DNA from: an uncultured Pseudomonadales bacterium
Lineage (GTDB): Bacteria > Pseudomonadota > Gammaproteobacteria > Pseudomonadales > Azotimanducaceae
Assembly: GCA_958296195.1 (NCBI GenBank)
Contig: OY282455.1
Span: 3,658,001-3,722,000 of the forward strand
Reading direction: 5' to 3'
DNA length: 64,000 bases
Shown piece by piece: positions 1-64,000 of the stretch (positions are counted from its first letter, which is position 1; every line of letters begins with the position of its first letter). The position numbers and the translations under genes are program-made. The notes under the pieces were generated by a model. That model was not told where the DNA came from. It worked only from the letters and a program-made list of their open reading frames with translations, and ran no database searches.

Positions 1-146
1 ACGCACCCATGCGCTTCGACCGCGCCGACGTAAGGCCTCGGGGGCCGGCACCTGAGCTCGGCGAGCACACTAGGGAAGTGTTGGCCGGCATCGGCTTATC
101 GGCAGCGGAAGCGCAGACATTGTTTGACCAAGGCGTAGTGAAGTAA
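1..146 (+). CDS. CaiB/BaiF-type CoA-transferase, C-terminal end only
   Basis: The frame is open from the left edge (codons in phase with base 3) to a TAA at 144-146 and gives about 47 residues. The end reads PELGEHTREVL, then GIG, then FDQGVVK. This pattern (a conserved P-x-L-G-E-H-T stretch followed by L...GVV) is typical of the C-terminus of class III CoA-transferases, which move CoA between carboxylic acids. The gene faces the CoA-linked genes on the other strand and ends 33 bp from the CaiD-like gene. That supports a shared carnitine-like or other CoA-ester pathway, but the substrate cannot be told from this fragment. Confidence 0.75.
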   Translation, partial: APMRFDRADVRPRGPAPELGEHTREVLAGIGLSAAEAQTLFDQGVVK

Positions 147-179
147 GCCCCGCAACGGCTTGCTTCGCCAAGCCAGGCA

Positions 180-965
180 CTACCGCCCCTTCCAGACCGG
201 CGCCCGTTTCTCCGCAAAGGCCCGAGCGCCCTCCAACTGGTCCTCACTGGAATAGAGCCTATCGACCGTGGCCAACTGGCGTTTGGTGACGCGGTTCAAC
301 ATGTCCTGAAACTTCATGTCCTCCGCCTCGCGCACCACCTCCTTGATGGCGGCGTAAACCAAGGGCGGGCCGGAGGCGAGCAGCCGCGCCAAGCTCCAAG
401 CCGCCTCGCCGAGTTGCTCCAGCGGCACAATCTCCTTAACCAGGCCCCAGCGCTGCGCCTCCTCCGCGTTGAACCAGCGCCCAGTCAGCAGCAGGTCCAT
501 GGCCACATGATAGGGAATCCGCTTTGGCAGCTTGATGGAGGCGGCGTCCGCCACCGTGCCGGAGTGAATCTCCGGCAAGGCGAAGGAGGCTGCATCGCTG
601 GCCAGAATCAGGTCGCAGGACAGCGCCAACTCCAGCCCGCCGCCGCAGCAGATGCCGTTCACGGCGCAGATGACCGGCTTGTTCATCGCTCCCAATTCCT
701 GCAGGCCGCCGAAACCGCCGACGCCGTAGTCGCCGTCCACCGCATCCCCGTCGGCGGCGGCCTTAAGATCCCAACCAGCGCAGAAGAACTTGTCCCCCCC
801 CGCCCGCAGAATCGCCACCCGCAAGTTGGGGTCATCCCTAAACGCCATGAAGGCTTCGCCCAGCAACCGGCTGGTGGCCAAGTCAATCGCGTTGGCCTTG
901 GGGCGATCCAGGGTGACTTCCAAAATCCCCTCTTCCGTCTTGAGCCTTAAAGGTGCATCGCTCAT
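180..965 (-). CDS. Enoyl-CoA hydratase/isomerase, CaiD-like (carnitinyl-CoA dehydratase type)
   Basis: A 261-residue crotonase-fold protein, the normal length of the family. Two oxyanion-hole stretches are visible: KFFCAGWDL near residue 60 and NGICCGGGLELA near residue 103. They are followed by LPEIHSGTVADAAS, the position of the active-site acidic region. The second half (LPKRIP, LLTGRWFNAEEAQRWGLV) is close to CaiD, which interconverts carnitinyl-CoA and crotonobetainyl-CoA; other enoyl-CoA hydratases are not excluded. I chose the ATG at 965 because GGAGA lies 5 nt before it; upstream in-frame starts (977, 1025) have no better site. It lies downstream of the acyl-CoA synthetase and acyl-CoA dehydrogenase genes on the same strand, 127 bp after the synthetase stop. 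Confidence 0.85.
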   Translation of the reverse strand: MSDAPLRLKTEEGILEVTLDRPKANAIDLATSRLLGEAFMAFRDDPNLRVAILRAGGDKFFCAGWDLKAAADGDAVDGDYGVGGFGGLQELGAMNKPVICAVNGICCGGGLELALSCDLILASDAASFALPEIHSGTVADAASIKLPKRIPYHVAMDLLLTGRWFNAEEAQRWGLVKEIVPLEQLGEAAWSLARLLASGPPLVYAAIKEVVREAEDMKFQDMLNRVTKRQLATVDRLYSSEDQLEGARAFAEKRAPVWKGR

Positions 966-1092
966 CAAAGTCTCCATAGCATGGACTCTGCCGCAAAACG
1001 GCGTTTCTCGGCATGGTAGCCGCACAGCAGCCTCCTTGCCGTTCTGCTAAACACGGCCATTCCGCCAGCCGGCTGGCTCCGACGGCGGCGCA

Positions 1093-3147
1093 CTAGGTTG
1101 CGGACCAGGCGGGGCTTAGCCGCAGCAAGGCGTCCACCGCCATACCGCCCTTGGGCCGCGCCAGATAGGGATTGACCTCAAGCTCCACGAGGCCATCGAC
1201 TGCGGCGGCGCAACGGGCCAATGTTTGCGCCGCCTCAACCACGGCGTCAACATCGGCCGCCGGCCGGCCGCGGTAACCGGCCAAGAGCGGCCAAATCCTC
1301 AAGCCGCGCAGGGCCTTCAAGACCTCCGCGTCGCGCACCGGCAGGATGAGGCTGGCCGTGTCGGCCAGAAGCTCCGTCCAGACGCCGCCCGCGCCAAGGG
1401 TCAGCACCAGTCCGTGGGCGGGGTCGGCGACCACGCCGAGCAGCAATTCCGCCACGGCGTCGCCGACCTGGGCTTCAACCAGCCAACCTTCCGGCGCATC
1501 CATCGCTTGGGCCGCCGCCCGCACCGCCTCGGGCGTTTCAAGCCCCAGCCGCACCGCGCCTCGATCGGTCTTGTGGGCATGGCCGAGACCCTTGAGGACC
1601 ACGGGAAAGCCAATGGCCGCGGCGCTGGTGGCGGCCTCCTGCGGATTTGCCGCAAGGCGGGACCGAGGCACGGCCAAGCCGTGCGCCGCCAGGGTGTGCT
1701 TGGCCTCCCGTTCGTTGACCTGCTCCACTGGCCCAGCTATCGCTTTCGCCGGCCAAGGCGGCTCCGGCAGCGGGGAGGACCAGTAGTCGGCTATGTCCGC
1801 TGCCGCCTCAATCGCAGTCATGGCGGCGTCAAGGCCGCATAAGGGCACGACGCCGGCGGCGATGAACCTTTCGGCGTAGGTCTCGGTCAGCAGTTCCGGC
1901 ATGGTGGCGATGACGGCACCGCGACCGCTCGTGCGGCGCACCGCCGCAATCCAAGCGTCCGCCGCTGGGCGCCATGCGTCGGCGTCGCAGCGATCGGTTC
2001 TCGGTGGGTCGAAGATCAGGCAGGCGAGATCACAAGCTCCTCCCAGCATGGCGGCGAACGTTGCGGTCATAGCCGCCGCGTCGCCCCAAATGTACGTCTG
2101 ATAGTCCAGCGGGTTGGACAGATGCACCCTAGGGCCGAGAACGCTGCGCAGAGCCTCCGTCTGCGCCGGCGCCAAGGGCGGAAACTCGAGGCGGCGGCCA
2201 ACCGCGGCGTCGGCCGCCAAGGCCGCTTCCCCGCCGGAGCAGGACAGCGAAGCCAGCCGGCGCCCCGGCAAGGGCCCTGCACAGTGCAGAAACTTCAGCG
2301 CCTCAACAAACTCCAGCAGCCCATGCACTTGGGCGATGCCCAGACGAGCCAGCAAGGCGGCGGCGCCGGCTTCACTGCCGGCCAGGGAGGCGGTGTGGGA
2401 CCGCGTCAGCGACTGGGCCAGTTCCGAGCGGCCGGCTTTGAGGGCGACGATGGGCTTGCGCAACACACGCGAGCTGGCGGCCAATGCCTGCCACCCTGCC
2501 AAGTCGGTGAAGCCCTCGATATGCACGCCCAGCGCCGTGACGCGCTCGTCCGCCAGCAGTTGCAAGCCGATCGACGCTTGGCTGAGTTGGGCTTGGTTGC
2601 CCGCCGTCGCCAAATAGGCGATGGGCAAGCTGCGGCGCTGCATGGACAGGTTGACGGCGATGTTGGAGCTTTGCGCCAGAACGGCCACGCCCCGCTCCAC
2701 AGGCGCACCACCGTGCTCGTCAGGCCAAAGCGGCACTCCATCCAAATAATTGATGAAGCCGTAGCAGTTCGGCCCAAGGAAGGGCATGTCTCCCGCCGCT
2801 TGCAGCAGGGCTTCCTGCAGTTCCCCCCCGGCCTGCTCCTCCTGAGCGGTTTCGGCGAAGCCGGAAGCAAAGCAGACCGCACCGCCGGCGCCGACTTCCG
2901 CCAACGCCGCCAAAATCTCCACGGCGCCCTTCCGGTTGACGGCGATGAAGCTGGCGTCCGGGCTGGCCGGCAAATTGCCGACGTCCGAGTAGGCCGGCAA
3001 CCCTCCCACTTCCGACCGATGCGGATGCACCGGCCAAATCTCGCCCGCATAGCCGGCCCGCTGCAACTGTCCGATCACGTTGACCGCCCAAGCGCCGCCG
3101 AAGACCGCCACCGAGCGCGGCCGGAGCAAGCGGGACAAATCAGCCAC
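1093..3147 (-). CDS. Acyl-CoA synthetase, ADP-forming (NDP-forming CoA ligase), one chain
   Basis: 684 residues with the domain order of fused ADP-forming acetyl/acyl-CoA synthetases. First is an N-terminal CoA-binding Rossmann domain (RPRSVAVFGG at the start, IWPVHP). Then come two ligase-CoA domains with FLGPNCYGF and the SHTASLAGSE stretch, where S-H-T-A-S-L carries the phospho-His. Last is a C-terminal ATP-grasp domain (FPVVLKGLGHAHKTD, then VDGLVELEVNPYLA). It would activate a carboxylic acid to its CoA thioester. The start is the GTG at 3147: a strong GGGAGGGG sits 5 nt upstream and the protein starts where the family starts. Any in-frame extension runs into the dehydrogenase gene and is not family-like. 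It starts 20 bp after the stop of the acyl-CoA dehydrogenase gene, so the two are probably co-transcribed. Confidence 0.88.
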   Translation of the reverse strand: MADLSRLLRPRSVAVFGGAWAVNVIGQLQRAGYAGEIWPVHPHRSEVGGLPAYSDVGNLPASPDASFIAVNRKGAVEILAALAEVGAGGAVCFASGFAETAQEEQAGGELQEALLQAAGDMPFLGPNCYGFINYLDGVPLWPDEHGGAPVERGVAVLAQSSNIAVNLSMQRRSLPIAYLATAGNQAQLSQASIGLQLLADERVTALGVHIEGFTDLAGWQALAASSRVLRKPIVALKAGRSELAQSLTRSHTASLAGSEAGAAALLARLGIAQVHGLLEFVEALKFLHCAGPLPGRRLASLSCSGGEAALAADAAVGRRLEFPPLAPAQTEALRSVLGPRVHLSNPLDYQTYIWGDAAAMTATFAAMLGGACDLACLIFDPPRTDRCDADAWRPAADAWIAAVRRTSGRGAVIATMPELLTETYAERFIAAGVVPLCGLDAAMTAIEAAADIADYWSSPLPEPPWPAKAIAGPVEQVNEREAKHTLAAHGLAVPRSRLAANPQEAATSAAAIGFPVVLKGLGHAHKTDRGAVRLGLETPEAVRAAAQAMDAPEGWLVEAQVGDAVAELLLGVVADPAHGLVLTLGAGGVWTELLADTASLILPVRDAEVLKALRGLRIWPLLAGYRGRPAADVDAVVEAAQTLARCAAAVDGLVELEVNPYLARPKGGMAVDALLRLSPAWSAT

Positions 3148-3167
3148 GGCGGCCCCTCCCGTGCGCG

Positions 3168-4328
3168 TCACCCGCCCAACGGCCGCAGCAGCTCGCGGCT
3201 GATGATGTGCCGCTGGATCTCCGAGGTGCCGTCCCAGATGCGCTCCACGCGAGCATCCCGCCAAAAGCGGGCGAAGGGCAGATCCGCCATCAAGCCCATG
3301 CCGCCGTGCAGTTGCAGGCAGGCGTCGGTGACCCGGGCCAGCATCTCGGTGGCGTAGAGCTTGGCGCTGGCGATCTCCCGGTCGCAGGGGAGGCTGCGGC
3401 TCAACCGCCAAGCAGCAGCCAGGGTCAGCCAGTCGGCGGCGTCGATTTCGGTGGCCATGTCCGCCACCTGAAAGCTGACGCCTTGGAACTTGCCGATTTG
3501 CTGGCCGAATTGCCGCCTCTCCACAAGATGCGGGAGGGTCTCCTCCAGCGCTCGCCGAGCGCGGCCCACCGCCATGGCGGCCACCGACAGGCGGGTGCCG
3601 GCCAGCCATTCGTTGGCCACCTCAAAGCCGCGATGCGCCTCCCCAAGGATCTGGCCCCTCGGCAAGCGGCAATCCTCAAACCGCAGAATGCAGTTTTGGT
3701 AGCCGCGGTGGGAGACCGAATCGTAGCCTGGCAAAATTTCAAAGCCGGCCGTGCCCCGGTCCACAAGAAAGCAAGTGATCTTCTTTTTGGGGCCACGCTC
3801 GGTCTGCTCTTCGCCGCTGGCGACGAAGACGATCACGAAGTCGGCGATGTCCGCATGGCTGATGAAGTGCTTGGTGCCGTTGACAATCCAATCGTCGCCA
3901 TCGGGCCGCGCCATGCATTGCATGCCGCGCACGTCGGAACCGGCGTTCGGCTCGGTCATGGCCAGGGCGTCGAACTTGTCGCCCCTAACCGCCGGCAGCA
4001 GGTAGCGCTCCCTTTGCTCGCCAACGCAGGCCATCAGAATGCCGGAAGGCCGCCCGAAGAAGACCGTCAGGGCGTAGCAGCCGCGGCCCAGTTCGCGCTC
4101 CACCAGAGTGAAGTCCAGCGCATCGAGGCCGGCTCCGCCCACTTCCGGCGGGAAGTTGCAGCCAAAAAAACCAATCTCCTTGCACCTGCGGGCGATTTCC
4201 CGGCCAAGCTCCGGCGGCACCACCCCGGTGTGGTCGATTTCCGCCTCGTGCGGATAGATTTCCGCTTCAACAAAGCAGCGCACGGTATCCACGATCATGC
4301 GCTGCTCTTCGCTCAGTTCAAATTCCAT
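3168..4328 (-). CDS. Acyl-CoA dehydrogenase family protein (CaiA-like)
   Basis: 386 residues with all three acyl-CoA dehydrogenase domains: helical N-terminus (ELSEEQRMIVDTVRCF), middle beta domain with the FAD/substrate signature (ALAMTEPNAGSDV), and C-terminal helical domain (QLHGGMGL, RIWDGTSEIQR). It should oxidise an acyl-CoA with FAD and pass electrons to ETF, or work in reverse like crotonobetainyl-CoA reductase. In the Y-E-G-T motif that carries the catalytic Glu of medium-chain enzymes, this protein has W-D-G-T. Several subfamilies show this, so it need not mean loss of activity. The ATG at 4328 follows GGGAG by 6 nt, whereas the longer frame up to 4388 has no ribosome site. First gene of the acyl-CoA part of the cluster. 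Confidence 0.9.
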   Translation of the reverse strand: MEFELSEEQRMIVDTVRCFVEAEIYPHEAEIDHTGVVPPELGREIARRCKEIGFFGCNFPPEVGGAGLDALDFTLVERELGRGCYALTVFFGRPSGILMACVGEQRERYLLPAVRGDKFDALAMTEPNAGSDVRGMQCMARPDGDDWIVNGTKHFISHADIADFVIVFVASGEEQTERGPKKKITCFLVDRGTAGFEILPGYDSVSHRGYQNCILRFEDCRLPRGQILGEAHRGFEVANEWLAGTRLSVAAMAVGRARRALEETLPHLVERRQFGQQIGKFQGVSFQVADMATEIDAADWLTLAAAWRLSRSLPCDREIASAKLYATEMLARVTDACLQLHGGMGLMADLPFARFWRDARVERIWDGTSEIQRHIISRELLRPLGG

Positions 4329-4491
4329 GGGCGGCTCCCTGCACACCAAACGTCTGGATTTTCCAAAAACCGAGGCAGCGATGTCCAACCATCCGCAACC
4401 GCGGCCACGGAGCTAAGCCAGAACGGTGCCGCGCTGGCAGTGGTGCGCCAAGAACGAGGCAGGACGACGGGTGGCGCCCTGCCCTTGACCC

Positions 4492-5874
4492 CTAAGGGAA
4501 GGCCAAGTATTCGTCCAGCGTTTTGTGGAAGCTGCGGATGCGCGCCTCCTGATAGTTGCCCAAGGTCTCCCCCGGTTTCAAAGACGCCTTGATGCCGGCA
4601 TGTTGGCGCTTGAAGTTGGCGGTGTCTTGATCCAGCACATAGGCCAAACGATTGGTCTCGAAGCCCTTCGCTGTGGTGTACGAATCCTCCAAGCCCAGCT
4701 TGACCACCTCCGCCGGCGCCGGGCGCGGACCGTTCTCCGGCACCGGGTGGAGCAGCAGGATTTCATGAATGCAGCTATCCACCGTGAGCGGACGGAAACG
4801 GTAGATCAGAGGGATGGTGATGCCGGGAAAGAAGCAGGCGTTGGGGAAAACATGGTACTCAACGGAGTCCAGCATCTGGCTGTTGGTGGCGCCGGACAAA
4901 TCGACGCCGAACTGTTCGCCGAACTGCCGGCGCAGGATGTCCGCATGGCCTTGCCGCGCCGTCACGCCTTCCGGCAGGTCCTTGGGATCATGGCCTAGGG
5001 CCTCAAACAGCTCCACTTGGGACAGCTGGCGGTGGTAGTGCGGATTGCCGCTGGAGAGCAACTGATAGAACCGGCTGACGTGGCGCCCGAAGATGTCGTA
5101 CTGGGTGTTGGCCCAGCCGGAAAGCCTAAGCCCCTCCGGGTGGGTGGCCAGCACATGGTAGGCCTCCATGAAGCCTTCCATGCACATCTTCCAGTTGCCG
5201 CGCAGCTCCTTGTGCATGTGCAGGGCGACGTAGCGGTCGCCGAAGTTCCAGGCGCGAAAGTGCTCCGGCAGCACCTCCAAGTAGGAAGCCAGCGGCTCGG
5301 CCTTGCGGTCCAAGTTGATGAAGACGAAGCCCTCCCATACATCGCAAGGCACCTCCGTGAGGCGGAAGCTGTCCTCCTTGACATGGGGGAAGTCCCACCG
5401 GCAGGGGATTTCCCTTAAGGTTCCGTCCAGATGCCAGGACATGCCGTGGAACGGGCAGCGCAGGAACTGCTTGCCGCCGCCGCTGCTGCCGGCGTCGCAG
5501 AACTGCATGCCCCGATGCGGGCAGGAGTTGACGAACGCCTTCAGTTGCCTTGCCTCATCCCGCACGATCACCACGGAATAGGGGCCGATGTCATAGACAT
5601 GGTAGTCGCCGGGGTTGGGCACATGCTCCTCCCGGCAGGCCCACTGCCAAGTTCGGCACCACATGCGCTCCATCTCCCGATCGAAGAACTCTTGGGAGGT
5701 GTAGCGGGAAAAGGGAATGTCCTCGTCGCCAAGGAAGGCGTAGGAATCCTTGAGCAGCAACGCGGGAACGCCGTCCGCCTCTCCCTGCACCACCTCCTTG
5801 GGGCCGGGGCCTGGGCAACGGGCCTCGCCGGGGGCCAAGCTCGGATCACTAGGTAAAGTCAAGTCGAAAGTCAT
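4492..5874 (-). CDS. Rieske non-heme iron oxygenase, alpha subunit (bridging Glu type)
   Basis: 460 residues. The Rieske [2Fe-2S] ligands are C118-P-H120 and C140-P-F-H143. The mononuclear iron site is at M-E-A-Y-H240-x4-H245, with a likely third ligand in the D-Q-D-T region near the C-terminus. Where naphthalene-dioxygenase-like proteins have the bridging Asp three residues before the first His, this one has Glu237. A bridging Glu is known from carnitine oxygenase CntA and other quaternary-amine Rieske enzymes. With CaiB/CaiD/CaiA-like neighbours this points to a quaternary ammonium or carnitine-like substrate (inference). The reductase partner is not in the window. The ATG at 5874 has GGAG 7 nt upstream. 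Other possibility: an aromatic ring hydroxylase. Confidence 0.85.
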   Translation of the reverse strand: MTFDLTLPSDPSLAPGEARCPGPGPKEVVQGEADGVPALLLKDSYAFLGDEDIPFSRYTSQEFFDREMERMWCRTWQWACREEHVPNPGDYHVYDIGPYSVVIVRDEARQLKAFVNSCPHRGMQFCDAGSSGGGKQFLRCPFHGMSWHLDGTLREIPCRWDFPHVKEDSFRLTEVPCDVWEGFVFINLDRKAEPLASYLEVLPEHFRAWNFGDRYVALHMHKELRGNWKMCMEGFMEAYHVLATHPEGLRLSGWANTQYDIFGRHVSRFYQLLSSGNPHYHRQLSQVELFEALGHDPKDLPEGVTARQGHADILRRQFGEQFGVDLSGATNSQMLDSVEYHVFPNACFFPGITIPLIYRFRPLTVDSCIHEILLLHPVPENGPRPAPAEVVKLGLEDSYTTAKGFETNRLAYVLDQDTANFKRQHAGIKASLKPGETLGNYQEARIRSFHKTLDEYLAFP

Positions 5875-5967
5875 GTCTTCGCTCCACTCCGCCAGGCTGG
5901 GGATGATAGCACCCGATAGTAGGGCGGGACTTCGAGTTCGGGCGCGATGCGGGCGGCCAACCGCTGC

Positions 5968-7005
5968 CTAGAGCATCTCCTCCGCCACCAGCGCCAAGGC
6001 TTCTGGTTGCTGGCTGCCGAGCAGCATGCTGGACACATGGCCCTTGCCCTCAGCCTCCCGCCAGCGCTGCAGGCGGTCGCGGATGCGCTCCTTCGGCCCC
6101 ACCAGGTGGCAGGCGTCGATCAGCTCCGCCGGCACCGCCGCCATGGCTTCGTCCCGCTTGCCGGCAAGATAGAGATCTTGGATTTTGACCGCCGCCTCTT
6201 CAAAGCCAAGGCGCTTGGCGTAGTCGTTGTAGAAGTTCTTGTTGCGGGCGCCCATGCCGCCGATGTAGAGGGCCATGTTGCCGCGCAGAGGCATCATGCA
6301 CTGCTCCACGTCGTCCCCCATCACCACCGTGAGGAAGGGCGCCACGTCAAACTCCGCCAAGGTTTTGCCGCCGGCCTTGGCCAAGCCGCTCCGAATGGGC
6401 TGCTCGAACACATGGAACTGCTCCGGGTCCATCCATATCGGGAAGAAGCCGTCCGCCACCTCCGCCGCCGCTTCCACTCCTCTCGGCGTGATGCTGGCGG
6501 AGTAGATGGGGATGTCCTCTGCGCAGTGCAGGATGCTCTTCAGCGACTTGCCGAGGCCCGTGGCGCCGGCGCCGGCGTAGGGCAGTTGATACATTTCGCC
6601 GTCAAAGGCGGCCGGTGCCTGGCGGGCGAATATCTGCTTCATGATCCGCACGTACTCCTTAAGCCGCGTGACCGGCTTGCCGTAGGGAACGCCGTGCCAG
6701 CCCTCCACCACTTGCGGCCCGGAGGCGCCCAGGCCGCACAGGAAGCGCCCCCCGGAAAGCTCCGCCAAGCTCATGGCCGTCATGGCGGCCATGGCCGGGG
6801 AGCGGGCCGGCATCTGCATGATGGCCGTGCCCACCTTGATCTTCTCGGTTTGGGCAAGAATCCAAGTGGCGGTGGTGACCGCGTCGCCTCCGTAGGCCTC
6901 GGCCGTCCACACGGATTCGTAACCCAGGTTCTCCGCGCCGCGGATGGCCTCCAGCGGCACGTTCAGCTTGCGGCCGCCAAAACCGGCCAGCATTCCCAAC
7001 TTCAT
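5968..7005 (-). CDS. LLM-class flavin-dependent oxidoreductase (luciferase-like, F420/FMN)
   Basis: 345 residues of the luciferase-like TIM-barrel family. The N-terminus MKLGMLAGF leads into the typical E[13 protein letters not shown] stretch. Later parts are [29 protein letters not shown] and a C-terminal [11 protein letters not shown] segment that matches LLM oxidoreductases. The substrate is unknown; it may be a flavin monooxygenase or an F420 dehydrogenase acting in the same pathway as the Rieske protein 93 bp downstream. The ATG at 7005 gives the family N-terminus and has AGGGGAA upstream, while the extra 26 codons before it look non-coding. It is divergent from the plus-strand pair at 7218-8249, with about 210 bp of shared upstream DNA. 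Confidence 0.85.
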
Positions 7006-7217
7006 GGCGTTTCCCCTTCGTTGCTGCACTGCAATGGTCAGACTAAAGTAGCGCCCGGGGCGCCAAGCGGCGCAAGATAGCAACCGTTGGCGATGCTTAC
7101 AACCAGCAAGGCGACGCCTTGAGCCGGCGGTGAGTTGGCGGCGGGTTTACAATCCGGCCCACTTGCTTATCCGCCCTGCGGCCAAGAAACTCGGAACAGG
7201 CGCTTGGGGCCAAGCTG

Positions 7218-7478
7218 ATGGAAGAACAGGAACCGCAAGAGAACGCCACTGCGCAGGAGGACCAGGGCACCGGGCAGGACGTGCCCACCGACCCCCGGGA
7301 CTTCATTGGCGGCGGCGGCCCGAACAACCTGTCCCGCATCATGATCGCCAAAGGCCACGCCCTTGGCGTCGGCATGGGCGCTGCATCCTTCCAGGAGGAG
7401 CAGAGCCGCGCCCAGCAGCGGCGCCTCGGCATCTGGCAAGGCCCCTTTCAACCACCCAGCGCCTGGCGGCGGCGCTGA
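7218..7478 (+). CDS. Small protein with SNase-like C-terminal tail; possibly a gene remnant
   Basis: 86 codons. Residues 1-50 are acidic and low in complexity, ending in a Gly-rich stretch (DFIGGGGPNNLSR). Residues 55-86 (QEEQSRAQQRRLGIWQGPFQ, then a W-R-R-R end) resemble the last helix and tail of thermonuclease (SNase) family proteins, where A-x-x-x-x-R-G-I-W-x-G-x-F precedes a P-x-x-W-R-R end. The catalytic part of SNase is not present upstream. The frame may be the 3' relic of a degraded nuclease gene or a short protein that kept this tail. The ribosome site is weak (GGGG 8 nt before ATG). It ends 21 bp before the DsbA-like gene in the same phase, so the two may be co-transcribed. Confidence 0.35.
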   Translation: MEEQEPQENATAQEDQGTGQDVPTDPRDFIGGGGPNNLSRIMIAKGHALGVGMGAASFQEEQSRAQQRRLGIWQGPFQPPSAWRRR

Positions 7479-7499
7479 ACCGGACAGGACACCAGGCAC

Positions 7500-8249
7500 A
7501 TGGCGAAGAAACATCCCCAAGGCGGCGCCAAGGCCGGCAAGCAGGCCCGGCGGGAGCGCAGAATCAAGACCATTCGCTGGGGCGTTCTCGGCGCCGGCGT
7601 CCTCATCGTCGGCGTCGTCTTGGTTTGGGGGCTGCTCTACAGCACCGGCGTCAGCGAAGGCGGAGGGATCGTCGAGGGGGAACACTACCGAACAGTCGAG
7701 AACCCGCCCCGCCGCCGTCCCGGCCAATCCATAGTGGTGACGGAGTTCTTTTCCTACGGCTGCGTCCACTGCCGCAACTTCGACCCCCTCATTGAGGATT
7801 GGCGGGACGGCTTGGACGAAGGCGTTGTCTTTGAAAGAGCGCCGGTGGCGTTCCTCCCCGAGTGGGCCGTCCTCGGCCAAGCCCACCTCGCGCTGCTCGA
7901 AACGGATGCGCTGGGGGCCAACCACGAACGCATCTTCCGCGCCGTCCACGACAACGGCCGCACCTTCCCAACCGCCAGCCAAATGGCGGACTTCGTGGAC
8001 GGCAACGGCGTCACCCGGCAGGAGTTCCTGGACGCCTACAACTCCCCTTCGGTGCGGCGCACCCTGGCCCGCAACGAGGCGCGGCAGCGCAAGCTGGGCG
8101 TCTCCTCCGTGCCGAGCATAACGGTGGCGGACACCTACGTCCTGAACATGGAGGTCGGCCGCCGCCGCTCCCTTGAGGTGGCGGACGCGCTGGTGGCGCG
8201 GATGCGCGCGGAGGAGGCGCCGGGCGGCTTGGAGGATCCGCCCTCCTGA
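7500..8249 (+). CDS. Membrane-anchored DsbA-like thiol:disulfide oxidoreductase
   Basis: 249 residues: a basic N-terminus (KAGKQARRERRIK), one transmembrane segment at about 27-47, then a periplasmic thioredoxin fold. The active site is C88-V-H-C91 in FFSYGCVHCRNF and the cis-Pro loop is SSVPSITV near residue 203. These mark the DsbA family, which introduces or isomerises disulfide bonds in exported proteins. The membrane anchor in place of a cleaved signal peptide is unlike E. coli DsbA but common in other bacteria. Its stop is 243 bp from the stop of the giant exported protein gene, which is convergent. Whether it serves that protein is unknown, as the Calx-beta part has almost no cysteines. 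Confidence 0.85.
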   Translation: MAKKHPQGGAKAGKQARRERRIKTIRWGVLGAGVLIVGVVLVWGLLYSTGVSEGGGIVEGEHYRTVENPPRRRPGQSIVVTEFFSYGCVHCRNFDPLIEDWRDGLDEGVVFERAPVAFLPEWAVLGQAHLALLETDALGANHERIFRAVHDNGRTFPTASQMADFVDGNGVTRQEFLDAYNSPSVRRTLARNEARQRKLGVSSVPSITVADTYVLNMEVGRRRSLEVADALVARMRAEEAPGGLEDPPS

Positions 8250-8492
8250 GCCACAGGCGCGCACCGGCGGGACGGCGCCCAAACCTCCGCAAGGCAGTCC
8301 GCAAACCCGCGGACGCCGTCGGCCAAGCTGGCCGGGCTTCGCCCGACGGCTGGGTTGCCTCGGCGTCCAGCCAACTCCCTCCGCTGGACGCCGACAGGCC
8401 CCAGCCCGCATGCTGCGCCAAGCCGCCCGGACGCCGGCCGCAGCGCCTTTCGGGGGTGCGCCCCGAGTGCAGTGCCCGGGGCTTGGCTTGGG
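8250..8492. other. Convergent intergenic region, possible structured terminator
   Basis: 243 bp between the stops of the DsbA-like gene (+) and the giant gene (-). A nested inverted repeat spans about 8318-8351: an outer CCGTCGG/CCGACGG pair with an inner CGGGC-TTC-GCCCG hairpin. It could end transcription from either side but lacks a T tract. No other coding signal is convincing here. Confidence 0.3.
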
Positions 8493-11400
8493 CTACCGGC
8501 TTGCCCCGCGCAAGGTTCGCATCCACTCCAGGCGCCATTGGGGGAGGGCGGCGGCGGGGGCGAACTCGACCGTGACGGTGAGGGTGACGGAGGCGGAGAG
8601 GCCGTCGGGGTCGGTCGCGGTGACGGTGACGGCGGCGGTTCCCTCCAGGCCGTCCTCGTTGCCGTCCAGCACCAGCCGGCCGTCGGCGACGCGGGCGGTG
8701 AGCAGGTCCGGCCGGTCGGTTCGGGCCTCGTAGGCCAGCCGGCCGCCGGCCTCGGCGGGGGCGACAAGCCCGTCCAGGGCGAGCGACGCCCGGTCGCCGT
8801 TGGCGGAGAGCGCCGGCGGGGCCGGGGGCTGTTCGGTCGGCCTCGGCGGCGGCTTGAACAGGAGCAGGGGCGGGCCGGCCTGCGGGGCCAGGCCGCGGAA
8901 GCAGGGGGATCGGCCGTCCTGCGCGGCGCCGCAGACGCCCGCCGGCGCGGCCAAGGCGCCGGCCAGGGCCAGGCGGGCCGCCCCCGGGCCGGTGGGCGTG
9001 GCTTGAACCGAAGGGCCGGCGACGGCGCCGGCCGGCACGGACGCCTGCGTTGCGGACAGTTCGGCGCCCGCCGCCAGCAGCGCCGCGGACAGGGGGAAGG
9101 GGGCGCCCTCGGCGACCCGCGCCTCCACCCGCGCCGGTCCGGGCGCCCAGGGCTCGGCGTCCGTCCGCACCAGGCGCATGACCAGCGGGAACGGGGCGCC
9201 GGGGTTGTCCGCAAGGTTCAGCTCCGAGAGGCCGGCGGCGCCGGCGAACAGGCCCTCCGGCAGGGACGCCAGCCGGTTGCCGTCCAGGCGCAGGCGCTCC
9301 AGGGAACCCAGGCCGTCAAGCAGGCCCTCCGGCAGCTCCGCCAGCCGGTTGCGGTGCAGGTGCAGAACCCGCAGCCCGGAAAGCCCCAGGAGGTCCTTCG
9401 GGCGCAGCGCCGCGATCCCCTTCCCGTGCAGGCCCAGGTAGCCCCGGCCCGCCAACTCCGAAGACGTCGGCGCCCAGCAGGCCCGCGGCCCGCGCAGCTC
9501 GTCGCGAACCGCCGGCGAGCGGTCGCAAACGCCCTCCTCAACCGCAAGCGTCGCCTCGGCAAGGCCCACCAGCGCCCAGTCCGCCCCCTCCGGCGGCGCC
9601 GCCAGCGCCACCGTCAGGAACTCCCGGGCCGGCTCGATCTCGCCGTCGTCGCGCACCGCAACCTCAATGAAGGCCTCCGTCCCCCCAGGCGCGAACGCGG
9701 CTGTCCCGCTCATGACCTCCAGGTCGGCGGCATCCGCGTCCGCGGTGTCCGGGTCCCCGTCGGGCCGGGCGACCCAGGAAACGGACATGGCCGCCGACGC
9801 CGGCCGGCTCAGCGTCAGCGGCAGCCGAACCGCGCCGCCCTCCGGCGCCGAGGCCGAGGGCGCCGCGAACGACAGCATCCGCCCCACCGACGCCCGGAGG
9901 CTCAGCTGGGCGCGCAGCCCGCCCCCGTCGGCCACCGTGACCGTCACCGTCGCCAGCCCCGGCGACAGGCCCTCCACCCGCAGCGCGACGTTGCCCTCGA
10001 CCCGCGCCGAGGCCACCTCCGGGGCCGACGACTCGACCGAGTGCGACAGCGGCCCCGTGTCCGCGAACACGCCAGCCAGCCGAAGCTCCGCCGACTCCCC
10101 GACGTCCAGGTCCAGGTCCGGGAGCGAACCCACCACCCGCGGCGGGACGTTGGCGGGCGGCGGCGGGGGCGCCGGGGGCGGCGGCGCCGGCGCCGGCGCG
10201 GGCGACGGCGCCGCGTCGTCGTCCGTGATCGTCCCCGTGCCGCTCGCCGTCGAGACCGCCGCGTTCGCCGCGCCGCTCAGGGCCACCACCACCGTCTCGT
10301 TCGACTCGTCCAGCGTGTCGCCCGTCACCGACACCGCGACGCTCTTCGACGTCTCCCCCGCCGCGAACGTCAGCGTCCCGCCCGTGACCGCCGTGTAGTC
10401 CGTCCCCGACGTGGCCGTGCCCGTCCCGGCGTCGGCCCAGTCCACCGTCACCTCCCGGCTGCTCGCCGGACTCAGCGTCACCGTGAACGTCAGGTCCTTC
10501 GAGCCGCTGTCCCCCTCCGCCACGCTCGGCGAGTCGATCGACAGCGACGGCGCCCCGTCGTCGTCCGTCAGGCTGATCGTGGCTGAGTTCACCGTCAGGC
10601 TGCCTGAGGCGCCGCTTACCGTGACCGTCTCGTCCGTCTCGTCCGCCGCATCGTCCGTCGGCGTCAGCGTGAACGTCCCGGTCCCGCTCGCCGCCCCCGC
10701 CGCAATCTCAATGTCGAAGTCCGACACCGCCGCGAAGTCCACCGCCGTCGCCGCGCCGCCGCCCGCCACGCTCACCGTCACCGTCGTGGCGTCGGCGAAC
10801 CGCGTCGCCCCGTTCACCGTCGCCGTCACCGTGATCAGGGTCGCCCCGTCGGCCTCGCCCACGCTGTTGTCGTCCACCGTCAGCGTGATCGAGGGCGTCG
10901 CGTCGTCGTCCGTGATCGTCCCCGTCCCGCTCGCCGTTGAGATCGCCGCGTTCGCCGCATTGCTCAAGGTCACAACCACGGTCTCGTTCGACTCGTCCAG
11001 CACGTCGCCCGTCACCGACACGTTGAAGGTCCGGCTGGTGTCCCCCGCCGCGAAGGTCAGCGTCCCGCCCGTGATCGCCGTGTAGTCCGTCCCCGACGTG
11101 GCCGTGCCGCCGGTCCCCTCCGCCCAGTCCACCGTCACTTCCTGGCTGCTCGCCGGACTCAGCTTCACCGTGAACGTCAGGTCCTTCGAGCCGCTGTCCC
11201 CCTCCGCCACGCTCGGCGAGTCGATCGACAGCGACGGCGCCCCGTCGTCGTCCGTCAGGCTGATCGTGGCTGAGTTCACCGTCAGGCTGCCTGAGGCGCC
11301 GCTCACCGTGACCGTCTCGTCCGTCTCGTCCGCCGCATCGTCCGTCGGCGTCAGCGTGAACGTCCCGGTCCCGCTCGCCGCCCCCGCCGCAATCTCAATG

Positions 11401-14400
11401 TCGAAGTCCGACACCGCCGCGAAGTCCACCGCCGTCGCCGTGCCGCCGCCCGCCACGCTCACCGTCACCGTCGTGGCGGCGGCGAACCGCGTCGCCCCGT
11501 CCACCGTCGCCGTCACCGTGATCGTCGTCGCCCCGTCGGCCTCGCCCACGCTGTTGTCATCCACCGTCAGCGTGATCGAGGGCGTCGCGTCGTCGTCCGT
11601 GATCGTCCCCGTCCCGCTCGCCGTTGAGATCGCCGCGTTCGCCGCATTGCTCAAGGTCACAACCACGGTCTCGTTCGACTCGTCCAGCACGTCGCCGGTC
11701 ACCGACACGTTGAAGGTCCGGCTGGTGTCCCCCGCCGCGAACGTCAGCGTCCCGCCCGTGACCGCCGTGTAGTCCGTCCCCGACGTGGCCGTGCCGCTCC
11801 CGGCGTCGGCGTAGTCCACCGTCACCTCCTGGGCGCTCGCGGGGCTCAGCGTCACCGTGAACGTCAGGTTCGCCGAGCCGCTGTCCCCCTCCGCCACGCT
11901 CGCCGAGGCGATCGACAGCGACGGCGCCCCGTCGTCGTCCGTCAGGCTGATCGTCGCCGAACTCACCGTCAGGCTGCCCGACGTCCCGCTCACCGTGACC
12001 GTCTCGTCGGTCTCGTCCGCCGCATCGTCCGTCGGCGTCAGCGTGAACGTCCCGGTCCCGCTCGCCGCCCCCGCCGCAATCTCAATGTCGAAGTCCGACA
12101 CCGCCGCGAAGTCCACCGCCGTCGCCGCGCCGCCGCCCGCCACGCTCACCGTCACCGTCGTGGCGTCGGCGAACCGCGTCGCCCCGTTCACCGTCGCCGT
12201 CACCGTGATCGTCGTCGCCCCGTCGGCCTCGCCCACGCTGCTCTCATCCACCGTCAGCGTGATCGAGGGCGTCGCGTCGTCGTCCGTGATCGTCCCCGTC
12301 CCGCTCGCCGTTGAGATCGCCGCGTTCGCCGCATTGCTCAAGGTCACAACCACCGTCTCGTTCGACTCGTCCAGCACGTCGCCCGTCACCGACACCGCGA
12401 CGCTCTTCGACGTCTCCCCCGCCGCGAACGTCAGCGTCCCGCCCGTGACCGCCGTGTAGTCCGTCCCCGACGTGGCCGTGCCGCTCCCGGCGTCGGCGTA
12501 GTCCACCGTCACCTCCTGGGCGCTCGCAGGGCTCAGCGTCACCGTGAACGTCAGGTTCGCCGAGCCGCTGTCCCCCTCCGCCACGCTCGCCGAGGCGATC
12601 GACAGCGACGGCGCGCCGTCGTCGTCCGTCAGGCGGATCGTCGCCGAACTCACCGTCAGGCTGCCCGACGTCCCGCTCACCGTGACCGTCTCGTCGGTCT
12701 CGTCCGCCGCGTCGTCCGTCGGCGTCAGCGTGAACGTCCCGGTCCCGCTCGCCGCCCCCGCCGCAATCTCAATGTCGAAGTCCGACACCGCCGCGAAGTC
12801 CACCGCCGTCGCCGTGCCGCCGCCCGCCACGCTCACCGTCACCGTCGTGGTGTCGGCGAACCGCGTCGCCCCGTCCACCGTCGCCGTCACCGTGATCAGG
12901 GTCGCCCCGTCGGCCTCGCCCACGCTGTTGTCGTCCACCGTCAGCGTGATCGACGACGGCGCCCCGTCGTCGTCCGCCAGCGTGATCGTCGCCGAATTCA
13001 CCGTCAGGCTGCCTGAGGCGCCGCTGACCGTGATCGTCTCGTTGGTCTCGTCGGTCGCATCGACCGTCGGCGTCAGCGTGAACGTCCCGGTCCCGCTCGC
13101 CGCCCCCGCCGCAATCTCAATGTCGAAGTCCGACACCGCCGCGAAGTCCACCGCCCCCGCCGCGCCGCCGCCCGCCACGCTCACCGTCACCGTCGTGGCG
13201 GCGGCGAACCGCGTCGCCCCGTCCACCGTCGCCGTCACCGTGATCGTCGTCGCCCCGTCGCCCTCGCCCACGCTGTTGTCGTCCACCGTCAGCGTGATCG
13301 ACGTCGGCGCGGCGTCGTCGTCCGTCAGGCTGATCGTCGCCGAGTTCACCGTCAGCCCGCCCGACGTCCCGCTCACCGTGATCGTCTCGTTGGTCTCGTC
13401 GGTCGCATCGACCGTCGGCGTCAGCGTGAACGTCCCGGTGCCGCTCGCCGCGTCCGCCGCAATCGTAATATCGAAGTCCGCCACCGCCGCGAAGTCCACC
13501 GCCGTCGCCGTGCCGCCGCCCGCCACGCTCACCGTCACCGTCGTGGCGTCGGCGAACCGCGTCGCCCCGTTCACCGTCGCCGTCACCGTGATCAGGGTCG
13601 CCCCGTCGGCCTCGCCCACGCTGTTGTCGTCCACCGTCAGCGTGATCGACGTCGGCGCCGCGTCATTGTCGGTGATCGTCCCCGTGCCGCTCGCCGTCGA
13701 GATCGCCGCGTTCGTCGGGCTGCCCAGAGTCACCACGACAGTCTCGTTCGACTCGGCCCGGACGTCGCCCGTCACCGCCACGTCGAAGGTCTGGCTGGTC
13801 GTCCCCGCCGCAAAGGTCAGCGTCCCGCCCGTGATGGCCGTGTAGTCCGTCCCCGACGTGGCCGTGCCGGTCCCGGCGTCAGCGTAGGCCACCGTCACCT
13901 GCTGGACGCTCGCCGCGCTCAACGTCACCGTGAACGTCAGGTCCTTCGTGCCGCTGTCGCCCTCCGTCACGCCCGGCGAGTCGATCGACAGCGTCGGCCC
14001 GTCGTCGTCCGTGATCGTCCCCGTGCCGGCGCCCGTCGCGATCGTCGCGTTCGTCGGGCTGCCCAGGGTTACCACGATGGTCTCGTTCGCCTCGTCGGTC
14101 GTGTCGCCCGTCACCGCCACGTTGAAGGTCTGGCTGGTCGTCCCCGCCGGGAAGGTCAACGTCCCGTCCGTGATCGCCGTGTAGTCCGTCCCCGACGTGG
14201 CCGTGCCGGTCTCGGCGTCGGTGTAGCCCACCGTCACCTGCCGGACGCTCGCCGCGCTCAGCGTCGCCGTGAACGTCAGGTTCGTCGAGCCGCTGTCACC
14301 CTCCGCCACGCTCGGCGAGTCGATCGACACCGTCGGCCCGTCGTCGTCCGTGATCGTCCCCGTGCCGTTCGCCGTCGAAATGGTCGCGTTCGTCGGGCTG

Positions 14401-17400
14401 CTCAGGGTCACCACGACGGTCTCGTTCAACTCGTCGGTCGTGTCGCCCGTCACCGCCACGTTGAAGGTCTGGCTGGTCGTCCCCGCCGGGAAGGTCAGCG
14501 TGCCGCCGGTGATCGCCGTGTAGTCGGTTCCGGACGTGGCCGTGCCGCTCCCGGCGTCCGCGTAGTCCACCGTCACCTGCTGGACGCTCGTCGCGCTCAA
14601 CGTCGCCGTGAACGTCAGGGTCGTCGAGCCGCTGTCGCCCTCCGCCACGCTCGGCGAGTCGATCGACACCGTCGGCCCGTCGTCGTCCGTGATCGTCCCC
14701 GTGCCGGTGCCCGTCGCGATCGTCGCGTTCGTCGGGCTGCCCAGGGTCACCACGACGGTCTCGTCCACCTCGTCGGTCGTGTCGCCGGTCACCGCCACGG
14801 TGAAGGTCCGGCTGGTGTCCCCCGCCGCAAAGGTCAGCGTCCCGCCCGTGATGGCCGTGTAGTCGGTCCCCGACGTGGCCGTGCCGCCGGCCCCCTCCGC
14901 CCAGGCCACCGTCACCGGCTGGGCGCTCGCCGCGCTCAACGTCGCCGTGAACGTCAGGTCCGTCGAGCCGCTGTCGCCCTCCGCCACGCTCGGCGAGTCG
15001 ATCGACACCGTCGGCCCGTCGTCGTCCGTCAGGCTGATCGTCGCCGAGTTCACCGTCAGGCTGCCTGAGGCGCCGCTGACCGTGATCGTCTCGTCGGTCT
15101 CATCCGCCGCATCGTCCGTCGGCGTCAGCGTGAAGGTGCCGGTGGCGCTCGCCGCGCCTGCCGGGATCTCGATGTTGAAGTCCGGCACCGCCGCGAAGTC
15201 CACCGCCGTCGCCGTGCCGCTGCCCGCCACGCTCACCGTCACCGTCGTGGCGTCGGCGAACCGCGTCGCCCCGTTCACCGTCGCCGTCACCGTGATCAGG
15301 GTCGCCCCGTCGGCCTCGCCCACGCTGTTGTCATCCACCGTCAAGGCAATCGACGTCGGCGCGCCGTCGTCGTCCGTCAGGCTGATCGTCGCCGAACTCA
15401 CCGTCAGGCTGCCCGACGTCCCGCTCACCGTGACCGTCTCGTCGGTCTCGTCCGCCGCGTCGTCCGTCGGCGTCAGCGTGAACGTCCCGGTCCCGCTCGC
15501 CGCCCCCGCCGCAATCTCAATGTCGAAGTTCGACACCGCCGCGAAGTCCACCGCCGTCGCCGTGCCGCTGCCCGCCACGCTCACCGTCACCGTCGTGGCG
15601 TCGGCGAACCGGGTCGCGCCGTCCACCGTCGCCGTCACCGTGATCAGGGTCGCCCCGTCGGCCTCGCCCACGCTGTTGTCGTCCACCGTCAGCGTGATCG
15701 ACGTCGGCGCGGCGTCGTTGTCGGTGATCGTCCCCGTGCCGGCGCCCGTCGCGATCGTCGCGTTCGTCGGACTGCTCAACGACGCCACGACAGTCTCGTT
15801 CGACTCGGCCAGGACGTCGCCCGTCACCGCCACGGTGAAGGTCTGGCTGGTCGTCCCCGCCGGGAAGGTCAGCGTGCCGGCGGTGATGGCCGTGTAGTCG
15901 GTCCCCGACGTGGCCGTGCCGGTCCCGGCGTCGGCGTAGGCCACCGTCACCGGCTGGACGCTCGCCGCGCTCAAGGTCGCCGTGAACGTCAGGTTCGTCG
16001 AGCCGCTGTCACCCTCCGTCACGCTCGGCGAGTTGATCGACAGCGCCGGCCCGTCGTCGTCCGTGATCGTCCCCGTGCCGGCGCCCGTCGCGATCGTCGC
16101 GTTCGTCGGGCTGCTCAGGGTCACCACGACGGTCTCGTCCACCTCGTCGGTCGTGTCGCCGGTCACCGCCACGGTGAAGGTCTGGCTAAGCGTCCCCGCC
16201 GCAAAGGTCAGCGTCCCGCCCGTGACGGCCGTGTAGTCGGTCCCCGACGTGGCCGTGCCGCCGGCCCCCTCCGCCCAGGCCACCGTCACCGGCTGGACGC
16301 TCGCCGCGCTCAACGTCGCCGTGAACGTCAGGTTCGTCGAGCCGCTGTCCCCCTCCGTCACGCTCGGCGAGTTGATCGACAGCGTCGGCCCGTCGTCGTC
16401 CGTGATCGTCCCCGTGCCGGCGCCCGTCGCGATCGTCGCGTTCGTCGGGCTGCCCAGGGTCACCACGACGGTCTCGTTCAACTCGTCGGTCGTGTCGCCG
16501 GTCACCGCCACGTTGAAGGTCTGGCTGGTTGTCCCCGCCGTGAAGGTCAGCGTCCCGCCCGTGATGGTCGTGTAGTCGGTCCCGGAAGTCGCGGTGCCAC
16601 CCGTCCCCTCGGCCCAGGCCACCGTCACCTGCTGGACGCTCGCCGCGCTCAACGTCGCCGTGAACGTCAGGTCCGTCGAGCCGCTGTCGCCCTCCGTCAC
16701 GCTCGGCGAGTCGATCGACACCGTCGGCCCGTCGTCGTCCGTCAGCGTGATCGTCGCCGAGTTCACCGTCAGGCTGCCTGAGGCGCCGCTGACCGTGATC
16801 GTCTCGTCGGTCTCGTCGGTTGTATCGACCGTCGGCGTCAGCGTGAAGGTGCCGGTGGCGCTCGCCGCGCCTGCCGGGATCTCGATGTTGAAGTTCGGCA
16901 CCGCCGCAAAGTCCACCGCCGTCGCCGTGCCGCTGCCCGCCACGCTCACCGTCACCGTCGTGGCGGCGGCGAACCGGGTCGTGCCGTCCACCGTCGCCGT
17001 CACCGTGATCGTCGTCGCCCCGTCGCCCTCGCCCACGCGGTTGTCATCCACTGTCAAGGTGATCGACGTCGGCGCGCCGTCGTCGTCCGTCAGCGTGATC
17101 GTCGCCGAGTTCACCGTCAGCCCGCCCGACGTCCCGCTCACCGTGATCGTCTCGTCGGTCTCGTCCGCCGCGTCGTCCGTCGGCGTCAGCGTGAACGTCC
17201 CGGTCCGGCTCGCCGCCCCCGCCCCAATCGTAATGTCGAAGTCCGTCACCGCCGCGAAGTCCACCGCCGTCGCCGTGCCGCCGCCCGCCACGCTCACCGT
17301 CACCGTCGTGGCCGCGCCGAACCGGGTCGCGCCGTCCACCGTCGCCGTCACCGTGATCGTCGTCGCCCCGTCGCCCTCGCCCACGCTGCCCTTATCCACC

Positions 17401-20400
17401 GTCAAGGTGATCGAGGGCGTCGCGTCGTCGTCCGTGATCGTCCCCGTGCCGGTGCCCGCCGCGCTTGACACGGCCGCGTTCGTCGGGCTGCTCAGGGTCA
17501 CAACCACCGTCTCGTTCGACTCGTCCAGCGTGTCGCCCGTCACCGACACCGCGACGCTCTTCGACGTGTCCCCCGCCGCGAACGTCAGCGTCCCGCCCGT
17601 GACCGCCGTGTAGTCCGTCCCCGACGTGGCCGTGCCGCCGGTCCCCTCCGCCCAGTCCACCGTCACCTGCCGGCCGCTGGCCGGACTCAGGGTCACCGTG
17701 AACGTCAGGTTCGCCGAGCCGCTGTCCCCCTCCGTCACGCTCGGTGAGTTGATCGACAGCGTCGGCGTCGCATCATCGTCCGTCAGGCTGATCGTCGCCG
17801 AATTCACCGTCAGGCTGCCCGAGACGCCGCTCACCGTCACCGTCTCGTCCGTCTCGTCCGCCGTGTCGGCCGTCGGCGTCAGCGTGAACGTCCCGGTCCG
17901 GCTCGCCGCCCCCGCCGGGATCTCGATGTCGAAGTCCCCCACCGCCGCGAAGTCCACCGCCGACGCCGTGCCGCCGCCCGCCACGCTCACCGTCACCGTC
18001 GTGGCCGAACCGAACCGGGTCGCGCCGTTCACCGTCGCCGTCACCGTGATCGTGGTCGCCCCGTCGCCCTCGGCCACGCTGTTGTCGTCCACCGTCAGCG
18101 TGATCGACGTCGGCGTCGCATCGTTGTCCGTGATCGTCCCCGTCCCGCTCGCCGTCGCGATCGTCGCGTTCGCCGCGTTGCTCAGGGTCACCACCACCGT
18201 CTCGCTCGACTCGTCCAGCGTGTCGCCCGTCACCGACACCGCGACGCTTTTCGACGTCTCCCCCGCCGCGAACGTCAGCGTCCCGCCCGTGACCGCCGTG
18301 TAGTCCGTCCCCGACGTGGCCGTGCCGCTCCCGGCGTCGGCGTAGTCCACCGTCACCTCCTGGGCGCTCGCCGGACTCAGGGTCACCGTGAACGTCAGGT
18401 CCTTCGAGCCGCTGTCCCCCTCCGCCACGCTCGGCGAGTCGATGGAGACGGTCACGCCGTCGTCGTTGACGATCGTCCCCGTGCCGGTCGCCGTCGCGAT
18501 CGTCGCGTTCGCCGCGTCGCTCAGGGTCACCGCCACCGTCTCGTTCGGCTCCTCCGTGGTGTCGCCCATCACCGACACGTCGAAGGTTTGGCTGGTGGTG
18601 CCCGCCGCGAAGGTCAGCGTGCCGCCGGCGATGGCCGTGTAGTCCGTCTCCGAAGTGGCCGTGCCGGTCCCGGCGTCCGCGTAGTCCACCGTCACCCTCT
18701 GGGCGCTGGCCTTGCTCAGGGTCGCCGTGAACGTCAGGGTCGCCGAGCCGCCGTCACCCTCCGTCACGCGCGGCGAGTCGATGGAGACGGTCACGCCGTC
18801 GTCGTTGACGATCGTCCCCGTCCCCGCGGCTGTCGAGATCGTGGCGTTTGTCGCGTTGCTCAGGGTCACCACGACGGTCTCGTTCGGCTCCTCCGTGGTG
18901 TCGCCCATCACCGACACGTCGAAGGTTTGGCTGGTGGCGCCCGCCGCGAAGGTCAGCGTGCCGCCGGTGACGGCCCTGTAGTCCGTCCCGGATGTGGCCG
19001 TGCCGGTCCCGGCGTCCGCGTAGTCCACCGTCACCCGCTCGGTGCTGGCCTTGCTCAGGGTCGCCGTGAACGTCAGGGTCGCCGAGCCGCTGTCCCCCTC
19101 CGCCACGCTCGCCGAGGCGATCGACAGCGTCGGCGCATCGTCGTCGTCCGTGATCGTCCCCGTGCCGCTCGCCGTCGAGATCGCCGCGTTCGCCGCGTTG
19201 CTCAGGGTCACCACCACCGTCTCGTTCGACTCGTCCAGCGTGTCGCCCGTCACCGACACCGCGACGCTCTTCGACGTGTCCCCCGCCGCGAACGTCAGCG
19301 TCCCGCCCGTGACCGCCGTGTAGTCCGTCCCCGACGTGGCCGTGCCGCCGGTCCCCTCCGCCCAGTCCACCGTCACCTCCCGGCCGCTGGCCGGACTCAG
19401 GGTCACCGTGAACGTCAGGTTCGCCGAGCCGCTGTCCCCCTCCGTCACGCTCGCCGAGGCGATGGAGAGCGTCGGCGCATCGTCGTCGTCCGTCAGGCTG
19501 ATCGTCGCCGAATTCACCGTCAGGCTGCCCGAGACGCCGCTCACCGTCACCGTCTCGTCCGCCTCGTCCGCCGTGTCGGCCGTCGGCGTCAGCGTGAACG
19601 TCCCGGTCCGGCTCGCCGCCCCCGCCGGGATCTCGATGTCGAAGTCCCCCACCGCCGCGAAGTCCACCGCCGACGCCGTGCCGCTGCCCGCCACGCTCAC
19701 CGTCACCGTCGTGGCCGAACCGAACCGGGTCGCGCCGTCCACCGCGGCGGTCACCGTGATCGTCGTCGCCCCGTCGCCCTCGCCCACGCTGCCCTCATCC
19801 ACCGTCAAGGTGATCGAGGGCGTCGCGTCGTCGTCCGTGATCGTCCCCGTGCCGGTGCCCGCCGTGCTTGACACGGCCGCGTTCGTCGGGCTGCTCAGGG
19901 TCACCACCACCGTCTCGTTCGACTCGTCCAGCGTGTCGCCCAGCGCCGCCACGTTGAAGGTCCGGCTGGTCGTCCCCGCCGTGAACGTCAGCGTCCCGCC
20001 CGTGATCGCCGTGTAGTCCGTCCCCGACGTGGCCGTGCCGCCGGTCCCCTCCGCCCAGTCCACCGTCACCTGCCGGCCGCTCGCCGCGCCCAGCGTCACC
20101 GTGAACGTCAGGTTCGCCGTGCCGCTGTCCCCCTCCGCCACGCTCGGCGAGTCGATCGACAGCGACGGCGCATCGTCGTCGTCCGTGATGGTCAGCTCCA
20201 CGCCGTCCGAGTCCTGCGTGATCCCCTGGCCGTTGGCCGCCACGCCCGTCACCGTCACCGTGCGGTCCGCCTCGTCCCTGCCGTTGTCCACCGCCGTGAT
20301 CGTCACCGTCCCGCTCGACGTCGTCGCCCCCGCCGCCACCGTCAGCGTCGTCCCGCTCAGCGTCGTCCCCGCCGGCACTGTCAGCGTCACCGTCGTCGCC

Positions 20401-23400
20401 GCGCTCGAGGCGTGGCTCAGCGACGCCGACACCGTGGTCGAGTTGCCCGCCCCGCTCTCGTTGACGGAGCCCACCCCCACCGCCAGCGCCACCGTCGGCG
20501 CCGCGTCGTCGTCCGTGATCGTCCCCGTCCCGGTTCCCGCACTCGCGGAGACCGTCGCGTTCGTCGCGCTGCCCAGGCTCACCTTCACCGTCTCGTCCGG
20601 CTCGTCCGTCGCGTCGCCCGTCACCGACACCGCGACGGTCTTCGACGTCTCCCCCGCCGCGAACGTCAGCGTCCCCGCCGTCAGCGCCGTGTAGTCCGTC
20701 CCCGAGGTCGCCGTGCCTCCCGCCGCCCCGGCGTAGCCCACCGTCACCTGCTGCGTGCTCGCCGGGGCCAGCGTCACCGTGAAGTCCAGGTTCGCCGTGT
20801 CGCCGGCGGCCCCCTCCGCCACGCTCGGCGAGCTGATCGACAGCGTCGGCGCCCCGTCGTCGTCGATGATCGTCCCCGTCCCCGTCCCCGTCCCGAGCGC
20901 CGCGTTCGTCGAGCCGCTCAGCGCAAGCTTCACCGTCTCGTCCTGCTCGTCCGTCGTGTCCCCGGTCACCGACACCCGCACCGTCTTGCTGACGTCCCCC
21001 GCGGCGAAGGTCAGGGTCCCCGACGCCAACGCCACATAGTCCGTCCCCGAGGTCGCCGTGCCTCCCGCCGCCTCGGCGTAGCTCACCGTCACCTCCCTGC
21101 CGCTGGCCGGGGTCAGCGACACCGTGAAGTCCAGGTTCGCCGGGCCGCTGTTCCCTGCTGCGCCATCTCTGTAGCGGATGCGCCAGTTGTTGGTGGCGGT
21201 CTCCTTGACGCCGATGTCGTCCGTGCCGTTGCCGTCGAAGTCCCCGGTGAAGACCGTGCCGGCGTTGATTGCCCAACTGGTGCTGGTTTGAGCCTGGAAG
21301 TTGCCCCTGGTGCTGGTGGCGTAGCGGAAGAGCCAGTTGTCGGAGGCGCTCTCCTTGACGCCGATGTCGTCCCTGCCGTCGCCGTTGAAGTCCCCGCTGA
21401 GGACCGTGCCGGCGTTGATTGCCCAACTGATGCTGGTTTGGCTGGCTTGCCCCCCGAACTGGCCCCTGGTGCTGGTGGCGTAGCGGAAGAACCAGTTGTT
21501 GGTGGCGGTCTCCTTGACGCCGATGTCGTCCTTGCCGTCGCCGTCGAAGTCCCCGGTGACGACCGGGACACCGGGGGCGGGTGGCCAACCGTAGTTGGTT
21601 TCATTCCCGAACTGGCCCCTGGTGCTGGTGGCGTAGCGGATGCGCCAGTTGCCGGAGTTATCCTTGACGCCGATGTCGTCCTTGCCGTCGCCGTCGAAGT
21701 CCCCGGTGATGATCGTGCCGGCGCTGATTGGCCAAGCGTAGGTGGTTTCACTCCCGAACTGGCCCCTGGTGCTGGTGGCGTAGCGGATGCGCCAGAGGCC
21801 GGAGCCGGAGCCGCCCGCCTTGACGCCGATGTCGTCCTTGCCGTCGCCGTCGAAGTCCCCGGTGATGACCGTGCCGCTGGGGGCGGCCCAAATGTAAGTG
21901 GTGTCAGTTAGGTCGTTCCCCTCCGTCACGCTCGGCGAGTCGATCGACAGCGACGGCAGCGCGTCGTCGTCCGTGATCGTCCCCGTCCCGGTGGGCGTCG
22001 AGATCGTCGCGTTCGCCGCGCTGCTCAGGGTCACCACGACGGTCTCGTTCGCCTCGTCCAGCGCGTCGCCCGTCACCGACACATCAAAGGTCTGTCTGGT
22101 CATCCCCACCGCGAAGGTCAGCGTACCGCCGGTGATGGCCGTGTAGTCCGTCCCCGAAATGGCCGTTCCGGTCCCGGCGTCGGCGTAGTCCACCGTCACC
22201 TCCTTGCCGCTCGCCGCGCTCAGCGTCGCCGTGAACGTCAGGTCCGCCGTGTCGCCGGCGGCCCCCTCCGCCACGCTCGGCGAGTCGATCGACAGCGACG
22301 GCGCGTCGTCGTCGTCCGTGATCGTCCCCGTCCCGGTCGCTGTGCCGAGCGCCGCGTTCGTCGGGCCGCTCAGCGTCAGCCTCACCGTCTCGTTCGGCTC
22401 GTCCGTCCCGTCGCCCGTCACCGACACCGTGACGGTCTTCGACGTCTCCCCCGCCGCGAACGTCAGCGTCCCGCCCGTGACGGCCGCGTAGTCCGTCCCC
22501 GAGGTCGCCGTGCCCCCGTCCGTGCCGTCCGCCGCCCAGGCCACCGTCACCTGCTGCACGCTCGCCGGGACCAGCGTCACCGTGAAGACCAGGTTCGCCG
22601 AGCCGCTGTCCCCCTCGTTCACGCTCGGCGAGTCGATCGACAGCGACGGCGCCCCGTCGTCGTCGATAATCGTCCCGGTCCCCGTCGCCGTCCCGAGCGT
22701 GGCGTTCGCCGCGTTGCTCAGCGTCGCAACCACCGTCTCGTCCGTCTCGTCCGTCCCGTCGCCCGTCACCGAGACATCGAAGGTCTGGCTCGTCGTCCCC
22801 GCCGCGAACGTCAGTGTGCCGCCGGTGATCGCCGTGTAGTCGGTCCCGGAAGTGGCCGTGCCGCCCGGCCCCTCCGCCCAGTCCACCGTCACCTCCTTGC
22901 CGCTCGCCGCCGACAGCGTCACCGTGAACGTCAGGGACGCCGTGTCGCCGGCGGCCCCCTCAATCACGCTCGGAGAGTCGATCGACAGCGTCGGCGACGC
23001 GTCGTCGTCCGTGATCGTCCCCGTCCCCGTTCCCGTCCCGAGCGTGGCGTTCGCCGCGTTGCTCAGCGTCGCAACCACCGTCTCGTCCGTCTCGTCCGTC
23101 CCGTCGCCCGTCACCGAGACGTCGAAGGCCTGGCTCGTCGTCCCCGCCGCGAACGTCAGCGTCCCGCCGGTGATGGCCGTGTAGTCGGTCCCGGAAGTGG
23201 CCGTGCCGCCCGGCCCCTCCGCCCAGTCCACCGTCACCTCCCTGTCGCTGGCCGCCGACAGCGTCACCGTGAACGTCAGGGACGCCGTGTCGCCGGCGGC
23301 CCCCTCGATCACGCTCGGCGAGTTGACCGACAGCGACGGCGATGTGTCGTCGTCAATGATCGTCCCCGTCCCGAGCGCCGCGTTCGTCGGGCCGCTCAGC

Positions 23401-26400
23401 GCAACCTTCACCGTCTCGTCCTGCTCGTCCGTCGTGTCCCCGGTCACCGACACCCGCACCGTCTTGCTGACGTCCCCCGCGGCGAAGGTCAGGGTCCCCG
23501 ACGCCAGCGCTACATAGTCCGTCCCCGAAGTCGCCGTCCCGGTCCCGGCGTCGGCGTAGCTTACCGTCACCTCCTTCTCGCTCGCCGCGCTCAGGTCCAC
23601 CGTGAAGTCCAGTTCCGGCACGCCGCTGTTCCCTGCGCCATCTCTGTAGCGGATGCGCCAGTTGTCGGTGGCGGTCTCCTTGACGCCGATGTCGTCCGTG
23701 CCGTTGCCGTCGAAGTCCCCGGTGAGGACCGTGCCGGCGTTGATTGCCCAACTGGCGCTGGTTTGAGCCTCGAACTGGCCCCTGGTGCTGGTGGCGTAGC
23801 GGAAGAGCCAGTTGTCGGAGGCGCTCTCCTTGACGCCGATGTCGTCCCTGCCGTCGCCGTTGAAGTCCCCGCTGAGGACCGTGCCGGCGTTGATTGCCCA
23901 ACTGGTGCTGGTTTCCCCCCCGAACTGGCCCCTGGTGCTGGTGGCGTAGCGGAAGAACCAGTTGTTGGTGGCGGTCTCCTTGACGCCGATGTCGTCCTTG
24001 CCGTCGCTGTCGAAGTCCCCGGTGACGACCGGGGCACCGGGGGCGGCTGGCCAACGATGGTTGGTTTGATTCCCGAACTGGCCCCTGGTGCTGGTGGCGT
24101 AGCGGATGTACCAGTTGCCGGAGTTATCCTTGACGCCGATGTCGTCCTTGCCGTCGCCGTCGAAGTCCCCCGTGATGATCGTGCCGGCGCCGGTTGGCCA
24201 AGTGTAGGTGGTTTCATTCCCGAACTGGCCCCTGGTGTTGGTGGCGTAGCGGATGCGCCAGGTGCCGCTGTTCTCCTTGATGCCGATGTCGTCCTTGCCG
24301 TCGCCGTCGAAGTCCCCGGTGATGACCGTGCCGCTGGGGGCGGCCCAAATGTAAGTGGTGTCAGTTAGGTTGTCCCCCTCCGTCACGCTCGGCGAGTCGA
24401 TCGACAGCGACGGCGCCCCGTCGTCGTCGATGATCATCCCCGTCCCCGTGGCCGTCGAGATCGTCGCGTTCGCCGCGCCGCTCAGGGTCACCACGACGGT
24501 CTCGTCCGGTTCGTCCGTCGCGTCCCCGGTCACCGAAACCCGCACCGTCTTCAAGGTCTCCCCAACTGCGAACGTCAGCGTCCCGGCGCCCAGCGCCTCG
24601 TAGTCCGTCACCAAGGTCGCCGTGCCTCCCGACCCCTCGGCGTAGCTCACCGTCACCTGCTGCGCACTTGCCGGGGCCAGCGTCACCGTGAAGACCAGGT
24701 TCGCCGAGCCGCTGTCCCCCTCGTTCACGCTCGGCGAGTTGATCGACAGCGACGACGCCCCGTCGTCGTCGATGATCATCCCCGTCCCCGTCCCCGTCCC
24801 GACCGCCGCGTTCGTCAGGTCGCTCAGCGCAAGCCTCACCGTCTCGTCCGCCTCGTCCGTCGCGTCCCCGGTCACCGACACCGTGATCGTCTTGCTGACG
24901 TCCCCCGCGGCGAAGGTCAGGGTCCCCGACGTCAGCGCCGCGTAGTCCGTCCCCGAAGTCGCCGTCCCGGTCCCGGTGTCGGCGTAGCCCACCGTCACCT
25001 CCCTGCCGCTGGCCGGGGCCAGCGTCACCGTGAAGACCAGGTTCGCCGAGCCGCTGTCCCCCTCGTTCACGCTCGGCGAATTGATCGACAGCGACGGCGC
25101 CCCGTCGTCGTCCGTGATCGTCCCCGTCCCGGTTCCCGAGGTCGCAGAGACCGTCGCGTTCGTCGGGCTGCTCAGCGCAACCTTCACCGTCTCGTCCGCC
25201 TCGTCCGCCGCGTCACCCGTCACCGACACCGTGATCGTCTTGCTGACGTCCCCCGCGGCGAAGGTCAGGGTCCCCGACGTCAGCGCCGTGTAGTCCGTCC
25301 CCGAAGTCGCCGTGCCCCCCGTCGCCTCGGCGTAGCCCACCGTCACCCGCTTGCCACTGACCGCCGACAGCGTCACCGTGAAGTCCAAGTTCGCCGAGCC
25401 GCTGTCCCCCTCCGCCACGCTCGGCGAGTCGATCGAAACCGTCGGCGCCCCGTCGTCGTCGACGATCGTCCCCGTCCCGACCGCCGCGTTCGCCGCGCCG
25501 CTCAGCGCAAGCCTCACCGTCTCGTCCAGCTCGTCCGTCCCGTCACCCTTCACCGACACCCGCACCGTCTTGCTGGTCTCCCCGACCGCGAACGTCAGCG
25601 TCCCCGCCGAAACCGCCGCGTAGTCCGTCCCCGAGGTCGCCGTGCCCGTCCCGGCGTCGGCGTAGTCCACCGTCACCTCCCTGCCGCTGACCGCCGACAG
25701 CGTCACCGTGAAGTCCAGGTGCGCCGCGCCGCTGTCCCCCTCGTTCACGCTCGGCGAATCGATCGACAGCGACGGCACCCCGTCGTCGTCCGTGATCGTC
25801 CCCGTCCCCGTGGCCGTCGAGATCGTCGCGTTCGCCGCGCCGCTCAGGGTCACCACGACGGTCTCGTCCGGTTCGTCCGTCGCGTCCCCGGTCACCGAAA
25901 CCCGCACCGTCCTCGAGGTCTCCCCGGCCGCGAACGTCAGCGTCCCCGACACCAGCGCCGTGTAGTCCGTTCCCGAGGCCGCCGTGCCCGCCGCCTCGGC
26001 GTAGTCCACCGTCACCTGCTGCGCGCTCGCCGGGGCCAGCGTCACCGTGAAGTCCAGGTTCGCCGAGCCGCTGTCCCCCTCGTTCACGCTCGGCGAGTTG
26101 ATCGACAGCGACGGCGCCCCGTCGTCGTCGATGATCATCCCCGTCCCCGTGGCCGTCGAGATCGTCGCGTTCGCCGCGCCGCTCAGGGTCACCACGACGG
26201 TCTCGTCCGGTTCGTCCGTCGCGTCCCCGGTCACCGAAACCCGCACCGTCCTCGAGGTCTCCCCGGCCGCGAACGTCAGCGCCCCCGACACCAGCGCCGT
26301 GTAGTCCGTCCCCGGGGTCGCCGTGCGCCCCACCGCCTCGGCGTAGTTCACCGTCACCTGCTTGCCGCTGGCCGGGGCCAGCGTCACCGTGAAGTCCAGG

Positions 26401-29400
26401 TTCGCCGCGCCGCTGTCCCCCTCGTTCACGCTCGGCGAATCGATCGACAGCGACGGCGCCCCGTCGTCGTCCGTGATCGTCCCCGTCCCCGTGGCCGTCG
26501 AGATCGTCGCGTTCGCCGCGCTGCTCAGGGTCACCACGACGGTCTCGTCCGGCTCGTCCGTCGCGTCCCCGATCACCGACACGTCGAAGGTCTGGCTGGT
26601 GGTGCCCACCGCGAAGGTCAGCGTCCCGCCGGTGACGGCCGTGTAGTCGGTCCCGGAAGCGGCCGTGCCGCCGGTCCCCTCCGCCCAGTCCACCGTCACT
26701 TCCTTCCCGCTCTCCGCGCTCAGGGTGACCTTGAACGTCAGGTTCCTCGAACCGCTGTACCCCTCCGTCACGCTCGGCGAGTCGATCGACAGCGACGGCG
26801 CCACGTCGTCGTCGACGATCGTCCCCGTCCCCGTCCCCGTCCCGATCGCCGCGTTCACCGGACCGCTCAGCTCAACCTTCACCGTCTCGTGCGGCTCGTC
26901 CGTCGCGTCCCCGGTCACCAACACCCGCACCGTCTTGCTGGTCTCCCCAACCGCGAACGTCAGCGTCCCCGCCGAAACCGCCGCGTAGTCCGTCCCGCCG
27001 CCCGTCGCCGTGCCCGTCCCGGCGTCGGCGTAGCTCACCGTCACCTCCTGCTCGCTCGCCGGGGACAGGGTGACCGTGAAGTCCAGGTCCGCCGTGCCGG
27101 TGTCCCCCTCCACCACGCTCGGCGAGTCGATCGACACGGCGGTCGGTCTCGTCACAGCCACCGTGTAGGTGCGGCTTGCGGCCCCGTTCGGCGCCGTCAC
27201 CTTGACCGTGACGGTGGTGACCCCGCCATTGAGCTCCACTTGGTGGCCAACGGCGTCGGCGTCGGCGTCCGCCGGAGCAACGGAGACCCTTGCGCCGCTT
27301 TGCGCGGCCGTCGCCGTCACGGTCGTCCTGGCCGTGGAGCTGCTCACAGCCGCCGCGTAGCTCGTGGCGGCGGCGGAGAAGGCGGGGGACAGCGGGGACG
27401 ACAGGCCCGAAAGGGCCAAGGCGGACAGGCTCGCCTTCTGGAGGTTGAACTGCGCGGTGACGTCCGCGTCGTTCGCGTCGTCTCGGTCATGGTTCAGGAC
27501 CGGATACTGCGCCGAGGTGCCGAAGTCCCAGACATCGTCCACCTCGTCCCAAGCCGCGTAGATGCTGGGCGGGTTGGTGGTGGAGCTGCCGTACTCGGTG
27601 GGCGACTTCAGGGCGCTGCCGGTCTTGCCGACGGGGAGTGGGGTGAACCCGCTGGGAAACCGGCCCGGACTCGTGGTGCCCGTGGTTTCCGTGTCCCAGT
27701 AGCTGTGCTCGACGACCGGGGACTTCCCGGCGAAAACGAACGAAGCCCCAACCAGCCCGCCGTAGTTCGCGTTCGGGCTGGACTGGTTCGTGCCGCCCAG
27801 GGCGTAGCTCGCCCGCACCTCCCCCCCTTGGCTTACGCCCACCAAGCCGCCGAACCCAAGATTTGAGCCCTCACGGCCGGTGTTGCCGTTCACGACAACC
27901 CCCGCGTAGCTGGACTTGACGACGCCGAAGTGCAGCCCAACCAAGCCGCCCATGTTCCCAGCTCCAGAAATCCGTCCAACGGCGTAGCTGGCGGACACTT
28001 CGGCGTCGCGGTCGGCTGCGCCGCCCCCAAGGTTTCTGCCAACCACCCCCACAAGGGAGCCGCCGGTGAAGTGCGCACCGAACCGGACGTCCACGCCAAC
28101 CAGGCCGACGTCGGCAATCCGACCGCCCCCGGCCAACTGGGCGAACAATCCCCCGAAGGACTGGGTCGCCACGATGTGCAGGTTGGACAGCGTCCTGCCG
28201 TTGCCCTTGAAGGTTGCGGTGAAGGGCGAGTAGTCGGCGGTGCCCGCGCCGTGACGGCCGATGGGCAGCCAGCCGGCGCCGGCGTTCCAGTAAAGGTCGT
28301 CGGTCCGGTCGCCGGACGTCCCCGTGTCGAAGTCCAGGTCCGCGTCCAGCTCGTAGCCGACGCAGACCGGAACCTTGGGGGTGCTCGGGTCGCCGTCGGC
28401 GTCCGTCAGGGGACAGCCGGCGCCGGCGGCTGAAGGCGCCGGATGGGGGAAGGCGAGGTGCCAAGCGTCGGCGTGGTCTAGGGAGTCGGGCGCGCCGTCG
28501 CCGTTCAGGTCCCAGCGGACGGCGTTCAACTGCGCCAACGAGGCCACCTCGATCAGGCCGTCGTCATCCGAGTCGTGGTCCCTGGGCGTGTTCGGCCAAG
28601 CCGCAACTCGGCTCGCGGCGCCCTTTCCGCCATTCCGCCCCTTGGCGTTCACCGCGCGCAACTCGAAGGCGTACCCGCTTCCGTTGGCCAGGCTCGGCGC
28701 TCGATGCCCCACCGTGTCCTTGTCGCTGTTCGCAATTGCCGCCCAAGAGTTCCAGGCCGCGCCTCCCCGCCTCCAGCGCAGCTCGTAGCCCGTGATCGTG
28801 CCGTCGCCCGGATCGCTCCAGGACAGATCGACCAGGCCGTCGCCCGCGGCCGCGGCCAGACCCGAAGGCGCCGCCGGCGCCGGCTCGTCGACCGCCGTCA
28901 CTGGGACGGCCGCGGTGCTGTGACTCAAACTGCCCGAATGGGCCGTGGGCTTCACCCTCACGGTAAAGGACCGGTCGGCGTCGAAGTCGGACCCGTCGTG
29001 GGACAGCGTCAGCTTCGCCGAACCGCTCGAGTCCGCAACTCCCGAAACGCCCAGGCCCGGAAACGTCCCAACCAGTTCGAAGTCCCCCGCCTGGAACCGC
29101 GAGAAGGTGACGCCGCTCGGCAGCGTCACGGTCAGCGTCGCGCCGTTCAGGTTCGTCTCCGTCAGCGGCGACGGGCTCGCCGTGACCGTCGCCGGTGCGG
29201 AAACGGTGATCCTGAACGTCAGGCTGGCGCGGTCGGTGTTGTTCACGTTCGCGTCCGAGTCCGCCGCGTGGATGGCGACATTGAACACGCCGGTCGCCGT
29301 CGGCGCGCCGCAAACCGTCCGCGCCGCCATGCAGACGCCCGCGCCGTCGGCGTCGAACGACAGCCCCGTCGGCAGCCCGTCCGCCGCGTAGGTGACGGCG

Positions 29401-32506: not shown

Positions 32507-34913
32507 TCGGGGCGGCTCGGACGACGACGCTCGCGCGGCGCGATGGGGGATGTGTCGAATAGGTCGTCGGACCGCGCAAGGAGCCGCTGCCCCTCACGAT
32601 GGTCCTGTTCGGCGCATGCAGCTTGAAGTCAACGCTCCAGCCGGCGGGCCAAGCGTTGAAAAGCAGTGACTTGTCTCCCGCACGGGAGGGATGGAGCAGC
32701 ATGGCCTGGAAGGTGATTCTGCCAATCGCCGGCTGCTCCACCCCGGGGTAGCCGTCCCCGGGGTTGCCGGCGACGCCACTGGCGGGAAAGCCAATGAAGC
32801 GCCACCCCGAGGCCGGTGCCCGGCCCAGGGACAGGTTGACCTGCCTCACGGATTCGTCCACCAAGCCAAGATAGGCCGAGTGGGTGCCGTCATGGCGCCA
32901 GCCGGCAAAAAACCCACTATCTGGATAATTGCCAAAGCGTCTTTGGTAGGAGCGATTGGCGACCGCCCACGAGGAAGCGTCGCCGTCGATCACGTTCTGA
33001 TAGCCGTACAGCCTCATCGGAAAGAGCGGATAGAGATTTTGGTTGTTGTTCTCTCTGCCCCTTACTAGGCTCGCCGCCGTTTGGAATCCGTACGTTGCAT
33101 TGATCGGAATCGGGGGCACTTCCGCAAGCCTCGCGCTGAAATAGGCCAGGTCGCCCGGGGAAAGATTGCAATTGGCGCCAAGCCGTATCAAGGACTCGAG
33201 CACCTTCCTAAGCCCGGCCATGTCGGCCGTCGGGTTTGTCAGGTTCCGGTCCACCTCCCCTGAATAGACGCCCGACATGCTCAGCTTGCCGTTGCGCAAG
33301 CCCCAGTGCGTAAAGTAAAACCGCACGATCCCGCGGATGACCGGAAGCAGCTTTTCCCTGAAGTACGTTGCGTCTCGAGTGTAGTCGTAGTAATCGATCA
33401 TTTGGGCGGCGGTCTCAATGTTGCCCGTGTAGAGGTGGCGGGTATAGACGCCCTTAATGTGGTGTACGGGGATTTTGCTTGTCAATCTCGCCCCCCCAAG
33501 GTAGCTGTAGCGGTCCCAGCCGTATTCACCGCCGACCGAGTGGCCCCACAAGCCCACCACCTCCGGCCACATTGCGCCTTGAGATCCCCGGGAACTCCAC
33601 CAGACCGCAACACGGTCCTTCGCCAGCTTCAGACTGTTGATGAACAGATCGAAGTGCGGATGCATCAATTGAAAATCCCCCCCGGGCAGCATGCCCCAAT
33701 AAACGAAGCGCTGGTTGAACATATGGAAGGAGTTCCAAGGCCGAAGGCTTATGTCCCCACCATCCGGTTCCCAAGTGTACATCGAGCCGTTGAACCTCTT
33801 CGGAATGCCCGGCGTACGGCTCGCGGTGGCTTGAAGGTACCGCGCAATGGCGTATTTTTGAGTGAGGTTGGCCGCATTCACCGAATGCGCGGTGCCGGAC
33901 GCGAAAATGTAGCTGTGGTGCCAAAAGTTGCTCCACCAGAGCCTGTGTCGGGTGCGGCGCTGCCCGATGTTCGATGCAATGGTTGACAGGGCCTTTATTT
34001 CGGTTTCCCACTGCGCCGCGGTGGAGATTTTCGAATGCAGCGTTACGGCGGCCCTGTAGGAGGTTTGACCCGTCCGCTTAATTGAGCCTCCGTTGCTGTC
34101 GGGCGTGCCCTCAGTCGAAAAGCCCGCCCCCTGGAGAAGGCCGCCGAACGTTCTTCCCGTTAAGGGGTCCGCATAGTTCGCGGCCCTCAATCCCTGGAGC
34201 TCCGTTATCTCATCGAAAAAGGAGCTGTCGTTTCTCTGCCACCAACGTATGCCGCTGGAGTCGTGGCTTACGCTGTACGCGTTCGCCATTGGGACGCCGT
34301 TGGGCGTGGGGTCTTTCCACTGCCCCGGAAGGTACTGAAAGTCCATCGTATCGTAAAAGTTGAACCACTTTCTTGAACCTACAACCGTGCTCGGATTAAG
34401 GTTCTCGAAACCAACGGTCATGTCGTAGGTTGCGCTGCCCGACGTCCTTCGGGACTCAATGTGTATGGCGGGTGCGTGCGCGTCCGCCCAGATTCTGGTT
34501 TCAGATCCGACCGACCCGCCGCTTCCGGTAATGACAATCTCGCCCTCCTTCAGCTTCAACTCCTGACGGAAGCTCGACGTCAAGACGTCCCTCGAAAAGG
34601 TGATTTTAATCCTTCCCGGTATGCGCTGACGGACCCAGCCGTCCCAGAACGTTTGGGCTCCCAGAAGTATGTAGATCGTGTTGTTGCCGTGCACCCAAAC
34701 GAGCCCGCCGTAGGTGCCGTTGCCGAAGGGCATTCCCTGCCTGGGGCTGTTCGATCCCTTGGTCGTCCAAATGACGTTCTGCGAAGGCAGTTTGGCGCTG
34801 ACGAGGCGCCGATCATCCGCGGTGATCTGCTCGCCGTATTGGTGGGCAGAGGCGGGCGCGCCCAAGCAGGCCGCCAGCGCACAGCAGCAGCGGCAAAACC
34901 TAAGTGGGGTCAT
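32499..34913 (-). CDS. Secreted DUF5703-type / GH95-like glycan-active protein
   Basis: 804 residues with a short signal peptide (M-T-P-L-R-F-C-R then CCCALAACLGAPASA). The first domain (NVIWTTKGSNSPRQGMPFGN, then GGLVWV and AQTFWDGW) matches the DUF5703 N-terminal domain, related to the GH95 N-terminal beta domain. The middle and C-terminal parts look like an (alpha/alpha)6 barrel (WWSNFWHHSYI, RPWNSFHMFNQRFVYWGML, then VGLWGHSVGGEYGWDR) with a final beta domain. It probably acts on a host or algal polysaccharide in the periplasm or outside; the activity is unproved. The ATG at 34913 is preceded by GGAGG at 5 nt. It belongs to the same-direction locus as the GH95 gene, now separated from it by an insertion sequence. 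The FG-GAP relic touches its 3' end. Confidence 0.75.
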   Translation of the reverse strand: MTPLRFCRCCCALAACLGAPASAHQYGEQITADDRRLVSAKLPSQNVIWTTKGSNSPRQGMPFGNGTYGGLVWVHGNNTIYILLGAQTFWDGWVRQRIPGRIKITFSRDVLTSSFRQELKLKEGEIVITGSGGSVGSETRIWADAHAPAIHIESRRTSGSATYDMTVGFENLNPSTVVGSRKWFNFYDTMDFQYLPGQWKDPTPNGVPMANAYSVSHDSSGIRWWQRNDSSFFDEITELQGLRAANYADPLTGRTFGGLLQGAGFSTEGTPDSNGGSIKRTGQTSYRAAVTLHSKISTAAQWETEIKALSTIASNIGQRRTRHRLWWSNFWHHSYIFASGTAHSVNAANLTQKYAIARYLQATASRTPGIPKRFNGSMYTWEPDGGDISLRPWNSFHMFNQRFVYWGMLPGGDFQLMHPHFDLFINSLKLAKDRVAVWWSSRGSQGAMWPEVVGLWGHSVGGEYGWDRYSYLGGARLTSKIPVHHIKGVYTRHLYTGNIETAAQMIDYYDYTRDATYFREKLLPVIRGIVRFYFTHWGLRNGKLSMSGVYSGEVDRNLTNPTADMAGLRKVLESLIRLGANCNLSPGDLAYFSARLAEVPPIPINATYGFQTAASLVRGRENNNQNLYPLFPMRLYGYQNVIDGDASSWAVANRSYQRRFGNYPDSGFFAGWRHDGTHSAYLGLVDESVRQVNLSLGRAPASGWRFIGFPASGVAGNPGDGYPGVEQPAIGRITFQAMLLHPSRAGDKSLLFNAWPAGWSVDFKLHAPNRTIVRGSGSLRGPTTYSTHPPSRRASVVVRAAPSE

Positions 34914-35150
34914 GGCGTCCTCCGTACTGATGACATCGTTGGCGAAGTCCCGTTGAGCAGCCGCTCCAAGCCCGGCCATGGGGCCTGGGCGCCGTCAGGC
35001 GCACTCCATGCGCAGGGCGGGCGCCGCACATCCCCGCAAGCGGCAGTCACCCCCTTCGCGCCCGCCGGGCCGGGACCGGACCCGCAACCGCGCCGCATTG
35101 GGCGAAGCGCAAGGCGCGGGCGCACGGCCGCGCCAATCAGCCGGCCGGAG

Positions 35151-35169
35151 CCCCCCCCCCCCCCCCCCC
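35151..35169. repeat. Homopolymer tract C19
   Basis: Nineteen consecutive C, about 240 bp upstream of the DUF5703 gene start. Such tracts slip during replication and also during sequencing, so the exact length is uncertain. Confidence 0.8.
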
Positions 35170-35300
35170 GCAAATGCCGCGACATCCCCGGCGGCCGACG
35201 GGGGACGGACAGCCCATGGGCGTGGCGCAAGCCGGCCACGGGGGCGGGAAAGCGGCCGGAGAAACACTCTGCTCATCCTTTTTCTTTGTGCATCGTGGTT

Positions 35301-35312
35301 TTGTATATACAA
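35301..35312. promoter_or_regulatory. Perfect palindrome TTGTATATACAA, candidate operator
   Basis: A 12-bp dyad in GC-rich surroundings, upstream of the DUF5703 gene on the minus strand. FadR-type GntR regulators, one of which is encoded at 55723-56430, typically bind short AT-rich palindromes with T-x-G-T and A-C-x-A half sites. A related TTGTATAT half site lies just above the TonB receptor promoter near 47205-47217. The link is a hypothesis. Confidence 0.35.
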
Positions 35313-35338
35313 TATGCCCATCCTGATGGCCTTGTCAA

Positions 35339-35355
35339 GCCCCTGTTACAAGGAA
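35339..35355. repeat. Left target-site duplication of the insertion sequence
   Basis: GCCCCTGTTACAAGGAA, repeated exactly at 36872-36888 on the other side of the element. The 17-bp length is long for a target duplication, but both copies abut the TGTTA/TAACA ends of the element exactly. Confidence 0.8.
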
Positions 35356-35443
35356 TGTTAAGAACAAATAAAGTGTCCGCTTTAAGAACACAGGAACTGT
35401 CCGGTTTTACTGTCGCCCGGTTTGACAACCGGAGCGCATTGAC

Positions 35444-36625
35444 ATGGGCAAGGCGAGCTTGGCTCAGGAGAAGCGGGACATGGTGTTCGAGGAGGTTTAC
35501 GGGGTTTGGACGGAGCGTCGGCTGACGCAGGAGGATGCGGCGGAGCTGTTGGGGGTTTGCCCCCGGACGTTCCGGCGCTGGGCGGAGCGCTACGAGGGGG
35601 ACGGGATCGACGGTCTTCGTGACCGGCGGCTGTCGGGGGCGTCGCACCGCGCGGCGCCGGTGGACGAGGTGATGCGGATGGTGGATCGGTACCGGACGCG
35701 GCATGAGGGCTGGAGCGTTCGACACTTTTACTCCTGGTACCGCCGCGACGGCGGGGAGCGCAGCTATGGCTGGGTGAAGGACAAGCTTCAGCAGGCGGGC
35801 GCCGTGCCCAGGTCGAAGGGCCGGGGCAGGCACCGCAAGCGTCGGGAGCGGGCGCCTTGGCCGGGGATGCTGCTGCATCAGGACGGCAGCAGCCACGAGT
35901 GGGTTGAGGGCCGGCGTTGGGACCTGATCGTGACGATGGACGACGCGACGAGCGAGCACCACTCGATGTTCCTGTGCGGGGAGGAGGGGCTGTGGAGCAG
36001 CTTTCGGGGCGTTCGGGAGACGATCGAGGCCAAGGGCCTGTTCTGCTCGCTGTACACGGATCGGGGCTCGCACTACTGGACGACGCCGGAGGCGGGCGGG
36101 AAGGTGGACCGGGAGAACCTGACGCAGTTCGGCCGGGCGATGGCCCGTCTGGGGATCGAGATGATCCCGGCCTATTCGCCGGAGGCGCGGGGGCGCTCGG
36201 AGCGGGCGTTCGGCACCCACCAAGGCCGGCTGCCGAAGGAGTTGGCGCTGGCCGGGGCGACGGACCTGGAGTCCGCCAACCGCTACCTGGCGGAGGTCTA
36301 CATGCCGGCCTTCAACGCGGAGTTCGCGCAGCCGGCGCGGGAGTCGGGTTCGGCGTTCGTGCCCTGCCGGGACCCGGCGGCGCTGGACGACGTCCTGTGC
36401 GAGATTCACGAGCGCGCCGTGGGCCGGGACAACTGCGTGAGGTTCGAGGGGCTGGCCCTGCAGTTGCCGGCGGACCGGCATCGGGCGCACTACATGAAGG
36501 CCAAGGTGAAGGTCCGCCGCCACGCCGACGGGACGCTGTCGGTCTGGCACGGCCCCCGCCGGCTGGCTAGGTACGCCGCCGGGGGCGAACCGTTGGCGGA
36601 AGGCGAACTGGCCGCCGCCGCGTAG
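35444..36625 (+). CDS. ISNCY-family transposase (DDE type, integrase core)
   Basis: 393 residues, full length. An N-terminal helix-turn-helix (LTQEDAAELLGVCPRTFRRW) is followed by a second DNA-binding region and a DDE core. The visible acidic residues are D in L-L-H-Q-D-G-S-S-H-E-W, D in L-Y-T-D-R-G-S-H-Y-W and E in Y-S-P-E-A-R-G-R-S-E-R. These motifs fit the ISNCY/ISDol1-like group. GGAG lies about 9 nt before the ATG. No frameshift is seen, so it may be active. Confidence 0.9.
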   Translation: MGKASLAQEKRDMVFEEVYGVWTERRLTQEDAAELLGVCPRTFRRWAERYEGDGIDGLRDRRLSGASHRAAPVDEVMRMVDRYRTRHEGWSVRHFYSWYRRDGGERSYGWVKDKLQQAGAVPRSKGRGRHRKRRERAPWPGMLLHQDGSSHEWVEGRRWDLIVTMDDATSEHHSMFLCGEEGLWSSFRGVRETIEAKGLFCSLYTDRGSHYWTTPEAGGKVDRENLTQFGRAMARLGIEMIPAYSPEARGRSERAFGTHQGRLPKELALAGATDLESANRYLAEVYMPAFNAEFAQPARESGSAFVPCRDPAALDDVLCEIHERAVGRDNCVRFEGLALQLPADRHRAHYMKAKVKVRRHADGTLSVWHGPRRLARYAAGGEPLAEGELAAAA

Positions 36626-36662
36626 CGCCATGCCGAACGGTGCGCCCCAATCCAGCCGCCGC

Positions 36663-36721
36663 CGGGCTTTGCGCCTCCGGCTGCGGTCGCTGCGCTCCCT
36701 TCGCCCGAGGCGCAAAGCCCG
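36663..36721. terminator. 15-bp perfect stem-loop inside the insertion sequence
   Basis: CGGGCTTTGCGCCTC at 36663-36677 pairs perfectly with GAGGCGCAAAGCCCG at 36707-36721 around a 29-nt loop, 38 bp after the transposase stop. There is no T tract. It could stop transcription from or into the element. Confidence 0.5.
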
Positions 36722-36871
36722 ACTGAAACCCGAACGGCGCCGGCTTCAAGCGCCGGCCGTCCGGATGCAAACTTGCGCTGCGGGAAGCGCCAAAGCCTTG
36801 CCCGCGCCCACCGCAGCCAAACCGGACAGTTTATTTGTTCTAAAACCGGACACTTCTATTTGTTGCTAACA

Positions 36872-36888
36872 GCCCCTGTTACAAGGAA
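36872..36888. repeat. Right target-site duplication of the insertion sequence
   Basis: Exact copy of the 17-bp sequence at 35339-35355, directly after the right inverted repeat. Confidence 0.8.
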
Positions 36889-37331
36889 CTTGCGTTGTGG
36901 GCCTTTTTGGGGGTTTCCCGCCGAACGCGACAGCGGATTTTCGGCATTTTCAACAGCCGCGCTGCGCCGCCGCTCGGCGCCGCGACGTTCCCTGCCTCTT
37001 TTAGGCCGGTTCCGGGCGGACCGAGCCGCTGCCGAGCGCCATGGCCGTCATCACCGCCAGCGCCAAGCCCACCCGGGCCGTCATCCGGTCCTTGCCGCGG
37101 CGTCGCCATGCTGCATCTCCTGACTCTATTCGCAAATACGATCACTTCGAGGCTTGTGTTGTAGTCGTCGGCCACCGGCTGTTGATGGGTGTTTAGCAGT
37201 TCGTGAAAGCGGCCATTCATTTCGGTCATCGATTCACAGGCCTTAGCCAGTTGCGCCGGCTTCAAGTCCTGGCCACGCTTGACGAACTGACGCACCATCT
37301 CTACGGCGCATGCGCGCCACCTGATGGTCAT
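36879..37331 (-). pseudogene. Decayed gene(s) downstream of the GH95 gene
   Basis: The GH95 stop TGA overlaps an ATG (TGATG at 37329-37333), which opens a frame whose first 75 codons look coding (M-V-R-Q-F-V-K-R-G-Q-D-L-K-P-A-Q and H-Q-Q-P-V-A-D-D-Y-N-T). The rest reads as low-complexity Gly/Pro/Arg. In another phase, 37001-37084 encodes a 27-residue signal-peptide-like start (M-T-A-R-V-G-L-A-L-A-V-M-T-A-M-A-L-G-S) that soon stops. I recognise no family. The best reading is a coupled gene and the beginning of an exported-protein gene that have both decayed. The insertion sequence ends about 10 bp from the end of this region. Confidence 0.35.
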
Positions 37332-39745
37332 CAAGGCAATCTCATCCTCCGCGGGCTGGGTGCGGAAAAGGAGTCGAGGGTAAGCAGCCGCCTCTCTCCG
37401 GCCTCGCTTTGCAGCGACACAACGCTGCCCTCGTATTCGACCTGAAACTCCATCTCCGCGGGGCTGGTTATGGCGGCTTCAACCAATTTGTGGTCGCGCC
37501 ACTCGATATCCACCTCGTAACCGCCCCGCGCCCTCAGGCCTTCTATTCGTCCATCTTGCCAAGCGTCAGGCAACGCCGGCAAAAGGCTGACTCCCGCTCC
37601 GTGCGACTGCAGCAGCATCTCTGCGATGCCGGCTGCAATCCCCATGTTGCCGTCAAGCTGGAATGGTGGGTGCGCCACCAGCAAATTGTGGTAAACGCCG
37701 CTGAAGTTACCCTCGTATTCGGCCGTTGGCCCGCCGGCGGCCGGTCGCAACGCCCTTCTCAGCAAACCGTAGGCCCGGTTGCCGTCGCCCAACCGCGCCC
37801 AGAGATTGATCTTCCAAGCGAGAGACCAGCCAGTGCCGGAATCTCCGCGGGCTTTGAGCGACACCGCCGCGGCCTTGGCCAAATCAGGCGTGTCCTCCAA
37901 GTTGATCTGCGCACCAGGATACACCGCAAACAAGTGCGAGACGTGGCGGTGCTTGTTGTTGGGGTCGTCGCGGTCTTCAGCCCACTCCTGCAGCTGGCCC
38001 CAACGGCCGATTCGCGGCCTCGCCAAGGCGGCCTGCGCCGCCTTCACCTGTTCTTCGAGTGGGCCGTCCAAGCCCAACAAATCAGCGGCCCGAAGATAAT
38101 TGCTGAACAAATCCCAAACAATTTGCTGATCCATTGACGCACCCGACGAAATGCCGCCATGCTCCGGCGAATAGCTGGGTATGGAGGACAAACGCCCCTC
38201 GTTGTCCTTGGTTAAGCAGTCGAGCCAGAATAAAACGACCTCCCTCATGATCGGCAAGGCTTCATGCTCCAGAAAAGCCTGGTCGCCGCTGAAGGCGTAG
38301 TGCTCCCAAAAGTGCCTCGCCAGCCACGCCGAGGCGCCGGGAAACCAACCCCAAGGAAGGTCCCACCCAGGCGCTGTGTAGCCAAAAGGGTTGTTCATCG
38401 TATTGACCACCCAACCTCGGGCGTTGAAATACTCTCTGGCTGTCAACCGTCCCGGTTCGCGCAAACCCTTAACGTATTCCAGCAGAGGGCGATGGGTCTC
38501 CGCCAAGTTGGCGACCTCCGCCAGCCAATAAATCATCTGAATGTTGATGTTGAAGTGATAGTCCGATGCCCATTCAGGGCGCTGCAAATGGTTCCATTTC
38601 CCCTGCAAGTTGGCGGGCAGGCCGCCCGGCCTGGAACTGCTGATCAGCAGATAGCGCCCGTACTGAAAGATCAGCGCCTCCAGATTGGGGTCGCCGCGGC
38701 CTGCGCCATAGGCCCGCACCCGCCGGTCGGTCGGCCAAGTTGATGAAGCGGTTCGAGGCAAGCGAAAAGCTACGCGATCAAATAGCTGCCGGTAGTCAGC
38801 CACATGTTCGCGAAGCAACGCGTCAAAGCCCCTGTTCTGAACCGCGCCGAGCCTAGACCGGTTCAACGCGACGTAATCCCGGCCCTTGTAGTGCGGATAG
38901 CGAGGCAGGTAGTCAGTCGCCGCGCTTAGCAACAACGTCAGCCGGCGAGCACCCGTAATTTTGATTTGATCTTTTTCGATGTCCAGGCTGCCGCCTTCAT
39001 TGCGTATTTCCAACTGGGCTTGGAAAGCCATGCCGTTGTTCTCCAATGCACCGGTCATGACCATCCGGTTTTCGTCATTGTTGAATTGGACCGGATGGGG
39101 AGAGCTGAGCCTGACGCGGTAGTCTTGGCCCTCGAGGGCATCATTTTGAAAGCTGAACACGAGCAAGCGAGAGGGATAGCTAGCAAAATACCGACGTAGG
39201 TGATTCACTTCACCCGCACGATAACGCACTTCCGCCACGGCTTTGCTGAGGTCGAGCAAGCGGATATAGTCTTGCGCCTTTTCTTGGCTCGGTATTGCAA
39301 CGTGGATGTCGCCAAACGGCTGATAGGCGCCGAACCCTCGGAAAAGATAGCCGTCGGCGTTCGCATCTATTTCTTGGATTACGCCGGTTAACTTCTGCTT
39401 GGCCACGCTGTGGGCGTCGTCGTACTTTCCCTCCTTTACCAGCCGGCGTATGTCAGGCAGCGCCAAGTATGCAGACCTTCTGTTGCCTCCCCGATAGTCG
39501 GCCCACTCACCCGGCCCTCCAGCCCACAGACTTTCTTCGTTGAACTGAATGCGTTCCTCCTCAATGCCGCCAAACAGCATGGCGCCCATGTGCCCATTGC
39601 CTATGGGCAATGCTTGCGTCATCCAATCCGTCGCTGGCTCGCCATACCAGAGCGCAAGACCAGATTGCGGTGCGGAAGCGCCTTCCACTGAGCAGGGAGC
39701 CCAAGCCAAAGCAAGCAAAGCAGCCGCAACAGCAAATCGGTTCAT
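37331..39745 (-). CDS. Secreted glycoside hydrolase family 95 (alpha-L-fucosidase/galactosidase)
   Basis: 804 residues with a signal peptide (MNRFAVAAALLALAWAPCSV). GH95 landmarks are present in order: LALWYGEPATDWMTQALPIG, then NGHMGAMLFGG, NEESLWAGG, the barrel stretch LISSSRPGGLPANLQGKWN, DYHFNINIQMIYW, WDLPWGWFPG, HRHVSHLFAVYPG, and DSGTGWSLAWKINLWARL. These regions hold the residues that bind and hydrolyse terminal alpha-L-fucose or alpha-L-galactose. It works in the periplasm or outside the cell and would supply sugar to the FucP-like permease. The ATG at 39745 overlaps the permease stop by 4 bp (ATGA), a sign of translational coupling. The L-fucose versus L-galactose preference cannot be read from sequence. 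Confidence 0.92.
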   Translation of the reverse strand: MNRFAVAAALLALAWAPCSVEGASAPQSGLALWYGEPATDWMTQALPIGNGHMGAMLFGGIEEERIQFNEESLWAGGPGEWADYRGGNRRSAYLALPDIRRLVKEGKYDDAHSVAKQKLTGVIQEIDANADGYLFRGFGAYQPFGDIHVAIPSQEKAQDYIRLLDLSKAVAEVRYRAGEVNHLRRYFASYPSRLLVFSFQNDALEGQDYRVRLSSPHPVQFNNDENRMVMTGALENNGMAFQAQLEIRNEGGSLDIEKDQIKITGARRLTLLLSAATDYLPRYPHYKGRDYVALNRSRLGAVQNRGFDALLREHVADYRQLFDRVAFRLPRTASSTWPTDRRVRAYGAGRGDPNLEALIFQYGRYLLISSSRPGGLPANLQGKWNHLQRPEWASDYHFNINIQMIYWLAEVANLAETHRPLLEYVKGLREPGRLTAREYFNARGWVVNTMNNPFGYTAPGWDLPWGWFPGASAWLARHFWEHYAFSGDQAFLEHEALPIMREVVLFWLDCLTKDNEGRLSSIPSYSPEHGGISSGASMDQQIVWDLFSNYLRAADLLGLDGPLEEQVKAAQAALARPRIGRWGQLQEWAEDRDDPNNKHRHVSHLFAVYPGAQINLEDTPDLAKAAAVSLKARGDSGTGWSLAWKINLWARLGDGNRAYGLLRRALRPAAGGPTAEYEGNFSGVYHNLLVAHPPFQLDGNMGIAAGIAEMLLQSHGAGVSLLPALPDAWQDGRIEGLRARGGYEVDIEWRDHKLVEAAITSPAEMEFQVEYEGSVVSLQSEAGERRLLTLDSFSAPSPRRMRLP

Positions 39746-41262
39746 CGGCTGTCGGATGTTGGGGGCCAGGCCCGGTGGCAGAGAATGCTGTATCCCGCGA
39801 CCACCGCAAAGCAGAGCAGCGGCAAGTAAAACGAACCGCGCACCGCCGAAACGCCTAGGAAGCTGTCCATGTCCAAGATCCCGCCTTGCAGGCGGGGCAT
39901 CACCGCGCCGCCGACGATGGCGAAAATCAACCCGGCGGAGCCGATCTTCGCATCGGCCCCTACGCCATCCAGAGCCAGACCATAAATGGTGGGAAACATC
40001 AGCGACATGCAGGCCGACACCAACATCAGCGAATAAAGGCCCGGCATGCCCTGCAGATGGATGGCGCCCATAGTGCAGGCGATCGCACCCAAGGCGAGCA
40101 GGCACAGCAGACGGGCGGGATTGACAAAGCGCAGGAACCAAGTGCAGATGAAGCGGCTGAAGAGGAACATGAGCATGGCGCCGACGTTGTGGTTTTGCGC
40201 GGTTGCCTTGTCCATGCCCAAGGTCGTCTGCGCGTATTGGATGATGAAAGTCCAGCACATGATTTGTGCGCCGACATAAAATGCTTGGGCGGCCACACCA
40301 CCCAGATAGCGGGGATTGCGCCGCAATCTGCCAAGTGTCCCACTAAGGCCGGAATCGGTGGACATGTCGCTTCCGGACGATGGTTCCGGCAGTTTGCCGA
40401 CCAAGAACAGCAGAAGCAGCCCCAATACGACGCAGCCGACTACTAGATAGGGTTGGGCGATGAGGTCCAAGTCCCGTCGTTTCAGCTCGGCGTGGGTCAA
40501 TCCGTTGAATGACGGGATGGCACCAGTCTTGTAGTCCCGGAAGGCGCTATTCAGCAAGGGCTCGGGACCTAGGTGGCCGCGGACGTAAGATGCGATGTTC
40601 GGGTCCCGCGCCCGTTCGGGTGGGTCGGCGCGGAAAATCGGCAATATGCCAGCCGCTCCGCCGGCGCCTTGAGCTGCCTCCGTCCCTAGCTCCGTCTGGT
40701 GGGCGGTTACGTCACGCCGGAAATTCTCGACTTCCAGGTTCGCCAAGATGAAGACGCTGGCAATGACCATGCCGGTAAGCGAACCGACAGGGTTGAACGC
40801 CTGGGCAAGGTTGAGCCGGCGGGTGGCCGTTTCCGGAGGCCCCATTGCAAGAATGTAGGGGTTCGCCGTCGTCTCCAGAAAGGCGAGGCCGAAAGTTAGG
40901 ACATACAGGGCGACCAGAAACAGACTAAAGCTGGCCATGGCGGCCGCAGGCAGGCACAGAAAAGCGCCGGCGGCGTAAAGCCCGAGGCCAACGACGATGC
41001 CGGAGCGATAGGAGAAGCGGCGAATGAACAGGGCAGCCGGAATCGCCATGGTGGCATAGCCGCCGTAGAACGCCATTTGCACCCAACTGCTTTGCGCGTG
41101 GCTGATGACGAAGAGGTCCTTGAACGCCGCGACCAAAGGGTTCGTCACATCATTGGCGAAGCCCCAGAGTGCGAATAGAGAGGTCACGAGAATGAACGCC
41201 CCCAGGTAGCGTCTCGGGACCACCGGTGCAGGAGGCTGCTGGTTTAGTTCGGGACTCCGCAT
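39742..41262 (-). CDS. FucP-like MFS sugar permease (L-fucose:H+ symporter type)
   Basis: 506 residues, about 12 transmembrane segments. The N-terminal part (LVTSLFALWGFANDVTNPLV) has the F-x-x-W-G-F-x-N-D/N-x-x-N signature of the FucP/NagP/glucose-galactose transporter group, including the Asp (F-A-N-D-V) that takes part in proton coupling in E. coli FucP. A later stretch, FLETTANPYI, is also typical. It probably imports L-fucose or a related hexose released by the GH95 and GH4 enzymes. The ATG at 41262 overlaps the GH4 gene by 19 bp; a TTG at 41289 is the other possible start, and neither has a clear ribosome site. It overlaps the GH95 start by 4 bp. Confidence 0.87.
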   Translation of the reverse strand: MRSPELNQQPPAPVVPRRYLGAFILVTSLFALWGFANDVTNPLVAAFKDLFVISHAQSSWVQMAFYGGYATMAIPAALFIRRFSYRSGIVVGLGLYAAGAFLCLPAAAMASFSLFLVALYVLTFGLAFLETTANPYILAMGPPETATRRLNLAQAFNPVGSLTGMVIASVFILANLEVENFRRDVTAHQTELGTEAAQGAGGAAGILPIFRADPPERARDPNIASYVRGHLGPEPLLNSAFRDYKTGAIPSFNGLTHAELKRRDLDLIAQPYLVVGCVVLGLLLLFLVGKLPEPSSGSDMSTDSGLSGTLGRLRRNPRYLGGVAAQAFYVGAQIMCWTFIIQYAQTTLGMDKATAQNHNVGAMLMFLFSRFICTWFLRFVNPARLLCLLALGAIACTMGAIHLQGMPGLYSLMLVSACMSLMFPTIYGLALDGVGADAKIGSAGLIFAIVGGAVMPRLQGGILDMDSFLGVSAVRGSFYLPLLCFAVVAGYSILCHRAWPPTSDSR

Positions 41263-42581
41263 AACTTGACAAGATTGGCGGGCAGCCAAGCTGCATGTGC
41301 ATCGATCAGCTTATCGACTAAATCCCAGGTTTGCTCCAAGTCCAACTCCGCCGCGGTGTGCGGATCCAGCATGGCCGCATGGTGGATATGCTCCCTTCGG
41401 CCTGTCGCCAAGGCCTCCACCACGCACGACTGAACATTGATGTTGGTCTGCATCAAGGCTGCCAGATGCACGGGCAACCGCCCTATTCTAGACGGCGATA
41501 TTCCGTTGTGGTCAACAACGCATGGCACCTCAACACAGGCGTCCGCCGGCAAGTTTTCTATTAAGCCGTCGTTGCGCACGTTGCCGTTAATCACTAGCGG
41601 CTCCCCGGTTACTACTGCGTTCATGATTTGCGCCGCGTATTCACGCGATGGGGAATGCGCTATCTTGCCGTTTCCCACTAGCTGCGCCTCCATCTCCTGC
41701 CAACCGCTGATCTGCTCTTCACAGCGGCGAGGATATTCGTCCAGTGGGATGTGGTATTTTTCTACAAGATCCGGCCGATCGCGCTTAATGAACCAAGGCA
41801 CATACTCTGAAAAGTGCTCGCTCGATTCAGTGAGGAAGTACCCTGTTCTTCTCAGCATCTCGTATCGAACGGAATTAGCCTGCGGATACGCCTGTTTATC
41901 CGCAAGTTCCATCAGTCTCGGATACAGGTCCTCCATGTTGCCATTTGCCCCAATTTTCTTAAAATTAAGATAGAATGACAAGTGGTTAATTCCTGCGCAT
42001 AGGTAGCGTATGCTGCGAACCTCCTCACCGAGATTATCTGCTAATTCCTGGGCCGTCTCCTGCACTGAGTGACATAAGCCAACGCAGGTGATATCCGGCG
42101 TAAGACGGCTAAGCGCCCAACAGTTAATTGCCATCGGGTTCACATATTGCAACATAATGGCCGTGGGGCACAACTCGCGCATATCCTCGGCGATGGACAG
42201 CAAAACGGGGACCGTTCGCAAACCTCGCATTATGCCTCCAACACCCAAGGTGTCACCGATTGTCTGCCGCAAGCCAAACTGCTTAGGCACCTCAAAGTCG
42301 ATAACCGTTCCTGGCCGATAACCCGCCACTTGAATCATCACGATCACGAAATCCGCCCCGCGAAGCGCTTCCCGACGGTCGGTGGTGACGCTGATCTTTG
42401 GGTTTGCCTTCGCTGCCTCAGCCAGTTTTCTTGCGCAGATGACTGAAGTCTTCAACCTGACCTCGTCAAGGTCCATAAGCGCGATTTCACAATCACGCAA
42501 CGACTGGGTCAGCAACACATCGCCCACGACATTTTTCATGAAGATCGTGCTTCCCGCGCCAATAATCGCGATTCGAGTCAT
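41244..42581 (-). CDS. Glycoside hydrolase family 4 (NAD- and metal-dependent glycosidase)
   Basis: 445 residues. N-terminal Rossmann motif I-G-A-G-S, then LMDLDEVRL, the GADFVIVMIQVAGY stretch, NPMAINCWAL, the metal-binding Cys in GLCHSV near residue 172 and GINHLSF near residue 200. GH4 enzymes oxidise C3 with NAD+, eliminate the glycosidic bond and re-reduce. Members with C-H-S-V are alpha-galactosidases/alpha-glucosidases or related alpha-glycosidases acting on non-phosphorylated sugars in the cytoplasm. No signal peptide is present, which fits import of short oligosaccharides. The ATG at 42581 has GGAGG at 6 nt. It is followed by the FucP-like gene with a short overlap. Confidence 0.88.
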   Translation of the reverse strand: MTRIAIIGAGSTIFMKNVVGDVLLTQSLRDCEIALMDLDEVRLKTSVICARKLAEAAKANPKISVTTDRREALRGADFVIVMIQVAGYRPGTVIDFEVPKQFGLRQTIGDTLGVGGIMRGLRTVPVLLSIAEDMRELCPTAIMLQYVNPMAINCWALSRLTPDITCVGLCHSVQETAQELADNLGEEVRSIRYLCAGINHLSFYLNFKKIGANGNMEDLYPRLMELADKQAYPQANSVRYEMLRRTGYFLTESSEHFSEYVPWFIKRDRPDLVEKYHIPLDEYPRRCEEQISGWQEMEAQLVGNGKIAHSPSREYAAQIMNAVVTGEPLVINGNVRNDGLIENLPADACVEVPCVVDHNGISPSRIGRLPVHLAALMQTNINVQSCVVEALATGRREHIHHAAMLDPHTAAELDLEQTWDLVDKLIDAHAAWLPANLVKLCGVPN

Positions 42582-42618
42582 GTGCTACCTCCGTTCACCG
42601 AAAACAAAATCAAATCAG

Positions 42619-44088
42619 CTATGTCTTTGCAACAACACCCGTCCAAGATGGGAGGGCAAACGCCAGCTGTACGCTTCCGCCAAAAACGTAGCGGTTGATT
42701 ATCAATGAAGAACCCACACAACACCAAAGGGTTATAAACATCAAGTGGATGTAATGCAGGGGAGTCCACACGAAAGTGAAGACTGCATAAAGCCCTACAC
42801 CGAGAGATACTGCGACTATGACCGCCGCAGCATGTACCCCGCGGAACATCAAACCAACAATAAAGGCCGACAGGATTGGCATGCTGAATAGGCCGTTAAG
42901 CTGCTGCACGAGATTTACTATGCTGTCCGCGCCAATGTAGAAGGGCAATAAGGACAGCGAAACAACAACGAAGGACATTGATATGAGTGTATTGAGGCGT
43001 CTTACGTTACACTCCGGGTTGATGTATCTCTGGTGGAGGTCACACACATAAAGCGCCGCTGACGAATTGAGCACGGAGTTGAAGGTGGTGAGCGCCGCCG
43101 CCATCATGACGGCGGCCACCACTCCGGACAAATACGGCGGCAGGACGTCCCCCACCAGCTTGCCAAAGGCGGCATCGCCGACGTCACCGTACAATTTGTA
43201 TGCGCAAACCCCAGGCACCACAACCATTATTGGAACCAAGCACAGGCGGATGGCGGCGGCGACCAAAACCCCCTTTTGAGCCTCCCTTACTGTTTTCGAC
43301 GCCATTGCCCTTTGCGTAATGGCTTGATTGGTGCTCCAGTAAAAAACTTGTATGAAAATCATGCCGGTCAGCAAGGTATGCCAAGGAATTGGCGATTCAT
43401 TGCTCCCGATCAACGTTAAACGCTCCGCCGGAATGTCCGAAAGATCGAAGTCAATGGCCGCCAACGCCAGATAAGCAATCACAATGCCCATCGACAAAAG
43501 CCCCACGCCGCTCAGGGTGTCAGACACCGCGACCGCTCTAAGGCCGCCTAGAATCGCGTAGGCCGAACCTACAACTGCGAGAAAAATGGCTATCAGTGGA
43601 ATGGAGACCTCCAGACCAAACATCGACTGCATGAAGAGAGAACCAGTGTAAAGCACCATTGGCAAGTAAATCAGCACGTTGGTCATTAAGAATAGTGCGG
43701 CGACAGTAGCGCGGACATAGTGGCTGTTGTACCGCCGCTCCAGCAATTCAGTAGTTGTCGTACATTGGTATTTATAGTAGATCGGCAAGAATATTTTGGC
43801 AAGAATCAACAAACCGGCAACGGCGGATAGCTCCCACCAAGCAAGCAAAAACATCTGATTGCCGTTCATGCCCACCAGTTGATCCGTGCTTAGATTGGTC
43901 AGGGTAATTGACCCGGCGACAAACACCCAAGACAGCCCCCGGTTGGCTAGAAAATACTCCCGTGTACTGGCGTCACTGCGACGGCCCTGCTTGCGGCATA
44001 TATACCAAGTAAGCCCGCCCACCAGCGCCGTCAAGCCCGCAAACACGCATATTTGGACGATTGAATCAATTGAATCCGTCGTATGCAC
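42619..44088 (-). CDS. Sodium/solute symporter (SSS family), sugar type
   Basis: 489 residues, about 13-14 transmembrane segments. SSS signatures are EYFLANRGLSWVFVAGSIT near the first helices, L-S-T-D-Q-L-V-G-M-N-G, then FYWSTNQAITQRAMA and AALTTFNSVLNSSAALYVCD. These match the SGLT/sialic acid/myo-inositol branch, which carries sugars with Na+. With the GH4 gene 37 bp downstream it probably imports the GH4 substrate. The start is a GTG at 44088 with only a weak GG-rich site upstream; the N-terminal segment is consistent with the family. Confidence 0.87.
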   Translation of the reverse strand: MHTTDSIDSIVQICVFAGLTALVGGLTWYICRKQGRRSDASTREYFLANRGLSWVFVAGSITLTNLSTDQLVGMNGNQMFLLAWWELSAVAGLLILAKIFLPIYYKYQCTTTTELLERRYNSHYVRATVAALFLMTNVLIYLPMVLYTGSLFMQSMFGLEVSIPLIAIFLAVVGSAYAILGGLRAVAVSDTLSGVGLLSMGIVIAYLALAAIDFDLSDIPAERLTLIGSNESPIPWHTLLTGMIFIQVFYWSTNQAITQRAMASKTVREAQKGVLVAAAIRLCLVPIMVVVPGVCAYKLYGDVGDAAFGKLVGDVLPPYLSGVVAAVMMAAALTTFNSVLNSSAALYVCDLHQRYINPECNVRRLNTLISMSFVVVSLSLLPFYIGADSIVNLVQQLNGLFSMPILSAFIVGLMFRGVHAAAVIVAVSLGVGLYAVFTFVWTPLHYIHLMFITLWCCVGSSLIINRYVFGGSVQLAFALPSWTGVVAKT

Positions 44089-44189
44089 AAATCAACCCGA
44101 CCAACTAGAGGCGGTTGCCTCATCACCCCCATTCCAGTAGGCGAGGCTCAAGCAAGTCAAGTCAAGCAGCCCTCCCCGTAAATTTATCA

Positions 44190-44230
44190 TAAAAAAGTGC
44201 AGGGCTTAACACAAAGGCCAAGCCCTGCAC
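44190..44230 (-). terminator. Rho-independent terminator after the TonB receptor gene
   Basis: Perfect 11-bp stem (GTGCAGGGCTT at 44197-44207 with AAGCCCTGCAC at 44220-44230), 12-nt loop, followed on the minus strand by six T (44191-44196). It starts 51 bp beyond the TonB receptor stop, so the receptor may be made in excess over the downstream transporter genes. Confidence 0.88.
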
Positions 44231-44280
44231 AATAGAGGGGAGGACCGGTCAGATATCCGCCTCCGCGATAGCTGACAAGT

Positions 44281-47112
44281 TCAGAATCTCGCCCTTACTC
44301 CAAATTCCAAGCGGGTGCCGACCGTTGACAAGGCGATGGGGCGATTCTTGGTTTCAGAGAAGACCTTGGCGTCGGTACCTGTCAAATTCAGGACATTGAA
44401 GAAAAGGACGTACTTTTCCTTGATCCTGTAGCTCAGGGAGACGTCCAGCTGGCCGTAATCATCGGCATATAGCTGGTTGCCGGCGAAGTCGGAGGTCAAA
44501 ATTACGAAATCGGTTCGAAACGAATAAGCAATCCGCGCCTCGAGCTTGTCGTTTTCGTAAAAGCCGGTCAGGTTGTAGCTTAGGTCGGAAACGCCTGGGA
44601 ACAGAAGGTCTTCGCCGGCCCTGGAACCGGATGTATATTCAGCCGAGCTGTCCGCTAGGGTGGCGTTCAGCACATAGCCGAAGCCGTTGTTGAAGATGTG
44701 CTGATAGCCGGCCTCCAAGCCAATGATGTCCGCATCCCCATGATTGTCAGGTTGTTGAATGCTGGCGAATCCAACGCCGAACCGCTCAACGCTGCTGCCC
44801 AAGCCATCCGGCACTCCGTCCCCGTCGCCGTCGCTGCTTGCGTTGACGGACGCATCAATCGTAGCGCTGGAGGCAATGAAGTCATCAATGGTTTTTGCAA
44901 ATCCACCAACATATACGGCGCCGCCATCGGCGAAGTACCACTCCAAGCCAAAGTCGTAGTTCGCCGCTTCATACGCCTGCAGCTCAGGGTTGCCCGATCT
45001 AGCAAGCCTGTTGGTCGGGTTGAAAACATTCAAGCCGGGCAACAGGTCTTCGAATCTTGGCCGAGTGACTGATTTGTTGGCCGAGAACCGCAGGACGACG
45101 TCCTCCCGCAGTTCAAACCGCAAATTAAGACTCGGCAACACGTTCGTGTACTTGTTGCCAAAGACCTCTGCAATGGCGTCTGGGCCTGTGAATACAATGC
45201 TTCCCAAATTGCTCTTTTCCTCGTCATTCTCAATCCGAAACGGCCGAGAGAAGCCCGTCGAGTCAGCATCCGTGCGCACCACCCTCAGGCCAACGTTCCC
45301 GGAGAATGGGAGGGAGCCGAGAGCACCGTCCAAGTCCAGCTGAATGTAGCCCGCCAATGTCTTCTCCTCAACTTCGTAGGAGGTTTGGGGTTGGGGCACC
45401 GCTGCAAAAACGGCCCCCGGATCCCTGCTCGCGACGAACGCCCGGTATGAATCTATGTCTGGGAAAAACACGTCGCCAAAGGGAAACGGACTGTCTCCAT
45501 TGAGAAAATTGCTTACTTGGAAAGTCTCAATCGCACCCTCCACTAATGGCGTTTGAAAGGCGTTGGTGTTAAAAGTGGTGCGGTCATCCTTGTCCTTATT
45601 GCGGACCCGGTAGCGGGATCCAAACTTGAGCGCACCGGCGAAGCCGTTGCCTTCAAAGGCGCGGCTGGCGTCAAGGGCAAACGCAAGCTCCTCGTCGTCG
45701 TTGTAGCGCTCCACAATATCCGCGTTGTGCGTCCGATAGCCGGATATGTCACCCGGCAGCCCAGCGCCTCCCGACGGCGTCAACTCCAGTTGGTCTGACA
45801 GACTCAGGTCATACTGGGACGCACTCAACGTTGTCAAGGAAACGCGCTGAAAGTCCAGTTCCCCCTCTGCCTTGGAGTAGCTGGCGTCCAAATTCAGGGA
45901 CCAATCGTCGAAAAGAGCGAGTTCATAGTTGACGCCAACGCTCATCAGTTCATCGTCTACGTCCTGCAAGTCCGTAGCGGAGTTGAGGGCGGAAACAAGG
46001 GAAAAACTCGACGGCGTACCATCATCATCGACACGGACGCCGGTCCGGGCGCTGCCATCCGCGTTCCTACCGACGTTAACCAATTCAAACAATTCCGCCC
46101 CTGAGATCCAACCACAACAAGCGTCGAGGGTGGCGAAAGCGCCAATGCTGTCAACATCTCGTTGGGAGTAAAGGAAATCCGCTGTCAGAAATTGCTGGCG
46201 CTCATCGCCGAACGCCCATTGAAATGTGCTTTGCAGGGTTGCGCGTTCACGCTGCTCGTCGTGGGACTGCATGATGGAGGAACTAGCCATCCGCGCGTTG
46301 GGGAAGTCATCAGCCGTTCCGTCCCCGTCGGCGTCAACTGTTCCCAAGGGCCCCCACGCAATCGGCGCGTAGCCCCATCCATCGCTGCTGTCGTCGCGAA
46401 TCGACCGTTTCGAATAGGATGCGGAGGCCAACCAACCAAAGGTGTTGTCCTCGTTCGCCCAACTGTACAGGCCCGAAACGGAAGGGTCGAAGTCCTCGTT
46501 GAACGTGCGGTAGGTTCCCTTAAGGGAGCCGGAGACTGCGCGGCCAACGGCCAATGGGCGGGGGGTGAGGATGTTGACTACGCCACCCATGCCGCCCTCA
46601 ACATGCTCCGCAGATGGCGATTTGACCACCTCGATCACGTTCACAATCTCTGAGGGCAGCACGTCAAAGTTGATGCCGCGGCCAGTGGAGTAGTCATCAC
46701 CCCCACTCCGGGTCGAGTCTCGATACTCGGTGGCGCTGAGCAAGGTGCGGCCGTTAACCACGCCGCGCACGAAATCAGAGCCCAAACCGCGAATCGACAC
46801 GAAATCGCCTTCGCCGCGATTACGCCGAATCGCAACGCCAGTCACGCGCTGCAGGGCTTCAGCAATGTTTGCATCCGGCAGCTTGCCAATGCCCTCCGCA
46901 CTGATGGCATCGACAAAATTGGTGCTGGCCCGCTTAATGCGCAGCCCTTTCTCAACAGAACCCCTCAACCCCGTCACCACAACCTCTTCAATAAGCAGGA
47001 GGTCGTCGCCCTGCTCATTGGCAGCAGCGGCATGGGCGATAGCCGGCCATGCCGACACGGCGCTGAGCCACAGGGCACCAGCCCAAAACGCAGTTCGATT
47101 AAGGTTAACCAT
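44281..47112 (-). CDS. TonB-dependent outer-membrane receptor (carbohydrate type)
   Basis: 943 residues. Signal peptide (MVNLNRTAFWAGALWLSAVS with A-H-A-A-A), TonB-box-like region I-E-E-V-V-V-T-G-L-R-G-S, then the plug domain (KRASTNFVDAISAEGIGKLP, VTGVAIRRNRGEGDFVSIRG). A 22-strand barrel follows, ending F-G-V-R-A-R-F with the terminal Phe used by the BAM machinery. The plug consensus A-I-S-A-E-x-I-G-K-L-P-D-x-N-x-A-E-A-L-Q matches the Xanthomonas/Caulobacter family that imports oligosaccharides with energy from TonB. The ATG at 47112 has AGGAGAG at 6-7 nt; earlier in-frame starts lack a site. It heads the glycan-uptake genes and is followed by a strong terminator. Confidence 0.92.
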   Translation of the reverse strand: MVNLNRTAFWAGALWLSAVSAWPAIAHAAAANEQGDDLLLIEEVVVTGLRGSVEKGLRIKRASTNFVDAISAEGIGKLPDANIAEALQRVTGVAIRRNRGEGDFVSIRGLGSDFVRGVVNGRTLLSATEYRDSTRSGGDDYSTGRGINFDVLPSEIVNVIEVVKSPSAEHVEGGMGGVVNILTPRPLAVGRAVSGSLKGTYRTFNEDFDPSVSGLYSWANEDNTFGWLASASYSKRSIRDDSSDGWGYAPIAWGPLGTVDADGDGTADDFPNARMASSSIMQSHDEQRERATLQSTFQWAFGDERQQFLTADFLYSQRDVDSIGAFATLDACCGWISGAELFELVNVGRNADGSARTGVRVDDDGTPSSFSLVSALNSATDLQDVDDELMSVGVNYELALFDDWSLNLDASYSKAEGELDFQRVSLTTLSASQYDLSLSDQLELTPSGGAGLPGDISGYRTHNADIVERYNDDEELAFALDASRAFEGNGFAGALKFGSRYRVRNKDKDDRTTFNTNAFQTPLVEGAIETFQVSNFLNGDSPFPFGDVFFPDIDSYRAFVASRDPGAVFAAVPQPQTSYEVEEKTLAGYIQLDLDGALGSLPFSGNVGLRVVRTDADSTGFSRPFRIENDEEKSNLGSIVFTGPDAIAEVFGNKYTNVLPSLNLRFELREDVVLRFSANKSVTRPRFEDLLPGLNVFNPTNRLARSGNPELQAYEAANYDFGLEWYFADGGAVYVGGFAKTIDDFIASSATIDASVNASSDGDGDGVPDGLGSSVERFGVGFASIQQPDNHGDADIIGLEAGYQHIFNNGFGYVLNATLADSSAEYTSGSRAGEDLLFPGVSDLSYNLTGFYENDKLEARIAYSFRTDFVILTSDFAGNQLYADDYGQLDVSLSYRIKEKYVLFFNVLNLTGTDAKVFSETKNRPIALSTVGTRLEFGVRARF

Positions 47113-47174
47113 GATCACTCTCCTCATGTGGATTTGCGGACAATCAGCATTGACTCTCCACCAAAGCCGGCTTA

Positions 47175-47217
47175 ATTGAACATTTTGTTTATGCAATGTC
47201 AATACAAATATACAACA
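47175..47217 (-). promoter_or_regulatory. Candidate promoter and operator of the TonB receptor gene
   Basis: On the minus strand: TTGACA (47202-47197), 16-nt spacer, TTCAAT (47180-47175), about 63 bp before the ATG. Just upstream of the -35 lie two TTGTAT copies, one within TTGTATAT. The half site resembles the palindrome at 35301-35312, so a common regulator is possible. Confidence 0.4.
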
Positions 47218-47292
47218 AAATGCGCTTTTTTTTGCAGCGGCACCCCCGTTCGCCGGCCTCAGTTAGGGGCACACGGACGTTTTTGGGGCTGG

Positions 47293-47314
47293 AAACGCCC
47301 CCATTGGGGCGTTT
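47293..47314 (-). terminator. Hairpin after the galactonokinase gene
   Basis: AAACGCCCC (47293-47301) pairs with GGGGCGTTT (47306-47314) around CATT, about 70 bp downstream of the DgoK stop on the minus strand. The T tract is short (three T), so it may be a weak terminator. Confidence 0.4.
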
Positions 47315-47385
47315 GGAGTGGTGCTGGACATCCAACCGGGTTCCTCGACGGTATTTGGATGCGCCGCCGGACCGCTCAGACCATC

Positions 47386-48324
47386 CTAAGGGGCGCTTCG
47401 GAGGCCGCCAGCCGCCGCCAGGCGCCAAGCTCCAGACGCAAACGCCTGCCGCCCGTCGATTGGCCGGGTGACAACGCCGTGTTCGGCAAAGGCCAAGCCG
47501 TAGCACAACCCCAGCTCCTCGGCGCCGACAACGGTGATTTCCCTAACGCCGGGATATAGCCTGAGCCCCGCCTCCACCTCCGTACCGATTAGCAGGCCTG
47601 AAAGGCGGCTTAGGCCGGCGTCGCTCGGCCGGCGCCCGACAAGCGGTTCGGAGCGAATTGAGAACGCTTGGTGGGACAGGCCGCCGGCCCTGCGGCTGAG
47701 GCTCACGCCCTCCAAAAAAGCAGCCTCATCCATGCCGTCCCCATTCCGCCCGGTAAGGAACGGCGCAAGCGATGCGCAACGGCTCAGCACCGCAAACAGC
47801 TCGCCCGTCATGAACGTCGAGAAATTGACAATCCGGCTTCGCTCCACCCACGCCCACTTGCTGTGGGTGCCCGGAAAGCAGGCAAGCAGGCCATCCCCCT
47901 CCTGCCCACCAAGCACACCAAACATCTGCGTCTCCTCACCGCGAATGACGTCGGGCAAGCCCGACGGCCCCACATTGGATATGCCCGGTACGACATGCAG
48001 GGAACGCCCACCGGCAATGGGCATTTGAACGATGCGCCCGCCCAAGCCGCCCAGGCCCACCGGGCAGGGGACGTATTCCGTCTCCAACCAACCGTCCCGG
48101 CTGCCGACCATGCCCGCCATCAAGACCGGAATGCCCGAAATTCGCCTTAACCAGCCGCCACACGTTTGGTGAAAAATCCGCTCGTAATCGCCCGCCCGGC
48201 GGGCAAGGACGCCTTTCCCGCGACAAACCGCCTCCAGCACACCTCCATCTTCGGCCAACAGGTACGCACGAAACTGGCTCGACCCCCAATCGACCGCAAC
48301 CATTGCCGGCTTGTCATCCACCAA
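47386..48324 (-). CDS. dgoK: 2-dehydro-3-deoxygalactonokinase (DgoK)
   Basis: 312 residues of the ASKHA sugar-kinase fold in the DgoK family. Landmarks are V-A-V-D-W-G-S-S-Q-F-R-A-Y at the N-terminus (phosphate loop), LMAGMVGSRDGWLETEYVPC, IRGEETQMFGVL, LACFPGTHSKWAWV and VVGAEELGLCYGLA. It phosphorylates 2-keto-3-deoxygalactonate at C6 to KDPGal, the substrate of the aldolase at 56432-57148. The start is uncertain: TTG at 48324 (AAGG at 8 nt), GTG at 48321 or ATG at 48303. The first two give the normal length of leader before the D-W-G-S motif. It lies 30 bp downstream of the dehydratase gene and is surely in the same transcript. Confidence 0.9.
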   Translation of the reverse strand: MVDDKPAMVAVDWGSSQFRAYLLAEDGGVLEAVCRGKGVLARRAGDYERIFHQTCGGWLRRISGIPVLMAGMVGSRDGWLETEYVPCPVGLGGLGGRIVQMPIAGGRSLHVVPGISNVGPSGLPDVIRGEETQMFGVLGGQEGDGLLACFPGTHSKWAWVERSRIVNFSTFMTGELFAVLSRCASLAPFLTGRNGDGMDEAAFLEGVSLSRRAGGLSHQAFSIRSEPLVGRRPSDAGLSRLSGLLIGTEVEAGLRLYPGVREITVVGAEELGLCYGLAFAEHGVVTRPIDGRQAFASGAWRLAAAGGLRSAP

Positions 48325-48353
48325 GTTCAGACCTTCAGCAGAGCCAAAAAAAG

Positions 48354-50150
48354 CTAATGCGAATGCCTAGGCTTTTTGCTGGCAATGTTCCTGTACTCCG
48401 CCATGCCCTTAAATACGGCGCCTTCGCTCAATTGGGTGACGTATTCCCGGTGAATTTGCTGCCACCAAGTTTGATGCTCGGGAATGGCGTATTTCAACCC
48501 ATCCAGCCTTTGGCGCATTTCCGCGTCGGACAACATGACATTGACCTGCTGCGTGTTCAGGTCAACCCGAATCCTATCGCCTGTCCTCAACGCCGCCAAA
48601 CCGCCGCCGACAGCTGCTTCCGGAGACGCATTGAGAATCGAGGCTGCCGCGGACGTGCCGCTTTGCCGACCATCGCCAATGGTGGGCAAGGCACTAACGC
48701 CTTTCTTAATGAGCGCCGCCGGCGGCTGCATGTTGACGACTTCCGCCGAGCCTGGATAGGCCTTCGGCCCGGCGCCGCGCATAACCAATATGCAGCCCTC
48801 GTCAATCATCAGGTCCGGATCATCGATTCGAGCACGGTAGTCCTCAGGCCCATCGAAAACCACGGCTTTGCCCTCGAATGCATTCGGATCGCTTTCATCG
48901 GATAAATGACGCCGCTTGAATTCATCGCTGATGGCTGACACCTTCATGATGGCGGACTCAAAGAGGTTGCCGGTCATCACCATGAAGCCGGCGGCTCTCC
49001 TTATTGGATTGTCCACGCTTCTAATAACTCTGGAGTCCAGAATCTCCATGCCGCGGTAAGCGCCGCCGACCGTGCCTCCCGCAACGGTCAACGGATTTTG
49101 GTCCAGCATTTTCTCCTTTAGCAACTCACTGATGACGGCCGCCACACCACCGGCTCTGTGGAACTCCTCCGACAAGTATTCGCCCACCGGCTGGCAGTTG
49201 ACGATTTGCGGAACATCCTGGGCCTGTCGCCAGTTTTCCATGGATAACGGGACCCCGGCATGGCGAGCGATGGCGTTTATGTGAATGGGGGCATTGGATG
49301 AACCGCCGATCGCGCCGCACACAACGATGGCGTTTTGAAAAGCCTGTTGGGTCAAGATTTTGCTGGGCGTCAACTGTTCCCAGACCATTTCGACAGCCCG
49401 CCGCCCGGTGATGTAAGCCATATGCTGGCGTTCCCGATACGGCGCTGGAATCGCTGCGCTGCCCGGCAACGCCATACCCAAAGCCTCGGCTAAGCAGTTC
49501 AAGGTCAAGGCCGTCCCCATGGTGTTGCAGTGGCCGGCCGACGGCGCCGACCCAACGGCCATCTCCATAACGGCTTGCCGATCGATTTTCCCTTCCGCCA
49601 ATTGCCGTCTCGCTTCCCAAATGCTGGTTCCCGAGCCGATGGCTCTGCCGCGGTGGTACCCATTCAGCATGGGACCCACCGAGATGCAGATCGAGGGAAG
49701 GTCCACGCTGGCGGCCGCCATCAACAGCGCAACGGTGGTTTTGTCGCATCCGGTCATCAAAACCACGCCGTCAATGGGGTAGCCATGCAGCACTTCGATC
49801 AAGCTGAGACACTGCAGGTTGCGGTCCAAAGCCGCAGTGGGCCGTCGCCCCGTTTCCTGGATGGGGTGTACCGGAAACTCCAGGGGAGTGCCACCGGCAT
49901 CCCGGACGCCTTCCTTGACGCGCTTGGCGAGTTCAATGTGGTACCGGTTGCAGGGCACCAAGTCAGACCCCGTCTGGACGACGCCGATGATGGGCCGATC
50001 GGACTGAAGCTCGTTTACCGTAAAGCCGTAGTTGAAATACCGCTCCGAGTACAGCGCCGTCATGCTGGGCTCCGTTGGATCGTTGAACCAGTCAGCGCTG
50101 CGCAACTTGAAACTTTGCTTGTCGCCACCCGCCATTTGCCCATCATCCAT
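48354..50150 (-). CDS. IlvD/Edd-family sugar-acid dehydratase
   Basis: 598 residues. The three iron-sulfur cysteines are visible in the order of the family: V-P-C-N-R-Y-H, T-G-C-D-K-T-T and S-A-G-H-C-N-T-M-G-T-A. The T-G-C-D-K-T form and the overall pattern fit the arabinonate/xylonate/galactonate branch (often [2Fe-2S]) rather than amino-acid IlvD. It removes water from an aldonic acid to give a 2-keto-3-deoxy acid. With dgoK next door and KDPGal aldolase nearby, D-galactonate is the best guess; L-fuconate or D-arabinonate are alternatives. The start is taken as the ATG at 50150 (a GGTGGG stretch upstream); an ATG at 50135 is also possible. Confidence 0.85.
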   Translation of the reverse strand: MDDGQMAGGDKQSFKLRSADWFNDPTEPSMTALYSERYFNYGFTVNELQSDRPIIGVVQTGSDLVPCNRYHIELAKRVKEGVRDAGGTPLEFPVHPIQETGRRPTAALDRNLQCLSLIEVLHGYPIDGVVLMTGCDKTTVALLMAAASVDLPSICISVGPMLNGYHRGRAIGSGTSIWEARRQLAEGKIDRQAVMEMAVGSAPSAGHCNTMGTALTLNCLAEALGMALPGSAAIPAPYRERQHMAYITGRRAVEMVWEQLTPSKILTQQAFQNAIVVCGAIGGSSNAPIHINAIARHAGVPLSMENWRQAQDVPQIVNCQPVGEYLSEEFHRAGGVAAVISELLKEKMLDQNPLTVAGGTVGGAYRGMEILDSRVIRSVDNPIRRAAGFMVMTGNLFESAIMKVSAISDEFKRRHLSDESDPNAFEGKAVVFDGPEDYRARIDDPDLMIDEGCILVMRGAGPKAYPGSAEVVNMQPPAALIKKGVSALPTIGDGRQSGTSAAASILNASPEAAVGGGLAALRTGDRIRVDLNTQQVNVMLSDAEMRQRLDGLKYAIPEHQTWWQQIHREYVTQLSEGAVFKGMAEYRNIASKKPRHSH

Positions 50151-50441
50151 GAAAAGGTCCCACCCCCAAAGGCTACACCCTAAACAGGCATCCCAACCCT
50201 TGCCATACCCCACTCGACAAGCCAGTAATGGCAGCTCGTACTCAACGCCGTTGAGCACCACTGGCCTAGCAGCGAGTATAGCCAGACGAATGCCGACTTT
50301 TACCATATAAATAGTCTAATTCAACCAAATATTCGGCGTCACCCCCAATTTCCCGACAATTTTGGCTTGAGAGGGGCAAGGGCGGGCAACACGGGAGTTT
50401 TCCGGCAAACAGCGTCGTCCAGCACACTGGCGGCCGGCCGA

Positions 50442-51442
<1,001 letters not shown>

Positions 51443-51443
<1 letters not shown>

Positions 51444-52468
51444 CAGCTTGCCTCCCTTGCCTGTTGCGCGTCCAGGGCGGCGTACAGGGCGGCCAGGTCC
51501 AGGATGCGCCGGGCGTGGCCCAGGCTTTCGTGCCAGGCCAGCAGCTTGACCAGGCGCTCCCCAGCCTTCAGCGTGCCCTTCAGGTCCACCAACAGGGACT
51601 GCCGGCAGCCCTTCACGTCGGAGGAGACGATGGGGTCCTCCGTGGCCCCGATCAGTTCCGGCGCCTCGGCCGCCGCCGCCCGGAAGAGGTCGTTGACCGC
51701 CTCCGTGCTGGGCGCCGCGTCGGCGAAGGCGAGGGTCAGGTCCAGAAGCGAGCCGGCCGGCACCGGCACGTTCAGCGCGAAGCCGCTGACCTTCCCCTTG
51801 GCCTCCGGCAGCGCCCGCTCCACCCAGCGCGGCGCTGGGGTGTCGTTGGGGATGATGTTCTCCGCCCCGGAGCGGCTGCGGCGGTAGTCCGGCCCGGCGT
51901 AGTCCTGCAGGCTTTGGTCGCTGGTGTAGGCGTGCACGGAGGTGATGCTGGCGTGTACCAGGGGAAAGGCGTTCACCACCACCTTCAGCGCCAGGGCCGC
52001 GGCGGTAGTGGAGGCGGAGCCGGCGGAGACGATCCGGTCCGCCGCCGCGGCGCTCGCCTGGTTGACCCCGACCAGGACCACCCGATCGATGTCCTCCGCG
52101 GGCAGGGTGGAGAGGATCACCCTCGGAGCGCCGTTGTCCAAGTGCGGACGAAGGCCCTCAAGGGTGCGGAAGCGGCCGGCGGCGTCGATGACCAAGTCCA
52201 CGCCGAACAGGTCCCAAGGCGCCTCGGCGGGCCGGCCCGCCTGCATCAGCCGGGCTTTGCTCCGGCGCCCGGCGAATTCGCCGAGCAGGTGGTTGCCCTG
52301 CAGCCGCGCAGCGCCACCGTGCCGCGCCAGCGAGCGGGCCAGCAGATGGTGCAGAATCTCCGGCCGGCCAATGTCGGAAATGGCGACGACCTCGAAGCGT
52401 TCGTCCTCCAGCGCCAGCCGATACAGCTGCCGGCCCACCAGACCGAACCCCATCATGCCTAGCCGCAT
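51443..52468 (-). CDS. GAPDH-like pseudoenzyme lacking the catalytic cysteine
   Basis: 341 residues, a full-length GAPDH homologue aligned end to end with the active enzyme it overlaps. The Rossmann motif (MGFGLVGRQ) and the active-site His (S-V-H-A-Y-T, H179) remain. The catalytic loop S-N-A-S-C-T-T-N-C has become S-A-G-S-A-S-T-T-A, so both Cys positions are Ala (A152, A156). The phosphate-binding Arg in x-R-V-P-V-P is Asn, and the Y-D-N-E-W-G-Y-S motif reads H-E-S-L-G-H. It cannot use the normal thiohemiacetal chemistry. The frame is intact and coupled to the active gene, so it is probably kept as a structural or regulatory partner, for example in mixed tetramers. The ATG at 52468 follows a 71-codon frame. 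Confidence 0.85.
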
Positions 52469-52490
52469 TGCGCATGCTCCTCAAGTTCAT

Positions 52491-52706
52491 TCACGCTGAT
52501 GAGCCGAACCGAGCCTTCTCGGCCAGAACCCGAATGGCTTCAATGCGCTCCACGAATGCTGTACCCCGGTGACGGGCGATGGCTTCGCCAAGCAAGGGGC
52601 CAAGCAGCGGCGCATCGCCGCACAAAGTGCGAGGTAGTCCAGAAAGGTCCAAGCTGGCGTAACCGTCACCCACATCCTGCATCATCGCTTTGGCTGAAAC
52701 CCCCAT
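52491..52706 (-). pseudogene. Stand-alone PEP carboxylase N-terminal fragment (71 codons)
   Basis: From residue 21 on, the frame reads L-S-G-L-P-R-T-L then L-L-G-P-L-L-G-E-A-I-A-R-H-R-G-T-A-F and E-R-I-E-A-I-R-V-L. It matches the first about 70 residues of the full PEPC gene 180 bp upstream and ends (TGA) at the equivalent of residue G-S-A-A. It has its own promoter-like -10 and is followed directly by the GAPDH-like gene. It may be a relic of a partial ppc duplication or a small expressed peptide; the ribosome site is weak. The first 20 residues differ from PEPC. Confidence 0.6.
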
Positions 52707-52734
52707 CTGGTCAGCGCCAACAGACCATTCGTTA

Positions 52735-52740
52735 ATTATA
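52735..52740 (-). promoter_or_regulatory. -10 element (TATAAT) before the PEPC fragment and gap genes
   Basis: A perfect TATAAT on the minus strand, 29 bp before the ATG of the 71-codon frame, inside a 45-bp AT-rich island that stands out from the GC-rich surroundings. No good TTGACA is found at 16-18 bp, so an activator or another sigma-binding mode may be used. It would drive the fragment, the GAPDH-like gene and gap. Confidence 0.5.
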
Positions 52741-52767
52741 ATTCAATTACTATTAAATACTTAATGT

Positions 52768-52794
52768 GAGGCAATACGAAACTTTGCCTCTTTT
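52768..52794. terminator. Hairpin between ppc and the gap transcription unit
   Basis: GAGGCAA (52768-52774) pairs with TTGCCTC (52784-52790) around a 9-nt loop; TTTT follows on the plus strand and an AT-rich stretch on the minus strand. It lies about 100 bp beyond the ppc stop and could end the ppc transcript. Confidence 0.4.
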
Positions 52795-52887
52795 GACCTT
52801 AATCCCCTGATAAGTATCTGCTGGAAGGTGGGCGAAAGTCATGGAGGTGCCGCCGGCCCGCCGCCGGAATTCGGTCGTTCGCGGTGC

Positions 52888-55467
52888 CTATCCGGTGTTC
52901 CGCAAGCCGCTGGAGATGCCAGCCATGGTCACCTTCAGCGCTTGGGCCACCGCCTCGGAGTCGTTGCCGCTGCGTCGCCGCGCCAGCAGCTCCGCCTGCA
53001 GGAGGTGGAGCGGGTCCAAGTAAGTGTTGCGCACGGTCATGGAGTCGCGCGCCCGGCGGTCATGCGCCAGCAGTTCCCGCTTGCCCGTTAGCCGCAGCAG
53101 ATCATGGGCAAGTGCATTGAGGCGCACAAGCAGCTCCTCGGTCATTTCCTGCTGGGCCGGCGTCAGCAGGCGTTGGGCGTAGTAGCGCACCAGGGTCGCA
53201 TCCGCCTTGGCGACCACCATTTCCAGCAGATCCGACTGCATGGCGAAGAACGGCCACGCAAGCAAAGCATGGCGGGTGTCGGGGTCTACAGCCAAGTCCT
53301 CCACCGCACGTTCGGCGCCAAGCCACGCCGGCAACATCAGGCGCATCTGCGTCCAAGCAAAGACCCATGGGATGGCGCGCAGGCTATCGAAGCTCCGGGT
53401 TGGCTTGCGACGGGCTGGGCGGCTGCCCAAGGCCAACGCCGCCAGCTCGGCTACAGGAGTGACGGCTTGAAAGAGATCGACAAAACCTGCGCCGCCCACC
53501 GTGCGTCGGTAGGCGTTCAAGGATTGCGCGGCAAGTTCGTCCATGCGCTTGCGCAGCGCCAACGCCGGTGACGGGGGCGGCGCGGTTGTGGCGCCCAACG
53601 TCGCCGTTAGGTAATGGCCCAATGTTGCCGCAGCAATGGTCGGGGTGCCGAGTTTGAAGCGGATCATCTCGCCCTGTTCCGTCACGCGGAAGGTGCCGCC
53701 CACCGAACCGGGAGGCTGCGAGGCGATGGCTTGCGCTGAAGGGCCGCCGCCGCGCCCCACCGTGCCGCCACGGCCATGAAACAGCGTCAGTTTGACGCCG
53801 TGCTTGGCAGCGACGGCGACGAGCTCCTCTTGGCAGCGGTATTGCGCCCAGGAGGCGGCGAACTGGCCGGCGTCCTTGGCCGAATCCGAATAGCCGATCA
53901 TCACCAGCATCCGGTCGTCGATATGGCGACGATACCAACCCATGGACAGCAACGCATCGGCGGTGGCCGCCGCCCGCTCCAGGTCCGCCAACGTCTCGAA
54001 CAGGGGCGCAACGGGCACCGGCGTCTTCAAGCCGACCGCCTTCAGGAGTAGCGCGACGGCCAACACGTCGCTGGGCTGGGTGGCCATGGAAACGACGTAG
54101 GCGGAAATGCCGGCACCATCCCGCTCGGCAACGGCGGCGCAAGTGTCGATGACTTCCCGGGTCTCAACACTGCATGGCCACTCGGCGGGAAGCAGCGGGC
54201 GGCGGCTGGCCAACTCGTCAAGCAGCCAGGCGCAGCGCCGCTGTTCCGGCCATGCGCCAAAGCCGTCGCCGTAGAGATGGCGGGTGAGTTCGTCAAGCGC
54301 CGCCGTGTGCAGGTCGGCATGCTGGCGGATGTCCAAGCGCATCAAGTGGACGCCGAAGCAATGTGCTCGGCGCAGCGTGTCCAGAAGCGGGCCGTTGGCG
54401 ATCTCCTCCATCCCGGACGCAACGAGGGAGCGGTGGCAAAGCGCCAAGGGACGCAGCAAATCCCTGTCCGCCAGCAGCGCATCGGCACTTGGGGGGCCAC
54501 CCCGATCGGCCCATGTTCGCGTTGCGGCGAGGCGGTTGCGCAAGCCCTTCAACACCGCCCGATACGGCTCCCGCCCACTCCCGGCGGCTTCGCGCAGGGC
54601 ACGGTTGCAGGCGGACATGGACAGCGAGGCACGGAGCTCGTCAACGTCGCGCAGAAACAAGGCCGCCGCCGTTCGGCGCATCAGCGTCAGAACCTGACGA
54701 GTGACGGCTGCGGTGACGTTTGGATTGCCGTCACGGTCGCCGCCCATCCAGGATGCAAAGGCGAAAGGCATGACATCAGGGGGGATTGCGCTGCCGGAAC
54801 GGCGGTCAAGCACCCGCATCGCCGCCGGAACGGCCTGCCACAGCGAGCTTTCAAGCACGGCGAGCCCCCACTTCGCCTCGTCCAGCGGCGTCGGTCGTTC
54901 GCGGCGGATTTCATCCGTGCGCCAGCTTTCGGCGATAAGCCGCTCAAGACGCTCATCAAGGCGCGACTGTTCGCCCTGGGGCAGCCGTCCGCGGTCCTCC
55001 AGCAGCGTGGCGATGGCGTCATACTTCCGAATCAGCGTACGGCGCAACACCTCCGTGGGGTGCGCGGTGAGCACCAGTTCCATATGCACACCGGCGATCT
55101 GATCAACATCCTCGGCACCGGGCCAAGCGGCGTCTTGCGCCGCTTGGCGTTGCTCGGCGATGTTGGCGAGGTTCAGGAACTGGTTGAAGGCCCGGGCGAT
55201 GTCAACAAGCTCGCTTTCAGGCAGCCGCGCAAGTTCGTCGCTCAAACGCCGCCAATCCGCCGCCGAGCCGAGCCGGGCGCGCTTGGCCAATGCCCTGATG
55301 GCCTCAATGCGCCCAACAAACGCATCGCCCCGGTGCCGGGCAACAACCTTGCCGAGCAGGCCGCCAAGCAGCCGCACATCGTCGCGCAGGGCTCGGGGCA
55401 AGCTGGAAAACCCTGCCTCGCCGCGGTCCGGCCCACCCTTTGTGTCCTGGGTCGTAGCGATGGTCAA
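52888..55467 (-). CDS. ppc: Phosphoenolpyruvate carboxylase
   Basis: 859 residues, close to the usual length. Catalytic motifs are complete: L-T-A-H-P-T-E (His for carboxyl transfer), W-M-G-G-D-R-D-G-N-P, L-D-I-R-Q-H, G-Y-S-D-S-A-K-D-A-G, F-H-G-R-G-G-T-V-G-R-G-G-G-P, the Q-G-E stretch, and R-N-T-Y-L-D-P-L-H; the C-terminus G-I-S-S-G-L-R-N-T-G is the conserved tail. It makes oxaloacetate from PEP and bicarbonate to refill the TCA cycle, a useful partner for a pathway delivering C3 units. I prefer the TTG at 55467 as start: AGAGG lies 8 nt upstream and the N-terminus then fits the family. The longer frame up to 55593 looks non-coding. It is downstream of the GntR gene. Confidence 0.95.
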   Translation of the reverse strand: MTIATTQDTKGGPDRGEAGFSSLPRALRDDVRLLGGLLGKVVARHRGDAFVGRIEAIRALAKRARLGSAADWRRLSDELARLPESELVDIARAFNQFLNLANIAEQRQAAQDAAWPGAEDVDQIAGVHMELVLTAHPTEVLRRTLIRKYDAIATLLEDRGRLPQGEQSRLDERLERLIAESWRTDEIRRERPTPLDEAKWGLAVLESSLWQAVPAAMRVLDRRSGSAIPPDVMPFAFASWMGGDRDGNPNVTAAVTRQVLTLMRRTAAALFLRDVDELRASLSMSACNRALREAAGSGREPYRAVLKGLRNRLAATRTWADRGGPPSADALLADRDLLRPLALCHRSLVASGMEEIANGPLLDTLRRAHCFGVHLMRLDIRQHADLHTAALDELTRHLYGDGFGAWPEQRRCAWLLDELASRRPLLPAEWPCSVETREVIDTCAAVAERDGAGISAYVVSMATQPSDVLAVALLLKAVGLKTPVPVAPLFETLADLERAAATADALLSMGWYRRHIDDRMLVMIGYSDSAKDAGQFAASWAQYRCQEELVAVAAKHGVKLTLFHGRGGTVGRGGGPSAQAIASQPPGSVGGTFRVTEQGEMIRFKLGTPTIAAATLGHYLTATLGATTAPPPSPALALRKRMDELAAQSLNAYRRTVGGAGFVDLFQAVTPVAELAALALGSRPARRKPTRSFDSLRAIPWVFAWTQMRLMLPAWLGAERAVEDLAVDPDTRHALLAWPFFAMQSDLLEMVVAKADATLVRYYAQRLLTPAQQEMTEELLVRLNALAHDLLRLTGKRELLAHDRRARDSMTVRNTYLDPLHLLQAELLARRRSGNDSEAVAQALKVTMAGISSGLRNTG

Positions 55468-55722
55468 TTTGCGCACCTCTGGAAAAAAGGGAAAGAATGC
55501 TGACAAGGCTATCAGGATATGACGTTTTGCATAATGGATGGGCGGCTGCGCCTTTGCCCGGCGACGGGGCGGATGCGCCCCATGGCGTTCCAAGGCTCCG
55601 AGGCGGAGCGCGGGGCGTTAGACAGCGAGTCCCTTTGGGCGCTCGTGGCGTCGCTTGCGGGGGGGGGGGGAGGGGGGGGGGGGCACTGTCCCGACCCGAC
55701 TCAAACACCATCCCCCAAAACC
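55468..55722. other. ppc upstream region with G12-A-G12 tract
   Basis: 255 bp. It carries a 25-base purine tract G12-A-G12 (55659-55683), about 190 bp before the ppc start, and one arm of a hairpin at 55712-55740. No clear promoter was recognised. Confidence 0.5.
55659..55683. repeat. Homopolymer tract G12-A-G12
   Basis: Two runs of twelve G separated by one A. It could slip during replication or fold as a quadruplex; assembly errors are also common at such sites. Confidence 0.75.
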
Positions 55723-55740
55723 CTAATAGGGTATTGGGGG
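55712..55740. terminator. Stem-loop over the GntR stop codon
   Basis: CCCCCAA-A-ACCCT pairs with AGGGT-A-TTGGGGG around AAT, with one A-A mismatch. It overlaps the stop codon (55723-55725) of the regulator gene. No T tract is present, so it may act as an RNA stability or attenuation element rather than a terminator. Confidence 0.45.
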
Positions 55741-56430
55741 CTGAGACCGAATAAGGCGCAAGGCCTCCTGAATCATGGTAGTCGTCGCTTGATGCGCTTC
55801 CTGTGCGTGGCCATTGGATATGGCGGTGAAAATGCGTTCATGGGCGGCGACACTCGCCATAGGCACACCCTTGATCCGGTTCGTCAAGCGAGCTGCAACC
55901 CTCAGGGCGGTGCCTACAAATGGCGCCATTTGTGAGAAAAAGCGGTTGCCGCTGGCGCACAATACAGCCATGTGAAATGCACTGTCCGCTGCAACCGCGT
56001 CGCCCAATCCCTTTTCCGCTTCCCGCATCATGAGCAACGCTGATTCGATGTCGTCCACGTTTCCCTGCTTGCTTGCCGCCATCAAGGCAGCTGCCGGCTC
56101 AATGGCTAACCTCATGGTCAAGAAATCTTCCACCAAGGAGATGGATAACTGGCTGTCGAGCAGCCAACGCAGCACGTCCGGGTCCAGCAGATTCCACCTC
56201 GCCTCGTCCTCAACAAAGGTCCCCCGCTTGGGCAAAGAACTGACCAGTCCCTTGGCGGTGAGCATTTTAATTGCCTCTCGGGTGGCGGTGCGGCTCGTCT
56301 GATGCATGAGTGACAATTCGGCCTCTGTGGGCAGACGCTCACCCGAAGCATAGCTGCCTCGAACGATGGCGGCGCCAATCTGCGCGGCTAGTTCCCGTGT
56401 GACCCCGCCACCCAAAGGTCTAAAGGCCAC
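55723..56430 (-). CDS. GntR-family transcriptional regulator, FadR subfamily (DgoR-like)
   Basis: 235 residues: an N-terminal winged helix (LAAQIGAAIVRGSYASGERL, then L-P-T-E-A-E-L) and a C-terminal all-helical FCD ligand domain (LTMRLAIEPAAALMA, D-S-A-F-H-M-A-V-L, A-A-H-E-R-I-F). The segment L-D-P-D-V-L-R-W between the domains is found in DgoR-like galactonate repressors. It likely senses a sugar acid or 2-keto-3-deoxy intermediate and represses the locus. The start is the GTG at 56430, with GGAGG 9 nt upstream; it overlaps the last codons of the aldolase gene region (aldolase stop at 56432). The palindrome TTGTATATACAA at 35301 is a candidate target. Confidence 0.87.
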   Translation of the reverse strand: MAFRPLGGGVTRELAAQIGAAIVRGSYASGERLPTEAELSLMHQTSRTATREAIKMLTAKGLVSSLPKRGTFVEDEARWNLLDPDVLRWLLDSQLSISLVEDFLTMRLAIEPAAALMAASKQGNVDDIESALLMMREAEKGLGDAVAADSAFHMAVLCASGNRFFSQMAPFVGTALRVAARLTNRIKGVPMASVAAHERIFTAISNGHAQEAHQATTTMIQEALRLIRSQPPIPY

Positions 56431-56431
56431 G

Positions 56432-57148
56432 CTAAGATTCCTCCGGGATGCGAAGAGGTGGATCCATGCACAGGTCAATGGCCGATTTAAGATGCAGCTG
56501 GTTCTCAGTTGCCCCGGCTTTCAGCAAGTCAGTCGCCGTCTTGAAAGCCTTCACAGTTGCGAGTGCATCCGCTGCAATCGCGTCCAGACTTTTTCCTGGC
56601 TTGTAAAGCGACGAACCAACGCCGAACCCATCGACACCGCACCTCAGGTATTCGGCCATGTTTTCTGGGCTAATTCCACCCACTGCAAACATGATGAGGT
56701 CCAAAGGCAAAACGGCCCGCATCGCTTTAACGGCGGACGGCGTGACTAATTCCGCTGGAAACAGTTTGACGCCGTCGGCTCCAGCTTGAATTGCAGTGAA
56801 CACCTCAGTGGGCGAAAAGCACCCCGGAACCACGATCATGCCTTCCGCCTTGGCGAAGCGAATGAGTTCCGCGTCTGTATGCGGCGAAACGATCAGGCGG
56901 CCGCCAGCCTTTTTCACCTCCTGCACCTGCCGTGCTGTCGTCACTGTCCCAGCGCCCGTTAAGCAGCTCACCCCAAACTGCTGCGACAGCTTCTCAATGG
57001 ACTCAAAAGGCGCCGGTGAGTTGAGGGTCACCTCCATCATCACCAACCCCGCCCGCGACAGAGCTGAGGCCACCGGCACAACCTCATCCGGCGCCACCCC
57101 CCGCAATATGGCGATCAACGGCAGTCGGTTCGCGTAGGCGTTAAGCAT
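56432..57148 (-). CDS. dgoA: 2-dehydro-3-deoxy-6-phosphogalactonate aldolase (KDPG/KDPGal class)
   Basis: 238 residues of the class I aldolase family. The Glu of the M-E-V-T-L-N-S motif (about E39), T-G-A-G-T-V, S-P-H-T-D, V-P-G-C-F-S-P-T-E and the Schiff-base Lys (K128 in D-G-V-K-L-F-P-A-E) are present, as is the phosphate-binding A-V-G-G-I-S. It splits KDPGal to pyruvate and glyceraldehyde-3-phosphate. V-T-L-N-S and the dgoK/DgoR-like context favour galactonate over gluconate metabolism. The ATG at 57148 has CAGGT at about 5 nt. First gene of the minus-strand series, followed at once by the regulator gene. Confidence 0.9.
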   Translation of the reverse strand: MLNAYANRLPLIAILRGVAPDEVVPVASALSRAGLVMMEVTLNSPAPFESIEKLSQQFGVSCLTGAGTVTTARQVQEVKKAGGRLIVSPHTDAELIRFAKAEGMIVVPGCFSPTEVFTAIQAGADGVKLFPAELVTPSAVKAMRAVLPLDLIMFAVGGISPENMAEYLRCGVDGFGVGSSLYKPGKSLDAIAADALATVKAFKTATDLLKAGATENQLHLKSAIDLCMDPPLRIPEES

Positions 57149-57477
57149 CGTTACCTGCCCCAATCATCTTGCGCTGCGATGCGTTGTGAAGGCCCACCGA
57201 AAGCTGTTTTCCAGCAGATGCCCTTGGTCCACGCCCCACCTAACGGGTCGGCTGACAAAAAGTGTAGTTAATCTCCTCCGGAAAGTCGAACGCCAACTCA
57301 CACCCGCCCCTAAAAGGTTGCGGCGGTCAGCGCCGCAAGTGCAGGGCCTGTCCTAGGCCTGGACCCCACAAAAGAACAGCAGTCAATCCGCATCGGTTCA
57401 CCGGAGATGTTTTTCCGTAGAATTGGAGGGTGCGGGCCCAACCAATCACCGACCGCAGCATTTGAGGAAGCCACCCC
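57149..57477. other. Divergent intergenic region, aldolase versus oxidoreductase
   Basis: 329 bp between two divergent genes; both promoters must lie here. No short ORF, repeat or clear -35/-10 pair is convincing. GAGGAAG just before 57478 is the ribosome site of the oxidoreductase. Confidence 0.4.
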
Positions 57478-60400
57478 ATGCCACCCGAAGCCGCAGCACC
57501 CTCCGTCTCCCTTGAAGACAAGTACGCCAAGGAGGGCCGGGTTTACGTCACCGGCACCCAAGCCTTGGTGCGCCTACCGCTGCTGCAGCGGCAATTGGAC
57601 CGCGCCCAGGGGCTGCGCACGGCCGGCTACATCTCCGGCTATCGCGGCTCCCCCTTAGGCGGCTTCGACCGGGAGCTGCAGCGGGCAGGGAGCATCCTGG
57701 CGGAAAACGACATCGTCTTTCAGCCCGGCGTCAACGAGGACTTGGCGGCCACGGCCGTTTGGGGGGCGCAGCAGGTCGGGCTGCGGGACGGCAGCGAGTA
57801 CGACGGCGTGTTCGGCATCTGGTACGGCAAGGGGCCGGGAGTGGACCGCAGCGGGGACGCCTTCCGCCACGCCAACTTGGCCGGCAGCGCCGCCAAGGGC
57901 GGGGTGCTGGCCCTGATGGGGGACGACCACACCTGCGAGTCCTCCACCACCTGCCACCAAAGCGAGTTCGCCCTAATCGATGCCATGATGCCAATTCTGA
58001 ACCCCGCCGGCGTTCAGGAGATCATCGGGTTTGGCGTCCATGGCTGGGCGATGTCCCGCCACAGCGGCTGCTGGGTGGGCCTGAAGTGCGTTCACGACAC
58101 GGTGAGCTCCACCGTCTCCGCAAATATCTCCGCCACCAGCTTCAACATTCAAGTGCCCGACGGCATGGCCCTGCCGGCCGGCGGCCTCAACATCCGCACC
58201 GGCGACACGGCGCGGGAGCAGGAGGCGCGACTGCACAACCACAAACTGAAGGCCGCCCAAGCCTATTGCCGCAGCAACGGCCTGGACCGGGTGGTGCTGG
58301 ATTGCCCCGCGCCGCACGTCGGCATTGTGACCGCCGGCAAGTCCCACCTCGACGTGCGACAAGCTTTGGCGGACCTGAACATTGATGACGTCCGGGCGCA
58401 GGCCTTAGGGCTGCGGGTATATAAGGTCGGCATGGTCTGGCCCTTGGAGCCGACCAAGGCCCTGGAGGCTTGCGGCGGCTTGGCAACCCTTTTGGTGGTG
58501 GAGGAGAAGCGGGACCTGCTGGAAGGCCAGCTCAAGCAACTCTTTTACGGCAAGCGGAACGCCCCGGCGATCATCGGCAAGTTTGACCGGGACGGCCGGC
58601 CGCTGCTGCGCAGCATCCTGGACTTGAACAGCAACCTGGTGGCCATCACCATCGCCGAAACCATCTTGGCGACGGTGGACGATCCGGCGCTTAAGGAGCG
58701 GCTGGCAAGCCTGAAGGCGCTGGAGGCACAGCCCGAACCCCAAGCGCCCCTAGCGCGCGCACCCTACTTCTGCGCCGGCTGCCCGCACAGCAGCTCCACC
58801 CACCTGCCGGAGGGCAGCCGCGGCATGGCCGGCATCGGCTGCCACTATCTGGCCCAGTTCATGGACCGCAACGTGGACGGCTTCACCCAAATGGGCGGCG
58901 AAGGCGCCAGTTGGCTCGGCGAGGCGCCCTTCGCCGCAACCGAGCATGTCTTCCAGCAGATGGGCGACGGCACCTACTTCCACTCCGGCGCCCTGGCCAT
59001 CCGCGCCGCCGTGGCCGCCGGGGTCAACATCACCTTCAAGGTGCTGTACAACGATGCGGTGGCGATGACCGGCGGGCAGGCCCACGACGGTCCGTTGACG
59101 CCCTGGGGCATCAGTTGGCAGGCGCACAGCGAAGGGGTCCAAGCCATCGCCTTGGTGACCGACGAACCGGACAAGTACGCCGCCGACGTGCAGTGGGCAC
59201 CGGGGACCACCCTGCACCACCGCCGTGAACTGGACTGGGTGCAAACCAAGTTCAGAAAGGTCCCGGGCACCACCCTCATCATCTACGATCAAACCTGCGC
59301 CGCGGAGAAGCGCCGCCGCCGCAAGCGCAATCTGTATCCGGATCCGGCCAAGCGCCTGTTCATCAACAGCGAACTGTGCGAAGGCTGCGGCGATTGCGGG
59401 GTGGCCTCCAACTGCACGGCGCTGCTGCCCAAGGAGACCTTGCTTGGCCGCAAGCGGGAGATCGACCAATCCGCCTGCAACAAGGACTACTCCTGCGTCA
59501 ACGGCTTCTGCCCCAGCTTCGTGACGGTGCTGGGCGGCGGCTTGCGGAAATCTTCACCCGCAACCTTGCCGGCCGCGGCACCGCCGCCGGAACCAGAAAG
59601 GCCCGCGCTGGACAAAGACTACGGCATCGTCATCACGGGAGTGGGCGGCACCGGGGTGGTGACGGTAGGCGCATTGGTGGCCATGGCCGCCCACATCGAA
59701 GGCAGGGGCTTCGGCGTCTTGGACATGACCGGGTTGGCGCAAAAGGGCGGCGCCGTCATATCGCACCTGCGGCTGGCGCCACGCCCGGAGGACATCGGAA
59801 CCATACGCATTGCCGCCGGAGGCGCCGATCTGCTGATCGGTTGCGACTCCGTGGTCACGGCCGGCGCGGAGGCGTTGCGAACCGTGCTGCGCGACGCCAC
59901 TCGAGTGCTGGTCAACACCAGGGAGACGATGCCCGGGGACTTCACCCGCAACGCCGACCTGGCCTTCCCGGCCGACGGCCTGATGCGCACCATCACCGAA
60001 TGCGCCGGGGAGGGACAGGTTGAAACCGTCGCCGCCAGCCAATGCGCCGTCAAGCATCTAGGGGACTCCATCGGCGGCAATCTGTTGATGCTGGGGTTTG
60101 CCTGCCAACGGGGTCTGATTCCCCTGTCGTCGGAATCCATCAACACCGCCATCGAGGTCAACGGCGTGTCCGTCGCCATGAACCAACGGGCCTTCCTGTT
60201 GGGGCGGCAGTTGGCCGCCGGACTGGTCGCCACCGACGCCGAAGTTGATGCCTTGGCGCCTCCAGCACCATCAATTGACCTCAACAACTTGGAGAACCTG
60301 GTGCGCCACCGCCACGGCCTCTTGGTGGAGTATCAGAACACCGCCTACGCCGACCACTACAAGGCGCTGGTCGAACGGGTGCGGCAACGGGAGATGGCGT

Positions 60401-60942
60401 TGACAATGGGGCCGCCGGCCCTGTCCTTGGCCGTCGCCAAGAACTACTACAAGCTGCTGGCCTACAAGGACGAGTATGAGGTGGCGCGGCTGCATTCCAG
60501 CCCACAATTCACAAAGCTGCTTGGCGAAACCTTCGCCGACGACTACCAGCTAAGGTTCAACCTGGCGCCGCCGCTCATCGCCAAGCGCGACAAGCAAACC
60601 GGCCACCTTCTTAAGCAGGAGTTTGGCCCTTGGATACTGAAGGCGTTCCGCATTCTCGCCGGGCTGAAGGGGCTGCGCGGCACCGTCTTCGATCCTTTCG
60701 GCCACACCAAGGAGAGGCGCATGGAGCGTCGCCTGATCACGGACTACGAACAAATGCTTGAGGAGTTGCTGCCGGCCCTGTCGGCGGCCAACTACGACGC
60801 AGCGGTGGCGCTGGCCGAATTGCCCGAAGACGTGCGCGGCTTCGGCCATGTCAAGGAAGCCGGCGTTCGGCGAATGCGGGAAAGGATGAAGCGCTGCCTA
60901 GCGCAGTTCCACGGCGCGGAGCGGACCCTGAAGGTCGCCTGA
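57478..60942 (+). CDS. Fused 2-oxoacid (indolepyruvate-type):ferredoxin oxidoreductase
   Basis: 1,154 residues joining alpha and gamma subunits. The N-terminal pyrimidine/PP domain has T-G-T-Q-A-L-V-R-L-P and Y-I-S-G-Y-R-G-S-P-L-G-G. The TPP domain has C-A-G-C-P-H-S-S-S-T, G-I-G-C-H-Y and M-G-G-E-G-A-S-W-L-G. A ferredoxin-like Cys cluster follows (C-E-G-C-G-D-C near residue 640 and two further Cys groups). The gamma domain has G-V-G-G-T-G-V-V-T-V-G and I-N-T-A-I-E-V-N-G-V. It decarboxylates 2-oxo acids from aromatic or branched amino acids to acyl-CoA with ferredoxin as acceptor. GAGGAAG lies about 8 nt before the ATG. Its last 900 bp are repeated after the hicBA pair downstream. Confidence 0.93.
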   Translation: MPPEAAAPSVSLEDKYAKEGRVYVTGTQALVRLPLLQRQLDRAQGLRTAGYISGYRGSPLGGFDRELQRAGSILAENDIVFQPGVNEDLAATAVWGAQQVGLRDGSEYDGVFGIWYGKGPGVDRSGDAFRHANLAGSAAKGGVLALMGDDHTCESSTTCHQSEFALIDAMMPILNPAGVQEIIGFGVHGWAMSRHSGCWVGLKCVHDTVSSTVSANISATSFNIQVPDGMALPAGGLNIRTGDTAREQEARLHNHKLKAAQAYCRSNGLDRVVLDCPAPHVGIVTAGKSHLDVRQALADLNIDDVRAQALGLRVYKVGMVWPLEPTKALEACGGLATLLVVEEKRDLLEGQLKQLFYGKRNAPAIIGKFDRDGRPLLRSILDLNSNLVAITIAETILATVDDPALKERLASLKALEAQPEPQAPLARAPYFCAGCPHSSSTHLPEGSRGMAGIGCHYLAQFMDRNVDGFTQMGGEGASWLGEAPFAATEHVFQQMGDGTYFHSGALAIRAAVAAGVNITFKVLYNDAVAMTGGQAHDGPLTPWGISWQAHSEGVQAIALVTDEPDKYAADVQWAPGTTLHHRRELDWVQTKFRKVPGTTLIIYDQTCAAEKRRRRKRNLYPDPAKRLFINSELCEGCGDCGVASNCTALLPKETLLGRKREIDQSACNKDYSCVNGFCPSFVTVLGGGLRKSSPATLPAAAPPPEPERPALDKDYGIVITGVGGTGVVTVGALVAMAAHIEGRGFGVLDMTGLAQKGGAVISHLRLAPRPEDIGTIRIAAGGADLLIGCDSVVTAGAEALRTVLRDATRVLVNTRETMPGDFTRNADLAFPADGLMRTITECAGEGQVETVAASQCAVKHLGDSIGGNLLMLGFACQRGLIPLSSESINTAIEVNGVSVAMNQRAFLLGRQLAAGLVATDAEVDALAPPAPSIDLNNLENLVRHRHGLLVEYQNTAYADHYKALVERVRQREMALTMGPPALSLAVAKNYYKLLAYKDEYEVARLHSSPQFTKLLGETFADDYQLRFNLAPPLIAKRDKQTGHLLKQEFGPWILKAFRILAGLKGLRGTVFDPFGHTKERRMERRLITDYEQMLEELLPALSAANYDAAVALAELPEDVRGFGHVKEAGVRRMRERMKRCLAQFHGAERTLKVA

Positions 60943-60948
60943 ATCTGA
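60043..60948 (+). repeat. Direct repeat, copy 1 (3' end of oxidoreductase gene)
   Basis: Starts at TGCGCCGTCAAGCATCT and ends just after the stop codon (CTGAATCTG). Copy 2 is at 61693-62598, offset 1,650 bp, with no indels seen. The proteins differ at about 20-25 of 299 positions. Confidence 0.9.
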
Positions 60949-61125
60949 GTAAAGGACCGCCAATGGTACCTGCGCTGACCACCCGCCGAAGTCCTCCCGC
61001 GATTGCGTGTTCGGCTATAAGGGGGGAAGAGAATGTCTCAGCTTTGATGGCAATGAGTTACAGTTAAGCAACCGAGGAGACGGAAGCACCCAAAAGTCGC
61101 CCCGCATGTTTCGGGGGCATAGCTA

Positions 61126-61152
61126 TTGACGCCACTCGGCAAGTTTGCCGAG
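61126..61152 (+). promoter_or_regulatory. hicBA promoter with palindromic operator in the spacer
   Basis: CTCGGCAA-GT-TTGCCGAG (61135-61152) is a perfect 8-bp inverted repeat. It sits between a TTGACG (-35, 61126-61131) and overlaps a GAGAAT (-10, about 61150-61155), 35-60 bp before hicB. HicB antitoxins often repress their own promoter through such a site; binding here is inferred. Confidence 0.55.
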
Positions 61153-61186
61153 AATCAGCAATGTGGACGGAATCAAGGAAGCTAGC

Positions 61187-61456
61187 ATGAGGCCACCGGA
61201 AGAAGCCAACCAACTTGTTGAGTACCAAGTGTTGATTGCGCCCGCCCAAGAAGGCGGCTTTGTGGTCACTGTGCCCGCCCTGCCAGGTTGCGTCACCCAA
61301 GGCGAGACTTTCGATGAAGCCGTGGAGATGGCCCGGGATTGCATTGAAGGGTTTCTCGCGTGTTTGGCCGAGTCCGGTGAACCCATTCCCGCCGAACCAA
61401 CGCCTTCTGGTTGCACGGCTGTACGGATGGAGGTAGCGAGGCCAGCCGCAGCATGA
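61187..61456 (+). CDS. hicB: HicB-family antitoxin
   Basis: 89 residues. The partial RNase-H-like HicB fold is recognisable from Y-Q-V-L-I-A-P-A-Q-E-G-G-F-V-V-T-V-P, the strand P-G-C-V-T-Q-G, then T-F-D-E-A-V-E-M-A-R-D-C-I-E-G-F-L. It should bind and neutralise the HicA toxin encoded next. The C-terminal extension is short, without an obvious ribbon-helix-helix. AAGGAAG lies about 6 nt before the ATG. Its stop overlaps the hicA start (ATGA). The pair lies between two copies of the 3' end of the oxidoreductase gene. Confidence 0.87.
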   Translation: MRPPEEANQLVEYQVLIAPAQEGGFVVTVPALPGCVTQGETFDEAVEMARDCIEGFLACLAESGEPIPAEPTPSGCTAVRMEVARPAAA

Positions 61457-61683
61457 GCGGACGTTTAGCGTCCCTGCGCCCGCGGCAACCCGTTGCCGCA
61501 CTTAAGCGCAGAGGTTTTGTGGAACGTCGCCAAACCGGCAGCCATCTCTTTCTGCACCACCCGGAACGGCCAGAAAGACCCGTGCCCATTCCGATTCACT
61601 CCCGCGAATTGAAACGAGGCACGTTGGCGGCCATCCTTCGCCAAGCCGGAGTAACGCCAGACGAGTTGCGGGAAATGCTCTAA
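61453..61683 (+). CDS. hicA: HicA-family mRNA interferase toxin
   Basis: 76 residues with the double-stranded-RNA-binding-like HicA fold: A-A-L-K-R-R-G-F-V-E-R-R, the catalytic His in G-S-H-L-F-L-H-H, then P-I-P-I-H-S-R-E-L-K-R-G-T-L and I-L-R-Q-A-G-V. HicA cleaves mRNA and stops growth when free of HicB. The start overlaps the hicB stop, which couples their translation. Antitoxin-first order is one of the two known arrangements. The gene ends about 10 bp before the repeated oxidoreductase segment. Confidence 0.88.
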   Translation: MSGRLASLRPRQPVAALKRRGFVERRQTGSHLFLHHPERPERPVPIPIHSRELKRGTLAAILRQAGVTPDELREML

Positions 61684-61692
61684 CTAAACCCT

Positions 61693-62598
61693 TGCGCCGT
61701 CAAGCATCTGGGGGACTCCATCGGCGGCAATCTGTTGATGCTGGGGTTTGCCTACCAACGGGGTCTGATCCCCCTGTCGGCGGAATCCATCAACACCGCC
61801 ATTGAGGTCAACGGCGTGTCCGTCGCCATGAACCAGCGGGCCTTCCTGTTGGGGCGGCAGTTGGCCGCCGGGCTGGTCGCAACCAACGCCGAAGTTGATG
61901 CCTTGGCGCCTCCAGCACCATCGATTGACCCCAACAACTTGGAGAACCTGGTGCGCCACCGCCACGGCCTCTTGGTGGAGTATCAGAACGCCGCCTACGC
62001 GGACCGCTACAAGGCGCTGGTTGAACGGGTGCGGCAACGGGAGACAGCGTTGGGAATGGGGCCGCCGGCCCTGTCCTTGGCCGTCGCCAAGAACTACTAC
62101 AAGCTGCTGGCCTACAAGGACGAGTATGAGGTGGCCCGCCTGTGCGTCAGCCCACAATTCGCCAAGCAGCTAAGCGAAACCTTCGCCGGCGACTACCAGC
62201 TGAGATTCAACCTGGCGCCGCCGCTCATCGCCAAGCGCGACAAGCAAACCGGCCATCTTCTTAAGCAGGAGTTTGGCCCTTGGATACTGAAGGCGTTCCG
62301 CATTCTCGCCGGGCTGAAGGGGCTGCGCGGCACCGCCTTCGACCTTTTCGGCCACACCAAGGAGAGGCGCATGGAGCGTCGCCTGATCGCGGACTACGAA
62401 CAAATGCTTGAGGAGTTGCTGCCGGCCCTGTCGGCTGCCAACTACGACGCAGCGGTGGCGCTGGCCGAATTGCCCGAAGACGTGCGCGGCTTCGGCCATG
62501 TCAAGGAAGCCGGCGTTCGGCGAATGCGGGAAAGGAGGAAGCGCTACCTAGCGCAGTTCCACGGCGCGGAGCGGACCCTGAAGGTCGCCTGAATCTGG
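61693..62598 (+). pseudogene. Second copy of the oxidoreductase 3' end (no promoter or 5' part)
   Basis: Encodes about 299 residues collinear with the last part of the fused oxidoreductase, ending in the same T-L-K-V-A-stop. The frame is open, but a start would only be at an internal Met and half of the gamma domain is missing. About 8% of residues differ from copy 1 (for example C-to-Y in F-A-C-Q and N-T-A to N-A-A). Length is kept exactly, so the copy is not yet badly decayed. Confidence 0.87.
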
Positions 62599-62705
62599 CT
62601 GCAAAGCCGCCAGCGCGTTGACCAAGAGCGCCTTGCCGCCATAGCCCTTGCCTTGTTGCAGGGGAACAAGGAAGACAGGCGCAGCCAAGCTGGTGCAGCA
62701 CAGGC

Positions 62706-62739
62706 TTGACATCATTAGCCCTATGCCTTTATATGGCAT
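62706..62739 (+). promoter_or_regulatory. Candidate promoter and operator of the DUF1902/HicA-like pair
   Basis: TTGACA (62706-62711), 18-nt spacer, TATATG (62730-62735). An inverted repeat ATGCC-N7-GGCAT (62723-62739) overlaps the -10, a plausible self-repression site. It lies 60-80 bp before the DUF1902 gene. Confidence 0.5.
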
Positions 62740-62793
62740 GGCCTCCCCACTAAGGATCAATCTCATGTGCATCTTTACTAGAACTGAGGTCGT

Positions 62794-63078
62794 TTGACTC
62801 TGCGAGCGAGGATGGGAGATTCGGCTACGCAACCCGCTTACTCCGCAACGATATTGTGGGACGACGAGGCTGCCGTTTGGTATGTGGCAGAGACGGATTT
62901 CCCCGGCTTGGTCGCAGAAGCGGAGACGCAGCAACGGCTGGTGCGGAAAATACGTCAGTTGATGCCCGAGCTGTACCACGCGAATCGGCACCTGATGCCA
63001 GACGAATCGTGGGAGAAAATCGCGATTCGGTTGACAGTTGGGCAGCTAGAGACTATCAAACTCGCAGTAGCGAGCTGA
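62794..63078 (+). CDS. DUF1902 / HicB-like antitoxin
   Basis: 94 residues from the TTG at 62794 (GAGG about 5 nt upstream) or 88 from the ATG at 62812. The core A-T-I-L-W-D-D-E-A-A-V-W-Y-V-A, D-F-P-G-L-V-A-E-A-E-T and L-x-x-L-M-P-E-L is the DUF1902 pattern, a relative of HicB. The short spacing (7 bp) to a HicA-like gene supports a toxin-antitoxin pair in the same antitoxin-first order as the pair at 61187-61683. Confidence 0.8.
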   Translation: MTLRARMGDSATQPAYSATILWDDEAAVWYVAETDFPGLVAEAETQQRLVRKIRQLMPELYHANRHLMPDESWEKIAIRLTVGQLETIKLAVAS

Positions 63079-63085
63079 GCGGCGT

Positions 63086-63280
63086 GTGGCGAGCTACACT
63101 CCGCAGGTGAAGCAGCGCCTGAGATCTGCGGGATGTCGACTCGTCAGACAAGGACGCGGGGACCATGAGATTTGGCACAGCCCGGTGTCCGGTCGCAGCT
63201 TCCCTGTTGACAGCGACATCAAGTCGCGGCACACCGCCAACGCGGTGCTTGCGCAAGCAGGTTTGGAGAAGGCGTTCTGA
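63086..63280 (+). CDS. HicA-like toxin
   Basis: 64 residues, start GTG. The HicA pattern is clear: V-K-Q-R-L-R-S-A-G-C-R-L-V-R-Q-G-R-G-D-H-E-I-W, with the catalytic His in G-D-H-E-I-W, then F-P-V-D-S-D-I-K-S-R-H-T-A-N and L-A-Q-A-G-L. GAGC-type purines lie before the GTG but no strong site is present. Paired with the DUF1902 protein. Confidence 0.82.
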   Translation: MASYTPQVKQRLRSAGCRLVRQGRGDHEIWHSPVSGRSFPVDSDIKSRHTANAVLAQAGLEKAF

Positions 63281-63347
63281 CCTGCCGCGAACACGCCGGT
63301 CTGATGCTCTAATACAAACCCTAACCTCTGGGTCTGGCCCTTGCTCC

Positions 63348-63776
63348 CTAATCGGGATCAATCACCCCTTTCGCCAGCAGGATGTTGCCGTACAGCCGCC
63401 GCTCCCCCGTCGCCACCACCGCAAAGGCCCCTTTCACCCGGTCGTAGAAGGCGAAGCGCTCCAAGGCGCCGCAGGCGGCGTTCGCATCGGCTGACGCCAC
63501 CAAGCGGCGAAACTCGGTGACGATTTCGGGGACCGCCGCGACGTCTCCGACCACCTGCATGCTGTGTACCGGGTGCTCCACATAGGCATCGAGCGGCAAC
63601 ACCGACAGCACCGCCTGCAAGACCTGGACGGCGGACACCCCATCCAGCCGCACCAACCGTTCGGCGGCGCTCTGCGCCGGATAGTTGGCGTCAACGATGG
63701 CGACTTCGTCCCCATGCCCCATGCTGCGCAGGATGTGCAGGTCCGGCCCCAGCAGCAGATCCAAATTCTTCAGCAT
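63348..63776 (-). CDS. fucU: L-fucose mutarotase (FucU/RbsD family)
   Basis: 142 residues. The FucU signature M-G-H-G-D-E-V-A-I-V-D-A-N-Y-P with the catalytic His, and the C-terminal Y-G-N-I-L-L-A-K-G-V, are present. FucU converts alpha- and beta-L-fucose and related pyranoses so that the next enzyme can use them. It fits the fucose-type genes at 37331-41262 but is 15 kb or more away and points away from a transposase fragment. No ribosome site is evident before the ATG at 63776. Confidence 0.88.
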   Translation of the reverse strand: MLKNLDLLLGPDLHILRSMGHGDEVAIVDANYPAQSAAERLVRLDGVSAVQVLQAVLSVLPLDAYVEHPVHSMQVVGDVAAVPEIVTEFRRLVASADANAACGALERFAFYDRVKGAFAVVATGERRLYGNILLAKGVIDPD

Positions 63777-63785
63777 GTTGCGCTA

Positions 63786-64000
63786 ATTCGACCAGCCGCC
63801 ATCTGGGCCTTCTCCAGATTCATGGCGAACGTGGTGCGCCTGGAGCGCCGCGCCGGCATGATCTCCGACCTCGTGCCCCAACTGCGCCAGAAGCTGATGC
63901 GCGCGCTGCCCGACTACGGCGCCTTCATGGGCGCCGACGGCAAGGCCATCCGAAGCCACTCCACCGGCCACGCGCTCAGGAACAAGGGCCGAACGTCGGA
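63786..64000 (+). mobile_element. Truncated IS transposase at the window edge
   Basis: The frame is open from about 63786 to the edge and reads I-W-A-F-S-R-F, then L-R-Q-K-L-M-R-A-L-P-D-Y-G-A-F-M-G-A-D-G-K-A-I-R-S-H with the first DDE Asp (A-D-G-K-A-I). This matches the middle of DDE transposases of the IS4/IS1182-like type. The N-terminal part is missing because fucU lies there, so it is 5' truncated; the 3' end is outside the window. Confidence 0.65.

Follow-up and report, generated by a model that had tools for sequence, protein, structure and literature searches.

The locus described here raises the question of what a single gene of 23.8 kb may encode in a bacterium, and by which route a product of this size could leave the cell. 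The gene lies in a stretch of 64,000 nucleotides (hereafter the window; positions 3,658,001-3,722,000 of the source genome, which is a single contig of 4,311,735 bp (4.31 Mb) and 98% complete). It occupies positions 8493..32339 of the window on the minus strand, as do all of its features given below, begins with ATG and runs through 7,948 codons, the frame and its translation being free of internal stops, as a preliminary description of this DNA had stated. The GC content at codon positions 1, 2 and 3 is 0.60, 0.60 and 0.94 (GC3 0.936); together with the divergence by codon position and the acidic columns of the repeats described below, this confirms that the frame and its domain build are real and beyond chance. 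The gene is best read, with a probability of roughly 0.55, as encoding a Sec-exported, calcium-stiffened filamentous adhesin with a C-terminal sorting or anchoring end, the 3' module of the gene being interchangeable.

The first 54 residues or so (32178..32339) resemble a signal peptide, in agreement with the preliminary description; read by eye from the translation, they comprise a long charged n-region and then a hydrophobic stretch ending in ...AVAQ. Two blocks that follow had been described as FN3/GLUG, and only the first half of this label can be kept. Both FN3 domains exceed the Pfam fn3 cut-off of 25 bits (30654..30893 with 49.1 bits and 28632..28871 with 28.9 bits), whereas GLUG is sub-threshold in block 2 (E 0.95, 10.5 vs 20.5 bits) and has no match in block 1 at E up to 10. 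A Cadherin-like beta-sandwich domain (27144..27425, residues 1639-1732, 52.4 bits for Pfam Cadherin-like) precedes the repeat array.

The array consists of Calx-beta units with acidic linkers (10215..27146), recognised by splitting at the linkers, by Pfam and by solved relatives. Counting by linkers gives 45 units, the approximate number proposed before, of which 43 are plain and two are split by FG-GAP cassettes; Pfam PF03160 finds 15 and 17 individually significant stretches with 517.6 and 580.8 bits against a cut-off of 27. Twelve of the 43 plain units belong to a second type. Conservation of acidic residues is seen at ten columns, each of them in 37 to 43 of the plain units; two of these columns hold E in every one of the 43, and the three linker positions hold D in 40 or 41. 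The solved relatives are the calcium-binding domains of sodium/calcium exchangers (10 distinct sequences, E <= 0.001). The units of the present protein may likewise bind calcium, through those conserved acidic residues that we take to be the ligands.

The divergence of the units bears on the selection that had been postulated as strong. In the 88 closest pairs codon positions 1, 2 and 3 differ by 0.091, 0.058 and 0.108, position 2 being the least changed. The median dN/dS is 0.71 for type 1 (463 pairs), 0.47 for type 2 (63 pairs) and about 0.90 for all 877 usable pairs, estimates that are limited by the constraint which GC3 and codon bias place on synonymous change. Medians of 0.47-0.90 point to selection on the units that is real but of moderate strength; the postulate is upheld as to the presence of selection and not as to its strength. 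The nearest relative of a unit is found most often at an offset of 2, 1 or 5 units (10, 9 and 8 of 43), and 2.1 kb of the array repeats itself at 94.6% identity with an offset of 687 bp, equal to two units, which fits growth of the array by unequal exchange of multi-unit blocks.

The two FG-GAP cassettes, also foreseen in the preliminary description, are inserted into this array. The first (23622..24371, Pfam FG-GAP_3) is nested within a Calx-beta unit after the motif SVTEGD and the second (21144..21914, likewise found by Pfam) at the same point of another unit; each contains five units of about 50 aa, and the cassettes share 93.4% DNA identity. Just upstream of the start codon there is a remnant of an FG-GAP unit (32363..32481) that is 91% identical to the last cassette unit and stands in a different frame. 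All eight FG-GAP_3 Pfam matches in the genome lie inside this gene. The predicted structure of the cassette is of low confidence (pLDDT 44.2) and unusable.

The protein ends in a module of 540 aa (8496..10115), defined by a family alignment and composed of an Ig-like domain, a degenerate Calx-beta domain, an LRR segment, a further Ig-like domain and a tail. The LRR segment, whose best LRR_8 stretch lies at 9270..9437, scores 44.1 bits in Pfam against 27, and the Ig-like beta domains are sub-cut-off in Pfam and supported by the family alignment, so both the LRR and the C-terminal beta domains reported earlier are retained. The structure predicted for the module is of low confidence (pLDDT 56.7). 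The same module is common to the present gene, two small genes of the source genome and seven giant genes of a same-genus genome (G001), to which its identity is 78-81%. It occurs in 15 of 200 genomes and in 3 of the 37 genera of the family (E <= 1e-40), and genera g13 and g43 have frames of 3,533-5,695 aa that it matches as well. In three genomes (G005, G072 and G139) it is not placed at the protein end and in a fourth (G050) the frame ends short of the last Ig domain; the tail is absent in all four. An orphan frame of 118 aa in G001 corresponds to the last part of an LRR-type end.

The tail itself, FAPAAALPQWRLEWMRTLRGASR (8496..8564), is of an LRGWR type in which, by comparison of tails, the WR is conserved. 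In the source genome the last Ig-like domain and the WR tail also form the C-terminus of two trypsins and an M9 collagenase, as well as of a glycosidase-like protein, a protease of the M12 type and a protein of 503 aa, and the combination is found on proteins in genera g13 and g43. Among 183 loci, WR stands within 30 residues of the Ig domain in 40 of 44 terminal domains (at most 60 residues between domain end and stop) vs 3 of 105 internal ones (Fisher p 5e-28, with kinship left out of account); matches with iE above 1e-6 and five running off a locus or contig end were left out of this count, which may merge true paralogs sharing domain and tail. The figures for clusters at 60% identity, unaffected by such merging, are 21 of 24 for terminal and 3 of 73 for internal Ig domains; the tail and Ig models were built from C-termini seen to carry the tail and hence are not blind, the tail having been removed before the Ig-only model was made. 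Three of the four terminal domains without WR keep the W as LRGWL or LRPWL and one has neither. A set of 13 terminal Ig domains outside the model, picked by hand with near copies of model members left out and possibly holding some orthologs of members, has WR in nine, LRGWL/LRPWL in three and neither in one. In the source genome 9 of 20 Ig matches are terminal and WR is present in all nine. Because the same Ig type is internal 105 times with WR in just three, the tail goes with the protein end and not with the fold alone.

Within the order, the model of Ig domain plus tail matches 4 of 194 genomes at E <= 1e-10, all of them in the family; two of these, of genus g14, match the Ig part only, as none of their listed matches extends past position 96 of the 111 in the model. 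NCBIfam tag models gave no match to the tail in seven proteins, six of them tailed, at E up to 1, and sub-cut-off matches (SVAGG, choice_anch_T, MXAN_2561 and two M36 families) lay away from the tails. A narrow literature query, in which most terms were required together, returned no C-terminal tryptophan sorting signal. Inspection of the tails by eye found no cysteine or membrane helix as in MYXO-CTERM. Two of the Trp-Arg-tailed proteins, the glycosidase-like protein and the M9 collagenase, are tandem neighbours (G000 C1:833335-838646). An internal LRGWR exception in G089 (C1:4903501-4907000) is followed by an S41 peptidase domain and may offer a lead to a tail-processing enzyme. The Trp-Arg tail may have a role in sorting, as judged from these sequence patterns.

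The gene is not alone in its genome. Together with four paralogs (A-D) it makes up five giants of about 113 kb, or about 2.6% of the genome, with frames of 6,651 aa (A), 7,745 aa (B), 1,921 + 5,420 aa (C, frame-broken) and 8,132 aa (D). The break in giant C (G000 C1:2515338-2536663) is either genuine or a sequencing error. Seven giants of 3,747, 3,778, 4,209, 4,877, 5,007, 5,070 and 11,836 aa take up about 3.0% of G001, and G091, from another genus of the same family, has frames of 20,170 and 9,066 aa which both end in a barrel-like domain. The earlier view that proteins this large are rare does not hold within this clade, where giants number five here and seven in G001, with more in two further genera. 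Among 100 genomes of the family, 20 have Calx-beta domains at E <= 1e-13, and so do 12 of the 37 genera, in many cases within shorter frames. The array of the 11,836-aa giant (C1:2907703-2925858) is a long, nearly uniform tandem repeat, with 14 Calx-beta matches of equal score every 1,368-1,371 bp among the matches listed. The 20,170-aa frame (G091 C1:3696266-3756775, minus strand) is unbroken, holds 133 Calx-beta-type linkers by pattern count (111 of them 'DDD') and ends in a barrel of the A-D type (iE 7.8e-243).

Signal-like N-termini are also read on the paralogs and relatives of the gene. The two small genes of the source genome that carry the LRR/Ig module are a frame of 927 aa (T), with ends of the same kind and zero Calx-beta linkers, and one of 1,110 aa (S) with two linkers. 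As T keeps the same ends with no Calx-beta linker between them, it suggests that the ends are constant and the stalk length is variable. The gene is probably one of a family of giant, repeat-built surface proteins, which are probably calcium-stiffened.

The N-terminus of paralogs A-D is signal-like, and at the other end they carry a barrel-like domain of 514-530 aa, for which Pfam gave zero matches of its own. Homologs of this domain were found in four genomes (G004, G006, G007 and G008); one of six, that of G007, passes PF03797 (autotransporter beta-domain) with 27.4 vs 26 bits, and five of six have no match. The G007 homolog matches the profile of the A-D-type barrel with E 5.8e-48. A profile of ten domains showed no clear relative in the PDB, the best being an RTX protein at E 0.047. 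By their barrel-like end, and by the single homolog just over PF03797, A-D are possibly autotransporter-like. They would share with type V autotransporters (PF03797) the signal-like start and the C-terminal barrel-like domain, and the passengers of the barrel-type giants would be Calx-beta stalks of up to about 19,600 aa in G091; unlike these autotransporters, the present gene has no barrel. In the giant-gene regions searched, flanks included, the barrel profile matches just A-D and one remnant in G001. ORFs 7167-8411 (minus strand) and 5947-7080 (plus strand) were considered as a barrel or partner gene behind the giant gene and rejected; both are without Pfam match and look antisense. The preliminary statement that no known outer-membrane export signal is visible therefore stands for known families, with no barrel, no RTX among the Pfam matches and no tag model found.

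On the other side of the giant gene a sugar-use cluster (32499-57163) borders it, with GH95-like, GH95 and GH4 genes, an SSF transporter, a TonB receptor, DGOK, a dehydratase, two GAPDH-type genes, a PEP carboxylase, a GntR regulator and an aldolase. ORF 57478-60942 encodes a POR/DUF6537 protein, and copies of its 3' end at 95-98% identity are present at 60043-60947 and 61693-62597 and past the right edge of the window (G000 C1:3723124-3723600); the frame 61735-62592 retains the DUF6537 domain.

Several observations suggest that giant genes trade their 3' ends. The identity between A and D rises from 86-92% over the repeats to 98.8-100% in four successive 500-column windows holding the barrel, and the next window, which begins about 115 bp before the stop, falls back to 84.8%. 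In G001 an LRR-type giant is followed, after 167 bp, by the start of a barrel remnant (positions 454-519 of 521, E 1.9e-12). The small gene S is chimeric, with a barrel-type start (92.8% identity to A and 88.2% to D over 515 bp) and an LRR-type end, and one G001 giant likewise combines a barrel-type start, by its signal sequence, with an LRR-type end. Little weight is given to a supposed 18-aa tail scar that follows the G001 giant g1a, its matches being weak (iE about 7e-4 and 9e-4). From the A/D identity step, the barrel remnant behind an LRR-type giant and the chimeric genes, it appears that 3' modules have been exchanged between giant genes. A more far-reaching proposal may be attached to this, one that is somewhat less likely than not and is held tentatively. 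According to it, the LRGWR tail and its Ig domain would act, in one Pseudomonadales family, as a C-terminal sorting signal not described before and served by a machinery of its own, and the giants of this clade would switch their export ends (autotransporter barrel vs tail) by swapping a 3' cassette, one adhesive stalk thus being displayed in two ways.

If the gene does encode a filamentous adhesin, a Sec-type signal would bring the protein into the periplasm and the N-terminal FN3/cadherin-like region would probably be the contact end. The 45 Calx-beta domains and their acidic linkers would form a long stalk, stiffened by calcium and changed in length by unequal exchange, on which the two FG-GAP inserts would sit as side modules. 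Export or anchoring would fall to the C-terminal module of LRR, Ig-like domains and Trp-Arg tail, which would hold the protein after its passage through the outer membrane. This module and the autotransporter-like barrel would be two interchangeable 3' ends, moved between giants by recombination. For the outer-membrane step the type II system would be the leading candidate. A secretin search of the source genome found GspD over the cut-off, PilQ and a third secretin (284063) below the GspD cut-off, and type II secretion is possible as GspD is over its cut-off. No ligand domain was identified in the protein. The adhesive role suggested earlier can be kept in so far as the signal-like start, the Calx-beta stalk, the FN3 and LRR domains and the functional analogy to BapP can fairly be read as those of a large extracellular protein of adhesin type.

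BapP of Pseudoalteromonas tunicata is the nearest tested analogy. The available text of PMC12153261 describes it as a calcium-influenced adhesin required for normal biofilm, which measures 1,600 aa and contains, besides an N-terminal five-bladed propeller, seven Calx-beta-like repeats. As described there, this marine gammaproteobacterial protein resembles ours in its Sec-type signal, tandem Calx-beta domains, further Ig-like domains and predicted calcium sites in the linkers; in contrast to it, the present protein has 7,948 aa, FG-GAP nested in Calx-beta units and an LRR/Ig/Trp-Arg end. The five FG-GAP units per cassette may be likened to the five blades of the BapP propeller from its description, the cassette model being unusable. 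The second comparison concerns Giant1-5 of Apilactobacillus kunkeei, which in the available text of PMC12863079 are five giant extracellular proteins per genome, of 3,000-8,000 aa. They have in common with the giants described here the number of five per genome, a Sec-type signal, a long repeat stalk, a conserved C-terminus and recombination, and differ as proteins of a Gram-positive organism with largely helical repeats in Giant1-3, DUF5776 C-termini and one gene cluster, whereas the present giants are built of Calx-beta repeats, their genes lie dispersed, and their C-terminus is one of two alternative modules. The Trp-Arg tail recalls GlyGly-CTERM and MYXO-CTERM, which are short C-terminal tags on surface proteins; a serine protease is among the GlyGly-CTERM proteins, and the available text of PMC13393428 and PMC11980579 describes type II secretion as involved or as predicted. 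In MYXO-CTERM, as described in the latter, an invariant cysteine is combined with a membrane helix and an Arg-rich end, whereas the present tail has a WR core and, by inspection, none of these.

Other explanations of these data must be weighed. The tail could serve only to cap the last Ig domain structurally, without taking part in sorting, the protein being released via the type II system or staying periplasmic. We regard this as possible though rather doubtful. In its favour, WR goes with a single type of Ig domain, the tail lacks a helix or cysteine of the MYXO-CTERM kind by inspection, and no tag model matches it; against it, that Ig type stands internally 105 times with WR in only 3, and the domains upstream of it are as diverse as those of a trypsin, an M9 collagenase, an M12 protease and a glycosidase-like protein. 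It could also be supposed that the gene is a decaying former autotransporter gene, in which the LRR module replaced the barrel so that the product is no longer surface-bound; the barrel is indeed kept in four of the five giants of the source genome and missing from this one, a barrel remnant persists behind a G001 giant of LRR type, and giant C is frame-broken. Decay is nevertheless unlikely in view of the intact 23.8-kb frame, the conservation of the LRR-type end in seven G001 giants, its matches to frames of 3,533-5,695 aa in g13 and g43, the sharing of the tail with secreted enzymes and the lack of any barrel remnant around the gene.

Type I secretion as an RTX adhesin of the LapA/SiiE kind is quite improbable. 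No RTX repeats are among the Pfam matches of the protein and its N-terminus is signal-like, although the latter is not decisive, as BapP shows: it is described in the available text of PMC12153261 as potentially type I-exported despite its Sec-type signal, and a Calx-beta domain is present in LapA according to that of PMC7616799. As the BapP authors consider type I secretion in that text (PMC12153261), the route keeps a small probability for the present protein. The least credible alternative, with very little probability, is that the frame is partly a product of assembling repeat DNA and that the true gene is broken or has a different repeat number. The DNA is highly repetitive and sister gene C is frame-broken in the same assembly, but no two plain units are identical (the closest pair shares 97.7% of its DNA), the whole assembly is in one contig, and comparable unbroken giants are present in other genomes.

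The source genome devotes about 2.6% of its length to a multi-gene system of what would be giant, length-variable surface filaments which appear to exchange their export ends. The 20,170-aa barrel-ended frame would probe the upper length of autotransporter passengers. If the Trp-Arg tail is a sorting signal, it would define a new Gram-negative protein-sorting route, and exported proteins of these uncultured bacteria would become recognisable from sequence.
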